From: Ceratodon purpureus
Taxonomy: Eukaryota; Streptophyta; Bryopsida; Pseudoditrichales; Ditrichaceae
Length of the DNA stretch: 64,000 bases
Assembly: GCA_014871385.1 (NCBI GenBank)
Contig: CM026426.1
Coordinates: forward strand, 64,089,877 to 64,153,876
Direction: 5' to 3'
Shown: positions 1 through 64,000 of the stretch, piece by piece
How positions within the stretch are numbered: the first letter of the stretch is position 1
How the letters are laid out: the number at the start of each line of letters is the position of its first letter
Notes under the pieces: model-generated
Databases searched by the model: none
The model's input: the letters and a program-made list of their open reading frames with translations, nothing else
What the model was told of the DNA's origin: nothing
Position numbers and translations under genes: made by a program

Positions 1-194
1 GCCGGGTCGGACGTCTTTTTGAACAACCCTGCCTAATTTGTACCTTAGAAAACAAATGTAAGAAATTTTTACCAGTGATAACCTTGAATTCCACGGAATT
101 ATACTCCTTTACTAAAAAAAGTAACAAAATCATGCCTTTTTTTCGTATTTTTCCACGGTTGTAGGGTTTATTTTACTTTTGAAAATTTCGGTAA

Positions 195-2387
195 ATGTCG
201 AATCTGTGCTTTCCATTCTCTGCTCTCTGCTCTCCGCTCTCATACGAACTTTTCCCTCCACTGATGGAGAGAAATGTGCTGCAGAGGGACGAGACCACTG
301 CTATGGCAAGCCCAACAAATGTCGAGAAATCAGTGGATCATAGGGACACGGTCGGAGTGCAGCGAAATGTTGCACGTGAGCTCAACTCTCTAAAGTCTTT
401 AATGTATCACATCCATGACTAGCGTGATGGCATGCAGAAGCAGATGGCAAATGTCTCCAATGACATGACTAACGTGAAGAGGAAATTAGACCTCCTCTTA
501 AAGCTTCATTTGAACGGTATAGGAAAGGGTGTCCCAAGAGCGAGCATAGGAGAGCTGCCAGATAGGTCGGCAAATTTGGGAGGGAATTTCAAGCATGTCG
601 CATCTCCCGCTACCACCAACAACTCCGGAGAACGCCGGGACGCCCAGAAAACATGCTCTGCATCTGGGGTTTCCGAAGAAGGTCGCGGCTCTGAAAACGA
701 CATGAGAAGAAGAGGTATGGATTCCTTCACAACAAGTCTTTCAAAGCAAATGCTGCTACCATATTTCGCTAACACCTTTCTCTATGTACCTACACTCTCT
801 TTTTGTTGGGTCGTTGAGAACCTCATGGGAAATCTGCGAATAGTTAACGGTTATCCATACTAAGCAGACATGACCCTAGTAGGGGGTTCATCTTCTCCGC
901 CATTCTCGGATTCCGTTAACTTCACCAGCAAGGGCACCTCTGACGACGTAGGACAACCCATTCAGGTGAACGTTCCATCGCAAAGGAACAATGGCCCCGC
1001 ATGTTTGCCATTGAACTCCCAGACCGAAGGAGTAATGGGCATAGCTACGCCAACAGTTGCGCAAGCCGCATTCGGAGCATTCGCGGATCTCCTATTTATA
1101 AAACCGAAATCGGATTCCACGCCAACAGGTGCAATCCTCTAACCACTACTTTGTCATCGTGAACCTTTCCCATCTGATCTACTTGTTATGAACCACCCTC
1201 CCTTGGTGTTCCTCTATTTACTTGATGGAGACTTCCGACTTTTGCTTTGCTCTACAGCCAAAGACAGCGTGCATTTCCTTCCCGACAAAGGGAAGAAACG
1301 TGGCGCCGGGACAAAAAAGGCAGTACCCTCAGATTCCAGCAAAGGCACACTAGTAACCCTCCTACAGTCTACCGGGAATGATAGCACGCAGGCGCCGAAA
1401 AAATGACGCGTAACGAAAAAACCTTCGAAGTATATTGACCATGTGCCCCTGAGCGATCTGAAGCCCCGATCAGACAAGGTGATATATTACACTAAAACCC
1501 GACCCAGTAGAGATGTACTTGTATGCAAGGAGTCAATGGCATGTCCGGTCATATTGCAATCTCTCAAGCACTGAACGTGGGTAACTATTTTCCACATGGA
1601 CCACTGTCACCTCGAAACTACGTTTGGATCGTGCATCCGGACCACCCAAATGAAGCAGTCGCCCTTGGACGCATCGGTCTTCACTGGCGATCCCAGAAAA
1701 AGAAACTCATCTCCAAGGGAGAAGGCATTGAATGGGAGCTTGGGATGCAGCACATCTACCCGTAGTATGCTTCCACGAAGGTCTTGTACCTAGATCAATA
1801 GCGGGATGGGATCAAAAAATTGTCCGATCCCATCTACGGGGCGTTTGCCAAAGATTCCACCATCGTCTAGCGCTCTACCCACCTCCGTTACGTTGAAGTA
1901 AGTAAAGTGAAGTAGGTGTAATTTTCGTTTTCTCCTTTCGAACAGTTACTACTACAATGCAATGCAGGGGCTTCACTGCCTTATGCATAGAGAGAGGACG
2001 ATGGCAGAGAACCCGGTACCTAATGGCACAGCCGATTCAAGGGCGACACATACGGCTGCAGCGAAGTTGAACTTACATTGGCGGAGTTGACTGTAGTGGG
2101 TTTTTATTAAGCCGACAACGGTCAATGGACGTCTAAAACTATGTGGATTAAGCCTGCAGATAAAGCATTTGGTTCTCTGTATTCACCTGGATCGAAAGAT
2201 GTCTGTTCGTGTTTTAGGTGTGAAGTGCTTCGATGACATGCAATATGGACACAGTAGGCGCAAGATACCACTTGCAGGAGAGAGGCCCGTGGACGGAAGG
2301 GTGTATGCTATGATTCCAGCTCATTTCCCTTTGACGAATGTAGGTAAGGATGTAGAGTTCTATAGGAACTTAGTCTCAGTTCCTTAG
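195..2387 (+). pseudogene. Decayed transposon gene with coiled-coil segment
   Basis: Several short open frames on this strand look like exons of one broken gene. The frame at 432-715 has a heptad-like stretch (about residues 3-30, rich in Met, Asn, Val, Lys, Leu) followed by a Ser/Gly/Asn-rich linker; a possible donor lies after the DMRRR residues near 716 and a possible acceptor just before 868. Further protein-like pieces lie at 870-1142, 1188-1406 (Lys-rich linker), 1523-1765 (a segment reading HPDHPNEAVALGRIG, resembling the beta-rich repeat of plant transposon proteins) and 2169-2387. They are in different frames and separated by stops. The coiled-coil plus linker layout resembles the plus-strand gene at 24.8-28.5 kb, so this may be the same class of element. 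Assignment to a family is weak. Confidence 0.35.
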
Positions 2388-3388
2388 ACATTCTGATCGG
2401 TTGTTTTATGCTGTGAAAGTGGCACTAGTGGGGGGTGCGTCCATTTTGACGGGAATCCTTACCAGGAAGGTTACTGAGCAGCCACGATGTGACCATGCTC
2501 CGTTCTGGTAATCTCCGCCTACTGTCCGTCAAATCGGACACGCTATACTTGGCTAATGCCTTCGAAGGTGGAGGCCCACGTTATGATGCTCTGGCCCTAC
2601 ATGAAATTGCGGAGAGGTAACTTGGAGGGTGAACTTACCAAGAGAACCGCCGAAGCTGCTCACCTTGGCGTGTACTGCGTGGTCAACGGTCAATGTTATA
2701 TCCGGGTTGATATCTTGTGATGTACAGTAACCTGACTAGGATGGATACTCATGTGCCATTTTAGTTATAGTAGATAGCCGGCCGATGTTGGCATATACCC
2801 GATAACATAGTCCGGAACCCCTACAAGCAATCGATGTCCGTCGTCATGTGTATTTATGGTTGATATCCACCAATGTTATTTATAACCACCAATTGAATTG
2901 AAGACCGTTTCAGGTCCGGATGCCCCCCGGTGATGATATACCCGATTTTTAGACTATTGATGACCGAGTAGTTGGATGAGAAATTTATTTCCAGTACGGG
3001 TTTAGGATTCATCCCGACAAGAATTTCCGGGATATACGATTTTTGCGATGAATTTGAGAAGCCTTGATCCCCTGCCAGTAAGATACAGAATATGGTGTCC
3101 GCGACTGTGCCTCAATAATCCCGTCTTGCACGTTTCAAACCATCCAAGCATGCATTCAGAATCACCAAATTACATGTAACTCAAACACCACAGCGGAAGG
3201 ATACAGCTGCATAGAGAACATAGAGTTTTATTGAAATGTGCTGATTCAACATGACTGTTTACATCACACATGAAGGTGCACTTGTATTTCCCAATGGCAG
3301 TGTCTCTTCAAAGTGGGCACAATATAGTAATGAAGCCATCTTCTACAACAGAGTGGTCAGTGACCACATATGAACCTAATCAACTCAG
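2388..3388. other. No gene recognised
   Basis: I see no frame longer than about 70 codons with protein-like composition and no repeat of note. It separates the broken plus-strand gene from the minus-strand ORF at 3389-3859. Confidence 0.5.
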
Positions 3389-3859
3389 TCAAAATGTTTT
3401 TTTGTGAAGATACTTGCAATCCCACTTCACAAACACATTGGAGCCTGTGCTCTTCACAAGTGCATCATCCAAATATTCAAATTGATGGCGTTCGTCATTG
3501 TGAAGAAGGCGAATTTTGGGAGCCAGTACCTTGTGAATCTGTACAATTTGTTCGCCCTGATGGCAAAGGCGACCGAATTTCTGCGCCTTCGCTCTCCAGG
3601 ATCCTCCTGTACTTCGATTTACTGCAGGTTGTGAATTGACATGAATTGCGGTTTGTGAGCTTCTGTACCTGGTTCTTGCTCCCTGCTCGTATTGCAGCAT
3701 GTACTCCTCGAATTCCATCACCTCTTGAGTTTCTGATCCATTCCGATACTGTGAAGAATTGGGCTGTGAAGCTGAAGGAACTTGTGCACATTGAACCACA
3801 TCCTCTTCACTGAAAAACTCTTCCTCCCCTTCTTCTAATCCCTCCATCTCCAATCTCAT
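3389..3859 (-). CDS. Small transposon-type protein with DUF8039-like C-terminal half
   Basis: An uninterrupted 156-codon frame begins at an ATG (3859-3857). The first 45 residues are acidic (EGLEEGEEEFF, EEDVVQ). The C-terminal 70 residues carry a pattern I associate with the DUF8039-type domain of plant En/Spm-like proteins: GSWRAKAQKFGRL, then GEQIVQIHKV, an F-x-x-L-x-x-A motif, and a final VFVKWDCKYL block. The 3' end overlaps shadow frames only. No partner gene lies beside it, so it may be the surviving exon of a larger transposon gene rather than an independent gene. Function is unknown; the domain is thought to be transposon-associated. An exon that splices onward at its 3' end is an alternative. 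Confidence 0.45.
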   Translation of the reverse strand: MRLEMEGLEEGEEEFFSEEDVVQCAQVPSASQPNSSQYRNGSETQEVMEFEEYMLQYEQGARTRYRSSQTAIHVNSQPAVNRSTGGSWRAKAQKFGRLCHQGEQIVQIHKVLAPKIRLLHNDERHQFEYLDDALVKSTGSNVFVKWDCKYLHKKTF

Positions 3860-6326
3860 ACACCTTCAAATCCCCCCCCCCTAATCTCTCCAATTGCTCC
3901 CACAAAATCGTCACCTCTACCGCTCTAAACCATACTACCGTTCCAATGAAACAAACTACACAACTTTGCAAAGCAAACCCCATTTTAACTCTAAATTATG
4001 CCTTAGGTGCGCCAAAAACACATTATTAACCCCCAAATGCCTGAGCCTATGACCACGGAAATAGACTTTGACTTTGGAGACGCTATTTTTCCACTATAAA
4101 TAATGTAAAATATGAAGTTTTCATTTTTCTTAGATAGATACACATGTAATCTTCAAGCAACAATTATTTCAAAATTAATGGTTTTATTATGTAATTAATA
4201 TAAATTTTCAAATGAGAACAAACAAAGAAAACTCATATCAAATATGGATTATATCAAAAAATTATGAAATATTTACCATAGATGTATATGAAAACCAAAA
4301 ACCTTATACTAGTCACCGTGCTCAAAAATTATGTTTTAATCCAAAAATACGATGAAAAAACCTAAAACCGTGGAAAATCAAGAAATAGCCACGGTTATAC
4401 CCCTTCATCTTATACCAGCTATAAATCACTCAATTTTAGGTATTTTTCAAAATTTCAAATTGGACTGGAAAGTAGATTTGTAAAGCTACATTTCATTAGT
4501 CCGGCTCAAATGCAAAACAGATCATCCCGATAGTCAAAACTCCGTTTCATCTGTTTGATTCAAGGAATTTTTGAATACACACACAGTATTGATGTTTTGG
4601 ACTTTAGGGAGGCACCAAAATTCATGAAATCATCATTTTGAGGATTCATTAATGAGGTTAGATAGATCTCCCACAACTTTACAACATGAAAAAAAAATGG
4701 ATGAAAAGTTGTCATTTGGATGACAGTTATGGAGCTTGGAAAAATGAGATCGACCAGTTTTTGGTCGTTTGGGCGTCTAGGGGTTAATTGCAAATTCAGC
4801 CCACTTAGTAGACTATTTTTTGAGCAGTGGACCACATTAATATGTACTTTCAAGACCGTCATTTCATTCCCAGAGAACTACTTTTTCATACACATTCATC
4901 ACCCTAAACCGTTCACCAATCAATGAAAATCTGCTCACATTTCCATAAATACAGTTACTGCGAATTTTTACAGTACAAAATGGGCGGTTTAAGGGATCCA
5001 GCCCACAAGCCTACTGAACGGTTCTGGGACCCGTTCGGTTTATGCAACCCTTACCTTACCGTCTCCTTCGCCCTGTGGCCTTGGTAGTAGCAATCCTTCG
5101 CACAAGTCACGCTTGCAGGAGCACTGTACGCTCATAATTCACTGTGGTCATTTAGACCAGAGTTACCCTTCGTCGTCTTTATAAAGCCACTCACCTGGGA
5201 AGGCCAGAGATTGCTTGTTGAACCTGCAGATGTTGCGTCCCCAGTTGATGAGTCTTCTTCAAAGGTATGGCCTCACTCCCTCATCAGCTTCCTCCATGAC
5301 ACGGCCCCTGGGCTCTGAATGTTCCTCAGTGCCGGGTTTTTGTGTTTCTGTTGCTCAGGTGGTTTCCTTTCCAGGGTTTTTTTCGACCAGGGGTTGAAAC
5401 TCTCGTTGTATCATGCTACATGTATTTGAGTGTTTGTAGACGTTCATACATGTGTGAGCGTCTGGATCCTCCCTCAGCGTGACCTGGAGGATTGTGGAGG
5501 AAGAGACATCACGCCAATGTGAAAGATTTATTTGCGGGTTTTCAATCGGAGGTACTGAGTTGTGGGAGTGTGTGGTAAGGAGTGGGATTATGTTGGTGTG
5601 TCTGTTTAGTTTTTTCGTGAGTGCAGAGGGGATTTTGTGTTGGCCGCCTAGAGAAGTGATAGCCACTTGATGTAATGGAACTAGATACTTGGTGAATTGG
5701 CTCAAAAACCTGTTATGAGGAGCAGCTATGTTACTACAGGGTTCCTTGTGGTGGTGTCGAAGGGATCCGGAAACGGGGATGCAGATTTTGGGATACTGTG
5801 TTGTTTTTTCTTTTTTTGAAGATGCTCGTGGGGGTTGTGTTTCGTTAGCGAAGGAAATACTGCCTCCATGAGCATCGGAGATTAAGATCTTGAATTTTGT
5901 TTGCGGTCTCAGACGGGCATTGGCTTAGAGTGCGTGATCGTTTTGAGTTGGGTTTCACTAAACCATGGCTGAACGGGCGGCAATTACCTATCGGATGTGC
6001 GAGGACGAGCTCAGGTTTAGGTTTTAAACTTGGAGGAAGCACGAAGGAGGTAGTGGAACTGTAGCACGATGTGTACGACCGTGAGTGTCTGACCATGGTG
6101 GTGCTGACTGGTGACGCGATGGTGGTGGTTCTATGCGCGGCATGGTAGGGTGCAGCTTTATTTGTCATCTCGGTTTGTGGTTCGTCAATCAGAGGATGGT
6201 TTGTTTGATTACTGCCTCGTATTGTGCGTGTAGGTAACGCGCCTCTGATTGCTGACGTGAACGGAGAGAGCGCATCTTGGTGGAGTGCTCAAAATGAGGG
6301 AGCTATGGTGAAGAGCTAGCAAGACG
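3860..6326. other. Intergenic, partly AT-rich, upstream of transporter
   Basis: No convincing gene. About 4000-4560 is AT-rich. The stretch from 5040 to 6326 is more balanced in composition and probably holds the promoter and leader of the transporter gene, but I cannot place a TATA box with confidence. Confidence 0.4.
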
Positions 6327-6327
6327 G

Positions 6328-6365
6328 CGAGGCAGGTTGAGGGGGGCGAGGCAGGTTGAGGGGGT
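6328..6365. repeat. 19-bp direct repeat in transporter leader
   Basis: Two tandem copies of a G-rich unit (cgaggcaggttgagggggg) lie 58 bases upstream of the transporter ATG. They keep the upstream frame open to a TTG at 6337, but no ATG exists there, so the repeat is most likely 5' untranslated. Confidence 0.75.
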
Positions 6366-6423
6366 GGAGCTTGGGTCAAGTTCTGCGGATCGCCCGTGCG
6401 ACATAGGTAGACAAAGAATTTCA

Positions 6424-7902
6424 ATGGGAGACTCTTCTCCTACGGTGCGAGAGGTGAAGTCTGAGTCACTTAAGACCCCTAAGTTGATGATAAGCGATCC
6501 ATGTGGGAAAAAACATGGGCCGAAGCTGGGATTGTTGCCGTTGGTGGCACTTATATTCTATGAAGTCTCAGGTGGTCCGTTCGGTGTGGAAGATTCAGTC
6601 CAGGCAGGTGGACCCCTGCTAGCAATCGTTGGGTTCTTGGTGTTTCCTTTCATTTGGAGTATTCCGGAGGCTCTAATCACTGCGGAGTTGGCAACAACAT
6701 TCCCAAAGAATGGAGGCTATGTTTTGTGGATCTCCGCTGCATTTGGAGATTTTTGGGGGTTTCAAGAGGGCTGGTGTAAATGGATTAGCGGAGTTGCAGA
6801 CAATGCACTTTACCCTGTTCTATTTTTGGACTATTTCAAGCGTGTAGTTCCTATGTTTACAGATGGACTTGAACGCATGATCGCCTTGCTTCTTATAACA
6901 GCCTTGCTTACGTACCTAAATTACAGAGGATTGACTATTGTGGGCATCACAGCCGTGGTCCTCACAGGCTTTTCCCTCATGCCATTTCTTGTTTTGTCTA
7001 TGATGGCGATTCCCAAGATACGCCCGCTAAGATGGACCGAGGTTCACCTCGACAAGGTAAATTGGCGGACATATTTCAACACTCTATTTTGGAACTTGAA
7101 TTATTGGGATTCTGCCTGTACATTGGCAGGCGAAGTCGACAACCCTCAGAAAACCATCCCAAAGGCTCTTGTGTGGGCGGTTATGTTGGTGATTGTGAGC
7201 TATGTGGTGCCATTACTAGCTGGTACGGGTGCCATTAAGTTGGATGATTCAAAATGGGAGGATGGGTACTTCGCAGATGTGGGGCTAGCAATCGGGGGGT
7301 CATTCCTCAAGTGGTGGATTGAAGCCGCGGCTATGTTTTCGAACATGGGTTTGTTTGAGGCTGAAATGAGTAGCGATTCTTTTCAACTTCTGGGAATGGG
7401 AGAGGCCGGAATGTTGCCCAAGATATTTGCAAAGCGGTCCAAGTATGGGACTCCTATCCTTGGAATCCTCTTCTCAGCGTCAGGTGTAATTTTTCTCTCA
7501 TGGATGAGCTTCCAAGAGATTGTGGAGTTTCTGAACTTTTTATATTGCATCGGCATGCTTCTCGAGTTTGCTGCTTTTGTGTGGTTGCGATGGTCGCAGC
7601 CTAATCTAGTGCGGCCGTACCGAGTACCACTTGGCACTATCGGTGTCACTATAATGTCAATACCAGCAACCAGCCTTTTGGTTTTGGTGATGTGTTATGC
7701 ATCATGGAATACCGTAGTAATAAGTTGTGGACTATTGATTCTTGGTCTCCTCGCTTATCCTCTTCTTCAGCATGCGAAGGCTAATCAGTTGATGGATTTT
7801 GTCGATCCAAAGCTGGCGGATGCTTTGCCAGTCGCTGACGATTCTGGTTCATCGTCACCAACAGTGGGTGACGAATCAGAGGCAAGGCTCCTCTCTGGGT
7901 AG
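6424..7902 (+). CDS. Polyamine uptake transporter (PUT/RMV1-like, APC superfamily)
   Basis: This intact 492-codon frame encodes a membrane protein with about 12 hydrophobic segments. Plant PUT proteins (RMV1, PUT1-3) are H+-coupled importers of polyamines and paraquat in the amino acid-polyamine-organocation superfamily and are usually single-exon, as here. Recognisable signatures are the early LPLVALIFYEVSGGPFGVED block in TM1, then AELATTFPKNGGYVLW, GFQEGWCKWISGVADNALYP, the NYRGL turn, and FWNLNYWDSACTLAGEVDNP near the middle. The N-terminal 30 residues and the Ser/Asp-rich C-terminus are probably cytosolic. I start at the ATG 6424 (MGDSSP): the frame is open to 6337, but only through a non-ATG codon. 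It is the only clearly host-type gene in the window and has no close neighbour. The exact substrate cannot be read from sequence; an L-type amino acid transporter role is the alternative. Confidence 0.93.
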   Translation: MGDSSPTVREVKSESLKTPKLMISDPCGKKHGPKLGLLPLVALIFYEVSGGPFGVEDSVQAGGPLLAIVGFLVFPFIWSIPEALITAELATTFPKNGGYVLWISAAFGDFWGFQEGWCKWISGVADNALYPVLFLDYFKRVVPMFTDGLERMIALLLITALLTYLNYRGLTIVGITAVVLTGFSLMPFLVLSMMAIPKIRPLRWTEVHLDKVNWRTYFNTLFWNLNYWDSACTLAGEVDNPQKTIPKALVWAVMLVIVSYVVPLLAGTGAIKLDDSKWEDGYFADVGLAIGGSFLKWWIEAAAMFSNMGLFEAEMSSDSFQLLGMGEAGMLPKIFAKRSKYGTPILGILFSASGVIFLSWMSFQEIVEFLNFLYCIGMLLEFAAFVWLRWSQPNLVRPYRVPLGTIGVTIMSIPATSLLVLVMCYASWNTVVISCGLLILGLLAYPLLQHAKANQLMDFVDPKLADALPVADDSGSSSPTVGDESEARLLSG

Positions 7903-9899
7903 TTACAATGCTCCACTGTTAGTTCCTATGTCTTGCATTGAAGGAGTGTGGGCATGTGACTGAACTTGTTGCAAGGCTTCTTTTAGAGCTCTATCTGCAG
8001 ACGCATGGATGGATGAGCTTCAATGTCCTCTGATCGAGAGCGGTTCATTTTGTCTACATTACTTTGTCATTGGCATATGCAGAGTATGATGATATATTAG
8101 GAGCTTGTAACAATACTGCAATATTACTGTAGTTTCAGCTTGCTCGCCTTTGCATGGCAGTCATTATCAGACGATGGTTTAGGATTGTTAGGACTTGCGG
8201 TGATGAAAGTTCTGATGACAGTACGGCCTAGATGCTTAGAGGGATCCCTTAACTGCCTAGTACCAGAATGTCTTAGTGTCCGTTCTTTCAAGTACCTTAT
8301 GCCTATCATCTGAATGACGAAGCGCTTGTTTTAAAGTTTGTTGCGTTGTTTAACTAGGGTTTTGCATGATATCTCGTTTTTTGAGGGTTCTAGCTTAATG
8401 ACAATGATTTTTTTCCCTTTGTCTGTGCCGCAGCCAAGGGATTCCACTGGATGTGACTCCGTGTTTATCCTGCTTGGTAGCGGCGTTAGATAATGGTTGA
8501 CTATTCTTACACGCAGGCTACTCTGATTTGTATGGTGATCTCCGCTCCTTCAAACTGCCATATCTGACCAACTATGGCTCATTTGTGCGTATCATCAGGA
8601 TTGTCTCTAATAGGCGACGAGTTTTGGAGAAGCGGTGCTAAATCAGCACAACTTAAGTGGCACGAAATTTTGAATCATTAAAATTCGATGAGTGAATTTT
8701 AAACGAGTTACGCAAAGTTGAACGTGGAAAAACCAACTTATCAGTCATTTTCAGAAGTGATCAGCATTGAGAAGTACGCCGTGTGAAGATACATTTAATC
8801 GATCTGATTCGACGTGACGATAGATTATGTCGGATAAAGCTTAATTGGTATATTTCCAGTCGAGGGACGAAATCTTTTGGTGCACCTATGTGGTCCAACG
8901 TTGTATAATCTGGAGAATGAACAGGTGTGTAAGATTTTTGTACTAAAATGGAACCGTGGAAGTTTATGGCCGTGAGTGCTCTCAGAGCTTTGTACAGTTC
9001 AGTAAACAACATATTAATGACTTTTTGATACCGGTAACATTGAACAAAGATCTTCCTCAGGTAGATGTGACATAGATGAGGAGACTATTGAGATTAATAT
9101 CCTGGTGCTCACATGTCACTGAACAGAGGGGCGATGGGTACCAGGATTCCAGGAATGTTTGCAGATTGGTATTGAGTTTTATGTACCGTTTACAAATCAT
9201 ATAAAAAGGATTGAATCTTCAGACTTGAAATGTAGGTGAAAATACTAATGGCCTATACATTTTCGACCTTGCGTACGGAGTGCCGAATCTTGACAAATGA
9301 TTTGTGCAGGTGAATGGATCTGTGGCAGAAATATTGCTGATGTACCAGAGTCTGAAATGAGTAATATCACAGTGCAGGTGAAGCGGCAGCGAAATCACAA
9401 CTTCCAGCACAACACTAGTATCAACGTGGAAGCCCTACCATGAGCAGTAAGGCACATGCCATGTGTACAGTAACCCTCGTGTCTGGGACACCCGAACCCT
9501 GCACATCTGGGTCTGACCTACAAGACCCAGTATAAAAGCATCTGCACCGCAGTCCTTCCAAACAGCCCCTCGATCTGGATAATGGAGGGATTGTTGGAGA
9601 GATTTATGGAAAGGAGGGAGTTGTGTGCCCCACCCTAAAACTTTAAAAGCCAGTTGGTTGCATACTGCCCAAGTCTATTCCCTTGGTACAAATCACAAGG
9701 CATTGATTAATCTGAACCATTCTTCTAGTTTTCTTCCCGGACTATCCCTGATTAAATTTTTTAGCTCAACTTATTTTTTAGGGTACCCCTTTGTAGAACC
9801 GTGAGGCTTTGGACTCCAAAGTATATTTAAAGACAATTGTATTACAATTTAAGTTTTGAATTCCAAATCTTAATTGTAAGATTTTTTAATTTTAATTTT
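7903..9899. other. Transporter 3' region and intergenic DNA
   Basis: Contains the transporter 3' untranslated region, probably within the first 400 bases, and then non-coding DNA with no recognisable gene. Confidence 0.5.
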
Positions 9900-10235
9900 G
9901 AAAGTCAAATCTTAACTCATCTTTATTTTTAAACAATTTATGTCAATATGAACCTAAGATAATTCTAAATATAAGGTGTATTATACTTTTAAAACATCTT
10001 TTCAATTTTTAATCGCTTGAGTATAGTTTATCAAGACATGTGACTTGTTTAACTTACTTTATTTTATTTCGAAAGTCAAATCTTCACTTGTCTTTATTTT
10101 TAAACAATTTGTGTCCACATAAACTTATATATTTTTTTAATTTAAGCTATAGTATACTTTTAAAAACATCTTTCTTATTTTTGTCGCTTGAGTATAGTAT
10201 ATAAAGACATATGACTTATTGGAATTATATTATCT
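9900..10235. repeat. Tandem duplication of about 171 bp, AT-rich
   Basis: The block starting at 9900 (gaaagtcaaatctta) recurs at 10071 with matching order of sub-blocks: gtcaaatctt, tctttatttttaaacaattt, tatacttttaaaa, cgcttgagtatagt, agacat-tgactt. The two copies are diverged by substitutions and small indels. Confidence 0.8.
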
Positions 10236-10349
10236 CATTTGTCTTCTGTGATATTTCTGAGTTGATCACTTATGATATATTTCCTCCTCTTTATGAATAT
10301 ATTGTACATATATATTTCAAAGGTTTGATAATATGTATTTCTAATGTTG

Positions 10350-10395
10350 TATTTGAAGACATATTTGAAGACATATTTGAAGACATATTTGAAGA
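10350..10395. repeat. 12-bp tandem repeat, about 4 copies
   Basis: The unit tatttgaagaca is repeated nearly perfectly. The plus frame would read a run of FEDI; it lies in AT-rich DNA and I do not regard it as coding. Confidence 0.85.
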
Positions 10396-11106
10396 TTGGT
10401 ATAATTTTTATCAATACATGTTATCATCATATAATTATACTTATATATTTCATGAAGATATATTTTACAAATCAATTTTTGAATCTTCAATTTTCATTTT
10501 TAAATCTTTAATTTTCATTTTTGGATTTAAAAAAATCATGGTAGATTTTGGTCTATGTACCTCATATCTATGTATAATCTTTGGCTTTCCATTTATGATT
10601 TTAATCTTCCATTTATGAATTTCAAACATTCAATTATTTTGAGGTGCTTCAAATATTTTGCTCAAAACTTTGGAATTTTTATTACAAAAACTACAATTTA
10701 ACTATGCTTTGGGTAATTCCTCATGACCAAATCTATTGTTTGCGATTATTTAAATCCTAACCACCATGACATTTGTGATAAAATATAATCTCTAATTCAA
10801 AAGCTGACCCTCCGGCCAAAATAAACTACAAAGATGCAGCTTTGGAGGGGAGGAAGGCTGAACTACAAGGGTCCTCAAATATCTAGGGAAATTGGCTTTA
10901 GAGGGGTGGGACGCACTAGATTTATGCGTTGGCGGGGTCCATTTATGGCTGGGTGGAGAGCTTGAACGCCAACTACCCCTCGGATTTGAGGTTGGCGGCG
11001 CAAAAAGAGCTTGCGATGTAGATGCTCTTAGGATCATAAGAACTTTTCCCATAAATCAAGGATTTCAAATTTAGCAAAAGTTACCAAAGAGGTTGTGATC
11101 AACTTT
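10396..11106. other. AT-rich intergenic DNA
   Basis: No gene recognised between the microrepeat and the putative CACTA end. Confidence 0.4.
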
Positions 11107-11170
11107 CACTAGTAGAAATGAGGGTTTCAAACATCGAGAGATTACACCAGGATCAGCAAATGGTGTAATC
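11107..11170. mobile_element. Possible CACTA element terminus with hairpin
   Basis: The sequence CACTAGTAGAAATGAGGG at 11107 resembles the terminal inverted repeats of plant CACTA (En/Spm) transposons. It is followed by a perfect 10-bp inverted repeat, gattacacca at 11140-11149 and tggtgtaatc at 11161-11170. CACTA transposase sequence lies on the minus strand 7 kb and more to the right, so this could be one end of that element. I did not find the matching opposite end in the window, so the call is tentative. Confidence 0.4.
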
Positions 11171-11790
11171 TAAAAATGATTGCGAACGCTGATTGGTTGT
11201 GGAAAATTTCCGGTGTCAACAGCCATGGGTGGGTTCGAGCCCACCTGCGAAGAGGGCCGGTTACTGTTCACTATTTCTTTTGGGCCAATGAGCGTCGACT
11301 TTTAATTTGGACTTTCAGAATCTTTGGCGCAATTTCCCGAACGGCTTCTTAGTGTGAACAAGATTTCAATCACAAATGAGTCTGACGGGGACCTTGTTAC
11401 AGCGGTGCATTGTCCACTCACGGTGGAATGCATGGACACCAAACATACTGGTTGTCAAAGGTGATCAGCACAAAATCCGACATGATGTGTAACAAAAAAT
11501 ATAGTGTTTGCGATTCCAGAAGTCTAGTTTCTCTACCTAATATGTTTTCAACGATGAACAAAAAAACGTATGCGAATCTACAGACTTGCAACTTATACCA
11601 CGATTAGAATTCAGAAGCAAGTACTATATGCTAATCATGTGTATAAGCCGATCATTGCCGGAAGGGAATTTTTATGGTTCACATTAGAACTATAACTGAC
11701 TGCTCGTCAAGATAAAACCAAAAGTTTTAATGCATAACGACATGTGATACTCATTCCAAATCGACTGGTTTCCGGTGGTGAACTCAGGAC

Positions 11791-12261
11791 CTACACTTCA
11801 GCAAATAGTTTTGCGAGAGTAAGAAGATGAGCCAGGTCAGCGTCATTTCCCTCACATGTTCTGCGGTATTTCTCCTTTGCGGCGTGGACTTCAGCTGCTA
11901 CATTGTTCACTCGAATAGCGTGCCAATTTACCTTGAATTCCCACGCCATTCGGGCATGAAGAGCACCGTCCATGGCCTCAAACCAGGAGCGGACAAGAGC
12001 CTCCGCATTCTTTAAGATGTTCATAAGCGTGTTCTTATCCTCCATTGTGGTACAAGATGCTGCGTTGGCCTTCGCTGCGACGACGTTCAATCGTGCCTGC
12101 TCGTAGTCCTCTGCTGCTTTAGCATGCACTTCCGACTTCTCCGACAATTTACGTTCCACAAATTTAAGCCTATTCGTCTCTTCCTGTAGTCAGGTTTTGC
12201 ACTTATCGACTTCACCTAACGCAAGATGTCTGGTTTCCTTGAGCTTCATACGCTCAGATGT
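11791..12261 (-). pseudogene. 3' part of interrupted coiled-coil gene
   Basis: The frame reads from 12261 down to the stop at 11791 and is strongly helical and heptad-rich (for example KSEVHAKAAEDYEQARLNVV and ALHARMAWEF). One in-frame TGA lies near 12192, between KCKT and LQEE. The 3.1-kb element at 12267-15364 is inserted directly upstream. If the element and one copy of its 5-bp target duplication are removed, this frame joins without a shift to the open frame at 15365-15660. It therefore represents the 3' end of a gene broken by insertion. The coiled coil suggests oligomerisation, possibly as an accessory protein of the neighbouring CACTA element, but I recognise no specific family. Confidence 0.6.
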
Positions 12262-12638
12262 GATTATGTGGAAAGTGATTTCTACTGTTAATCCGCTGGA
12301 ATGCTATTTCCAGTCAATAAAATGAAAAAAAATTAGAAGTTATGTTGTAGGATTGAGTATGTTTTACTTCGATAATAGTTACAACCGGTTAAGACGGTTA
12401 GCTCAACAAACAACTGACCGGAAGGACTTAAGGGACTTCGGCCCAGACCAACGGAACCGATTGGACTTAGGGCAGGAGCCGGATCCAGGTTCGGAAATGG
12501 TCAAACTTAGGGCAACGGCCGGGAGCAGTAATTTGTACGGGTGCGGCGACAATTAAAGCGCCGCCGATCGCGATTGTCCATGATGAAGAGCTACGACCGT
12601 CCATGATAAAAGGCTACAAATGGATGGCTGAGGCAAGG

Positions 12639-12646
12639 TATAAAAG
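12639..12646 (+). promoter_or_regulatory. TATA box of element copy 1
   Basis: TATAAAAG lies 372 bp inside the element and 200 bp upstream of the ORF start at 12846. The same octamer at nearly the same spacing (199 bp to the ATG) is conserved in copy 2, which supports a real promoter. Confidence 0.65.
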
Positions 12647-12845
12647 GCAAAAGGGAGGCTATAATCCTCCTTTCTTTTGTCGTCTTGTGCGTGCCAGGAC
12701 CGTCTGTTCCTCACTGTGTGTCGCACCAAGTACTTAGGCAAATAGGAGAGAGACGGTGAGATGGAAGTGTTTCCGTTAGTTGAGGGACTGTGTGAGGCTC
12801 GTGCGTGCACGGGTCACCGGAGTGACTGTTAGGACGATTGGTAGT

Positions 12846-14271
12846 ATGGCTAGGAGAGGAAGAGAACCGGAGGAAAGTCCTCTGTTGAAGGTAGAAAGGA
12901 TTATTTCGTTGATACCCCCGGATGATCGCCGGAGACGCCTCCAGGAGATTTTGGTCATTGTAGGGTGTCCGTTGTTCCTCAAGAAGGCCGTGGCATGGCC
13001 GGAGGCATTTCTGGCTAAGATTCTGGTCAAGAACCTAAATAACCGAATGACTATCTAGGGAGAGCTAGAGAAGTGGACAACACAGATGTTGAGGGATACG
13101 TATGACTTACGGCTAGGCAAAGTCTCGACGCCGGAGGCTTGGGATTTCATAAGCAAGTTCATCAAGACGGCTGGGGACGCAACGGAAGGATGGACTCTAG
13201 AGGACATTGATTATGAGGACGCTCGGATGGTGGTAAGGTTTCTCAATCCGATTTTCCACCAGGAAAAGCCCAAACGGGTGACCATCAAGTGGGCGTCTAC
13301 CTTCATCGAGGCCATGAACGAGTGGATCCAAGTCGACTTGGGTGCCATGATGAAGACAATCATCAATCGGGAGGTGGAGAAAATCAAGAGGGTGAAGAAA
13401 CCTCCCACCTGCCTTCCAACCTTCCTCATCCACCTCTACCGGCAGTTCAGACTGTTGACGCCTCGAGAGATAGTGGAGTACAATAAGTCAAAGGTACGCG
13501 GAAGCTGAGACGGTAGTGTCCGATGACGATGATGACATACAGAAGATTTCGCCTACTCCAAAGAAGGGCCGGCCTAACCCGGAAGCAAGACAACCGTCAG
13601 GAACTCCCCGGTCCTCCACACCGGCCAAGCGTAACCTGAGCACGGAGGCCCTCAAACCTATTGGTCCATCGGAACACACCAGGGACCCGTGTGTGGACTT
13701 GACCAACCTGGCCGGACAGATGACCCAGTACGTCCAGTACCTCCAGGAAATCACCAAGCACGAATATCGGTTGGTGCAGGAGGTGATTGCTGTTACGAGA
13801 AACTCTCGTGTAGAGGAATGCATTGACAAGCTTTAGAGCATCCGGGACATAATAAACCGGCAAGAATCCCAGGAGGGGCAATTGGAGTATCACCGGGAGA
13901 TGGTGATCAAGCTCCAATAGGAACTTCACGACGCTCGGGTGGACTTCCGGGAAGCTTGGGACCCGGTAGCTGCAGCTGTCCAGAGCCTAGTGCAGGTCAA
14001 GGCAACTCTAGCCCTTTCGGTAGATGTGGCCAACCAGTGCGCTATCTACCAAGAGTTTTTGATGCGCCAGTCGGATCCTGCCCGGAAGGCCATTGTCTTC
14101 AAATATGTCCGGATCCACATGTGGTGCTAGTGCTTCCGGAGTTTTAAGTGCCTCCCGGTCCCCTAGCGGAACATATGGAGCCAAAGGCCCGGCTCTATTC
14201 TGCTCAAGGCTTGCCACCAGTTCCCTCATCTTCGCCCAGGTTCCCTCCATCTCCTGGGTCCGGTCACACAT
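12846..14271 (+). pseudogene. PF20167-like (plant transposon/gag-like) protein, copy 1, broken
   Basis: The frame opens at ATG 12846 (MARRGRE) and can be followed by alignment to copy 2. The conserved core is KRVTIKWASTFIEAM, then PPTCLPTFLIHLY and a leucine-rich LLTPREIVEY. This pattern resembles the PF20167 plant transposon-protein family found next to gag in some retroelements. After it come an acidic DDDDD patch, a Pro/Ser-rich linker (TPAKRNLSTEALKP) and a helical tail (VDVANQCAIYQEFL). Breaks are an in-frame TAG at 13056, a frameshift near 13495, and in-frame stops near 13834 and 13917. From about 14100 to 14271 the coding sequence continues on the opposite strand: the residues MCDRTQEMEGTWAKMRELV are encoded there, so a short segment has inverted. 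The copy cannot make the full protein. Confidence 0.7.
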
Positions 14272-15364
14272 GATATGGCAACGATTAACAATGGATAGCG
14301 ATGGCCAGCATTAACGATGGATAAAATGGCAGCGATTAACGATGGGGCTCAGTTGCACCTGGCTGTCAATCCGGAAAGTTAGCGACAGTAACCAGGAATA
14401 GAAGGCGGCCACCGGTCTGGGATTCGTGGAGTCCAAGATCCGGAAATTTGGGATCTCAATTGGTCACTTGTCTTCTAGAGGTTTGATAGGAAGTTGTAAT
14501 AAGTCAAAAGTTTTTCTAAGGCTTGGGCCTTGCTTTTGTACGCGGTTTTTGATTATGCAATTGAGAATATACTTTTGGACTTGTTGTGTAGAACGTTTTT
14601 CAGATAGGTCTGTTGCAGTAATGGTTTGCTGGTACTGTTGTCTCGGATAGAGTTCTCGGTGAGTGTTGAACAGACTGACAGTTTGGAGATCGCCCGGAGA
14701 GAGTGGAAAGGTGTCAAGCGCCGAGTGTTGACGGTTTCCAACGTTCGGAAGGAGCCTGGAGGGGAGGGAAGACGTATTGCAACAGGGGCTGGTAGTCTTA
14801 AAGACACGAAGGGTCGTGTGTACACCAGAATCCTCTATAAGGCTGGACGCTCCCGGACGATAGGATAAAAGCCGGACTACTCACCGCGAACCAATCCGGA
14901 AGAGAGATGATATGGTTAGGGCACCAGGCAACCGTCATGTGATGTCGTTGTAGTGTGAACTCCGTCCCTGTAACCTGTATTGAGTAGTTATCCAAACCGG
15001 TCCATAGTCATACGGAAGAAGCGCTCCTCCCTCTCCGGGTGTTAGGTAGGAACAATAGGGTGTCCAGCCACATTAAGTCTCGGGACGGTAGAGAATCCAG
15101 CCACTTGAAAGTACAAACGGATCAATGGGAACTGGTCACTAGTCTAAAAAGCCGGAAAATTGGAACGAGGCAAAACGTCCGGCTTAGACCAACCGGTCTC
15201 GGCAGAGAGAAATGGACGGACCAGGATAGTGAATTACCGTTATTGTCTAAAAGGAGGAAAACTATAGGTCTTTGTGGGAACAAACGCGGAGTGGTTTACT
15301 TTGGAGAGTACTTAGTGTCAATTAAGTGCTTTTCGGAGGAATACTCACGCCACGCCGTGCTACG

Positions 15365-15660
15365 GATCAGCTGCAGTACCCTCGAACGGATTACCGTCAA
15401 TCCACGCACCGCACCATTGAGCAATGTTGCAATTCGCTCCGGAAATTCATCATGAGGTAACGGAATTCGCTCTTGCGAAGACTCAATCACTTCTGTCAGA
15501 ACAGGTTGATCGTTCTGGCTTGTAAAATTCACTCCAATGGCGGACGACGATGGCCATGACGGTGTCCCAGGCAGACGATTACCAAGATCTGGTGTCGGGA
15601 AATCAGCATTGGTGACGCCGGCAGATTGGTTGGTGATGCAGTGGAGCGGCTCGAAAGTAA
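15365..15660 (-). pseudogene. Upstream exon of the interrupted coiled-coil gene
   Basis: From about 15660 down to the insertion point at 15365 the minus strand is open and protein-like: a Pro/Ser-rich segment (NRLPGTPSWPSSS), then DQPVLTEVIESSQERIPLP and a helical run ending in LTVIRSRVLQL. A splice acceptor (CAG) is plausible near 15660. The frame is continuous with 12261-11791 once the inserted element and one target-site copy are removed. Function is unknown. Confidence 0.5.
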
Positions 15661-16043
15661 CCTGTCAAGGCCAGATATAGTGAAGTGCCTGAATTACAAG
15701 AGAAACATGTCAGGAGTACGGTTTCACTGATCCCAATGCTACTAATCATTAAATGTCAAGAGCAGTCCATGTCCTACCATGCAAATTGCATATTCCTTAA
15801 TTAAAGATGTACGTACCTAAGAGACTGAAGGTTCTGTTGTGAGAGTAACATTTTGGTGATATTTAGGCACATTTCAGGTGACTCCCATTCACGTTACAAA
15901 ACAAATGAGAGGAGTAAAATTCGGGAGAGGAATAAAAGAGTCACGGTTGGATATGAACATGATATGAACTCGGGGACATCTAATAGCATGTGACAACAGC
16001 TGCACACGAAATGTGCTGGAAGCAACTACTACGCATTACAAAT

Positions 16044-16331
16044 TTAGAGAAATAAAGTCAGCATACACAAATATCTCCTTACCTGACCGATAGAAGGTCG
16101 AGGAATGACTTTGTTGAGCGCCGGAAGTGGTTCCAGAAGATCTGCAAATTCCTCTAGGACTCTGGCAGCTCTGCTTCGGGATTGATGAGGATGGGTGGCC
16201 TTAAATCCAAACTCGGCCCAGCTTATGTCTGCACCAAGTGCTTCCGCTATGAGCGCACGGGCAAAGTGAAATGGGAGCATCCCCAACATTGGCCAATTCA
16301 ATTGGAGAACTCGGGCAAACAAGGACTTCAC
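16044..16331 (-). pseudogene. Probable further upstream exon, same strand
   Basis: This open frame of 95 codons has plausible protein composition (MLPFHFARALIAEALGADIS, then SRSRAARVLEEFADLLEPLP). It lies 400 bp upstream of the coiled-coil exon on the same strand and could be part of the same gene, but I could not confirm the splice sites. I do not recognise the family. Confidence 0.35.
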
Positions 16332-18502
16332 GTTGGTCTTGTACTTGGCACTGCCGTGGTCGTTGAAGGTGTAGGAACTGTTGTAGCGTGCTCCTTAGAA
16401 CTCCGCCAATGCGTTACATGAGGAGAAGCATGAAGAAGGACTCGCGGTAGGAACGAGGCCGGAGTCAGGTAGTCTCATGAAAAGAACGAACCACTGCATG
16501 GATGCATTCTCGGGTCTCGCCATACTGCACAATGCACGATGTCGACTCAGGAGGATGTGCTGGGTAGGAGTAAAGACGGTGCTTGGAGCGGAGATGGACA
16601 AGGGATTCTATGAGGGAGGTCGGGGAAATGTACTCGGAAGGGCTGCATTTAGAAGAAGAGATCAAAAGTGAGATTAGGGCTGCCATGCAGTGAGGACGTT
16701 GGCGGCCATGACTCTCATCTTGTCAATTCCAAAGTGACAAATTAATATGAAGGGACAGCCGAGGATACAGAGTCATCATGATTTTAATGTCACCTTCAAT
16801 ACATATGGAAATTCAAGGTGACTGAGAGGAGTGGTAGTATGCGTACCTTGGAAATTGTCCTTTGTGCTGGATGCTGGGAAATCTGATAACAAAAAAGAGT
16901 AAGCATTAGAAGGCGACACTAGATGCAAACCTGCAATAAGCAGGTGACCCAACCAATTAGAGGAGTAATTCCTAAGTTGCCAATTTCTGGCACGTTTGAT
17001 TAAGTTCATAGATCGAATCGGTACGATGTGCATAGCTACTAAGACATTTTACACGTTAGCAAATGTAGTCCACTACACTAATTCATGGCGAGAATGAAAT
17101 CATGTTGAAAGGATTTGGTGGTGTAATGTTCCAGACACTTACTCTGGGACATCTAGAAGGGGGACTGCATGAGGTTTCCACCCAGTCAATTTGTGATGAT
17201 GATATCATGTCACTGCGGGTCATATTGGGGAATTAGTCATTGAAGAATTGCTTAATCAGAATAGTAAATCACTAATTCAGTAATTTCGAAGGTTGCACAT
17301 GTGTACATGTCGTATCTGGTAAGGGATCCGGGCGAGAACTAGTATATGAGGACAGATTACTCACGACGCTAAATGGACTGTTAAGGGACAATATAGCAAG
17401 TCCCCTTTGATTACCTAGGCCGTAGTCACATGAATTTGCAAACGGAATTCCTGAAATTCTAAGAATAGTTCAATTTATCAAAAGAGACCGTTTTCAAAAT
17501 AGAACAAAGGTTCAAGAGTGTTCGGAAAATGTAACTTCCTCACGTAGAACGTGTAAGCAGCTGGGGTCTTCTTGGATATGATTTCACTTCCAATCGGATA
17601 TCAAACATTATAAGGCAATTTTATGTTTTTCATTTCGTACTCTGCATATTCAGAGACGAGTAGTATGAAATCTAATTGAACTTTGTAATGTCATACCTGA
17701 AGCACAGAACATATCGATGGATGTATGGAGAACCTGATCAGCAACTTCTCGCACATTAGTGAAGCTATGGACAAAAGGGGAGATATTCTTGCAATGGAGA
17801 GCTGAAGGAGATTTAGTCTACACACCTGTCGGGTATGTAGCTTTTGAACACAAGAAAATTTTTAGAGGAGGATACAATGTCGTGATGACAGGTAATGATG
17901 ATCACATTCCAAGTAAATTCAACGATAACGCAATGAAATTTTTCAGTACAAGATACAATGACACGATGACATGTAATAAACAGATGACGAATTGGGCAAT
18001 CATGTAATTGGAGAACCTGGAGGAAGAGACAGAGCAAGACCATAGTCTATGCACATTTCGAGATGAACCACTTCCCTTGAAGACGGGAACTCAAAATCAG
18101 CAAAGCTTGAAATGTGGCATTACCCGAATTTAGAAAATTTAGCCTTGATTTCGAAACGAACAGCATGGCATTATAGAATTAGGTAAGCATGTACATGGCC
18201 TGCTGATGGGTCATGAATACTCGAACACTGATGCTGATATTCTGCAACAAGACTCATAAGGAAATGGAAATGAAATCCGGACTTACCTCGACGGTGAAGA
18301 AGGAGAAGCATACGCTACTCCACATACTGGAATTCTATCTCGTCTAAAAATTGCGTATCATCCAAATGTCTGTCGTCATCCGGCCCCTCTTCTTCACGCA
18401 GAAATGCATGAAATTATTCTGCTGCGACCTCTTCGGCCAATTCGGTGCTGCCTGTACCACTGCCTGATGTTTTGGCGTCCTGAACATGAGTTGATCTCGT
18501 AC
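16332..18502. other. Decayed interior of CACTA region, no clear gene
   Basis: I find no frame that I can defend as coding. The stretch lies between the coiled-coil exons and the 3' end of the TNP2-like gene and is probably non-coding or eroded transposon sequence. Confidence 0.4.
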
Positions 18503-21500
18503 TCATAGAAGGTCTAGATGAAATGGGCGCGCCAAGACGTGAATCTCACGATCACCTTGAATGCGTTTGCTTCGAGGATCATGGCGCAACACTACTTTCC
18601 AGGCCGGGTCTGGAGAATCCCCTACAAAAAAAACTTGAGATACATTTGACGGGTAAACGAATGGGTTGTCCTTTTCCCTAACTTCCCCGCACATATACTG
18701 AATAGTCCAGAAGCCATATCCATCCTTCTTTATAACACCACGACGTTGATTGGAGGATTTAATCCATGATTCTTTCATTAGTACGCAATTGAAACCCAGA
18801 TAAGATACCAAAATTATGCTTTTCAGTATCCCCACATCAATTTCCGTACAAGTTGGGGGAGGAGGAATAGCCGCAATTCCTGAGTCAAAGGCAACTGTAC
18901 AAGGCGTCGTCTCAGTGTTGCACGAGTAGTGAGCCCCGTAAGCCCACATGGCCTGGAAGCTCAGGACGTATTCTGACAAGAGACAATGCAACAACTGTAG
19001 TTTTCGAGAGAGTGGGAAGTTTACTTCCTTCAACATCCTCACATGTGCGTTGAGCCATGTGCCAAATGCTCGGAAAGAAGCAGACAAGTGTTCTGGGTAA
19101 TGAATGGGCTGGCTTGGCTGTCTACAAAGGGAGGTCGCGTATGCTTGTCGTTGTTGTTTGAAATGCCTTCGCTGATCCTCCCATTCTCTATAATAAAATT
19201 AATCCATACTAATGATGCACACCAAACTTGTAGCGTTAAAGCAGAGAAAGGCTTGCGGTTTGATGTGAAGAAATGATGCGAATCGAGAAAAAGCATTTGG
19301 AAGATAGAAATTATCATACCGCAACAATTCTTCAGTGTGAATTGAATGTCTGATAACATAATCATGGACAAAATCGAGGTCTTTGTCAATGAGCCTTTTA
19401 GACACAGGTTTGCCCAATAGGCATTCTCCTCCATCCTTCAGCTCCTCTTGAGGATCCTAGACCTGGCTTTTAGCGTGCTCATTGAGTGAGAAATACTCCG
19501 TGCAAAATCCTAGACTCTCATTAACGTAGTATCAGGACGCCATACCCGCCTTTGGTTTAGATTTGTCTCTCACGTACTTTGTGAGGACGCCTAGATATCG
19601 TTCCACAGAATAACACCACCGAGCATGTACTGACCCGCAAATTTCAAGCTCGTCTACTAAATGCACGATCAGATGAGTCATTACATCAAAGAACCCGAGC
19701 GGGAAGTTTAGTTTTAGCAAGCAAAGTACCTCGGCAGCGCAAGTCCTCAATGGTTCTATCTCTGAGCGTCGTATTACTTTTGCACATATCCGGTGAAAGA
19801 GATTACCAAGACGCACTATGGTTTCACGGACTCCGCTGGAGAGCATATTGCGGATTGCAACAGGCACCAACTGCTGTAGCAGGACATGATGATCATGAGA
19901 TTCCAGTCCAGTCAACCTCCGCTCCCCTACATGTTTTGTTAGTGTATTGCTATAGCCGGTAGGTATGCTTGTATTGGAAATCAGGCCCAAAAACTCTGTC
20001 TTCTCACTCCAGTAAATACGTAGGGGACCTTGGGATTTACATAATTCCGAATTCTATCCAATCGCAGATGTAGGTTGGGCATTCGACCAGCTTGCATCAT
20101 GTCGCGACGTGTCTCCATCGTATCCTTGTCTCCAAAAATATGCTTCATTAAGTTGTCAGACACGTTTCTTTCTATATGCATCACATCTAGTGTGTTGCAA
20201 ATGGGCAATTCTTGCAAATCCATGCATATGTAAGTATCAATAGTCAATAAGAAATGAAATACAGTACACCAAATATTTTATGGAGTTCTATGGAGGTGAT
20301 ACAGGTGATTGCATGATTACGCACATGGTGCATACAATATGCTAAACAATCTGATTTTAAGCCATAGGCACATATATGTTAAAGGAAACCTGAAACAATT
20401 TGGATAGTGTCATGCGCAAAGTAATGGACATAATGTGCGCATGTGAAGTCACCATGCCCGTGTGATGTCATTACAGCTGTAGACAGAAGTGTCGACGTAG
20501 GAACAAAAGAAACGAGTATGTCTGTCAAGGTGGAATGGCGGCACTGCACATCGCATTTAGACGTCAAAGAAACCTGAAGCACAAAGAGAAATTCTGGAAA
20601 GGCTCATTCATTGTTACCCAACATGGATGGATCTATAGACATGCACCTCAAGACAGAGAACAGAGATAAGCAGACAAAAAATTGCTGAACTTCATGGAAA
20701 CCCGGAAGCACGAATTGGTGAGGCAATGTGAGTTACCTTCTAATATGGAAGCTGGTAGAGGGCTGAGACCCTCTTAACTCCAAATACTCGAGCCGGATAT
20801 GAGGAAGCCGGGCCTGCACCAATCACTTGCCAGTTTTCCCTCAGTCGACCATACCTAATAACGTCTTCAAAAGACATCTTTAGTGAAGCTAAACGCGTCT
20901 CTGCCACGCCTCCAAATTCTAGTCTTGAATGTCGCCATACATGGTCATGAGGAAGAAATCTCCTATATTGGTTGTCATAGACATTTTTCGCAATGCAAGC
21001 GACCTCCTCAAGATAGTAAGCTCACCACGGATGGGACACCCACGATAACCTTTGGTTACACAACCAACCACAATGCCATAGGCAAAGAAATTGTGCATGG
21101 TCCACAATAGCATGGCCTTCATATTAAACCGACGAGTCCCTTGATACAAAGATGCATCGTCCGTGGGCACACCATTGTGCCATGGAATTTGTAATTTTTC
21201 CAAGAGCGGCTGCAGGTAGACATCAAAGTTTTCACCTGTCACAGACTTCTTGCCCGGAAAGATTAAACTAAACATGATGAAATGTTTTTTTGTGGTCATC
21301 CACGGTGGCAGATTATAATTCAGAATTAATAAGGGCCACGTACTCCATGTCGATCTCTTGACTGAAAAGGGATTAACTCCATCTGTTGCTAATTCTAATC
21401 TCAAGTTTCAATGTTCAAAAGAAAATTCTTGCTGCCATTTCCAATCCACATATTTCCATTGAAATCAATCAACAACTCCCCTCATAACATCATCCTCGCT

Positions 21501-24300
21501 TGCATGCCTAGCATGCCAAGTCATATAACTTGTGTGCAAAGGTGTACTAAACATCCGTTGGAGTCTCGGAATTAGAAGGAAGTGGCGAAGTACTTTGACT
21601 GGAACTCTGGACTTGCCAACTTGTTTATAACGTTCAGCTTGGCAAACTAGACAACACTCTAAATCCTTGAATTCGTCCCCTCTAAAGAGTATGCAAGTTC
21701 TAGGCCCTAGACAACAGTGGATAGTATTGTATGCTAAACCCAACTATTTCAACACTTTAGATGCATGATATTCATTTGTTGGTAAGGAATTCACCTTGGG
21801 AAGCATGCTCTTGGTGAGGATTGCGAATATTTAATTCACAAGCTGATTAGAGGCTCCATGAGTTCGTAGACAATTAAGTAGAAGCAATGTCCCGCCTAGC
21901 TGCGTGAATCCAGATCCTGCATAGAGCGGAGTTCGTGCACTCTCTTCAAGGAGCTGATTTTGTGTGGCTGGTTCCTGATCCATGGCTGGTAAATCGTTGT
22001 CCTGTATGATTTCTTCGGCATGGGCATTCATGTTCCTGCTCTTTGAATTCGTTACCGGATTGCGAATCTGGTTCACCATGGCACCCCGCTCCCGCTCAAT
22101 TGCCTTGGGCTTGTTCTCGTACGTCCTCTCCTCCATCTTCATCAACTCCCAAGTTGCCAACCAACCCGTCGTACACGTGGAAAGTCTGTTGCATCAAATT
22201 TTCCATCGCCATTTCTCAGTCCAATTCCATCTTATCCCCACGAAGATTAGCAACCCCCCGCGTTCCAAATTCCTCTCTAATTGTCGCATCCCATTCTCCT
22301 TCTAAATCGTTGGCATTGAATCCCTACAGCATGTCACGATCACATATTAGTAAGGGAGATAAATCATGTGCAACCATTATGATCCGCGTTTTCTACCGTG
22401 CCATTCTGTCTGATACCCTTCCGAACCTCCCTTCACTTAATACTAACCGTAAACCTACATGCATAATTTTAATATAATGATTTTTGCAGACTTCTGTGCA
22501 TGCTACCGAGGGGGTCAGTGAACCTGTCTCAACTCGTAACCGGGAGTCTTTGAGGTAATTGAGCGAAATACATGTCTCACTAACACATAATCAGTCTTGC
22601 ATGCAAGTAGTTTGCAGCGTGATTCACACAAATTCGCTGAAGTTGAGAGGTCAAGCCAGCTAAATGACAAATTCTATTAATTTTCAGTACGCTAATTTTG
22701 TGTAATTTAACCACAATGTACGGTCAATATGAAAACCATGCATTGCCTTTCACAACATTGCGCTCCACTGAGCCTCATTTACAATATTTGCACATGTTTG
22801 TACATGGCCTCCTTGAATATGCACTAGTCGATCAAGCAATAAGCAGTTGCACCAGCGTGGCATATGAAACATCGTCACCAACTTACAGGAAAGAATTTGC
22901 CATTAAACGGTGAGACGTATCTCAATCTATACATCAAGGTTTGAAGACTACTGCAAGTTTCTTCCATGGCTTACGTTCTCCAAGGAAATGAGGCAGTAGC
23001 ATGGACATCTCGGAAAGCATTTCATGATCAAGAGAGAAATGAAAAAAATGATGGGACACATACCTCAGTACTCCCTCAATGACATGGATGTCTTCCATAA
23101 CGATTTCGATGGTCACGAACCACCTCCCAGTAACTAAGGGACCGATTCTCTCCCAAGCAGATGTTACAAGGGCATCTATGCTTGACAGACCCTGTACAAT
23201 CGGCACGCAATTCTTCTCTTAATAGAAGTTTCCGATCTCAGGCTTCTCTCCTGCGGATGTCATGACAAGGAAACCTCATCTCAGCGTCCATTAAATCCTA
23301 ACCACCCGATGATCAAAGTGGATCACAAGAGCAAAGGTCCTACGCTGCGGCCCTTCCTGTGTTGTTTCAGTAGAGTCAAGTTGGAACGCATGGCTTCATG
23401 CAAGGTCGCTACTCGGAAGTATGAACTGAGAGTAGAAATGCACACATGGATTTGATTGTGAGTACAGGATGTACGAGAGACTTCCAGTATGAAAAGTAAA
23501 TAAGACACTTATTGATGAAAGAGACCGCTGGTTTCACATGAATCCCACCATGGTCCCATAATGCATTTAAGACGTACGTAGACTTGTAAGGATTCTGTCT
23601 ACAGCTCAGCTATCCAAAATAGCGTAATACAATCACTATCTGGATTGCTACTCAGTATCAGCTAAGAATGTGGTCGGGATGCGCAAACTTGGACATTGAT
23701 GCAGCTTTCGTGTATCCCACTGCCATCAACCCCAGTACAAAAAGCCCACACATAGCACAATGTCTAGCGAGTCAGTGAAAACGGAGTTGGTACTTCAAAG
23801 ATTTGGGAGAGTAGTTGCAAGAGGATGACGCTAGCACACCAATCGCGGATGGGCATATTTTGACTGCATAGCAAAAACATGTTGTCGTTGGCACTCTCCA
23901 GCCCTGGCATGTTGGGTTAAATTTGTTTACGAGATCACACGGCTCCAGAGCTAGCATATCGGCATAGAAATCTGTTACAAATCGACGGTATTCCCACTCG
24001 CACAAAGGACATGGTTCCACGTACATTTCAATATGCCCCTTGCTGTCATCATCAATACAGGTAGACTAAATCTTGCTTGTGATATGACCGTGGTGACAAT
24101 CTTGAAGTGGCAATGCTGGAAGAGAGTTCTCACACGGGGCTCCATTCTCTAGTCCATTGCCGACGTCAGTATTCCCCTCCACTTGATGAAAATCTTGAGT
24201 TGCACTGCTCGATCCTAGCACGTCCTCATCATCATAGCTAGACTCAATTCCAACAAGAGCCTCATCGTGTTCAGCAAAGTTCTACACTGAAAGAATTCTC
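18503..24300 (-). pseudogene. CACTA (En/Spm) TNP2-type transposase gene, broken
   Basis: Pieces of a TNP2 transposase appear in order on the minus strand. At 24300-23772 is an acidic N-terminal region with one in-frame TAG near 24068 and a CPLCEWEYRRFV stretch. At 22160-21831 is the block ending LLLLNCLRTHGASN. At 21780-21465 is VNSLPTNEYHASKVL, then CHTRC-like Cys pairs and KVLRHFLLIPRLQRMF. At 21404-20919 is ATDGVNPF, NYNLPPWM, DVYLQPLLEKL. At 20247-19981 is NTLDVMHIERNVSDNL (Transposase_21, PF02992). At 19990-19532 is a DUF4218 block (GLESHDHHVLLQQLVP, CYSVERYLGVLTKYVR). At 19430-18503 is a DUF4216 block (GYGFWTIQYM, NPFVYPSNVSQVFFV). The pieces occupy several frames with stops and gaps, and some gaps are introns. 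The product would cut and paste CACTA elements; this copy looks inactive. Confidence 0.85.
22161..23771 (-). other. Interior gap of the TNP2-like gene, one coding-like block
   Basis: Between the N-terminal and central TNP2 pieces only 23206-22934 on the minus strand has protein-like composition (SSIDALVTSAWERIGPLV, FSLDHEMLSEMSMLLPHF). It may be an additional exon. The remainder reads as non-coding, probably intronic. Confidence 0.35.
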
Positions 24301-24817
24301 CCCTCCTCGTCCTCTCGACAAAAACCATAACGTATTAAAGTACAAGGACTCCAGCTATCTCTGTCTAAAGAGGGGCCATCCATATAAGGAATACAAGAAG
24401 GCAACAAACACTCACAATATCACCTACCACTGAGGATTTCCTCTGGTATGACTGTCGTGTCCTCTAACAAAAAGACCGAACCAACCTTGAGACGCAACCT
24501 TAGGTCAAAATATGACATGCTCACTATCGCCGTCAAGACAACAGTCGTGGACATTTCTATCGGAAAAATCTATTCCTTGAATTAAACACATGTTCCCATG
24601 GTTCTCAATATAATGAGACACGTATCCCCATGCAGCCTATGAATGTCAAATGAGTTAATAAACACCTGATTCAGTCGCCAAAGTCAGAGTCGAACGCCGC
24701 TTGGTTGTGCCTGGCTAAACGTGCTCTATCTAGAATAGCACTTCAATTTGAGAACACCCCATGATCCTAACAGATCTCGACCAACTCTAGATTTGAATTT
24801 GCTTTTGGCAGAGATCT

Positions 24818-27800
24818 TTGAGTCTATCACGTTACATCCCCCTATTTTCTAACAACTACTCCGATCTAACAAAATCAACCATGCCGTTGTTACAAACCCT
24901 AATGGGTGGATTCGGGGGCTGTGACTGCAAGTACCATCGTGAAATTGAGCTAGACTCACTTGTTGCATCCTCGCAAGGAAGTTGCTCGCCGACTGACGAG
25001 GTCTTCGCAATTGAGCTTGATTTTTCACTTCGCCGGTCTTTGGCAATGGCATTCCCTGCTAGAATGTCCTACTGTACTGTCATCAAAGGCCGCAGTGAGC
25101 AAAACACTCCACATAACTCGGTAAGAATTATTACACTCTCCTCTGTAATTTCTTGTTATTTCGTATTTTTTAAGTTCTTTTACCTTCCACATTGTCTCTT
25201 TCAATCACAAATGCCACCAAAATCCCCCTACACTGTTGTATGCTTCACACATAAATTTGAAATTTGGGATCGCCAAATCTATGCCCAGTGATGCTATGTG
25301 GCACGAATACGCTCGTCTGGTCTCGAGAAGGCATATGCATTTCCAAGGGTTTAATCCCACGGTCCCCTCAAACACACCTACGCCCCTGCCCTTGGAGGAT
25401 TCACAGGAGGACTCGTTAGAAATGACCTAGTTTGGATCCCTCCCTCCGTTGAGTCCATGGGGTGCAGAGACGAGACCATCAACCTCGGGAGGTCATCGTC
25501 TTCAAATTTTGCCTCATACCCGACGAGACAGTGCAGTGGCTCCACCTTCATCACCTGCAAATTGGCGATCCCTTCCACTTTTGGTGAACACGGAGCGCAG
25601 CAGCGAATGGCAGCCAGCAATGTCTGGCGGTGAAGACGCCAGACGAGAGCAGGAAACCCGAAAGCGGGTTGCCGGAAGGGAATTGCAGCGTCCTTATCTC
25701 AAAGAAATGGCGCAGGCTCACGCAGAGAATAAGGACCCACGAATTGAAATTCCCATATGTCCTTTAGGTAAAGTACTCAGCCTTCTAAACCCTTGGCAAA
25801 GGGCAGCACAATTATTTGCTTGTCAGACATTAAATTTTAAAGTTAGAAATTACAAGGCTAAGAGGAAGTTATGGGAGTCTCAAGTCCAATGTATTGCAGA
25901 AAAATTAGCTCAGAATTTCACTTACTCTAGACCTTTAGACATCGGATACTTAGGAAACTTTCTGAAGAACACCTTGGAAAACGATAGGAAACTCTGGAAA
26001 ATGTTTTTTTTTGCAACTTCTGGCTTGAAACACCCCCAATGTCCTAAGGAGGATTTCACGGAGTGAAAGAAATATTTGCTGTCTAAAGTAGGGAAAGAAG
26101 AATCCGTGCAGATGGCAGAGATGCGTAAGGGCAAAAACAAGTCTCTTCGGACGGAGCCGTTACCATTCACGTCTGATGCATGCAGCATGCATTGTAATAA
26201 AGGTAGACTAATTACTTCCTGCGGAGGTGGAGAACCCCCCTACTGCAGGCCATCAGATTCCCAACTGTCTAAACACCACATCAACTTTGAATTTGGACTC
26301 AACTAATAGTCACAGCACGGATTTTCAGTATAGTAATCCAACCACATGCTTCAATGACGTCACCACCTGCGCTTCTGCACAAGGTCTAGGACCCGACGAT
26401 ACGACACCAAACTTCCCGAGGATAAGAGCATACCTCCTCCAACACTGCATTCATCGCTCACCTCCTTTGCTGGCTGTTTATTTTATTGTACCGTCTGATT
26501 AATTTAGCCTTGCATGTGACAAATCTTTTTGTTGTGCAGTAATGATTTTACTCACCATCTTCAAATTTCAGTGCGCACGTGCTATGTTACCGCACCTCCC
26601 TTGCTCGCTGTTACTTTTTTTGTTTCATCAAATGTTGTATCGTCAAAATAATATTGCCTCACATGTGAGAAATGTTTTCTTGTCTAGTGATCATCCTAAT
26701 CACCATCCAGATCTGTGAATGGGCAACTGCTCAGTTACCTCACCATCATGCATTGTTCACCTAACATCGATTGGTGCACCTTGTTACAGTGTCCAGGGAC
26801 TCCACGGTACGTAGTTTGTGAGACTACTCGAATCAACATGCTTGAGTCAACGGTTCAGAGGATGGCAACTGAAGTATCGAGCAGCAAGGAGCAACTGAAG
26901 GAGGTTAAGGAACTACTCCTCCGTCTCATCAACCCACCTGCGTTGATCTCCCTGAATGCCTCAACTCCCATCGCCAGTTAGGAATGGCTTCAACCGCCAA
27001 CGAGGCTCTCACCACCTCTAGTGCATAGTCACCCAGTAGCACGTATACGCACTCTAATCCCTCATGCAGTCATACAAGAGCTTCCTTGCACAACAGCTCC
27101 AGGCCGGGGTATGCCGCGCTCAATGTCTAATACTCCCAACACTAAGTATCCACAACATATCAGAAAAGTCCCATTGGCAGCAGCAAGGTCTCCTTTGTGG
27201 ATGAGCGGCGATAAAGTGCTCGTCACTCCAAACACGGTTTTGCAAAATTTTAGAAATAGGATGCCAATTGGTGCCGCCGTGAGCACTGAAGTGTCCGGGT
27301 CAATTGGAACGGCTTCGCATGACATGTCCCCAGGCATGAGCGAACATGCCAACCGTTGTGCCACCCCAATGCAGCCGCAACCGGGCATCAACACGGGAGT
27401 GCAGTCCATGAACTTAGCTAGTGACATTCACGACTCCTCCTGGCCACATGATGGCGTGACCACTTGCAGAATGACAACGGAGGGGGACACCGGACGGATC
27501 AGAGCTCCTTGCATGCGTTTTAATGTGGGTCTATTGCCTCGCATTACGTCAGATGCGATTGTAGCGAACAGCCTATGCTTCATACTTCACCATGATCATG
27601 GTGACACCGTTGTTGCAAAAGGGAGATCGGGAGGCTTGTGGAAGTCTCCATTGTAGAAGCTTGGATCTCTATGCATCGAGGGGCAACAGATGGTGCAGTT
27701 TCATAAAATAATCAAACCAGGTTTGTCCATCATATTCATCAAAGATAGACTGCCATTCAAGACAATGGACAAAACTGTGGTAAAACCGTTTGGCTTGTCT

Positions 27801-28485
27801 ATATACGTTAAATGGCACACACGACTCTTGATAAGGAAACCAAAGAAGACGTCATCTACGAAGTGATTAGAATCAGCAGGTTCTAGTATGATTAAATTTT
27901 TTCTACACTTCTTCTTCAATCCTGGTAACGTAGGACACTCACGTAAGGGTCGCAACCACTGATATGTCATTCGGATTTGAACATCACTTTTGTAGCTCCA
28001 TTGTCAAGCTTGAATTATCAATAATCAATTTCAGCATTGTCTAGGTTTCCAATGCAAACGTTTCATATTCCAAATGCACTATGATTTCATTTTTGTATCT
28101 GAAATGGAGAACCGCACAAAAACGAGCATCCGACACCAAATGGAATTGCCGACGGCACTGAACCCCATTGAAGCAAATCTATACCCGCCATGTGACCCTA
28201 AAACCGTCTGCGTTTTTCGGATATATACCGAGGTATCAATTTTAACCAATGTATCAATTTCATACGAGGTTCATGAACCGACGGAGCCCGGGTATGTTCA
28301 ATGAAGCAAGTCCTCTCGCAATTATACCCGAAGATATGGGTATGGCCGGATATAGGCCAAGGCATGTTATTCAGGTTCCTGTCATCTATGCCGGACATCA
28401 ACCACCGTCCATGGCCTCCAGTAAAATGACGATGACAGTTACGAACCTGGTATTACCATTTACTAAGCGGCAGTCGCTCGACTGA
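24818..28485 (+). pseudogene. Decayed plus-strand CACTA accessory (TNP1-like) gene
   Basis: This gene starts 0.5 kb from the 5' end of the TNP2-like gene and runs the other way. Coding-like blocks are 24818-25130; 25449-26170, a basic helical domain with CPLGKVLSLLNPWQRAAQLF and later NTLENDRKLWKMFFF, GLKHPQCPKEDFTE (in-frame TGA at 26064) and KKYLLSKVGKEESVQM; 26790-26980, a coiled coil (MLESTVQRMATEVSSSKEQL); 27021-27656, a Ser/Pro-rich linker; and 28074-28304, a weakly beta-rich block. The RKLW...CP...F/W pattern is common in the accessory ORFs of plant En/Spm-like elements. The frames are interrupted by stops, and introns are likely. It appears non-functional. Its layout resembles the broken gene at 0.2-2.4 kb. 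Confidence 0.5.
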
Positions 28486-31040
28486 CCTCCATCCGCTATA
28501 AACCATCCATCAAATTTTACATCCTAATACAGACTGAGTTACCATACCCCAAATTGTTGAACCAGACTGACACTGGTTTGCTCCAAATTACCTCCCCTTG
28601 CGTGGGCCCTCTGCAATCTAGTGCACTCCCTTTCTTGCTCTGATTTTAGAAGTGTCACGTGTCCAAGAATACTAAGCAATACGCTGCTTACACCATTCTC
28701 TTCCTTTCCATTTCGGTATAATTGCCAATGTCAATCCCGGTGTCTGATTACAGCTTTTCCATTAGTGTTCAGGAATACCTTATTGAAGATTTTGATTTCA
28801 CATTGTAATAGAATGAAGTTGTCGACGTATTTTTGCTGACAAATATGCATGTAGTTTGAGCTTAGTGTTGTAATGACGAGTTTTTGTCTTACTTGGTTTC
28901 CAGAGTCAAAGCTACTCAGATTCTCAATATCTGGCAAGAGAACATAGCTTCACAGGTTCATCACATTAGTCTTGCATTCAATACTCTTGAAGTCAAGCAT
29001 CTTCGTAAAGATACCGGACAAAACTGCCCTAGTTGCCATTAAGTGACTCGGCTTCTCAAGCCTCAATTCTCAATAACTCGAATCGATTTAATGTCAAAGA
29101 GCAAGGTTTCGTCCATCAAGCTGTGATTGCGAGGTACGGTTTTTAGAGTGTGCACAGTAAGGTCGAGCCATCCATTACCAACTAGGAACCCATCGACATC
29201 ATGTAGGGTACATAGATATAGTCATGGGTTGGACGCATTTCCGATCATGTCTACTTTTTTTGGGTGCTTCTAAATAGGCTTAGGTGGTTCACTCTTAGTG
29301 GTTCTCATAGATTTGTGCTTAAAAATTCTGACTTTCTTTGTTCACAATTATATGCACCGGGAGTGAGCAGTTATGTAGCACTCTACAAGTTGGTTGTGGG
29401 TTACGAGCAACTATTCACTTCAAACAATTATAACTATTTGAATAGTGGGAATTAAATCACGAAAATTTTTGCATTCAAAAAGAACCTTATGTTTGCACAC
29501 ATGAAAAATTCTAAAAGAAATTATATACCTTAATTTCATATGCTAAAATCCTTAAGTGATCGGTTATGGGTGGCTCGACCTTAGCTCAAAACCCCGACAC
29601 CCAGGCGTAGGGTGGGAAGCTGGACCCTGTTGTTCTAGGGCCGTGCTCCCCCAGCCACCCCCTTCGTCACGTAAAAATGGGGGTCCTTTCGATTCCGGTT
29701 TAGGGTCCTCCTGCTGATACACCAAGTGGTGGATTACCACGTTGTCTTGTATGTAAGTTGCAGCGCTCTAGTTCTTCGGTTCAGTGCCAAGTACCGACTT
29801 TCTATGGCTTCTACCGCGGTGCAGGTACTGTCGAGGAGTTCTGTAGTCCGGCCATGTGGGAGGTTCAGTCTTCAACCCGGATGTTTCTCCACGCTGTCAA
29901 GACTTTTCTTTATACTACCGTGTGTACCCTTTTCGGTTTCTAGATCTGGATCGCTGCGAGTATCTCCCTTGCCATCTCCAGCATTGCCCGGGCCTCTATG
30001 CATTGCTGCCTCATTGTGAACTGCATGTGGTCCATCGTGAGCAAGCTTGGACTTCCCTCTACAAAGTTGAACGGGTCTCCTCATATCTACAACAAGATTC
30101 AAGGCACTAAGTCAACTTCTAATACAACTAGAAGCCACGACTAAATACAACATCTAATTCAAAGGCCATACATACTCAGATGGCAACAACTCATACATAC
30201 GACAACATAGTGGCAAGGATGCTTGTTGGGTACAGCAGTAGCATTAGTGGCAACAATGACAAAAAGATTCAAGGTACTTCAACATCTACAACAAGCTCGA
30301 TGGTTCTAAAATAGTATACTGGATTTGAAACCTCTAATCTTGTAGGATAAACCTCTCCTCTCCACCAAGTTATGTTACCTCAAGCTTGAACTCCTAAAAT
30401 TTTGCTCTCTGATTGGGATCCAAATTGCGGAATGGAGTCACAGATGCAAAGAAAACAGAATTTTGGCTCGGGAGGACGTCTGAGTTGGGATTCCAATGCG
30501 ATCTTTGGTGCTGAAGTCTAGAGCAAGGGTTGGGAGTATGTCGGGACGAATTCATTGCAGCAGTTGCCTTGATGTCAACAGCTTGAGTGATTTCAATCAT
30601 TTAAGTCTCATTGTTTTGAGCTGAACTCCTCAAACTGTCTTGTTTCACTAAATTAGACACTGACGGCTCTGGGTAGCCAATTGTGAGAGTGATGATTTGT
30701 TTCTTTCAATGGACCCATCAAAATTAATATTACACATTGAAATGTAAATGTTACCAAAGTGTAGGCATTGAACATGGTAAACTTCCCATTGTAATCCAAA
30801 AATTGGTTTACAATGGGGATTGTAATAATGCTAAAGTGATAAAAAAAAATTCTTAAATTTTTCTTTTTTCCACTTCAATCTATGGACATCAGTCTTTACT
30901 TTGACACTCTGGGTTGGGACTTTATAACTTAATAGAATTTCTAGAAAAGAAATATGAAATAGCATTCTTTTGTATTCAATTTAATAAAAAATATAGTTTT
31001 CAACATGATACATTATGTATCATGTTATTATTTTAATTTT
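28486..31040. other. Non-coding, AT-rich toward the right
   Basis: I recognise no gene. The short frames at 29726-30110 overlap one another on both strands and none has convincing protein character. Confidence 0.4.
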
Positions 31041-31044
31041 TTTG

Positions 31045-31540
31045 TATGACATTTTTAAATATCATTTGATGCTTTTCATTCTTTTTCTTTCTTTGTGACA
31101 TTCTTAAATATCATTTTACCATGTTTTCATCTTTTTATGAATTTTCCGTTGTTCATAAAGATCACTCAATGATTTATTTATTTATTTTTTTGTTTTTTCT
31201 AAATATCTATTTTTTCAATTCATTCTTTCAATTGAGTTACTTGTTTTTTAATATTCTAGCGATTAATTTTTAAAATAGCTCATGACATTTTTAAATAACA
31301 TTTGATGCTTTTGATTCTTTTTCTTTTAGTGTGACATTCTTAAATTTCATTTTTTCATTTTCATCTTTTTATATATTTTTTATATTTTTTTATATTTTAT
31401 TCTTTTAATTAATTTACATATTTTTTAATAGGATGTAGTGATGGCTTGTTTTAGTAGCATTTGGCATCTTTAAATATCATCCGATGCTTTTCATTGATTT
31501 TGTTTTCAAATATCATTTGATGCTTTTTTAATCTAACATT
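31045..31540. repeat. Degenerate AT-rich tandem repeat
   Basis: A block containing gacatttttaaat-atcatttgatgctttt, then ctttttctttc and gtgacattcttaaat, occurs at about 31048 and again at about 31286 (period near 238 bp). A third, shortened copy lies around 31465-31530. Divergence is high. Confidence 0.65.
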
Positions 31541-33279
31541 TAGATCACAATGGATCTTCGTGAATTTGTCTGTTTTTTATGTTGTTAATTTTCTATCTTG
31601 TGCATTTCCCTCAACTTCCCAATTCCTATTTTATATTTTTTTAAGCTTTTAAGTATTAAGGTTTTAAGCGTTTAACCATAGAGATTTGTGACATAATTTT
31701 CCAGATGTGAATTATCAGAGAGCAATAAAGTGCTTCTTCATTTGCGGCAAATCATTAGCAGCTCTGAATCTTGAAGATCCCAATTTTAAGTGTTTCGTAA
31801 ATATGCACAATTCTAAAGGGTTTTGCGACCAGAATATGGAAGGCCTTCCTTTATCCATAATGGTATATTGCTCATGAAAGAAAGACTCCATCATTGCTAT
31901 CCATGATGCAATCCTAACACACTCTCACCACTGAAGTCTTTATGGAGCCGACAACATTTACTGAGGGATGGACATGTAGATGTAAGAATGCTTGACTTAA
32001 TCATCTCATTATCTCGTTAAGACTCTCACTTTCGGTGTTTATCAATTGATTTGCATGTTCCTATTTATTTTACAGGGCTCGAGGCAAGAGGACACTCACA
32101 CAGGTTCTAAAGCCATGTTGTGTTTATAGTGCCTCTACTCCTACTCAGGAGGTATGTAGTTTTAAATTTCCTTAATTTAAATTTTACTTTTAAATTTTGT
32201 ATTTTCGATTTTGTATTTTAATTTTTTACTTAAAATTTTTATATAAACTTCATTTTAAAATCTTACTTTTATAGGGCAAATTCATTTGCACTATCTCATT
32301 TCTTTAATTCATATTCCTATTTTTATCTATGACCTCTCTCTTTATTCATGCTTTTCTAGTTTTGCTTAAACCCCTTCATCTTTCCTTATTCCCATTTCTT
32401 TAATTCATCTTTTTTATACTATCAACTACTATCATTTCCTATTCTTCTCTAATTTTTTTCTCTAATCATCGCTCTTTTCCTTAGACTAATCATCAACTAT
32501 GTTCTTTATTTTTTAATTTTTATATGTTGTTTGCGTTAATTCATGATTTTTAAAATATTTACCTTCTCTCTTCATCACGTAGAATTTTTTGGGTCTTAAA
32601 AAATTAAAACAAGAATATACAATTTTAGAAAGTATTTATTTTTTTAGATTCTTTTCTTTTAATTCCTTTCTTTGTTCTCCTACCTTTCAATACCCTCTTC
32701 TTTCTTTATTTCCTACATCTTTCTTTCTATGGACTTTCTTCTATATCTTTATTCCCATCGTCAGCTTTTAATTATACTTCAAATTTCTTGCTACGTCGTA
32801 CCTAAGTATCATTAAGGTAGTGCCTAGTTATTACCGAAGTATCACCGAAGTATACTACTGTTCTTTACAAGCCGTAAAAGAGGGTGAAAGTCAACATGCT
32901 ACTCCTAGTATTATTCACCTAGTTAGCATTCGATTGCCCACTAAGTCTATAGGTCATAGAACTGTCCCTAGCCGTGTCAATCTTGTTGGCGGCTCTGTTG
33001 CGCGCTTCCATCATCTAAAGGTACCAACGCCAATTTTTTAAGGTTCAAAACATGCCCTCTTTATGGTACAGGAGCCGTTTCCGCCTGGTCGAGTGTTGCT
33101 TTGCTCTGAACTGTGTCCACCATTGTTTCCATTGTTGTTCAACTGCGTGTTCAAAGTTAGATTTGTAGACAGCTGACGCTGCTTTGTCACTCTGGTTGCT
33201 GTAGATGTCTTGTAATCGAGGTGAATAGTTGCAACATGTCTAGTTTGAGCAAGAGATCTTATCGTCCCAACAAAGGGTT
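31541..33279. other. AT-rich non-coding stretch
   Basis: Low-complexity T-rich sequence with no recognisable gene or RNA. Confidence 0.45.
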
Positions 33280-35243
33280 TTGCCAATAGAGGCACGGGAT
33301 CGTGAGGCAATAGTTGTCAAGTCCGAAACTACATTACAGTGTCATACAGAGCCTACCTGGGATGCGCCATTTGACTTAGAGGGAATTCCAACAGATTTGA
33401 GAGAGAATCTTCTCCTGGCTGCACTATGCTGGCTGGATCGATTAGCTGCTGTCTATGACCAAGAATTCTTTCATAGAGTGGTAGGACTTTGCATGGAAGG
33501 TTGTACGCACAAAGAAGCCACAGAGAAGATGGTTCCAGCACACACATACGAGGAGATTTGGCTACCTGAAGAGGGTGCAAACAAGACGCGCTACTTGCTG
33601 GACCAGTGTAAAGACTCCAAAGCACGAGATATGTATCTAAAGATGTACTGAAGAGTATATGGCGTTGCTCCTGACAACAAAGCATTCAGCCAAACTTTTC
33701 TACGCGCATGTGTGTATTATTACAGTGGTGAGCGAGACAACTATATCAATTTGGCTGGTGTAGCTGCAGAAGTGAATCAAGAACTCTAAGCACATCCTGG
33801 CAACAGCCTGCAAAGCTGGGTCTTCCTGCGTTAAAGCAACGGATGGCGCCTATCATTTCGGCATGCTCCACGTATTTCTTCAACAATGGTGTTGGCACTC
33901 GTGCAAGGAAAGTGGACGCATTACTAAAGCAGTTGCAGTTGAAGACTTCAAAACTCTAACAATTTGCATCTGCGCTAGACAAGAAGAAGTTAGCTCACAT
34001 TGGTTTGCAAGCCCAGATATTGGCGTTGGAAACCGAGGATGAGCGGTTGAATTCTATGAAGGAAGATCTTTGGAAAAAGAGCAAAAAGCATGCTACAGCC
34101 GGAGAGCTCCAATAAAAGGCGGATTTAGACAAAGAGCAACGCGAGATCAACAAAGCAATTGCTGCCAACAACAACGCATTGGAGGCCACCTAGGAGGAAG
34201 TAGCAACGTTGGCATCAACCTTAGAGCGCGATAGTTCAGCTTACCGAAGTTCCCAACAGTAGCTGCGCCAACTCAAGAAGAAATATGCATCTCAAAGAAT
34301 TGCCTAGCACTCTATCAAGCCAAAATGTCCTGTTGGGAAGAATATGTCTGAAGCAGGCGTCCCTCTAAAAACTAACCCTGACTCAGCGTATGCATGCTGC
34401 AACAACCTCTTTGTTTCAAACCGTGTAGTGCCATATTCATGTGGTTGTTTGTTTCATTCATGGTGCTTGTGGCCAACGCTCATTTCGAGACGTGGCTACT
34501 GCCCTCTCTACATCATACAGGGTGATGCAAGTTGGTTGGAATCATGGATGTTTGATGGGCTAGAGCGCTCTGGTCTAGTCTCTCGTGATAGCAAAGGCAA
34601 ATTTCTATCAAGTCCACAAGAGTCTGGCTTTGTGAAGCGAAAGAGAGAAGATGCCGACGATGCTCAAGGTCGACCAGCTTCAAAGGTGGCCAAAATGAAG
34701 ATCAAGGTAAAGGGTCCATCACCTCAACCACCAAATTCTCAATTTATTCCAGCGTTCCCACACCCCAAACCACTTGCTAGCCAACTCGCTCGCAGCATAC
34801 ATAGTGAAGTTGTCAATGTGGCCGTTTCAACCTTGGCGCATCACAATAAATTTTAGTTTTTTTTGCTCCTTGCATTTGTCACCATTTTAGCACATGTTCT
34901 TTTAAGTTTAGTATCAAGCTTGTTTCAATTATATATTAATGTGCCAGAATTGTCCATGTGTTTTTTGAAACCGTGTTGTGTCTCTAAAGAAATAAGCACT
35001 AATGCTAGATGTGTTGTATTCTAAACAGCAAAACAAATGCTAGAAGAGTTCAAGAGGGCGCTTGAGGAAGGTAAATCAAAGGCTCGGGACGTTGAACCAT
35101 GCCCAACAGCTGTAGAAGACGTGCCAAGCGGTTCTTCCAACAATCCAAGTACTGGCAATTTGCCACCAGCGCCACCTTCCTCTCCAGTGTCACTAGATTC
35201 GTTGGTTGAGCAGAGCATATCGACTGTGGAGGGTTTTGCTTAG
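33280..35243 (+). pseudogene. Decayed gene: helical region, coiled coil, RING-like C-terminus
   Basis: Protein-like sequence runs through 33280-33790 (DLRENLLLAALCWLDRLAAV, then DMYLKMY, an in-frame TGA, and VYGVAPDNKAFSQTFLRACV). Next is a heptad-rich part at about 33960-34300 broken by several stops. The clean 170-codon frame at 34344-34856 contains a Cys/His cluster: CC near residue 18, then SCGCLFHSWCLW and CPLY. Its spacing resembles a RING or related zinc-binding fold, followed by a basic KRKRED patch and a Pro-rich tail. A possible last exon is at 35037-35243. Frame changes and stops show the gene is dead or heavily spliced. It is probably transposon-derived because nothing host-like is nearby. 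No family is assigned with confidence. Confidence 0.45.
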
Positions 35244-35805
35244 AGATGTATTGAACAGATCTAGGGTTTAGTTCAAAGATGTTAGCGGCTAAGTTTTATT
35301 ATCATGGCGTTAGTACCAAAGTGCTTGTAGTGTTATAATAGCTAAACTTGGACTCTATTCATTGCAGGGCCTTGGTGCTAAACATTTTGAACAAAAAGAA
35401 GTTGGCATTTTTTCACAAATTCATGACTTCATTTACGTTTCCACTTCCCCTTTGTTTCTACTAAATGGCCTTACCACTTCACTCCGTATCCACTTTGCTT
35501 GTTCCCACTTCACGCGTTTCCACTTTCTGAGCTTACTGGCGAGAACTTTCACGCCAGTCTCCATACTATGCACTAAAGTTTCTTTCAATGAAGGATTTGC
35601 AATGTTCATAATTGCGTGGCATGTATAATTGTGTTCTTTTATGTTATCCAATGTGGCACAACATAGTTTTTGTTGAATGATTTTGCAGCTTAAGAACGAT
35701 ACTTTGGAGTTGTTGCTTCACTGTTATTATCATTCTTTTTTACAAGGATAGGTGAACTCTAATTGGAGTCGATCAATGCGACGTGACCGATTCTAATCAA
35801 ATGAC

Positions 35806-35831
35806 ATGCATGCATGCATGCATGCATGCAT
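35806..35831. repeat. TGCA microsatellite
   Basis: About six uninterrupted copies of a 4-bp self-complementary unit (tgca/atgc). Confidence 0.9.
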
Positions 35832-37720
35832 ACATGCGACTGGCAACTACATCGTTTAGAAAGTGCTAGCAGTTCATATTCTTTGTATTGTATTTGCAAG
35901 TTGTCAAATTTTTAATTATTTGATTCAAAGCGAGGCACATTACAGCGTAATTTATTTCACTAATGAAGAAAATATTGAGGTTTTTTTAACTGTGTTGAGG
36001 TGATCTGGTTTTTTTTAATTTGTGTGTACACTGATCGCAAATAGTTTACCATTTAGCTAGAATTCAACCTTGGCTAAGCCATAGTTCCCATTTAGCTTGA
36101 AGTGTATACAAAACTACCTTTCGAGGTCTACATTTGTTTAACTTCCTTGTGTGTTTACAACATGTCCAATCAAAATACACATGTAGCACTAGTCACTCTA
36201 AGCTCTAAAGTAAGCTTGTAAGTGCTACTATCTCAAAAGTCCACGGTGGTAGAACTTGTGCCACAGCGTTGGAACCTTTGTGTCTGCGGTTCACCTTGAC
36301 GTTTGGATACCCAACTTGCTTGAGCACAAAGCGAAATTCTCTGAAGCCACGTTGTCCAAGGTGATAGCAACCTCTCCTCGAATATGTGACAACGGCCACA
36401 ATCGACCAACTTCAAATTGTGCCACTAGCAGACCTCAAAAAAAACAAGAAAGCACCACCATGTCCTCTTCCTACATTTGGTCAATTTTGTTCCCAAGTTA
36501 CACCATTTTGCACCAGAGGCTCCCTCCCGTATTTGAAGTTTGAGTACAACACTGATCTTTCTACCTAGTATATGTGCAATAAACACACATACACACAAGA
36601 GACCATAGCATGCAGAAATGGCATTACAATGGCAACGATGACAACACTGGCAACGATGACAGTAGTGGCAACACACCCGAAGATTACGGAATGTAAGGAT
36701 ATTGTATACCGCACAATTTTCTTACTAAACACCACTTTGGTTTGCCAACCCAGATCCATCAGCGATGTGAACACTTCTTGCGAGGGATTCTCCACAATAT
36801 GCAGCATGGATGTTTGTCTTATAGTGTCTTGGGCCGCAACAAAAAGGTATATGAAGACATGTAGAGGAAGAAACCATTGGAGGTGGCCTATATAGCCCTC
36901 AATGGTGGACTATGTTACAGACTAATATCTGCACGAAGTTTAGCTCTGTATGCCTCAGTAGTATGTATATCTGGGAGTGGCCACTCCGGATCACTGAATG
37001 ATGGCAACAACAGTGACTTGACTGATCCATACAAAAGCCCTGGTGTAGGTGGAACATAGACAAGATTAGAAAAAAGATCCTGTTATCAAGGAGCTCCTTA
37101 TACGACCACCCATTGCAAGCTGTTGCCTCACCAACATCGCTGTACACAATCACAATCACTCCAAGTATGGAATCAAGGTCGACCCAATCTTCAAAATACT
37201 ACTGGTACAAAACTGTTCTAAACACCAAAAGCAAACCATAAAATTAACAACTCCTCGTCATAAAGCGATGGCCACATGAGATTTAGAGATGGTTAGCATA
37301 GAGACTCACAATTGCATGGAACCCGATGGCGGGTAATTTGTGGATCTAGTAGCACCTCATGCATGTGGTAAGCATGCCTCACCAACACGGACTGTAGTTC
37401 CGACTTGTTGGTGACAACCTTGCGATGATCAACCTTGAATCTAAAATCAACTATTTGAGCCTTGTAGGTTTGACTCATGTCATCACCACCATGGTGTCAG
37501 GCATCTCTAGCCCAAGCCCCAATACTCGGGGGATTAAGCCTCACCCATGACGTCCGCTCATACTTTGTGGGAATCCATTCCCCTTCTTCATTGTGAGTGT
37601 TGTGCAAAATAACTATAGCAATCAACGATAGCAGAATTTCGACTGTACATCACTAGTTGACACTTACACCTACAGTTGCAAGCTGATTCTTCCTAAACTC
37701 AAATAATTGATCATCCCACA

Positions 37721-37756
37721 CCCCCCCCCCCCCCCCCCCCCCCCCCCAAAAAAAAA
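37721..37756. repeat. C27-A9 homopolymer junction
   Basis: Twenty-seven consecutive C are followed by nine A. A run of this length is prone to length error in sequencing and could also mark an assembly join. Confidence 0.9.
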
Positions 37757-38702
37757 TCATTGTTGACCATCTATTCTCACATCAAGGTCCATGAAGGACA
37801 GCAAATGCCAGTGCCACTGCCTCTCCCCAACACGTGTGTGGGTGTTGCCACCAAGGACACCCCATTACCTAGGACATTTAATACTCCAAAACCGAGGTAC
37901 ACCCCACTCCCAACCAAGGACACTCGATTATCGCGTTATTGTACAAGCATTATCCATGACCATCATTTGCCACTAGCTCCCACTCATTGAAAATTTGTTG
38001 TCAGCGCCTCATACTCCACCTTGGCACACTGCATGGTGGAATATCTTGGCAATTTATATTTTGACAAAATCCAGATATTCCACTTTCACATTTGGGCATC
38101 CCAAGATCCCATATTTTCTCTAATGGGAGTCACGAGAGATTACATAGTGTTATAAACAACATACCAATTTAGTTGATTACGTTAACCTTAGAACCAGTAC
38201 AAAATTATGCTCAAACTTCTGTAATAATAAGATTTATTTACGAAAGTGTAGTGGGAACAAAGTATTTGTAAAATGACACATAGCATTCATTTAGGAGATA
38301 TAGTCATAGGGGTTTCTAGAAGAAAATATTTGACATAGCAAGAACTCTTAGACATAGGGAAACCTATTACCTTGAGGATAGAAAGTCCTATTGTAGCAAA
38401 AATAGGAGCATCACATATTATGTCTCAGAACTTAAACATATAAGGACGTTGTAGAGCCATGATGGTTACAAAATCAGATATATCAAAAGCCATGCTTGAG
38501 AAATGCCAGATATACAACATGCGGCAAACATATTACTAAAGACGAAACCAACAAAGTGCAGCCAGAGAGATTGGTTCCTATAGTCACTTAGCAAAGATCT
38601 CAACTGATCTAATTCACAGCAACTTGGTTTGCAAAGTGACGCAGTCTTTAATCTGTCATTGTTTATTGGATCGGCTAAAGACCAAGAACTCTCGAAGATG
38701 TT

Positions 38703-39011
38703 TCAGTTCAGATTGAAGCGACAAGCTTCATACTTGTCCTTTGAAGTCTTGTGTCCTCCTATGTATGAGTCGTAATCCCATTTTGCTAGCCGAAGGCAAG
38801 CGTATTCAGGGTTGCTGTCGATCTCATATTTCCAAAGCTTTGAGAGAGCACGAGCATTCTCAACATCTTGGCACGTAATTATTGGTGGAGGAGTCCAACA
38901 CTGTATTCTACTACAATCCAGAGAATCCCACGGGTCAGGACCATCCGCCATCCGTTGAATCAAATCCTGTAAAATTGTTTCACATGTGATGACCTCAAAG
39001 GAATTGCTCAT
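38703..39011 (-). CDS. Hypothetical exon or small protein
   Basis: An open frame of 102 codons begins with ATG at 39011 and also contains a plausible splice acceptor (TTTTACAG) at about residue 15. The sequence after it (DLIQRMADGPDPWDSLDCSR, then LSKLWKYEIDSNPEYACLRL and KWDYDSYIGG) has normal protein composition with Trp, Cys and Tyr, unlike the shadow frames around it. I do not recognise the family. It is on the same strand as the HAD-like cargo genes, 1.8 kb further left, and could be a distal gene of the same element or unrelated. Confidence 0.35.
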   Translation of the reverse strand: MSNSFEVITCETILQDLIQRMADGPDPWDSLDCSRIQCWTPPPIITCQDVENARALSKLWKYEIDSNPEYACLRLAKWDYDSYIGGHKTSKDKYEACRFNLN

Positions 39012-39418
39012 CCTCTCAAATTACTGCCTAGCGTGTGCAAGGTTAAGTTCTAGATATTTTTTGGCTCAGACAAGTCGAAATCTTTAGAACAAGGTTTATA
39101 TGGGTTCATAAGTGACAAAAAACTAGAAGTGATCTTCTTCACAGGTGGAGAACCCTTCAATGTAGACAAGCTTTTTGACATGGAATAAATTTTGGTTCCA
39201 TCCACAACATTAATGTATTCAATTTTTTAAAAAATTCTTTAAAGTTTTCAAAGCTATAATGTCATGTTCTCTGATATATAATATTACTTGCTATTGAAAC
39301 TCAAGAAGGGCCAATAGCTATCTATATGTGAGCTTCCCAGTAATCAAATATGCATTACGATGTAATCATCATTTATAAGATCTTCAACCACTAGATCTTG
39401 ACATCATTTTTTTTAAAA

Positions 39419-39446
39419 ATTTATTTTATTTTATTTTATTTTATTA
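39419..39446. repeat. TTTTA microsatellite
   Basis: About five tandem copies of the TTTTA pentamer in AT-rich DNA. Confidence 0.85.
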
Positions 39447-39751
39447 GTTTTGGATTTGATCCTAATTATTATTGCTTTGGAAAGTGTGTAATTAATACAG
39501 AGAGCCCTCATGCAAGTTCAAAGTGGAAGATGGAAGTCCAAACTAAAGATCATAACATCATCTTCAAGGTGTTATAATGATGCATGATGTCAACATATCA
39601 TGGAAGGCAAACGTCATATATGAGTCACTTCCATCAAACAATGCAGTGCCTCCATCTTGAAAACCATAACTACTGTGAAAGACTCCAAAACTGTTAATGT
39701 GGAAACTTTTTCAAAACATTATTAAAGGATCTATGGTCTTTAGCTACCTGA

Positions 39752-40126
39752 TCACGTCCTGTGGACTTTGACAATCTGAAGATGAGAGTGTCTCAGAATC
39801 AGCGCTCTCTGAAATGAAGATAGAGGTATTGAAAAACTATCTAGATCGATACTCTCGTTATTGCAAGAGGCTACTGCATCCCACTCAACAGCCTCTTCAT
39901 CTACATATTTGAAGTGACTAGGGATGGTTTTGGAGGACTGAGTAGTACGATAATGCTCTTGAGCTAGTTGAATAGCCATACCATTGGCGTATGGGAGAAG
40001 GTGCCACGATTTTAAAGGGCTAGGATAGAAATGAGGGTTACAGAAAAACGGAGCGTGCACATGATACTTCAAATTATCATATTTGCAATGGCCAAAAGAT
40101 ATCAAATATATAAAATAAATAAACAA
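39752..40126 (-). CDS. Hypothetical exon near the left edge of the palindrome-bearing block
   Basis: The 124-codon frame contains PFFCNPHFYPSPLKSWHLLP, LAQEHYRTTQSSKTIPSHF and an acidic DEEAVEWDAV stretch; the first 15 residues look intronic. There is a faint resemblance to the C-terminal region of the three HAD-like genes to its right (Asn-Pro, aromatic block, then a glutamine/tyrosine helix), which might make it a fourth, more eroded copy. I treat this as a suggestion only. Exon limits are not resolved. Confidence 0.3.
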   Translation of the reverse strand: MFIYFIYLISFGHCKYDNLKYHVHAPFFCNPHFYPSPLKSWHLLPYANGMAIQLAQEHYRTTQSSKTIPSHFKYVDEEAVEWDAVASCNNESIDLDSFSIPLSSFQRALILRHSHLQIVKVHRT

Positions 40127-40839
40127 TGAAATCCTTCAAACAAAATAATAAAATGTCCACATTGTCAAACATACTCACAAAGAAAAATGATATTGTTTGA
40201 CAATCTTGTAAACTAGGGGATTTTTTAGACTGATATCATCTAGATTACAAGGGATATTTAGGTAATTCTGGACAAAAAAAAGTCCAGAATTCAAAAATGA
40301 CCAATGCGAACTCAGCGGACCGCCGATGGATGGAGACCACAGATGAACAGTGTCATTGTACATGAATACCACAGAATATGGAATGCAAAACTAGACATCG
40401 AGATGTGCATGGGCGGAATTTGCCAGTGATGGATATATGAACCCGAAGATTGCGACATATAATGCAGAATAAGAGTTACAATGAATACTTTAAAGAATAT
40501 CATGTTGATTCAAGTAATGAAATGTACAATACAGAGTCGGCGACCCGCCGATAATAGAACACGCTAAACTAACTAGTCCCGTAGCACTTTGAGTCCTGAA
40601 GTCCTACAACATTAAGTCTACACCCAGCACTATGTACCAAGTTCACGTAAATCCTATCACATTATAACCTACTCTGAAAACTATTTCCCTGAAAGCATAG
40701 CCGTAAGGTCAATGAGTAAATCATATATTTGAAGGCCGCACAAACGGGTCGACCAAGTCGGCGGGCAGCCGATGGAAGGTGTTCTGTTGGTCAGGAGGAG
40801 GGAAGAAGTGCAAGTTGGAGGCGAAAAAGTCCGCCTAAC

Positions 40840-41517
40840 TCAGTCCCAGCAAACTTCAGTCCAGTCCACTCGTGCACGTCCAAACTTTCTCGCAGCTTCA
40901 ATTGCCCAGTGCACTTGCCCCGGCCTACACGCCTGCGCCATATACTCCGGTACAGATCCGAACTTGTGCAAGGGATAAACCAGAGGAAGGATATCTGTAG
41001 CAATGTTAGGTATAACGCCGTCATCGTTCGGAAAGTTTAGATGACCCTGAAAAGGCCAAGGAATTTAGCACATACAGTTTGGTGTCCTCCTCAATGACCT
41101 CGGGTCAACATCCACAAATAGCACCTGATCTAGTTTGCAGACGTTTCTAGACTGTACCTTGGAGCAAACTTGACCTAACGTCTTATAACTCCAGGGGAAA
41201 TTCTCCCGGTCGATAAGGTCACTTCTGCTATACACGAAGGACAGCCTCTCCATTACACCGGCCGGCAGAATATGTGTGAGTAAAGGCTTCAGTTCTCCCA
41301 AGGGCATCTTCGACCACAGACCAACATGGAAATGCAAGAAAAGCATGTCGAAAAGCTTCTTCAAACCTGGGCGCTTCACTACATTCCGATGCGTATCCCA
41401 TGGCAAAGCCTCTGTCCTGGGATCCACATAGCAGAGAAGGCCATTGACGCATAGGACAATACATTTCTTGACATGATGAGGTGGACCGTGAAGGCATTTG
41501 AAATAAAACGAGGAACC
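40840..41517 (-). CDS. NIF/FCP1-like HAD protein, third copy (C), 5' incomplete
   Basis: Exons 41517-41076 and 40994-40840 are joined by an 81-bp intron (GTATGT...CTACAG). The upstream side of 41517 is a good acceptor (TATTCTTCAG), so a first exon is missing; I could not find it in 41518-41826. The protein has the HAD/NIF order: motif I as CIVLCVNGLL (the nucleophile Asp is replaced), the RPGLKKLFDMLFLHF helix, the GLWSKM block, LFVDVDP in place of LVDD-P, and a C-terminal PEYMAQ helix. Plant NIF-family relatives typically carry LDINGLL at motif I. With both acid motifs altered, phosphatase activity is unlikely. A role as binding protein is inference. It is the most diverged of three tandem copies. 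Confidence 0.7.
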
Positions 41518-41826
41518 CTGAAGAATATGAAATGCAATCAGTGAAGGAAATCAAGGAACAGGACGAAGTATATGAAAGAAATGGACTACATTCAAAGTCG
41601 TCGGCGACCCGCCGACAAAACGATGCATTGAAGAAACCTCAAAGGTAAATGTGCAGCAAGTGAAATGTCATGCATGCATCTACAAAAAGAAGTACCGAAT
41701 TGCAGCACTGGAAACAATTGTGTGGTGCAGGGAAGTTCAGAAAGGGAACAGTCTTAGCGTATTAAACTAAAGAGTGCAGAGTATCATATGTGATTTTTAA
41801 AACTAGTGGCGCCGCTGATATAGGCT

Positions 41827-42957
41827 CTAATCAGTCGGCTGCCCGCCGATGATGGAACTACCAGGGGCCTCCGGAGGACAAGGTAAATTCACAAACCAAG
41901 ATCCAGGATTACCCGGGACGTCAAACCCGCATGCATGAGAAGGAATAACCTCCCTATACTTTTGGTATTCGCGAGATTCTGGAAAAAGACGTGGCTTCCC
42001 CACGCTAGAATTCCTCCTACAATACTCCTGGACATCCAATCCAGACTGCTTAAGTCCTGCAAGGAATGGTGTAACTACCCTAGTTAAATAGGGATTGGGG
42101 GTGGCTTGAGGTTCTTTGCACTCTGCAGAGTCCCAGAAAAAAGAATTAGGATGGACAGCGCTAAATGGATGATTAAGTACATTCCTATAAGGGCGGTCGT
42201 CTACCAGTAGGGTATTCTGGACAGTGGCACCTGATCGAGCCAGTAGCCTAGTGTCGCAGAAAAGTCTATCCAGACGCTTCAACAAGTACTCCCGTTTCCC
42301 ATTCGGATTAGTCCTTGTTGACATATCACACCAGAATCCTGGAAGGCGTCTGTAATTGCTCCTGAGCAAAGGATGAATGGCTAACAGCTTCTGGAAGTGA
42401 CGATCGAGATTCTTTTCAGAAACCGTGGACCAAAAGACTACCTCGAAATTCGCCGTGCAGAACTCTAGAAATGAAAGAAGTCCTGGTCTAGCCCGGATAT
42501 GAATTTTTGTCTTCTGGTCATCACCGATATACCCATGGTGCTCCGCGATGAGCAATCCCTTAATGTCAAGGACAAGGTAGTATCGTTGGAGAGGTACCTC
42601 AATATTACGCGCAATAATATCAGTGGTGACACTGACGGAATCATCGCGCGGGGAACCGGTGCGCGGGATCGCGACGTTGGTCTCGACGAACGAGGTGGAA
42701 GCCATCGCACACCGGCCAGAGCTATGTGCAGCAGACAGCGTCGGCGGCCCGCCGACTGGATAGTCGTACTCGTCCTTCCCATCACTTTCATTCTCGGCTT
42801 CCGCTCCCGGAGACTCTTCTCTGAGAGCATCACCATCAGGAGATGTTGGGTACTCCTCCAAGAGCATACTAAGAAGGGAAGGTCCCTGGTGCACCTTAAT
42901 TTCAGCGTCATCCTCCAGTGACTCCTGAAAAATGAAGGACAAATTCCAAGAAAACAT
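41827..42957 (-). CDS. NIF/FCP1-like HAD protein, second copy (B)
   Basis: The open frame from ATG 42957 encodes 376 residues. An alternative is a short first exon at 43067-43041 spliced to an acceptor just before 42924 (CATTTTTCAG), which keeps phase. The N-terminal 130 residues are acidic and low in complexity and include a palindrome copy read as VGGPPT. The HAD domain follows: YYLVLDIKGLL (motif I, second Asp replaced by Lys), ARPGLLSFLEFC, VVFWSTVSEKN (motif II region), REYLLKRLDRLF, and TLLVDDRPYRNVL (motif IV, intact DD). The last residues, IIGGQPTD, and the stop are themselves made by a palindrome copy. The family normally dephosphorylates Ser/Thr on proteins such as the Pol II CTD. 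The altered motif I, similar to the DIN form of plant NIF relatives, leaves activity doubtful. Confidence 0.8.
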   Translation of the reverse strand: MFSWNLSFIFQESLEDDAEIKVHQGPSLLSMLLEEYPTSPDGDALREESPGAEAENESDGKDEYDYPVGGPPTLSAAHSSGRCAMASTSFVETNVAIPRTGSPRDDSVSVTTDIIARNIEVPLQRYYLVLDIKGLLIAEHHGYIGDDQKTKIHIRARPGLLSFLEFCTANFEVVFWSTVSEKNLDRHFQKLLAIHPLLRSNYRRLPGFWCDMSTRTNPNGKREYLLKRLDRLFCDTRLLARSGATVQNTLLVDDRPYRNVLNHPFSAVHPNSFFWDSAECKEPQATPNPYLTRVVTPFLAGLKQSGLDVQEYCRRNSSVGKPRLFPESREYQKYREVIPSHACGFDVPGNPGSWFVNLPCPPEAPGSSIIGGQPTD

Positions 42958-43181
42958 GGGTGATCAATCGCATGCTCACAATTCATACTTGCTCTAGTGT
43001 ACAAATGGAGACACAATAAGACACCCACGACAGAATACACAGTCTCGACACTGAGTTCCGTTCTCATATATTTAAAAGGAGGAAAACTTTATTTACTGAA
43101 AAAGTCTAAATACATGAAGATCCCATCGGCGGGCAGTCGACTGAATCATGTGCATGCTCTCTAAAACAGTTTCTACTTCTC

Positions 43182-43982
43182 CTATGTTCTCTTTTGTTTA
43201 GGGCAATCAATGTGTGGAGAGAAGAGACTATAAGCTTCATCCCCCGGAAACAGACGACGCTGACCGAAATCGGAATGTTTCTGGCAGTACTCGGGCACGG
43301 GGAGTTTGGATTCTTTCAAACTGGTAAGCCAAGGAATCAATTCTCCAAGCAGATAATTCCTCTTACTTTCCGACTCCTTCGACTCGAAGGTATATGGTGT
43401 AGGGTGCACAGCGTTCCAAGGAGTGTTTGCGACATTCTTATAAGGGGAATCATCAACCAAGAGAATGTTAATTGAAGACGCCCCCGTCCCCTTCAGCCCG
43501 TCATCGAGGTCAAAGAGGGTCTGGAGTCTCTTCAAATAAAACTCCCTACTAGCCTTATGTACGCAAGTCTCGCAGAAACTCTGGTCGAACTTGTAGCGCA
43601 CTTTGGCATCTAGACGAGGACAGCGCTGCTGCAACGCTGTCCACAGAATCTGGAACCTCTTTTCCTGAACGCAGCTCCAGAAGACCACCTCGAAATTGTC
43701 CAGGCAGAACTCTAGGAACCTCTCTAAACCCGGTCTAAGTTTAGTATTCCACCTAGTACCCTGCTTCGTCTGGACTAATAGCAGGCCGTTAATATTCAGA
43801 ACCAGAAAGTACTTCAGCACTGGATCGTGTACCTGAGTACCAGCCTGTTCCGGGGCTATGTGAAGTGGATTCAGAGGTGGAGGTCCCTGCTCCAGAACTG
43901 CACTGGGTCTATCTTCGTGAAGTTTTCCATGGACTTCCTTGTCCGCGGACTCTGGAGTGACAGAAAACGAAGCAGAGGACAA
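43182..43982 (-). CDS. NIF/FCP1-like HAD protein, first copy (A), start unresolved
   Basis: A continuous frame ends at TAG 43182. No ATG precedes the domain: the frame opens at a TTG (43982), and a splice acceptor (GTCACTCCAG) lies just before 43951, so the first exon is not identified. The HAD domain reads KYFLVLNINGLL (motif I with Asn in place of the nucleophile Asp), KLRPGLERFLEFC, VVFWSCVQEKRF, REFYLKRLQTLFDLD, NILLVDDSPYKNV (intact DD) and a C-terminal PVPEYCQKHSDFGQRRLFPG. It aligns along its length with copy B and is the likely product of local duplication of a captured host NIF-like gene. The loss of the nucleophile predicts a catalytically dead protein. Palindrome copies lie on both sides (43125 and 44003). 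Confidence 0.75.
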   Translation of the reverse strand: MSSASFSVTPESADKEVHGKLHEDRPSAVLEQGPPPLNPLHIAPEQAGTQVHDPVLKYFLVLNINGLLLVQTKQGTRWNTKLRPGLERFLEFCLDNFEVVFWSCVQEKRFQILWTALQQRCPRLDAKVRYKFDQSFCETCVHKASREFYLKRLQTLFDLDDGLKGTGASSINILLVDDSPYKNVANTPWNAVHPTPYTFESKESESKRNYLLGELIPWLTSLKESKLPVPEYCQKHSDFGQRRLFPGDEAYSLFSPHIDCPKQKRT

Positions 43983-44076
43983 ACGTGACGGTTAGGATGA
44001 CGGTCGGCGGACAGCCGACTTGCAAGCAACATTATTTGAAAAAAGGGAAAGCGTACAACTTGGCATTTACCAAAAA

Positions 44077-44082
44077 TTTATT
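44077..44082 (-). terminator. Polyadenylation signal of the ParB/methyltransferase gene
   Basis: AATAAA on the minus strand, about 50 bases past the stop codon at 44129, in a short T-rich context before the next palindrome at 44003. Confidence 0.5.
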
Positions 44083-44128
44083 CATATTTGGCAGTACAAA
44101 CATCTAACACAATCCTAGAGCCCGATCA

Positions 44129-47100
44129 CTACACTAAATTATCAATGCAGGCATTTAAAAGATGGACTGGGCCACCGCCTGATTCACTGACCTCCACCTT
44201 TGTGCTTCTTCGGCCTAGGCTCCCGTTGGATGCCCGCACAGGTGACAGAACGTCCTCTGGAGCGTCCACATTCCTGGGACTCATGAGCAGATCCCCAGAT
44301 GTGCCCTTCTTGGAGGAAGTCTTCTTCGAAGCAGCCTTCCGTTTGCCCTTCCCAGAGGACTCCTCCCCTTCCTCAACCCCTGAGGAATCACGGGATAAGT
44401 TACCCACAAGAGAGGAATCCTGAGCAGTACCATCGGTCTTACTTCTCTTCATTGATCGTGTCTTGACCAGAGGGTTCTCATCCGGACCAATCATCCGAGT
44501 TGCGCCCTTCACACCTTGAGTGACGAATGCGATTGACTTCCCTGTCAACTTGGTCTTGGCAGAGGGGTTAGATGAGGTTTGCTCGTCTGCCGTCGGCTGC
44601 CTGCCGACGGCAGCAGGAGGAACATGCCCTTCAATGCTCACTGCAGGCTCCTGGGTTGGCTTCTGGACACGGCGAACCACTTCGTCGTCAGGCCTCGATG
44701 CTAGAGGAACCTGCATCTTCTTTGGACGCCCCGCCTGGTCTAAATCACGTTCTGGCTCGGCGGGAGGAGTCCCCTGCTCTTGAAATGTAGGAGAAATAAT
44801 ACCGAAGCTGAGGGAGTCAGTTCCGGTCTCCCGTAGAACTTGCGACAGCGGTGGGTTCACGTAACGAGGATTCGATTCTTCCAGTGGTAATTCGTCGGGT
44901 TCTGGTTCATAGTCTAATTCCTCCGTGTCTCGCTCCTCTACCTCTGCATCTCCAGTTGTAATGAAAGCCTCAGCTTGGTCGTCCTCGTTTCTTGGCTGTT
45001 CCTCACCATCTCCAGCTTCATCTTCAACGTCTGGGTCGGGTACATCTGGTGGCTCCTCGTCGACATTGTCGTCCGAGTCCAGATAACTCTGTGAGCGAAC
45101 CCCCGCAGTCTTCCCCGAACCCATACATCCACCCTTCCCGACCAAATGGGCCTCCTCCGCATTCACACCCAAGTCGGCAGCCGTGAGAGAGCCAGTCCTG
45201 CCTCTAGCAGAGGCGGGGACAGACGGCCCGGCCCCAGACTGCGTGGTCTGAACTGGAGCTTCGACGGGCACGTTATAAACGCCCGGAATGAACGTCATAT
45301 TCCAAACCCAACAGTGCGCTTCGTATCTCTCTTCCTCGGTACGCACGATCTCAATTACAGTCAAATGGTTTTTCTGCAGCAGAACAAGACGAAACGGTTA
45401 AGGAAATCTTCTACCCAAGAAACACGAAGGATTCTATCAGCGTCGGCTGCCCGCCGACGATCGGTGAGCAAACAGCGAAGGCACCAGAAGAGACTGCAGT
45501 AACTTACCAGAGCGAGGGCCGTGACGTTCCCCCCTCCCCTGCAATTGATCACCCGAACGTCCTCAATCTGCATCGCTTTCTCCAGAAGAGATTGGAGGAA
45601 AGAGAAACTAGCGTGGCAGTGTCCATATGACCAATCCTCCCCAAGATGATCTTCTCCTTCGTCCACATAGGGAGGAAGCGGACGTTTCAAACCAGTGAAG
45701 TCCGAGAAGGTATTCCATGCATCCCCGGGCGTTGTTCTTGGATACATAACGGACACATGAACCTTGGGTCTAGAGTCAATGAGAGAACTCCTTTGAAACC
45801 CGGCGGAACTATCAGGGAAGTACTGCATAGTATGAACCGTCCACGAATTACTCGTCAGCCTTGACACGCCTTGAAGAGTGTGATTACACTCAGCATCGAG
45901 TAGCCACAAGGATGGGGTGACAAGCTTATTCACCTTAATTGTATCTACCTCCCCATCCAGAATGACCTCCTCCTCCACCTCACAGTGAATCCTCTCAGCG
46001 ACAGTTATAACGTGTTGTTGTCGCATGTTAGGCATCTCCTTTCCCGCTGGATCGTAGCCAAAGACCACGAACATCTCATACTGCGCCTTGTTGAAGGAGA
46101 ATGCTCCGCGAACGTCAAGAGCTGTGCACACTTCACCCAGGTCCTCTGCAATCCGAACATCGAACTGTACAGACGACTGCGAAGACTGGTCCACATCCGA
46201 CTTCCAGTACTTTTGCACAATGTCTTTGAAGAATTCTGGTGTTGGCCCTTGCGACGGCGTGAGCGGATGATTCCGTCCCTTAAGCCACTCCTTCCCCTCA
46301 GGACTATCTTCCAAGTCAGCCCGAATATTACTAACCATTGTATCATTGAACCCCTTCTCGACTTCAAGGGAATTCCAGTCATCCATGGTCCACTCAATAT
46401 GCTTCCCAGTCCCTGGTTTCTTCAGTGCAAAGCCCCTGTAAATACACATGAGCTCGTTCCGGACAACATACTCAAATTTCACACGCTTACACCAATTCTC
46501 CACTGATGTTCCATCCCGTTGAACCACCTCTTTCCCAGTGACCTTGACGTACACTTTAAGGTCCAGAATTTCCTTGGTCAGCCTCTTGCATTCGTGGTCC
46601 CGAAGACCGATCACGTACTGCATGTCGTTGAATGTTATGTCCCGGCGGGCTGGCTTTGGGGGAAATCCTGGTTTCAGACCGTCCTCCCCGATGATCCTCC
46701 CCTCCTCCCAGGCGTCGAACACCAGTTGCCACTCGTTGTATGTTTCGTCAGACACGAAGACTAAGGGCAACTTGAAGGTTTGGGACGTAGGGGACTTTCC
46801 GAGAATCGGACTGAGGTACTCCTTGCAGAACTCCTGCAAGGAAGAAGAAAATGACATTGATAAATAAATCCCACTTCGGCAATACGGAGAACCACTTGAG
46901 CGTCGGCTATCCGCCGACGACTTTCAACTACTTGGAATCAACAGGAAAAGAGGAAGATGTGAATTACCTTCCATGCGCTGTAGTCATCTTTCTTGTCGAT
47001 CCTCCCCCGCTCGATCCATTTGGCGCGCATCTTCGCCAGCTGGGACCTGAAACTTACTTCGGCGACTTTATCCTTCACCTCGATGTTTAATGCGTTAGAG

Positions 47101-48931
47101 ACCTTAATGAGGGTATCCTTGTCATCAGCATATACAGGAATGATGTCGTGGTTAAGGTAATACTGCCGCATAGGAGAGTCCAGTGGTTCCTTCTCTCCCA
47201 GTTCTCGACAAGCCTCAAATGTGTGCTGGCCCCCAATTATGTACCAGTGGATGCCCTCATCTTCATACCAAGGTACCAGCTTAGATGTGCCGTCATCCAG
47301 TGTAAGTGAATACTGGATATTTAGGACATGCCAAGGTCGAAGAAGTCCTTCCAAGCCTTTAAGCTTAATCTCGCCCGTCACTGGATCCTTTACTCTGGGG
47401 TCACCACTCATAGGAAGGCAGTACAGCTTGGGCTTCTTCCGGATTGCTCCAAGTCCTTTGTAGAAAAGACTTATCTGATCCTGCCTCTTCCTGAATATCG
47501 CTCTGTACTTGAATTCGTCGGGAGCTATGTGTATACTGTTATATGGAATCTGACAAGGAAGGGCACGTTGCCCGTTGGGGAAGCAGTGCCCAAGTCCCTC
47601 CTCCAACGTCTGGTACATGGCAAGGACGTCGGTGTCCTTTGTTTTGGAAGTGAGATTGTTTGCGAGCATGAGAGCTTCCGCCACGGTCTGCTTCTTCTCT
47701 TCCTTCTTCCCACCTTTCTTCTTCCCACCGTCGCCCTCAGCAGCCGCTGCCTTTCCCTTCTTCCTTCTCGATGACTCCCCTATCGTCTGTGTCTCTCCGG
47801 TCTCGGGGGTGACTGTACCAGTGCCCGCTTCTACAGCAGACTTGCGGCCGCCTCTTTTCTTTGCTGAAGGCTTAACCAAGTTCTTCGTCTTCTCTTCCAT
47901 CACTTTGTCCCCGAGCGTATCAATCACGTCGAGTATCTGTTCAACAGCTATGTTCTCGCCCCAGCCCCAAGTAGCCGCATCCTGTACTTCTTTAGAGCAC
48001 AAGCCGTCCATGCACTTCTCAACCGGAATTACAACCGCGAAGCAGTCCACTGGTGTGCCCTCCGCGACAGGAACCGATGCAAACACCAAGAACACGTTGT
48101 CCTTATCCTCGCATTCCCTGGCACCAATAATCTCAAATCTTGGTCCACCTGCCATTTGCTTCTGACCTATTTTGGTCACGAAGCCCAGCGACATGGGAGT
48201 GTCACGCCAGGTGATGCCCCAATCCGTTATCTTCGAATCAGCAAGGAATGTCACCCTCGGTTTCAAGCCCCGTGCGAGTATTTCTACTTCAGGATCAACA
48301 ACCTTGTCACAGAGCCACCGTAACCCATTCGGTTTTGCGGTGGAGTCGACCTTCGCCCTGCAAAATTAGAATCACAAGATTAGACCATCAGATTCTCACT
48401 CCATCGGCGGACAGCCGACGGGGCGGATGGACACGCCCTCCCCATCGGCGGACAGCCGACGGGGGGAATAACCCATGTGAGAAAATAGAAATATGAAGGA
48501 CTCAGAAAGGGGTGGCGTCGGCGGTCAGCCGACGGGAGGAACAACCCCATGCGCCAGAACACAAAACATGAAGGGCAAAAGAAGGGGTCACGGCGTCGGC
48601 GGACAGCCGACGGGAGGGACAAACTCATGCGAGAAAACAGAAACACGAAGGACAAAAGCAGGGGTGGCGTCGGCGGACAGCCGACGGGAGGGACAAACCC
48701 ATGCGAGAAAAATGAAGGACTCAGAAAGGGGTGGCGTCGGCGGTCAGCCGATGGGAGGAACAACCCCATGCGAGAAAACGGAAACATGAAGGGCAAAAGA
48801 AGGGGTGGCGTCGGCGGACAGCCGACGGGAGGGACAAACCCATACGAGAAAACGGAAACATGAAGGACTCAAGAAGGGGAGTGTCGGCGGACAACCGATT
48901 GGACAACTTACCCACTCTCGGAGGCTGCCAT
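44129..48931 (-). CDS. ParB/DGQHR-like domain fused to degenerate N6-type DNA methyltransferase fold
   Basis: Four exons join in phase: 48931-48912 (MAASES plus two bases), 48357-46968, 46833-45508 and 45373-44129, giving 1326 residues. All introns are GT-AG (GTAAGT, GTAATT, GTAAGT donors), and each holds a palindrome. Domains: a conserved N-terminal part (8-165), a Lys-rich linker (167-232), then a ParB/DGQHR-like core with WYIIGGQHTFEACRELG (GGQHT at 382-386) and IPVYADD...VSNALN at 413-431. A long middle region follows. Around 885-925 the string LLEKAMQIEDVRVINCRGGG, then NVTALAL and VIEIVRTEEERYEA, matches motif I of N6 methyltransferases, but the usual DPF is NCR and I see no DPPY. The acidic, Ser/Lys-rich tail has an AT-hook-like GRPKK at 1127 and a basic patch. 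ParB-methylase fusions are known in phages and bacteria. A nuclear DNA-binding role is likely; methylation activity is doubtful. Confidence 0.75.
48403..48899. repeat. Intronic tandem array, units of about 74 bp each carrying the palindrome
   Basis: Eight palindrome copies are spaced 41, 73, 78, 74, 67, 74 and 73 bp apart. Between them lie near-identical spacers (ggagggacaaacccatgcga, then aaaacagaaacatgaagga and aaaagaaggggtggc). The array fills almost all of intron 1 (48911-48358) of the ParB/methyltransferase gene. The apparent frames in it on both strands are by-products of the G/C-rich unit; the period is not a multiple of three. Confidence 0.9.
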
Positions 48932-49940
48932 GGCGTCGGCGGATGGCCTTTCACCGTCGGCGGATGACCCTCGAACAGCAGCCGACGCGCACAGGTGAAG
49001 GAGCCGACGCCCTCAACCCTAGCAGCCGACGTAGAAAAACCTAGCAGCCGACGCGACCTCTGCGGAGCGCTGAGAAGAGGACAAAAGAGAGCTGAAAAAG
49101 AGAAGGCTGGAAATGAGGAGGAAATGTCGGGAGTGGCGGGTGTATACCCTGCAGACCCCCACCTCTCGAGACTGAATCGTCACGCCCGATGGGTCATGTC
49201 GTATGGCTATGTACATACCATCCATGCATGGATGGTCATCCCTAACATCCGTCCCATCACGCCACGTAGGATGATGATGGGACGTCTTTTGACTTTTTTT
49301 CAATCCGTCACCAAGTCATGATGGCGTAGGCATGTGATGTGACAGCTGCTCCAATCGCCACGTTTAAATTCGTAATAATGAACTAACATTGTTCTGTGAC
49401 GGCGGGGGTATCTCGCCGCCATGATGAAATCTTGATCTGTCCAAGGCGCGCAAAATTGAATTCGATTCTGGCGCCAATTTGTACTCCTGGGAATTCATAA
49501 CTAACCCCCCGTCAGATGCGCATACTTCATTCTATTTCTATCATTGCACTTTCGATTCCCTCTGAGAGTGCTCCTCACGCACACGTTTCCTGAGAGGACC
49601 GTTATTATTCCCGCATGTGCTTAACTGTCCCGCACCTTCTGTTGCCGTTTCTGTTGTCTTCGTTTATTGTTTCTGATTGGACGGTTGAGAGGAGTCTCTG
49701 ATTGGACAGGTTAGGGACATCATACTGCTTCTCAACTAAGGTCCCCTGCAATTTCTGTCAGCGGACGTGTCCGTCATCGTCGGCGGATGCTATTTCTGTG
49801 CACACTCCGAGTTGTACGATCCGCGTCGGCTGCCCGCCGAGTCGTCTTCGTTGTCGGCAGATACATTTTACTCCGTCGGCGGGGACACTTCCCGTCGACC
49901 CTGTCGGCTGTCCGCCGACGAGGTCTTCATCTTTTATCCA
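48932..49940. promoter_or_regulatory. Divergent promoter/leader region between the two large genes
   Basis: The two start codons (48931 minus, 49941 plus) face away across 1.0 kb. Both leaders carry palindrome halves: gtcggcgga at 48935 and 48956 and gccgac at 48981, 49003, 49025 and 49047 on the left; half sites at 49779 and 49875 plus full copies at 49825 and 49903 on the right. The central 700 bp (49055-49760) lacks them and holds a perfect 20-bp palindrome. I could not assign TATA boxes. Confidence 0.65.
49217..49236. promoter_or_regulatory. Perfect 20-bp palindrome in the divergent spacer
   Basis: ACCATCCATGCATGGATGGT is fully self-complementary and lies near the left-centre of the spacer between divergent genes. 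It is unrelated in sequence to the GTCGGC family. The core CATGCATG matches the RY element bound by plant B3 factors. Confidence 0.55.
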
Positions 49941-52900
49941 ATGGAAGTAGAGCCGATCGAGACGTTTCTAAGGAATGGCCGATCAGGGCGGTGGAAGGTT
50001 GAAAAGGGCATTGTCGTGGCCCTTACTCATTCTGGGCTCTATTATGCAGGCAGGGCAGTGATCCAACGTGTTGTAGAATTTGATCCTATAGTGGTGGTGG
50101 TAAAAGTGATTGAGGTTTCAGACAGCATGGAAATGAATATACCATTTCCGGATGAGGGTGTGAAGTCCTTGAGCAACTGCTTAGGACAAATGATATTGTG
50201 GGAGGCGGCCGACCTCAGGCCTTTCGGAGAGGTGGAAGACGATGACATCAAGGCCGTCGGCTGCCCGCCGACGGATGTTGAAGAAGATGTCAAGCCCGTT
50301 CAAGAATTCCTGGACCTCGCAGAGCAGATGGAAGTTGCGCTCCTCGAGGAATCCGGAGGCTCAAAGCGTTGTGTAGCCGCTGGAGTCATTATGGAGTGCT
50401 CTCCTAAAGGAACGTGGGAGGGGTTCTTGATTCCTCACAGCTTCTTTCTAATAGTGAGAGTGTCGTCCGTCAATCCAGAATTCTCTGAAACACCTGCTTT
50501 CTGCGAGTTACCGGATGTGTTAACGATCGGGTGTGCTGTGGGGCGATTGGTACTTTGGAGTGGATACAAGGTCTGTCCACTTGTGAACGGCCCGTTGGCT
50601 GGCACATGTCCTGTCGGCTGCCCGCCGACGGAGCCTCACTTGGGGTACGAAGATGAAGAAATTGATGAAAGCAACTCCGCTCCGTCTGAGCAGGATCTGG
50701 GGACTAGGTCTCCAATGAATATCAGCAGTGACGACGATGTGTCTAAACAAGGGGAATCCGACGTAGAAACAGATGATCATTGTTGGGGTCCGGATTCCGG
50801 GACCTCGGGTACTCCTTCCACTCCAGATGCTTCTTATCCTGACCGCCACCTCTGGAGAAATCGGTATGTCGAACTTCTTAATGATGATCTATCAGTCCGT
50901 GGTAGAGCAATGATTCAAGTATGTTTACCGGACGAGGCATGTGATGATGAAGTCCTAGGGGATACAGAGGTTGGGGTTCTCTTCGTCTCCGAAGACGATC
51001 ATCTGCAGATGACAACTCTCAGATGGCGTCTGACTCACACTCGGTTAGAAGGGGGTCACCTTCTCTCTGATATAATTACTTACTGCTCCGAGAATTTAGC
51101 AGACGCCGACGCGGACGATGGTCTGGATGGTGTCCCGAAGAATGCCTATCGATCGGTGCGGAGGAAAGTCCGCGAAAAAGATGACGTCTCTTCCACTAAG
51201 CTTCGTCGAATGGTTGTCCCTGCTGAATGCCGCTTAGTGAGCTCAAAGCGCTGTTGCAAGGACCGATGTTGCCAGACTTTTAGATGGGAAGATACTGTGA
51301 GTATTCGGCGTAAATTTTACGCAACAACATTCCAGGCGAGGCGAGAGATGTCCTTCGCTGTGCAAGGGCACTTACATACTGTACCCGGCAAGCGGAAGCT
51401 CTATGTTACTCTTGCGAACGTTGACGTATGTGAAGTGGCGTGGTATATCATTCACGGAGTATCAAAATCCGCGTACTACAGCTACAAGGCTGCGGCCCGA
51501 AGTGGTCGTGTCAGTGGGAGTCACGGAAATTCCGCTGTACATCGTCCCCAGATTCACACCATCCAGGCCCGCGCGACGTTGACCACTATCGTTAATGAGA
51601 ATGCCGACCAAATGCCCAATGAGTTTCGGATGATTGGCAAGAAGAGAGTGGCCGCGCTCAAAGTACTCCCGTCTGCGATGAACTGGAATCACATGCGCGA
51701 AATGGCCAACGCCGTAAGTTCCTCCTCATCTTCTTTCACTTTGGATAGTTTACTGAATTGTAGTGATTACTATCGTCGGCTGCCCGCCGACTGGATGACG
51801 AACTTCCCAACTGATCGACCTCACTCTGTGCTATTCAGGTCAATGAGCAGTGCAACGCGAAGCTGATTTCGCAGTCCTCCGTTAGTCGCATGAGGAAGGA
51901 GTACTTCCGCAACGTTGAGGTCAAGGCAGTAGGAAGTAATTTCTCCAAGTGCACTGAGTGTGACTTCCTCGTTGAACTCATTGCCAAGTATCCAAGAGGG
52001 TCGGACGAGTGGCAGAGCTTGACAGAGGATAGGACCAGGCATTTGAACTATCAGCGAGCTTGTCGCAACATTTATTACGGATGGACAACCCAATCTATAC
52101 AGAGTCCTACTGAGTTCCTATGCATCATACATGATAAGATGGACACATCGAAAACAGCGATCCCCCGCATGCAACGTATCACGAAGGCTACGGCAGGGCT
52201 TGGTCAAATTCCGATTTCCTGTACTGGAATGCTGACTCACGGTCACGGAGATGGCTCCTACGCACACTATGCAACTGCCCTGTGGCCAGGAGACCCAAAT
52301 TTCACAATCTCCTCGTTGTGCAGGGTATTCCGTGCCTTGGAGAGACTACCTGTCCGGGAGTCAAAAGCACTCTTCGAGGCACCGCCACACAATGAATTCT
52401 TTGCAGCGCTAATGCATGGATCGTCACGTTGCATCCCCTCAATTCCACCTTCTAGAGATGAGCCACTCACTCCACCTCTGCCTGGTAGGCCTGCTGTTCC
52501 TTTGCCGAAGAAGTTGTATCTCCAGCTTGACAATTCTGCGAAGGACAACAAGAACCGGTTTCTTCTAGCATTCTGCTCATTGCTGACGGCGAGGCGAATA
52601 TTCAAGGAAGTTACAGTTGGTTTCGTGATTGTGGGACACACACATGAGGACATCGACGCCCACTTCAGTCACCTATCGAAACTCATTAAGCGAAAGAACA
52701 CATACTGCCTTGCAGACCTTATGAAGGCATTCATGGATTCTCAGAAGACAGTTGCCTTTATTCCAGAGGTTGTTCAGGAAGTGGCACACTTCAAAAGTTA
52801 TGTTGCTGATTTTCATCACGACGGAGGTAATGCGATAGAAGGTCACAGTGAAATGCATCTTTTTAAGTTCTATGTAGTGGAGGATGGGGAGGATGCGGGG

Positions 52901-53851
52901 TGGCCCGTAATGAGGTACAAGAAGCGTGCAACTGATCCGTCATGGCTTCCACCTGGCAAACCCGTGAAAATGTGGAGGGCAGACAAAGAGGGTAAACCAC
53001 GTTTGCCCGTCGGTGATCCCAAACCGGTTCCTCATAAGCACTTATGGGGTAGTGTTGAAGTCGATGAGGGCAAGAAGAACGCGGATAAAGAGGTGGCAAG
53101 GGCAGCGGAGTGTTTAGAGAAGAGAAATTTCATTAAAAGTGGATTATCTAAGTACATTGAGTACTGGAGAACTGGCATGGCTCGGGATAAGAAATACGCA
53201 CAAGACATGTTACCATATGTACTGTATTGGGAGCGAATTTTAAAGGAGGTCAACGAGCCACTGCCCCCCAATTCCGCCACCTTACAGGAAGGATTCTGGC
53301 CTATCTCAGACTGGAAGCGGGACCACGTCACCACATTCGATGCACAGGACGAATATATACCGGATCCGGATATTCGTCCCGGTGACGAGGATGAGGTGGA
53401 GCCCTATCCTTTCTGTGGTCCGAAAAACTCTAGGCCGAAGTCTGTGTTTAACCCATATCGTGACGTTTTACGTGGCGATTGGGTTTTCTGTCGTCCGTGT
53501 AAGGAAGACCACCTACCCATTTGGATGGGTAGGGCGATAGAGCCTGTTATAACAGAGCCTGGTCCTAATTACGGTAAGTTCAAGGTTGAATGGTGGACTC
53601 CGATGAAGGGCAAGAAGGAAGGTAAGAAGAAGGTTGCGAGAGAGTGCTGGACAAGACGGTGGGAAAGGGAGTTGACTCTTGCGGAGTGGGTGGAGTGTAA
53701 ATCCGTTGTATACACTCATAGGACCAAGAAATCTACGCATGAGGGGCCCCCAAAGTCCCATCTAATACCCGAAGATGTTGTGATTGCTGCCATGGCAAAC
53801 TTCGAATCGCATGGACTCTCGATGAACTGGAATGACGAGGAAGAAGACTAG
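49941..53851 (+). CDS. DUF7869-type DDE/RNase-H-like transposase
   Basis: Two exons, 49941-51713 and 51839-53851, join in phase (GCC|GTAAGT...CTATTCAG|GTC) to give 1261 residues. I start at the first ATG (MEVEPIETFL); the frame upstream is open only through a GTG. The N-terminal half has two or three repeats of a beta-rich unit ending in ILW or VLW (about residues 10-95, 130-210 and 305-360), like the DUF8039 domain of plant transposon proteins. Next are a Cys cluster (KRCCKDRCCQTFRW, about residue 437) and a VSKSAYYS...GSHGN region. The catalytic half shows IIHDKMD (689-693), LYLQLDNSAKDNKNRF (Asp about 822) and VGHTHEDIDAHF (860-864), which fit the three acidic positions of this DDE-like family. 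Palindromes inside exon 1 encode VGCPPT twice. Probably the mobilising enzyme of the element; the open frame suggests it could be functional. Confidence 0.82.
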
Positions 53852-54501
53852 TCGGCTGCCCGCCGACGATTGTGATCTTAGCTGTAGAAGATGTAGCTAG
53901 TGATGGTTTCCTCTGTAAACGTTATAGTTGAATATTGTAAACACTGTGATTCCTTCGAATAAGAATTGTATTCTACCATAGACCCAATACTAGTCATGTA
54001 TTACGCTTTGTCTTCTATTTGTTGTTCTGATGCCTTACTTTTCCTTCTTCGGTGGTCGTCGGCTGTCCGCCGATGCCTCTAACCATGTTAGATAAGCATC
54101 ATGAACGGTGACTTTGTGAGGCTGGTCTATATTGTATGGCCTGTGATTTTTACGGTGGACACTGTTACTCTAGTCGGCTGCCCGCCGACGCTTTCCACAA
54201 CATTGGTAGAACCACTATGCGCTTTGAGAAACTGGGAAAAAATATTTATCCATTTCATTATATTCTTATCGGAGTACAACGGTAGTGTTCCGCCCTTTAC
54301 ATGTTACTTTGTATTGTGTATACATTAGAGATGCCACTACTCCTAAAGCCTCAGTAACAAATGCTAACCATGAATTCTACAACTATCCGAGAGTGTGAAG
54401 CAGCTCTATTGAAAACGAGCTGGACAGTTCTAACACACAGTAATTCACCCTAAAGCCAAAAAACCAAAAAGCTGCATATGGTCGCCAACGCCATGAAGCG
54501 A
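53852..54501. other. Transposase 3' region
   Basis: Holds the 3' untranslated region and two further palindrome copies (54058, 54173). No additional gene is seen. Confidence 0.5.
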
Positions 54502-55023
54502 TCAGTCCTTCGCAGTAGACTTGGCTCGGACAGCACTACACCCAGTATCGACGGATGGATGCACGGATCCAAACAACGAATACGTGGACTGCGGGCTTGC
54601 GTTCCCTCCGCACCACTGATCTTGGCCAGAGCACCGACTTCCAGCACCCTCCAAGTTGTCGTATGCTTCGCCAACAATGCGGAGCCACCCTGCAGTTGAC
54701 ATGGTTTGCGTTGACACCTCCCCTGTGTGGCTGAAGTGAACGCTGCCAACACTCTCGGACTCCTCAGACTCCTCGGACTCCTCGAATGTCAGTGGGAAGG
54801 CGATGCCGGAAGCGTCAGCGATCTCCAACAACTCTATGGTGTGAGCAATACTCCAAAACCACACCGCACCTGGCTGCAGAAGGCGTGTGATGTATCTGAA
54901 AGCTGGAATGGCGGTGTTGCGAGAACGGGCGACCACCGCCCTATACCATGGCCGGAGCTCCTCGAGGTCAGCCGGTGACTCCTGATAACCCAGTGGTCTC
55001 ACATTGCTACCCCGCCTCACCAT
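54502..55023 (-). CDS. Hypothetical 173-aa protein in the right arm of the element
   Basis: This intact ATG-initiated frame runs toward the transposase gene. The N-terminal 85 residues are protein-like and partly helical (SPADLEELRPWYRAVVARSR, then AFRYITRLLQPGAVWFW and AHTIELLEIADASGIAFPL). They are followed by an acidic ESEESEES repeat, a Ser/Thr-rich region and a Cys/Gly/Ser-rich tail. I recognise no family. It sits between palindromes at 54173 and 55105, hence inside the presumed element, and could be a small accessory protein. The low-complexity second half might instead be out-of-frame reading. Confidence 0.4.
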   Translation of the reverse strand: MVRRGSNVRPLGYQESPADLEELRPWYRAVVARSRNTAIPAFRYITRLLQPGAVWFWSIAHTIELLEIADASGIAFPLTFEESEESEESESVGSVHFSHTGEVSTQTMSTAGWLRIVGEAYDNLEGAGSRCSGQDQWCGGNASPQSTYSLFGSVHPSVDTGCSAVRAKSTAKD

Positions 55024-55120
55024 AACGACAAAATATTGGACAATATGCGAGTAACTTCTACAGTATGCGACCTGCTTCTACAGTATGCGACCTTCTTCTA
55101 CAGTGGACAGCCGACGAGTT
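55024..55120. repeat. Short tandem repeat ending in a palindrome half-site
   Basis: About three copies of cttctacagtatgcgacc (20-bp period) precede a ggacagccgac half-site at 55105. Confidence 0.7.
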
Positions 55121-55200
55121 CGTCTAGTAAACTGGTAAACGTTCTAGTAATCCACTTCTTTAGGGTTTTCTGGACGACTAATTGCCAACGTCGACCTAGT

Positions 55201-55400
55201 CTAGTAGCCCCTACTCCTCTACTCGGCTGGTAGCCGACTAGGACTAGCCTACTCATCATTTGCATTATTAGGACTAGGACTTATGTACTCATCATTAGGA
55301 CTAGTAGCCCCTACTCTCCTACTCGGCTGATAGCCGACTAGGACTAGCTTACTCATGATTTTTATCACTAGGACTAGGACTTATTTCCTCATCATCTTTA
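55201..55400. repeat. 100-bp tandem duplication with diverged palindromes
   Basis: The unit beginning ctagtagcccctactc at 55201 is repeated at 55301 with few changes. Each copy carries a related hairpin, TCGGCTGGTAGCCGA at 55223 and TCGGCTGATAGCCGA at 55323. Another variant, GTTGGCGGCCAGCCGAC, lies at 55455. Confidence 0.85.
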
Positions 55401-55683
55401 TATGTATTTCAGATTCCAGAGGTCGGTTCAGTGAGGAAGAGGTTGGCTCTCCTAGTTGGCGGCCAGCCGACTACAAAGGACTTCCATTCGTTGTGACCGT
55501 GAATACTGTTCATTCTAAACGACGACTCCGGAGTCCACACAGACGGACACCCCAATGTGAGATGCCTGGCAGTCGTGTCCACTCAGCGGGTCGCCGACGA
55601 TCTTCCCTTCACCCGCTTCACTTCACAGATCCACATTTTGCAGAGCAAGTATTTCCTTTTATTAGAACAGATAGATTTCTAAG

Positions 55684-55740
55684 GATAGGGTTTCTAGGGT
55701 TTAGGGTTTCTAGGGTTTAGGGTTTCTAGGGTTTAGGGTT
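55684..55740. repeat. Telomere-like (TTTAGGG/CTAGGG) tract
   Basis: About seven GGGTTT-type units alternating with a CTA variant. This matches the plant telomere repeat in degenerate form, in interstitial position just right of the last palindrome-related sequence. Confidence 0.85.
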
Positions 55741-57186
55741 CTCAGTCAGCCACTGGCCGAGAGATTCGGCCATGACAGTGGGACTGGGATGTCCTCTATT
55801 CAACATTATAATAAATTCACTCAAATGATTTTATCCCTTGTAAACGGAATGCATTTTTTCATAAATATTTGACATCTTTGTCTTTAAATTTGAGGGATAA
55901 CACATGAATTGGACGTCTACTGATGATGCAAAGTAGTCCATAATTGAGCGTTTTGTCCATAATTACTTAAATACCCCTTTTACTGACATGATCTTCATCA
56001 ACGGCAACCGCCTTCTCTACCTGGTAGATCAAAAGAGCTATGAGAGCGTTGAACATTTCAATATGTGGCTCCAAAGGTGCTACATAGCGATTGACATTGT
56101 GACAAGCCATGATAGAAGACCCTGAGACAAACAAGTTCCACATAATTATCAGTAGTGTACACAATAAATCGACATTGAGTAGAGAAGTGGATGTGAACCA
56201 CATACATCATTCCAATTTATCGTTAGAAAAGCATAGTAACCAAAAGGGACTATGTTGAATAGATATTTAAAAATTAAAAACATCATGAACGGACACAACA
56301 AGGCTTTGCGGTTTACATCCAACTAGGCCTGTCAGTCATAGAATAAATTTATGATATAATGGATTATTTTTAATGGGCTTACTAAATAGGCTTATTAAAT
56401 GGCCTATTTGTGATTTAATGGCTATTAAATCAAATTGGAAGTACATCAAAATTATATCGTTCCCTCCTCTGAACCAGAACACGCAACCTCCAGGTAAAGA
56501 GTCACCATTTAGTTAACACAATCCAAAGCTATGAATAATTACAAGAAACCTTCTAACCGCTAGATGCTGTTGTCTTGAAAACAATATCACCACGCCAGGT
56601 TGAAGCCAAAGCAAGCATCTGCCTAAACGTCATTGATATCTCTCGAGGGCCTTGCCATGCCACGTCTCCATTCATGTGTTGTTCCTCTCTTGTGACAATA
56701 TTTGGCAAACAGTCATCAACGGCAACGTCCACTCCTTTCCAATCAAGAGCGGAAATTTTCTAGAACTTGAAGTTGGAATCCCTGAGGTCCTTCATTTTAC
56801 GTACAACAAGGCATATCCCATCCCCCGAGTCTGTTACATTCAACATAATGTCAAAAATTTAGAAGAAGCGCTGGACCGAGTACTTCCATACAACAAAACA
56901 TGCAAGTTTGGAAGAAGTACAGAAACGGCATTAAAATTAAGAACAAGAAAATAAAAATACTTACACTCAGAAGTAGGTTAAGTCCAAAAGTAAGATGGAG
57001 GCGGTTCATCCCCCTCAACTCCTTTCTAATTCGGAACCTGAAGTCTTCAAATAACCCAACATGTTGGATATCTTGGTCCCTCAAAAAGGATGAATTATGG
57101 TCATAGCACCATCATCTTGCAGGTGTTGATCACCTAATTCAAATATTAGATTTGACCATATCTTGGAGTCTTGGTTCCAAGGAACG
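55741..57186. other. Non-coding, AT-rich
   Basis: No gene recognised. The short frames at 56575-57106 overlap on both strands and lack protein character. Confidence 0.45.
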
Positions 57187-58251
57187 ATAGATGTAGCACA
57201 ACGTGGTACCCATATTCCTCCGGAAGACACTTAATTGATACTAAATACCCTGCAAAGTAAACCACTCCGTGTTTGTTCCCATGAAGACCTATAGTTTTCT
57301 TCCTTTCAGACCATAACGGTAATCATCACCCGGTTCCAACCGTCTTCCGTCACACGGCCGGTTGTCCAAAACCGGTAGTTTTTGCCTTGTTCCTATTTTC
57401 CGGAATTTTTGACTAGTGGCCGGTTCTCACTGATCCGTCTATACTTTCAAGTGGCTGGATTCTCCACCGTCCCGAGACTTAAAGTGGCTGGACACTCCAC
57501 TGTTTCTATCTACCACCCGGATAGGGGTGTAATAATTCTTCCGTATGACTAGAGACCGGTCCGGATAGCTACTCAGTGCCGCTTGCAAGGACGGAACTCA
57601 TACTACAACGACATCACCGAACGGTTGCACGGTATCCTAACTATATCATCTCCCTTCCGGATTGGTTCGCAGTAGGTAGTCCGGCTTTTATCTCATCGAC
57701 AAGAAGCGACCGGTCCGATCTCGGATTCCGATGTACACACGACCCTCGGTGTCCTTAAGACTACCAGCCCCTGCTGCAGTACGTCTCTCCTTCCTTCAGG
57801 CTCCTTCCGGTACTCGAAACCGTCAACACACGATGCTTGACACCTCCCTAATCTCTCCGGGCGCTCTCCAAACTACCACACTGTTCAACACTCACCCGGA
57901 ACACTACTAGAGACAATAGTACCAGCAAACCATTACGGTAACGGGCCTGTCAGCCACCTGGTCGACACAACAAATCCAAAAGTATATTCTCAATTGCAAC
58001 AACAAAACGGCTTACAAAAACAAGGCCTCGGCCTTGGAAAAACGTCTAGCTTAAGTACTAATCCTAATGGGCCTATAGCAAACAAGTGGCCAACCGAGAT
58101 CCAGAAATTCCGGATCTTGGATTCCGGGTATCCCGGACCGGTGGCTGCCTTCTATTCCTAGGTACTGCCGCTATCTATCCGGATTGACAGCCGGGTGCAA
58201 GTGAGCCCCATCGTTAGTCGCTGCCATTTTATCCGGTCCTTATCCTAACTC

Positions 58252-60129
58252 CTACTCCGTGTCCTTCTCGAACCTTGGACTGTGCCGGGATCCATCCGGT
58301 CGTACCTTCTTCTGTGGCGCCTTCTTCAACTTCTTCAGGGAGGAGCCGGCCCCTGGAGTATCAGGTACCGGTTGGTTGGTCGCCTTCTGGACTCGTCTTG
58401 CCGGTGGCGGGGGTGAAGGAGACCGCGTAGCTACCGGCCTCACCCCAAGATCCGTCTCTGCCCGCTCCGGGGATGGAGTTCCTTGCACCGGGACAAAGCT
58501 CGCTTCCGGTGGTGGTCCCTGGCTTGCCTCCAAGTGGATGTCCTCCAGGTCAACGACCTCCACTCCCTCCCATATGATCAGGTTGTGAAGACTGTTCAAG
58601 GTGTCCGGAAGAGGGTCCGCCAACGGTTGTCCATGCTCCGGTTGAACTGGCCGGATGGTCGACTGGACAGGAAAGGCTACAGATGGCACCTGAGCCGGTC
58701 CCATGGCCGGGGCCGATGGTCTGGACTCCTCTCGATCTGCCGGTGGCCCTGGTGGATTTGACCGACCGGCCTTACCATCATAGAGAATCTCTACTAGGTT
58801 CCTCATCTTCAACCAAGTCTCCTTCATCACTTGCGTCCGGTCGTGCATGAAGTTCACAATCAACTTTCGGGCCGGATCCGGCTGACGGGTCAAGAACTCC
58901 TGGTAGACGGCGCACTGATTGGCCACATCCACCGGAAGGGCTAAGGTGGTCTTGACCTCTGCTACAGTCTGGATGGCCTTGGCTGCCTGGTCATAGGCTT
59001 CCTGAAAGTACACTTGTGCATCATGCACCTCCTGTTGGAGTTTGACGATTGTCTCCCGGTACTGTTCCAACTGTTTGACATGTCGGGCCTGCAGGCTGGC
59101 CAGGTCTCAGTGTTTATGATGAATGGTAATACATTCTCCCAATCGGTCGGTGCCCGTAATGTGAATCACCTCCTTCGCCAAGTGGCTTTCGAGCTGGCTA
59201 TTCACTTGCAGGTACCAGACATACGCCGTCATCTGTTCCGACAGATTGGCCAAGTCTTGACACGGATCTCCGGTGTGGACCGGTGGGCCAGTAGGTTTGA
59301 AGACTTCCGTGCTCAGGTTACGTTTAGCCGGTGTGGGAGTCCGGAGAGAATCGGATGGCTGCCCCTTCTCCGGATTGGGCCGTGGTTTTGTCGCCGGAGT
59401 GGGCAAGACCTCCATCACATCGTCATCGTCCTTGGACACCTCCTCCCGTTCCGCGTACCGTTGTAGGCTTTTCAACTGGTCATACTCCAAAACCTCCTTG
59501 GGATTTAGCAGACCCTTGTGAAGGTAAAGGTGGACAAGGAAGGTCGGAAGGCAGGTGGCCCGCTTCTTGGTCTTCCTCAGGTTGGCCACCTGCCGGTCGA
59601 CTATCATCTTTATCATAAGACCCCAGTCCATTGTGATATGGGCGTCCATTGCTCCAACGAAGACGGATGCCCACTTGATGGTGATCCGTTTGGACTTTTC
59701 CGGATGGAAAATTGGGTTCATAAACCCTATCACCCTCCGGGCTCTCGGGTCCTCGATGTCGTCCAAGTCCCATCCTTCCTTCTTGTCTCCGGACGTCTTG
59801 ATGTAATCGAAGACGAAATCCCGCATCTCTGGAGCCAAAACGTCCCCACCCTCTCAGACGCCTTACGTGTCCCTCCATCCATGCGCCGTCCACTGCTCCG
59901 GCTCTCCACGGATGGTGTTTCGATTGTCGGGGTTTTTGACAAGGATTTCCTGTGCCGGAAGGGCCTGCTTTCATCCCCATGCTTTGTCTAGTAGTAACGA
60001 ACAGCCCATGATCTCCAAGGCATCCCGGAGAAGCTCCCACTCGTAGTCATCTACCGGCATCAACGACATAACCCGTTGTACCTTTAGCAACGATCCTTCT
60101 TCGGCCGGCTCCTTCCCCTTTCTAACCAT
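58252..60129 (-). pseudogene. PF20167-like (plant transposon/gag-like) protein, copy 2
   Basis: A single reading frame runs from ATG 60129 (MVRKGKEPAEE) to the stop at 58252 without frameshift, but with in-frame stops at about 59971, two near 59860 and one at 59107. The longest open parts are 59838-59107 and 59070-58252. The core matches copy 1: KRITIKWASVFVGAM, then RATCLPTFLVHLY and LLNPKEVLEYD. An acidic DDDDVME patch, a Pro/Thr linker, a helical region (VDVANQCAVYQEFLTRQPDP), a Pro-rich stretch and a basic C-terminus (LKKLKKAPQKKVRP) follow. The pattern suggests a structural or gag-like protein. It is better preserved than copy 1 and gives the best picture of the full product. Confidence 0.75.
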
Positions 60130-60327
60130 ACTGCTAAACGTCCTTGCGGTCACTCCGGTAACACGTGCACGCATGAATCTCCCCACAGTCCCTCGACTAA
60201 CGGAAACACTTCCGTCTCACCGTCTCTCTCCTACTGTCCCAACTCGTACTGCGAACTACTCCCGGGACTCAAGGTTCTGCCGCTCACAAAACGACAAAAG
60301 AAAGGAGGAGCACCGTTGCCCTTCCTC

Positions 60328-60335
60328 CTTTTATA
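60328..60335 (-). promoter_or_regulatory. TATA box of element copy 2
   Basis: TATAAAAG on the minus strand, 381 bp from the element start and 199 bp upstream of the ORF start, matching copy 1 in position. Confidence 0.65.
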
Positions 60336-61015
60336 CCCTGTTCCACCCGAGGCCGTTCGTAGCTCATCATGGCGGACGGTCGTAGCCCTTCATCATTGGA
60401 CGGTCGCGGCCGGCGTCGCTTTAATTGTCGCAGCCGCATCTCCCGCGTGAACCACACCCTCCGGCTGTTGCCCTAAGTCCGCTTGGGTCAGGGTTCCGTC
60501 GCGTAGACTGTTCCCCACCTTAGCCGGCCCCGTACGATCGGATCAGACCCAGTTACCCTTCTGGTTCTTTTATTCATTCAATCAACTGTCTTAACCGGTT
60601 GTTACCTATATCTACTTAATACTTCCGTGTTTCTACCATAAAAATTTTAATTTTTATCATTTTTTTCCACCAGAATTAGTACTCCGGTGTGCCAACCGTG
60701 GAAATCACTTTCCACAATAGAACCAACTAGGTTGGAAATACCTAGAACTAGAAGTTCCTCGGGCATGTCCACAAGCATAAAGTCTACGCATTGGTAGGGC
60801 TTTGCATTGCCCTTGTGTAGGCAGCTCCTACCACTCGAATGCTGTAAGAAAAAGGAAATTTAATCATTCACCCAATTTTATAGTGTCAGAGCTGCAAAAC
60901 TTATATTCTGAAGCTAGTTTTGTCAAATACAAAAAAAAAAATCTGGTCACTAGTAAACTAACAAATTTTTATTACACATATGTCACTATAATAAAATTTC
61001 CACGCATGATAGTAG

Positions 61016-61325
61016 GGGAAGAGGGAGACGGAGTGTGGGAGTGAGGGAATGACGGATAGGGGGTCTCGGCGAGGGAGAGAGAAAGGGAGTTAGGACACGG
61101 AGAGGAAGTGAGCAAAAGAGGGAGTGATGGAGAGGGAGAGGCAGTCACAGCAAAGTAGAGCAAGAGGGAGTTGAAACAGGGAATGGGAGTGACGGAGTGA
61201 AGAAGAGGGAGTGAGAGAGTGAGGGATAGTGACAAGGAGTCGCGGCAAAGAAGAGGGAGAGGGAGTTGGGACAAAGAGAGGGAGTGGGGGAGTGAGGGAG
61301 TGAGGGAGAGGGAGAGGGAGAGGGT
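61016..61325. repeat. Purine-rich minisatellite
   Basis: The plus strand is almost all G and A. A block of type gagggagttgggacaaagagaggga recurs in diverged form near 61085, 61163 and 61261 (spacing about 80-100 bp), with inner gagggagtg repeats. The long minus frames here (Pro/Ser/Leu runs) follow from the composition and are not genes. Confidence 0.8.
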
Positions 61326-63600
61326 GTAAGTATGCTAGACCCCATACACTTTGGGCAAAATTTTGTTGTTGTTGATGTACAATGTAGGACAATATTGTAT
61401 ACATATTACTAGCGCACACTGCATCTCAGACATTGAATATAGATCGTGGGGGCTCGGGCCGTGGATCTGGATCTTCCAATCACAATAGAGAGGCCGCTGA
61501 CTTGCCATGTGGTTGTCAGGGTGCAAGGCTCAGCGGTTTGCCAATGTGGGAATTTAGTAGGTGAGATAGGTGAGCTGGCATCCCAATCCTTTGAGGATCC
61601 AAGGTGGAATCCAATGTCAATGTGGACAACAACTCTCCTACTTAACTTTTCATCCTATATAGCTATTTGTCAAAAGAAAGAAATTTTGGTAGTTTATTTT
61701 AATAAGGCTCTAAGCTATGGTTTTGTTAAATCATAGTGCATTATTTTGGATGACGCCTAGATGAAATTCTATTACAACCATGTCTTGACATCCCAACAAA
61801 TGATTATACATGTGTAATGGTAGAAAGGATTATGTTATATTTTTTGATGGGACTTTTAAGACACACATCATTGTTATATCATAGTATAAAGGTCTATTGT
61901 TATATAAAATTGTTGAGGATTGGATGATTTTCAATTATTTTTGGTGAATTGCACAAAATTGTTTAACATAATTATTTGAAACATTAGTAGATGAAGATTA
62001 TATGTAACAATAGGAAGTATCATATTCATAATTACTGCAATAATATTAGAATTTTGTTTACTATAATTCCAAAATATCAGTTTATGAATAACAAAGTATA
62101 TAGAGTATTAAAGATGTGTAGGATATAAAATTAAATATAGGTTTAGGATATACTGATAAATATCACCAAATATTAATCGTAATAACAATCAATATGAGAA
62201 ACATGAGGAAAATTAATCAAGATATACGATTATATTCACTATTTAGAGAGGCATAGACTCGGCACTATATTAAAATTAAATTGGATCCATATAAATTTCA
62301 TATTGTTGTAATATTCCATACGGTTAAGGTCATTTGTAAACCCATATAAATTTTATATGGTTGAGTGAATAATTAAAATATAGGTATTATAGACTGGGTA
62401 TATTTGTATATAATATTCAAACTTTGTTGTTGGTTTAAAATTGGCAACGGAGGATGATTGAATATTTTTGTACAACGTTATGAAAAAAAACAAATTATAG
62501 TACTATTTCTTCCAAAAGCATGTTCAATTTACACAACTAAATTAAGATTTTTTCCTTTGAAGGTTTTTTATTTGTTTATTTGTTCATTTATCACATTGTA
62601 TGAAAGTCACTTCAGTTAATTTAAACCAAAGCATGCGAGTGTACCCATTGACAGGGCTACATACGATATGGGCTAATCAAGAGAATTAAAATGCAACATT
62701 ATTTATCCACTCTAATTATTTGATACACATTCTTTTGTTGGTGATTTTCCTTCACTGGTTCAAATATCTAAGTTAACAATGGTAAATAAAATAAATTATG
62801 AAATTTTTAGACTTTCATAAAATATGATGGATTTCTATAGGTGATTTTGAAGTTAAGGGATTAAAGGCACACCATTTATTACCGATGTGAATGTAAAATA
62901 AATATATGTAGAATGTAAATAAAAACACTCATTATCTCAAACGCAAATAAGATAGCACTCTCATCCTCTAATGAATGTGAGATAGGTAAATTATATACTT
63001 TAATTTTCAATTAGGTACATTACATATTTTAATTTTCAAGTTTCTAGATTTTATAAAGAAGCAACAATTACACCTATGCAAGGGTTGGATCGGTCAGTGA
63101 AGGATAAGGTGTCACTTTGGTAGTGTTAATAACCGGTGGTTGCGGGTTTTAGAAAACATGGCGATCGGTGACTGACAGTCTGCTAGTTGCTACTGTGGAG
63201 GTTGCTTTGTTATGAATGGTGATGCCAAGTCACCATGACTATTGGCTGGTGACTGCCAGTACTAATCGTCTTCCTTTATTCATGTGCAAGAAGGAGTAAA
63301 GTTTGGATTTTTGTTTCTCCGCTTCTCTCCTTCTTGAGCAATGGCGGAAGCTTTGCTCTTGCAAGGGTAGGGTTTATAGTTGAGGTGAGGGAAGGCTTTG
63401 GAGTGAAGGGTGTAGAGTGGAGGGGAAGGGTGTCTCAGGAGGGCTTAGGCTTTGGGGTGCGCTGTTTTGAATAGCAAGGTGCATTGTAGCACGCTGCCCG
63501 ATAGTACCTAGAGTGTGCGCAAGGTCCGCAGGAGGGATTCGGCTCTAGCTTCTACCATAGTGGACAACGGTGTAGAGATTTAAAGGGATTTTGGTCCAAC
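61326..63600. other. AT-rich intergenic DNA
   Basis: Highly AT-rich with no recognisable gene, RNA or transposon end. Confidence 0.5.
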
Positions 63601-63624
63601 GGGGTCCGACAGTGACTGTGAGAA

Positions 63625-64000
63625 CGGTGAGAAGACAAAGACGCCGAGAAGAAGGGGAAGATCAAGACTGCGCCGGGCAAAGCCAAGGGCGATGCGATGT
63701 CAAAGTCGGCTTTTTCAAGGGTAGAAGATGTTGATGCCAAGATTTTTAGGTTGAGAGCTCCATCGCAAGCCTGCTCAGTTGCGAGGACTTCATTGACAAG
63801 TACTCGAAGTTGCCTAGCGCAGGGGATAACCTTCATTGTTATCGTAAAGATACGGTGAGCCAGAGTTTGATGATGGAGCTGTTCAGAGCTGCGTATTGTG
63901 ACAACAGGCGCTTGGGATATGCGTGGGGTACTTGCAAAGAAGCACAGTTGGTGAAGCGCATTGAGTATCTTCACCCGATCCTGTATCAACATCCGTCCAA
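63625..64000 (+). pseudogene. Partial unidentified coding segment, cut by window edge
   Basis: From 63750 to the window end the plus strand is open and clearly protein-like: DFIDKYSKLPSAGDNLHCYR, then SLMMELFRAAYCDNRRLGYA and WGTCKEAQLVKRIEYLHPIL. Just upstream, another frame (about 63640-63748) gives a Lys-rich stretch and SKSAFSRVEDVDAKIF, which would connect naturally if the frame changed by one base near 63745. The alternatives are a splice acceptor (ATTTTTAG before 63750) or a one-base indel that breaks the gene. I do not recognise the family. Only part is in the window, so gene, exon and pseudogene cannot be separated. Confidence 0.45.

Follow-up and report, generated by a model that had tools for sequence, protein, structure and literature searches.

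The 64,000-nucleotide stretch of Ceratodon purpureus DNA analysed here (the window) holds a single copy of a large DNA transposon that has been mobile in the recent past and occurs in more than 100 copies in the genome. We interpret it as a cut-and-paste transposon of the Sola type, in which family-specific palindromes are putative sites for an element-encoded protein that acts in transposition, regulation or both (probability roughly two in three). The family of the window copy is called F1; F2, F3, F6 and F8 are other DUF7869 families of the same genome. Features of the element are listed in Table 1.

Table 1. Features of the F1 transposon in the window.
Feature	Position	Strand	Basis
Left target-site duplication TTAC	40245..40248	.	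read off sequence
Left terminal inverted repeat, 29 bp, small hairpin after it	40249..40277	+	inverted repeat pair, 88% complementary over 32 nt
Degenerate palindrome, 3 mismatches, 62 bp from left end	40311..40327	.	
31 palindromes, core GTCGGC-N-G-N-C-N-GCCGAC	40536..55761	.	at most 2 mismatches
HAD_c, NIF-like ORF, motif I CVNGLL (nucleophile Asp absent)	41065..41550	-	Pfam PF03031, E 3.4e-5
Palindrome, 19-bp presence/absence unit	41600..41616	.	cleanly absent in 16/31 aligned rows, copies otherwise near-identical
HAD_b, NIF-like ORF, motif I DIKGLL	41827..42963	-	Pfam PF03031, E 6.5e-10
HAD_a, NIF-like ORF, motif I NINGLL (nucleophile Asp lost)	43182..43991	-	Pfam PF03031, E 5.5e-12
Divergent four-exon gene, 1326 aa, ParB-type motif IGGQHTFEACREL; exons 48931-48912, 48357-46968, 46833-45508, 45373-44129	44129..48931	-	stop-free gene model
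8 palindromes, mostly tandem array, unit about 74 bp, in intron 1 of the ParB-like gene	48403..48899	.	
DUF7869 transposase, 1261 aa, two exons 49941-51713 and 51839-53851	49941..53851	+	gene model; Pfam PF25273, E 1.3e-42
Right terminal inverted repeat, 29 bp	55951..55979	-	inverted repeat pair with left end
Right target-site duplication TTAC	55980..55983	.	read off sequence

Element boundaries and genomic copies

The complete transposon occupies 40249-55979 (15.7 kb), between two terminal inverted repeats and with TTAC duplicated at both flanks, so that the coordinates of the original prediction (40311..55597), which had correctly placed an element here, were slightly short. The inverted-repeat pattern occurred 359 times genome-wide, derivatives included, vs. 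0 times for a control. The alignment of genomic copies that had been proposed as a check for shared ends revealed terminal inverted repeats and 4-bp target duplications. Among the 14 copies with both ends paired, drawn from 30 left ends (16 of the 30 were without a fetched right partner), 10 had exact duplications, two had none, one was imprecise and one had a masked flank. For two odd copies, L007 and L015, a search of L065 and L066 did not recover the right ends. Ends, duplications and copies agree with the earlier view that several genes form a single transposon, here in a genome of plant type.

Thirty left and 30 right loci, each set including the window's own copy, were chosen as best-scoring and are therefore biased to near identity. 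Left ends were identical over 251 bp in 32 of the 40 scored, the window's own among them, and median divergence over the next 1.4 kb was 0.91% (28 of these 32 copies; the odd left ends L008 and L015 were dropped). The copies are thus recent, as had been surmised from the sequence of the window. Other copies carried the HAD_b ORF (124 copies scored, the best of 889 candidates; 95 stop-free), the main exon of the divergent gene (91 scored, the best of 619 candidates; 79 stop-free) and the palindromes; the original prediction had named transposase copies without the ParB, HAD and palindrome parts as evidence against it, and this check did not refute it. Counts from the protein, DNA and family searches, which also include 150 of 1401, 40 of 223, 40 of 332 and 40 of 366, cover the best-scored candidates and are lower bounds.

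Transposase and divergent gene

The expected transposase gene was recovered with an intact frame and a DUF7869 match, and the frame of the divergent gene likewise contained no stop, as had been claimed for the large genes. The Sola superfamily is defined by terminal inverted repeats, a 4-bp target-site duplication, a Sola-homologous transposase and an acidic triad in an RNase H-like transposase. Two of these features were found, namely the 29-bp inverted repeats at both ends and the 4-bp duplication, the latter in F1 copies and also at a 381-bp derivative. The Asp blocks HDKMD, LDN/ADN and GHTHEDID were invariant in all four aligned DUF7869 families; searches of PDB with a four-family transposase profile and with single sequences gave no useful match. 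Inverted repeats, duplication and a DUF7869 transposase with these Asp blocks point to a putative assignment to the Sola type.

A ParB/methyltransferase fusion had been predicted to diverge from the transposase gene. The divergent gene is present and its ParB label derives from one motif, while the methylase part found no profile support. The motif reads IGGQHTFEACREL in F1, INGQHSIVASQEL in F2 and INRQHSIVAS in F3, with NRQH in F3 at the place of GQH in F1 and F2. Searches of Pfam, NCBIfam, PHROGs and PDB gave no support for a ParB domain in the divergent protein, and hhalign comparison of F1-F3 with YbdM, SopB and P1 ParB, a weak test with few sequences, gave scores no better than those of seven control proteins. 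The same four databases yielded no profile match to a DNA methyltransferase domain, in searches that are low in power because the same profiles also miss ParB. A ParB-motif gene is present in each of F1, F2 and F3, whose stretches carry the two best palindromes. For F2 and F3, where the right end alone was found, the assignment of this gene and the transposase to one element rests on proximity; about 5 kb upstream of F8, inspected by eye and with a regular expression, yielded no ParB-motif gene. A possible degenerate SAM-binding stretch was noted in the divergent protein by eye only.

Palindromes in F1 and related families

All 31 GTCGGC-N5-GCCGAC sites of the window (at most two mismatches) lay within 40536-55761, in keeping with the earlier observation that this palindrome family is absent from the rest of the window; shuffling expects 0.81 sites, and 0 of 100 shuffles reached 31. 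Genome-wide, 2858 sites were counted vs. 3 for the reversed control. When the degenerate site at 40311 is included, 15 of the 32 sites are intergenic, 11 are intronic and 6 overlap ORFs. Copies were chosen for identity over the stretch holding the 40311 palindrome, so its conservation is uninformative. Across the 24 sites outside the array, arms carried 1.66 bits per position and flanks 0.04; because selecting sites by their arms partly raises the arm value, it is the dissimilarity of the flanks that is informative. Among F1 copies picked for near identity, palindromes showed no reduction in CpG decay (2.6% vs. 2.1%), and other changes at CpG amounted to 2.2% inside palindromes vs. 3.8%.

Other DUF7869 families had different palindromes. 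The TTTAGCTCAC-N-GTGAGCTAAA palindrome occurred 446 times vs. 0 in the control, with flanks that in F3 are unlike by eye, and the GGAGRCATATGYCTCC palindrome of another DUF7869 family 23 times vs. 0. The largest cluster of like dyads comprised 20 in F1, 41 in F2, 17 in F3, 5 in F8 and 2 in F6, vs. at most 3 in four other parts of the window and at most 2 in 10 shuffles each of three stretches. The F2 arrays adjoin both genes. In F8 the sites lie within a minisatellite, and their flanks are conserved. No cluster of palindromes was found in 10.5 kb of F6, a DUF7869 family whose terminus is similar at the one end seen.

The 381-bp derivative is non-autonomous and gene-free and has a GTAT duplication. 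Its perfect palindrome lies 57 bp from the end, at a position where the aligned F1 end has none. This palindrome was exact together with a 9-bp anchor in 27 of 40 scored copies, a count in which copies with an altered anchor were scored as misses. The different palindromes of other DUF7869 families and the perfect palindrome kept near the end of the derivative look new.

Possible roles of the palindromes

We infer the binding of a protein to the palindromes, which protein this is and the effect of binding as follows. The palindromes would be bound by the transposase, or by the divergent ParB-like protein as a transposase accessory. Those near the ends would act in cis in transposition, and the intronic arrays and those close to the divergent genes would allow that protein to locate its own family and regulate it. 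Because the palindromes differ between families, each family would recognise its own kin. Against binding sites of this kind stand the many palindromes in mid-element, in introns and even in ORFs, unlike purely subterminal transposase sites, as well as the clusterless F6, the CpG decay, the 16 of 31 rows without the 41600 site and the F8 minisatellite.

Epigenetic self-marking is a possible but rather unlikely alternative. The ParB-like (possibly methylase) protein would load on the palindromes and mark the element or shield it from silencing by the host, as VANC does for VANDAL, and the transposase would not use the sites. In the passages covered of the VANC study (PMC5735166), VANC targets are located within VANC21 and VANB21 introns and ahead of the transposase gene VANA21, as tandem repeats that vary from one related element to another, and the VANC21 motif has 9 non-palindromic bases. 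The F1 arrays in the intron of the divergent gene and the F2 arrays beside both genes match this placement, and the co-occurrence of the ParB-motif gene with the two best palindromes also favours marking. The gene-free derivative keeps a palindrome near its end, which marking alone does not require; the methylase domain that went undetected in the profile searches and the CpG decay also argue against it.

The tandem arrays, the 19-bp presence/absence unit and the F8 minisatellite would fit palindromes that arose as a structural or mutational by-product, as hairpins or insulators or by local duplication, with no binding protein. We consider this improbable, as the dyad rather than the flanks is common to the 24 non-array F1 sites and sequence is conserved beyond symmetry in a family-dependent way. 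A cargo element of the Starship or viral kind, which the size and extra genes might suggest, is very improbable given the inverted repeats, 4-bp duplications and DUF7869 transposase; phage families gave no significant match (best E 0.058), two scans of viral contigs with the transposase and the ParB-like exon confirmed no relative, translated phage records gave at most three matches, none better than E 0.7, and 10 element ORFs had no Pfam match to the Starship tyrosine-recombinase captain.

Relation to known systems

Sola1-1_Ec32 of Ectocarpus is described in the passages covered (PMC12477816) as a 21.5-kb Sola-type transposon whose opposite-strand gene product combines ParB-like and DNA methyltransferase parts, and its authors suggest that this product binds and modifies its own transposon. 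F1 is alike, by description rather than by sequence, in being a large, probably Sola-type element with a gene opposite the transposase. The combination of transposon and ParB-type gene is therefore not new, and the original prediction of an undescribed combination was overstated. The main text on Sola1-1_Ec32 has 0 occurrences of 'palindrom' (PMC12477816), whereas F1 has 31 sites, and the passages covered make no mention of NIF-like cargo, which F1 has.

The Arabidopsis VANDAL/VANC system, as described in the part of the source covered, shares with F1 family-specific short motifs, often tandem, in accessory-gene introns and upstream of the transposase gene, that vary among related families. 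Noncoding motif arrays differing between related elements were found here as well, yet 6 of the 32 F1 sites overlap ORFs; the VANC-type domains DUF1985 and DUF287 had no Pfam match in the F1 divergent gene at E up to 1. VANDALs are Mutator-like. In Spm/En (CACTA), which has CACTA ends and a 3-bp duplication, the accessory protein TNPA binds repeated short subterminal motifs for transposition and regulation; F1 also has repeated short motifs, but its palindromes are distributed over the whole element. ParB/parS partition (F plasmid, P1) is similar in that a ParB-type motif is encoded beside dyad sites; no profile similarity was found.

Tentatively, and with the odds against it, DUF7869 (Sola-type) transposons may use their palindromes as a family-specific address code, with their own ParB-like protein as the reader, a eukaryotic parS-like self-recognition in which palindrome and reader would diverge together and separate co-resident families. 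Self or kin recognition among co-resident transposon families and resistance to silencing are known in detail for few elements (VANDAL and CACTA). Because one genome holds related families with different palindromes and the 381-bp derivative, such a reader-site code is testable by binding swaps. If true, it would also hint at what the ParB-type genes described from algal transposons do.

NIF-like cargo genes

The three HAD-like genes predicted to follow the fusion gene were borne out by three ORFs that match Pfam NIF; no such ORF was seen in the part of F2 that was read. A further ORF (54502-55077) was dropped as a gene, with stops in the majority of copies. In a selection test limited to copies within 12% of the majority (29 of 31, or 30 of 31 for the noncoding control), HAD_c had a nonsynonymous deficit (0.51; P 0.028, uncorrected, among four stretches tested), vs. 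1.36 for the noncoding control stretch, and a short HAD_b tail was without deficit (6 nonsynonymous changes, 1 synonymous). Motif I of HAD proteins holds the usual catalytic (nucleophile) Asp. Because two of the three lack this residue, the NIF-like ORFs, which appear to be cargo, are more likely to encode binding or decoy proteins than phosphatases.

Copies and mobility of the element

F1, the transposon family of the window, is multicopy and recently mobile. All 31 palindromes of the window (GTCGGC-N5-GCCGAC, at most two mismatches; 0.81 expected) lie within 40536-55761, and TTAC flanks the element on both outer sides. The genome (362.5 Mb, 151 contigs) holds 186 and 173 occurrences of the F1 terminal-repeat pattern (control, 0), and nearly all matches listed fall on contigs C1-C13, including the window's own C6 (110.5 Mb, about 30% of the genome). 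Among the left ends scored (best 40 of 223 candidates), 32 were identical over 251 bp, the window's own among them, and median divergence among 28 of these top-scoring copies was 0.91% over 1.4 kb beyond the picking stretch. Fourteen of the 30 fetched left ends were matched to a fetched right end; ten pairs had an exact 4-bp duplication, two had none, one was imprecise and one had a masked flank.

The original prediction described a cargo transposon uniting transposase, ParB-like gene, HAD-like genes and palindromes. Its refuting condition, other genomic copies of the transposase without these parts, was put to the test, and the unit held together: HAD_b, one of the NIF-like ORFs, was stop-free in 95 of 124 scored copies (best 124 of 889 candidates), as was the main exon of the ParB-like gene in 79 of 91 (best 91 of 619). 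Of the 27 least similar among the scored HAD_b copies, 24 were on C6, as if old copies persisted there. Two copies without their own duplication had right flanks equal to the left flank of an upstream copy: TTGA at C12:2046883 and C12:2168171-2183982 (stretches L006, L007, L039), and AGTC at C10:5459975 and C10:5507473-5523337 (L014, L015, L056). These matches suggest recombination between copies or composite transposition.

Terminal features of F1 and related DUF7869 families
Feature	Position	Remark
F1 left terminal inverted repeat AAGGGATATTTAGGTAATTCTGGACAAAA	window 40249-40277	inverted-repeat pair, encloses palindromes
F1 right terminal inverted repeat	window 55951-55979	partner of left
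GGAC + hairpin end layout	window 40249-40290; L068 about 2980-3035; L070 about 3600	F1 left, F2 and F3 ends

Family-specific palindromes

The palindrome is family-specific. DUF7869 stretches from a genome-wide Pfam search (best 150 of 1401 candidates) belong to several families, told apart by their frame lengths and profile ranges. The F2 and F3 transposases, which share 85% identity and are about 33% identical to that of F1, sit amid copies of TTTAGCTCAC-N-GTGAGCTAAA, which has 446 exact sites genome-wide (control, 0); among the 50 sites listed, 49 are no more than 25 kb from a scored DUF7869 match and the remaining one is at 33 kb. The F8 family has GGAGRCATATGYCTCC, with 23 sites in seven clusters (control, 0), and in five clusters a DUF7869 domain follows about 2 kb downstream; these sites are weaker evidence because they lie within a minisatellite with conserved flanks. 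No palindrome cluster was found for F6 in the 10.5 kb read. The 24 non-array F1 sites, picked by their arms, carried 0.04 bits per flank position vs. 1.66 per arm position, and the flanks of F3 sites were likewise unlike by eye.

A divergent ParB-motif gene is present in both F2 and F3 stretches, and from proximity we infer that it shares one element with the transposase. Right ends alone were found for these families. The F1 (left), F2 and F3 ends have a common layout, with GGAC at terminal-repeat positions 22-25 followed by a short hairpin; their outer bases differ. A large ORF pair adjoining the F2 ParB-motif gene (L077, 2051-5820) looks by eye like a Mutator-like transposase, with one DDE-like stretch and one SWIM-like stretch; its first ORF had no Pfam match.

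Putative role of the palindromes

We put at about two in three the probability that the palindromes are sites at which an element-encoded protein acts in transposition and regulation; slightly against this weigh the single end found for F2 and F3 and the use of copies selected for identity in the conservation figures. Such a protein would most likely bind the palindrome as a dimer; at sites near the element ends this would serve transposition, and at those within introns or close to the divergent genes it would serve self-regulation. The layout resembles that of VANC targets, which, according to PMC5735166, vary from one related element to another and lie as tandem repeats upstream of the transposase gene and within VANC21 and VANB21 introns.

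Pure marking of the element is the less favored role, since a minimal derivative lacking all genes keeps the palindrome, which favors a role in transposition. This 381-bp element, in stretch L082, has F1-type terminal repeats and a GTAT duplication. A perfect palindrome lies 57 bp from the left end, and there is also a degenerate palindrome close to the right end. All 40 copies scored (best 40 of 366 candidates) were nearly full length, with 93-100% identity; the exact palindrome with a 9-bp anchor occurred 52 times and in 27 of these 40. All four short stretches read carry the derivative palindrome; the aligned F1 end has none there. The short-derivative type made up 26 of the first 100 terminal-repeat occurrences listed.

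Tight constraint on the palindromes is disfavored because CpG decay was not reduced in the copies compared and 16 of 31 aligned rows cleanly lacked one palindrome as a 19-bp unit. Palindromes at 50256-50272 and 50613-50629 encode a repeated VGCPPT peptide inside the transposase frame, so sites are tolerated in coding sequence.

Predicted proteins and affinity

The DUF7869 label of the F1 transposase (two exons, 1261 aa) is firm (Pfam E 1.3e-42); the literature searched yielded no mention of 'DUF7869'. Blocks resembling HDKMD, LDN and GHTHEDID recur in four DUF7869 families and may hold the catalytic residues. The divergent F1 gene (four exons, 1326 aa, stop-free) owes its ParB label to the motif IGGQHTFEACREL, with counterparts INGQHSIVASQEL in F2 and INRQHSIVAS in F3; neither searches of Pfam, NCBIfam, PHROGs and PDB nor a small hhalign test supported the label, and no methylase was detected in this gene. 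Motif I of the three NIF-like ORFs (Pfam) inside the F1 element reads NINGLL, DIKGLL and CVNGLL, and by the HAD motif rule two lack the nucleophile Asp. Nonsynonymous changes were modestly depleted in HAD_c (0.51; uncorrected P 0.028; 29 of 31 rows), and the short HAD_b tail showed no such depletion.

The 4-bp duplication and gene layout of F1 agree with Sola features, on which its putative Sola affinity is judged. A literature search judged by title and abstract start found no report of Sola with palindromes or subterminal sites. The element type and the accessory gene are already known; as far as the literature searches reach, the family-specific palindrome code appears to be new. Elsewhere in the window, an intact 534-aa ORF (6298-7902) resembles, by eye, a plant amino-acid/polyamine transporter and is probably a host gene.
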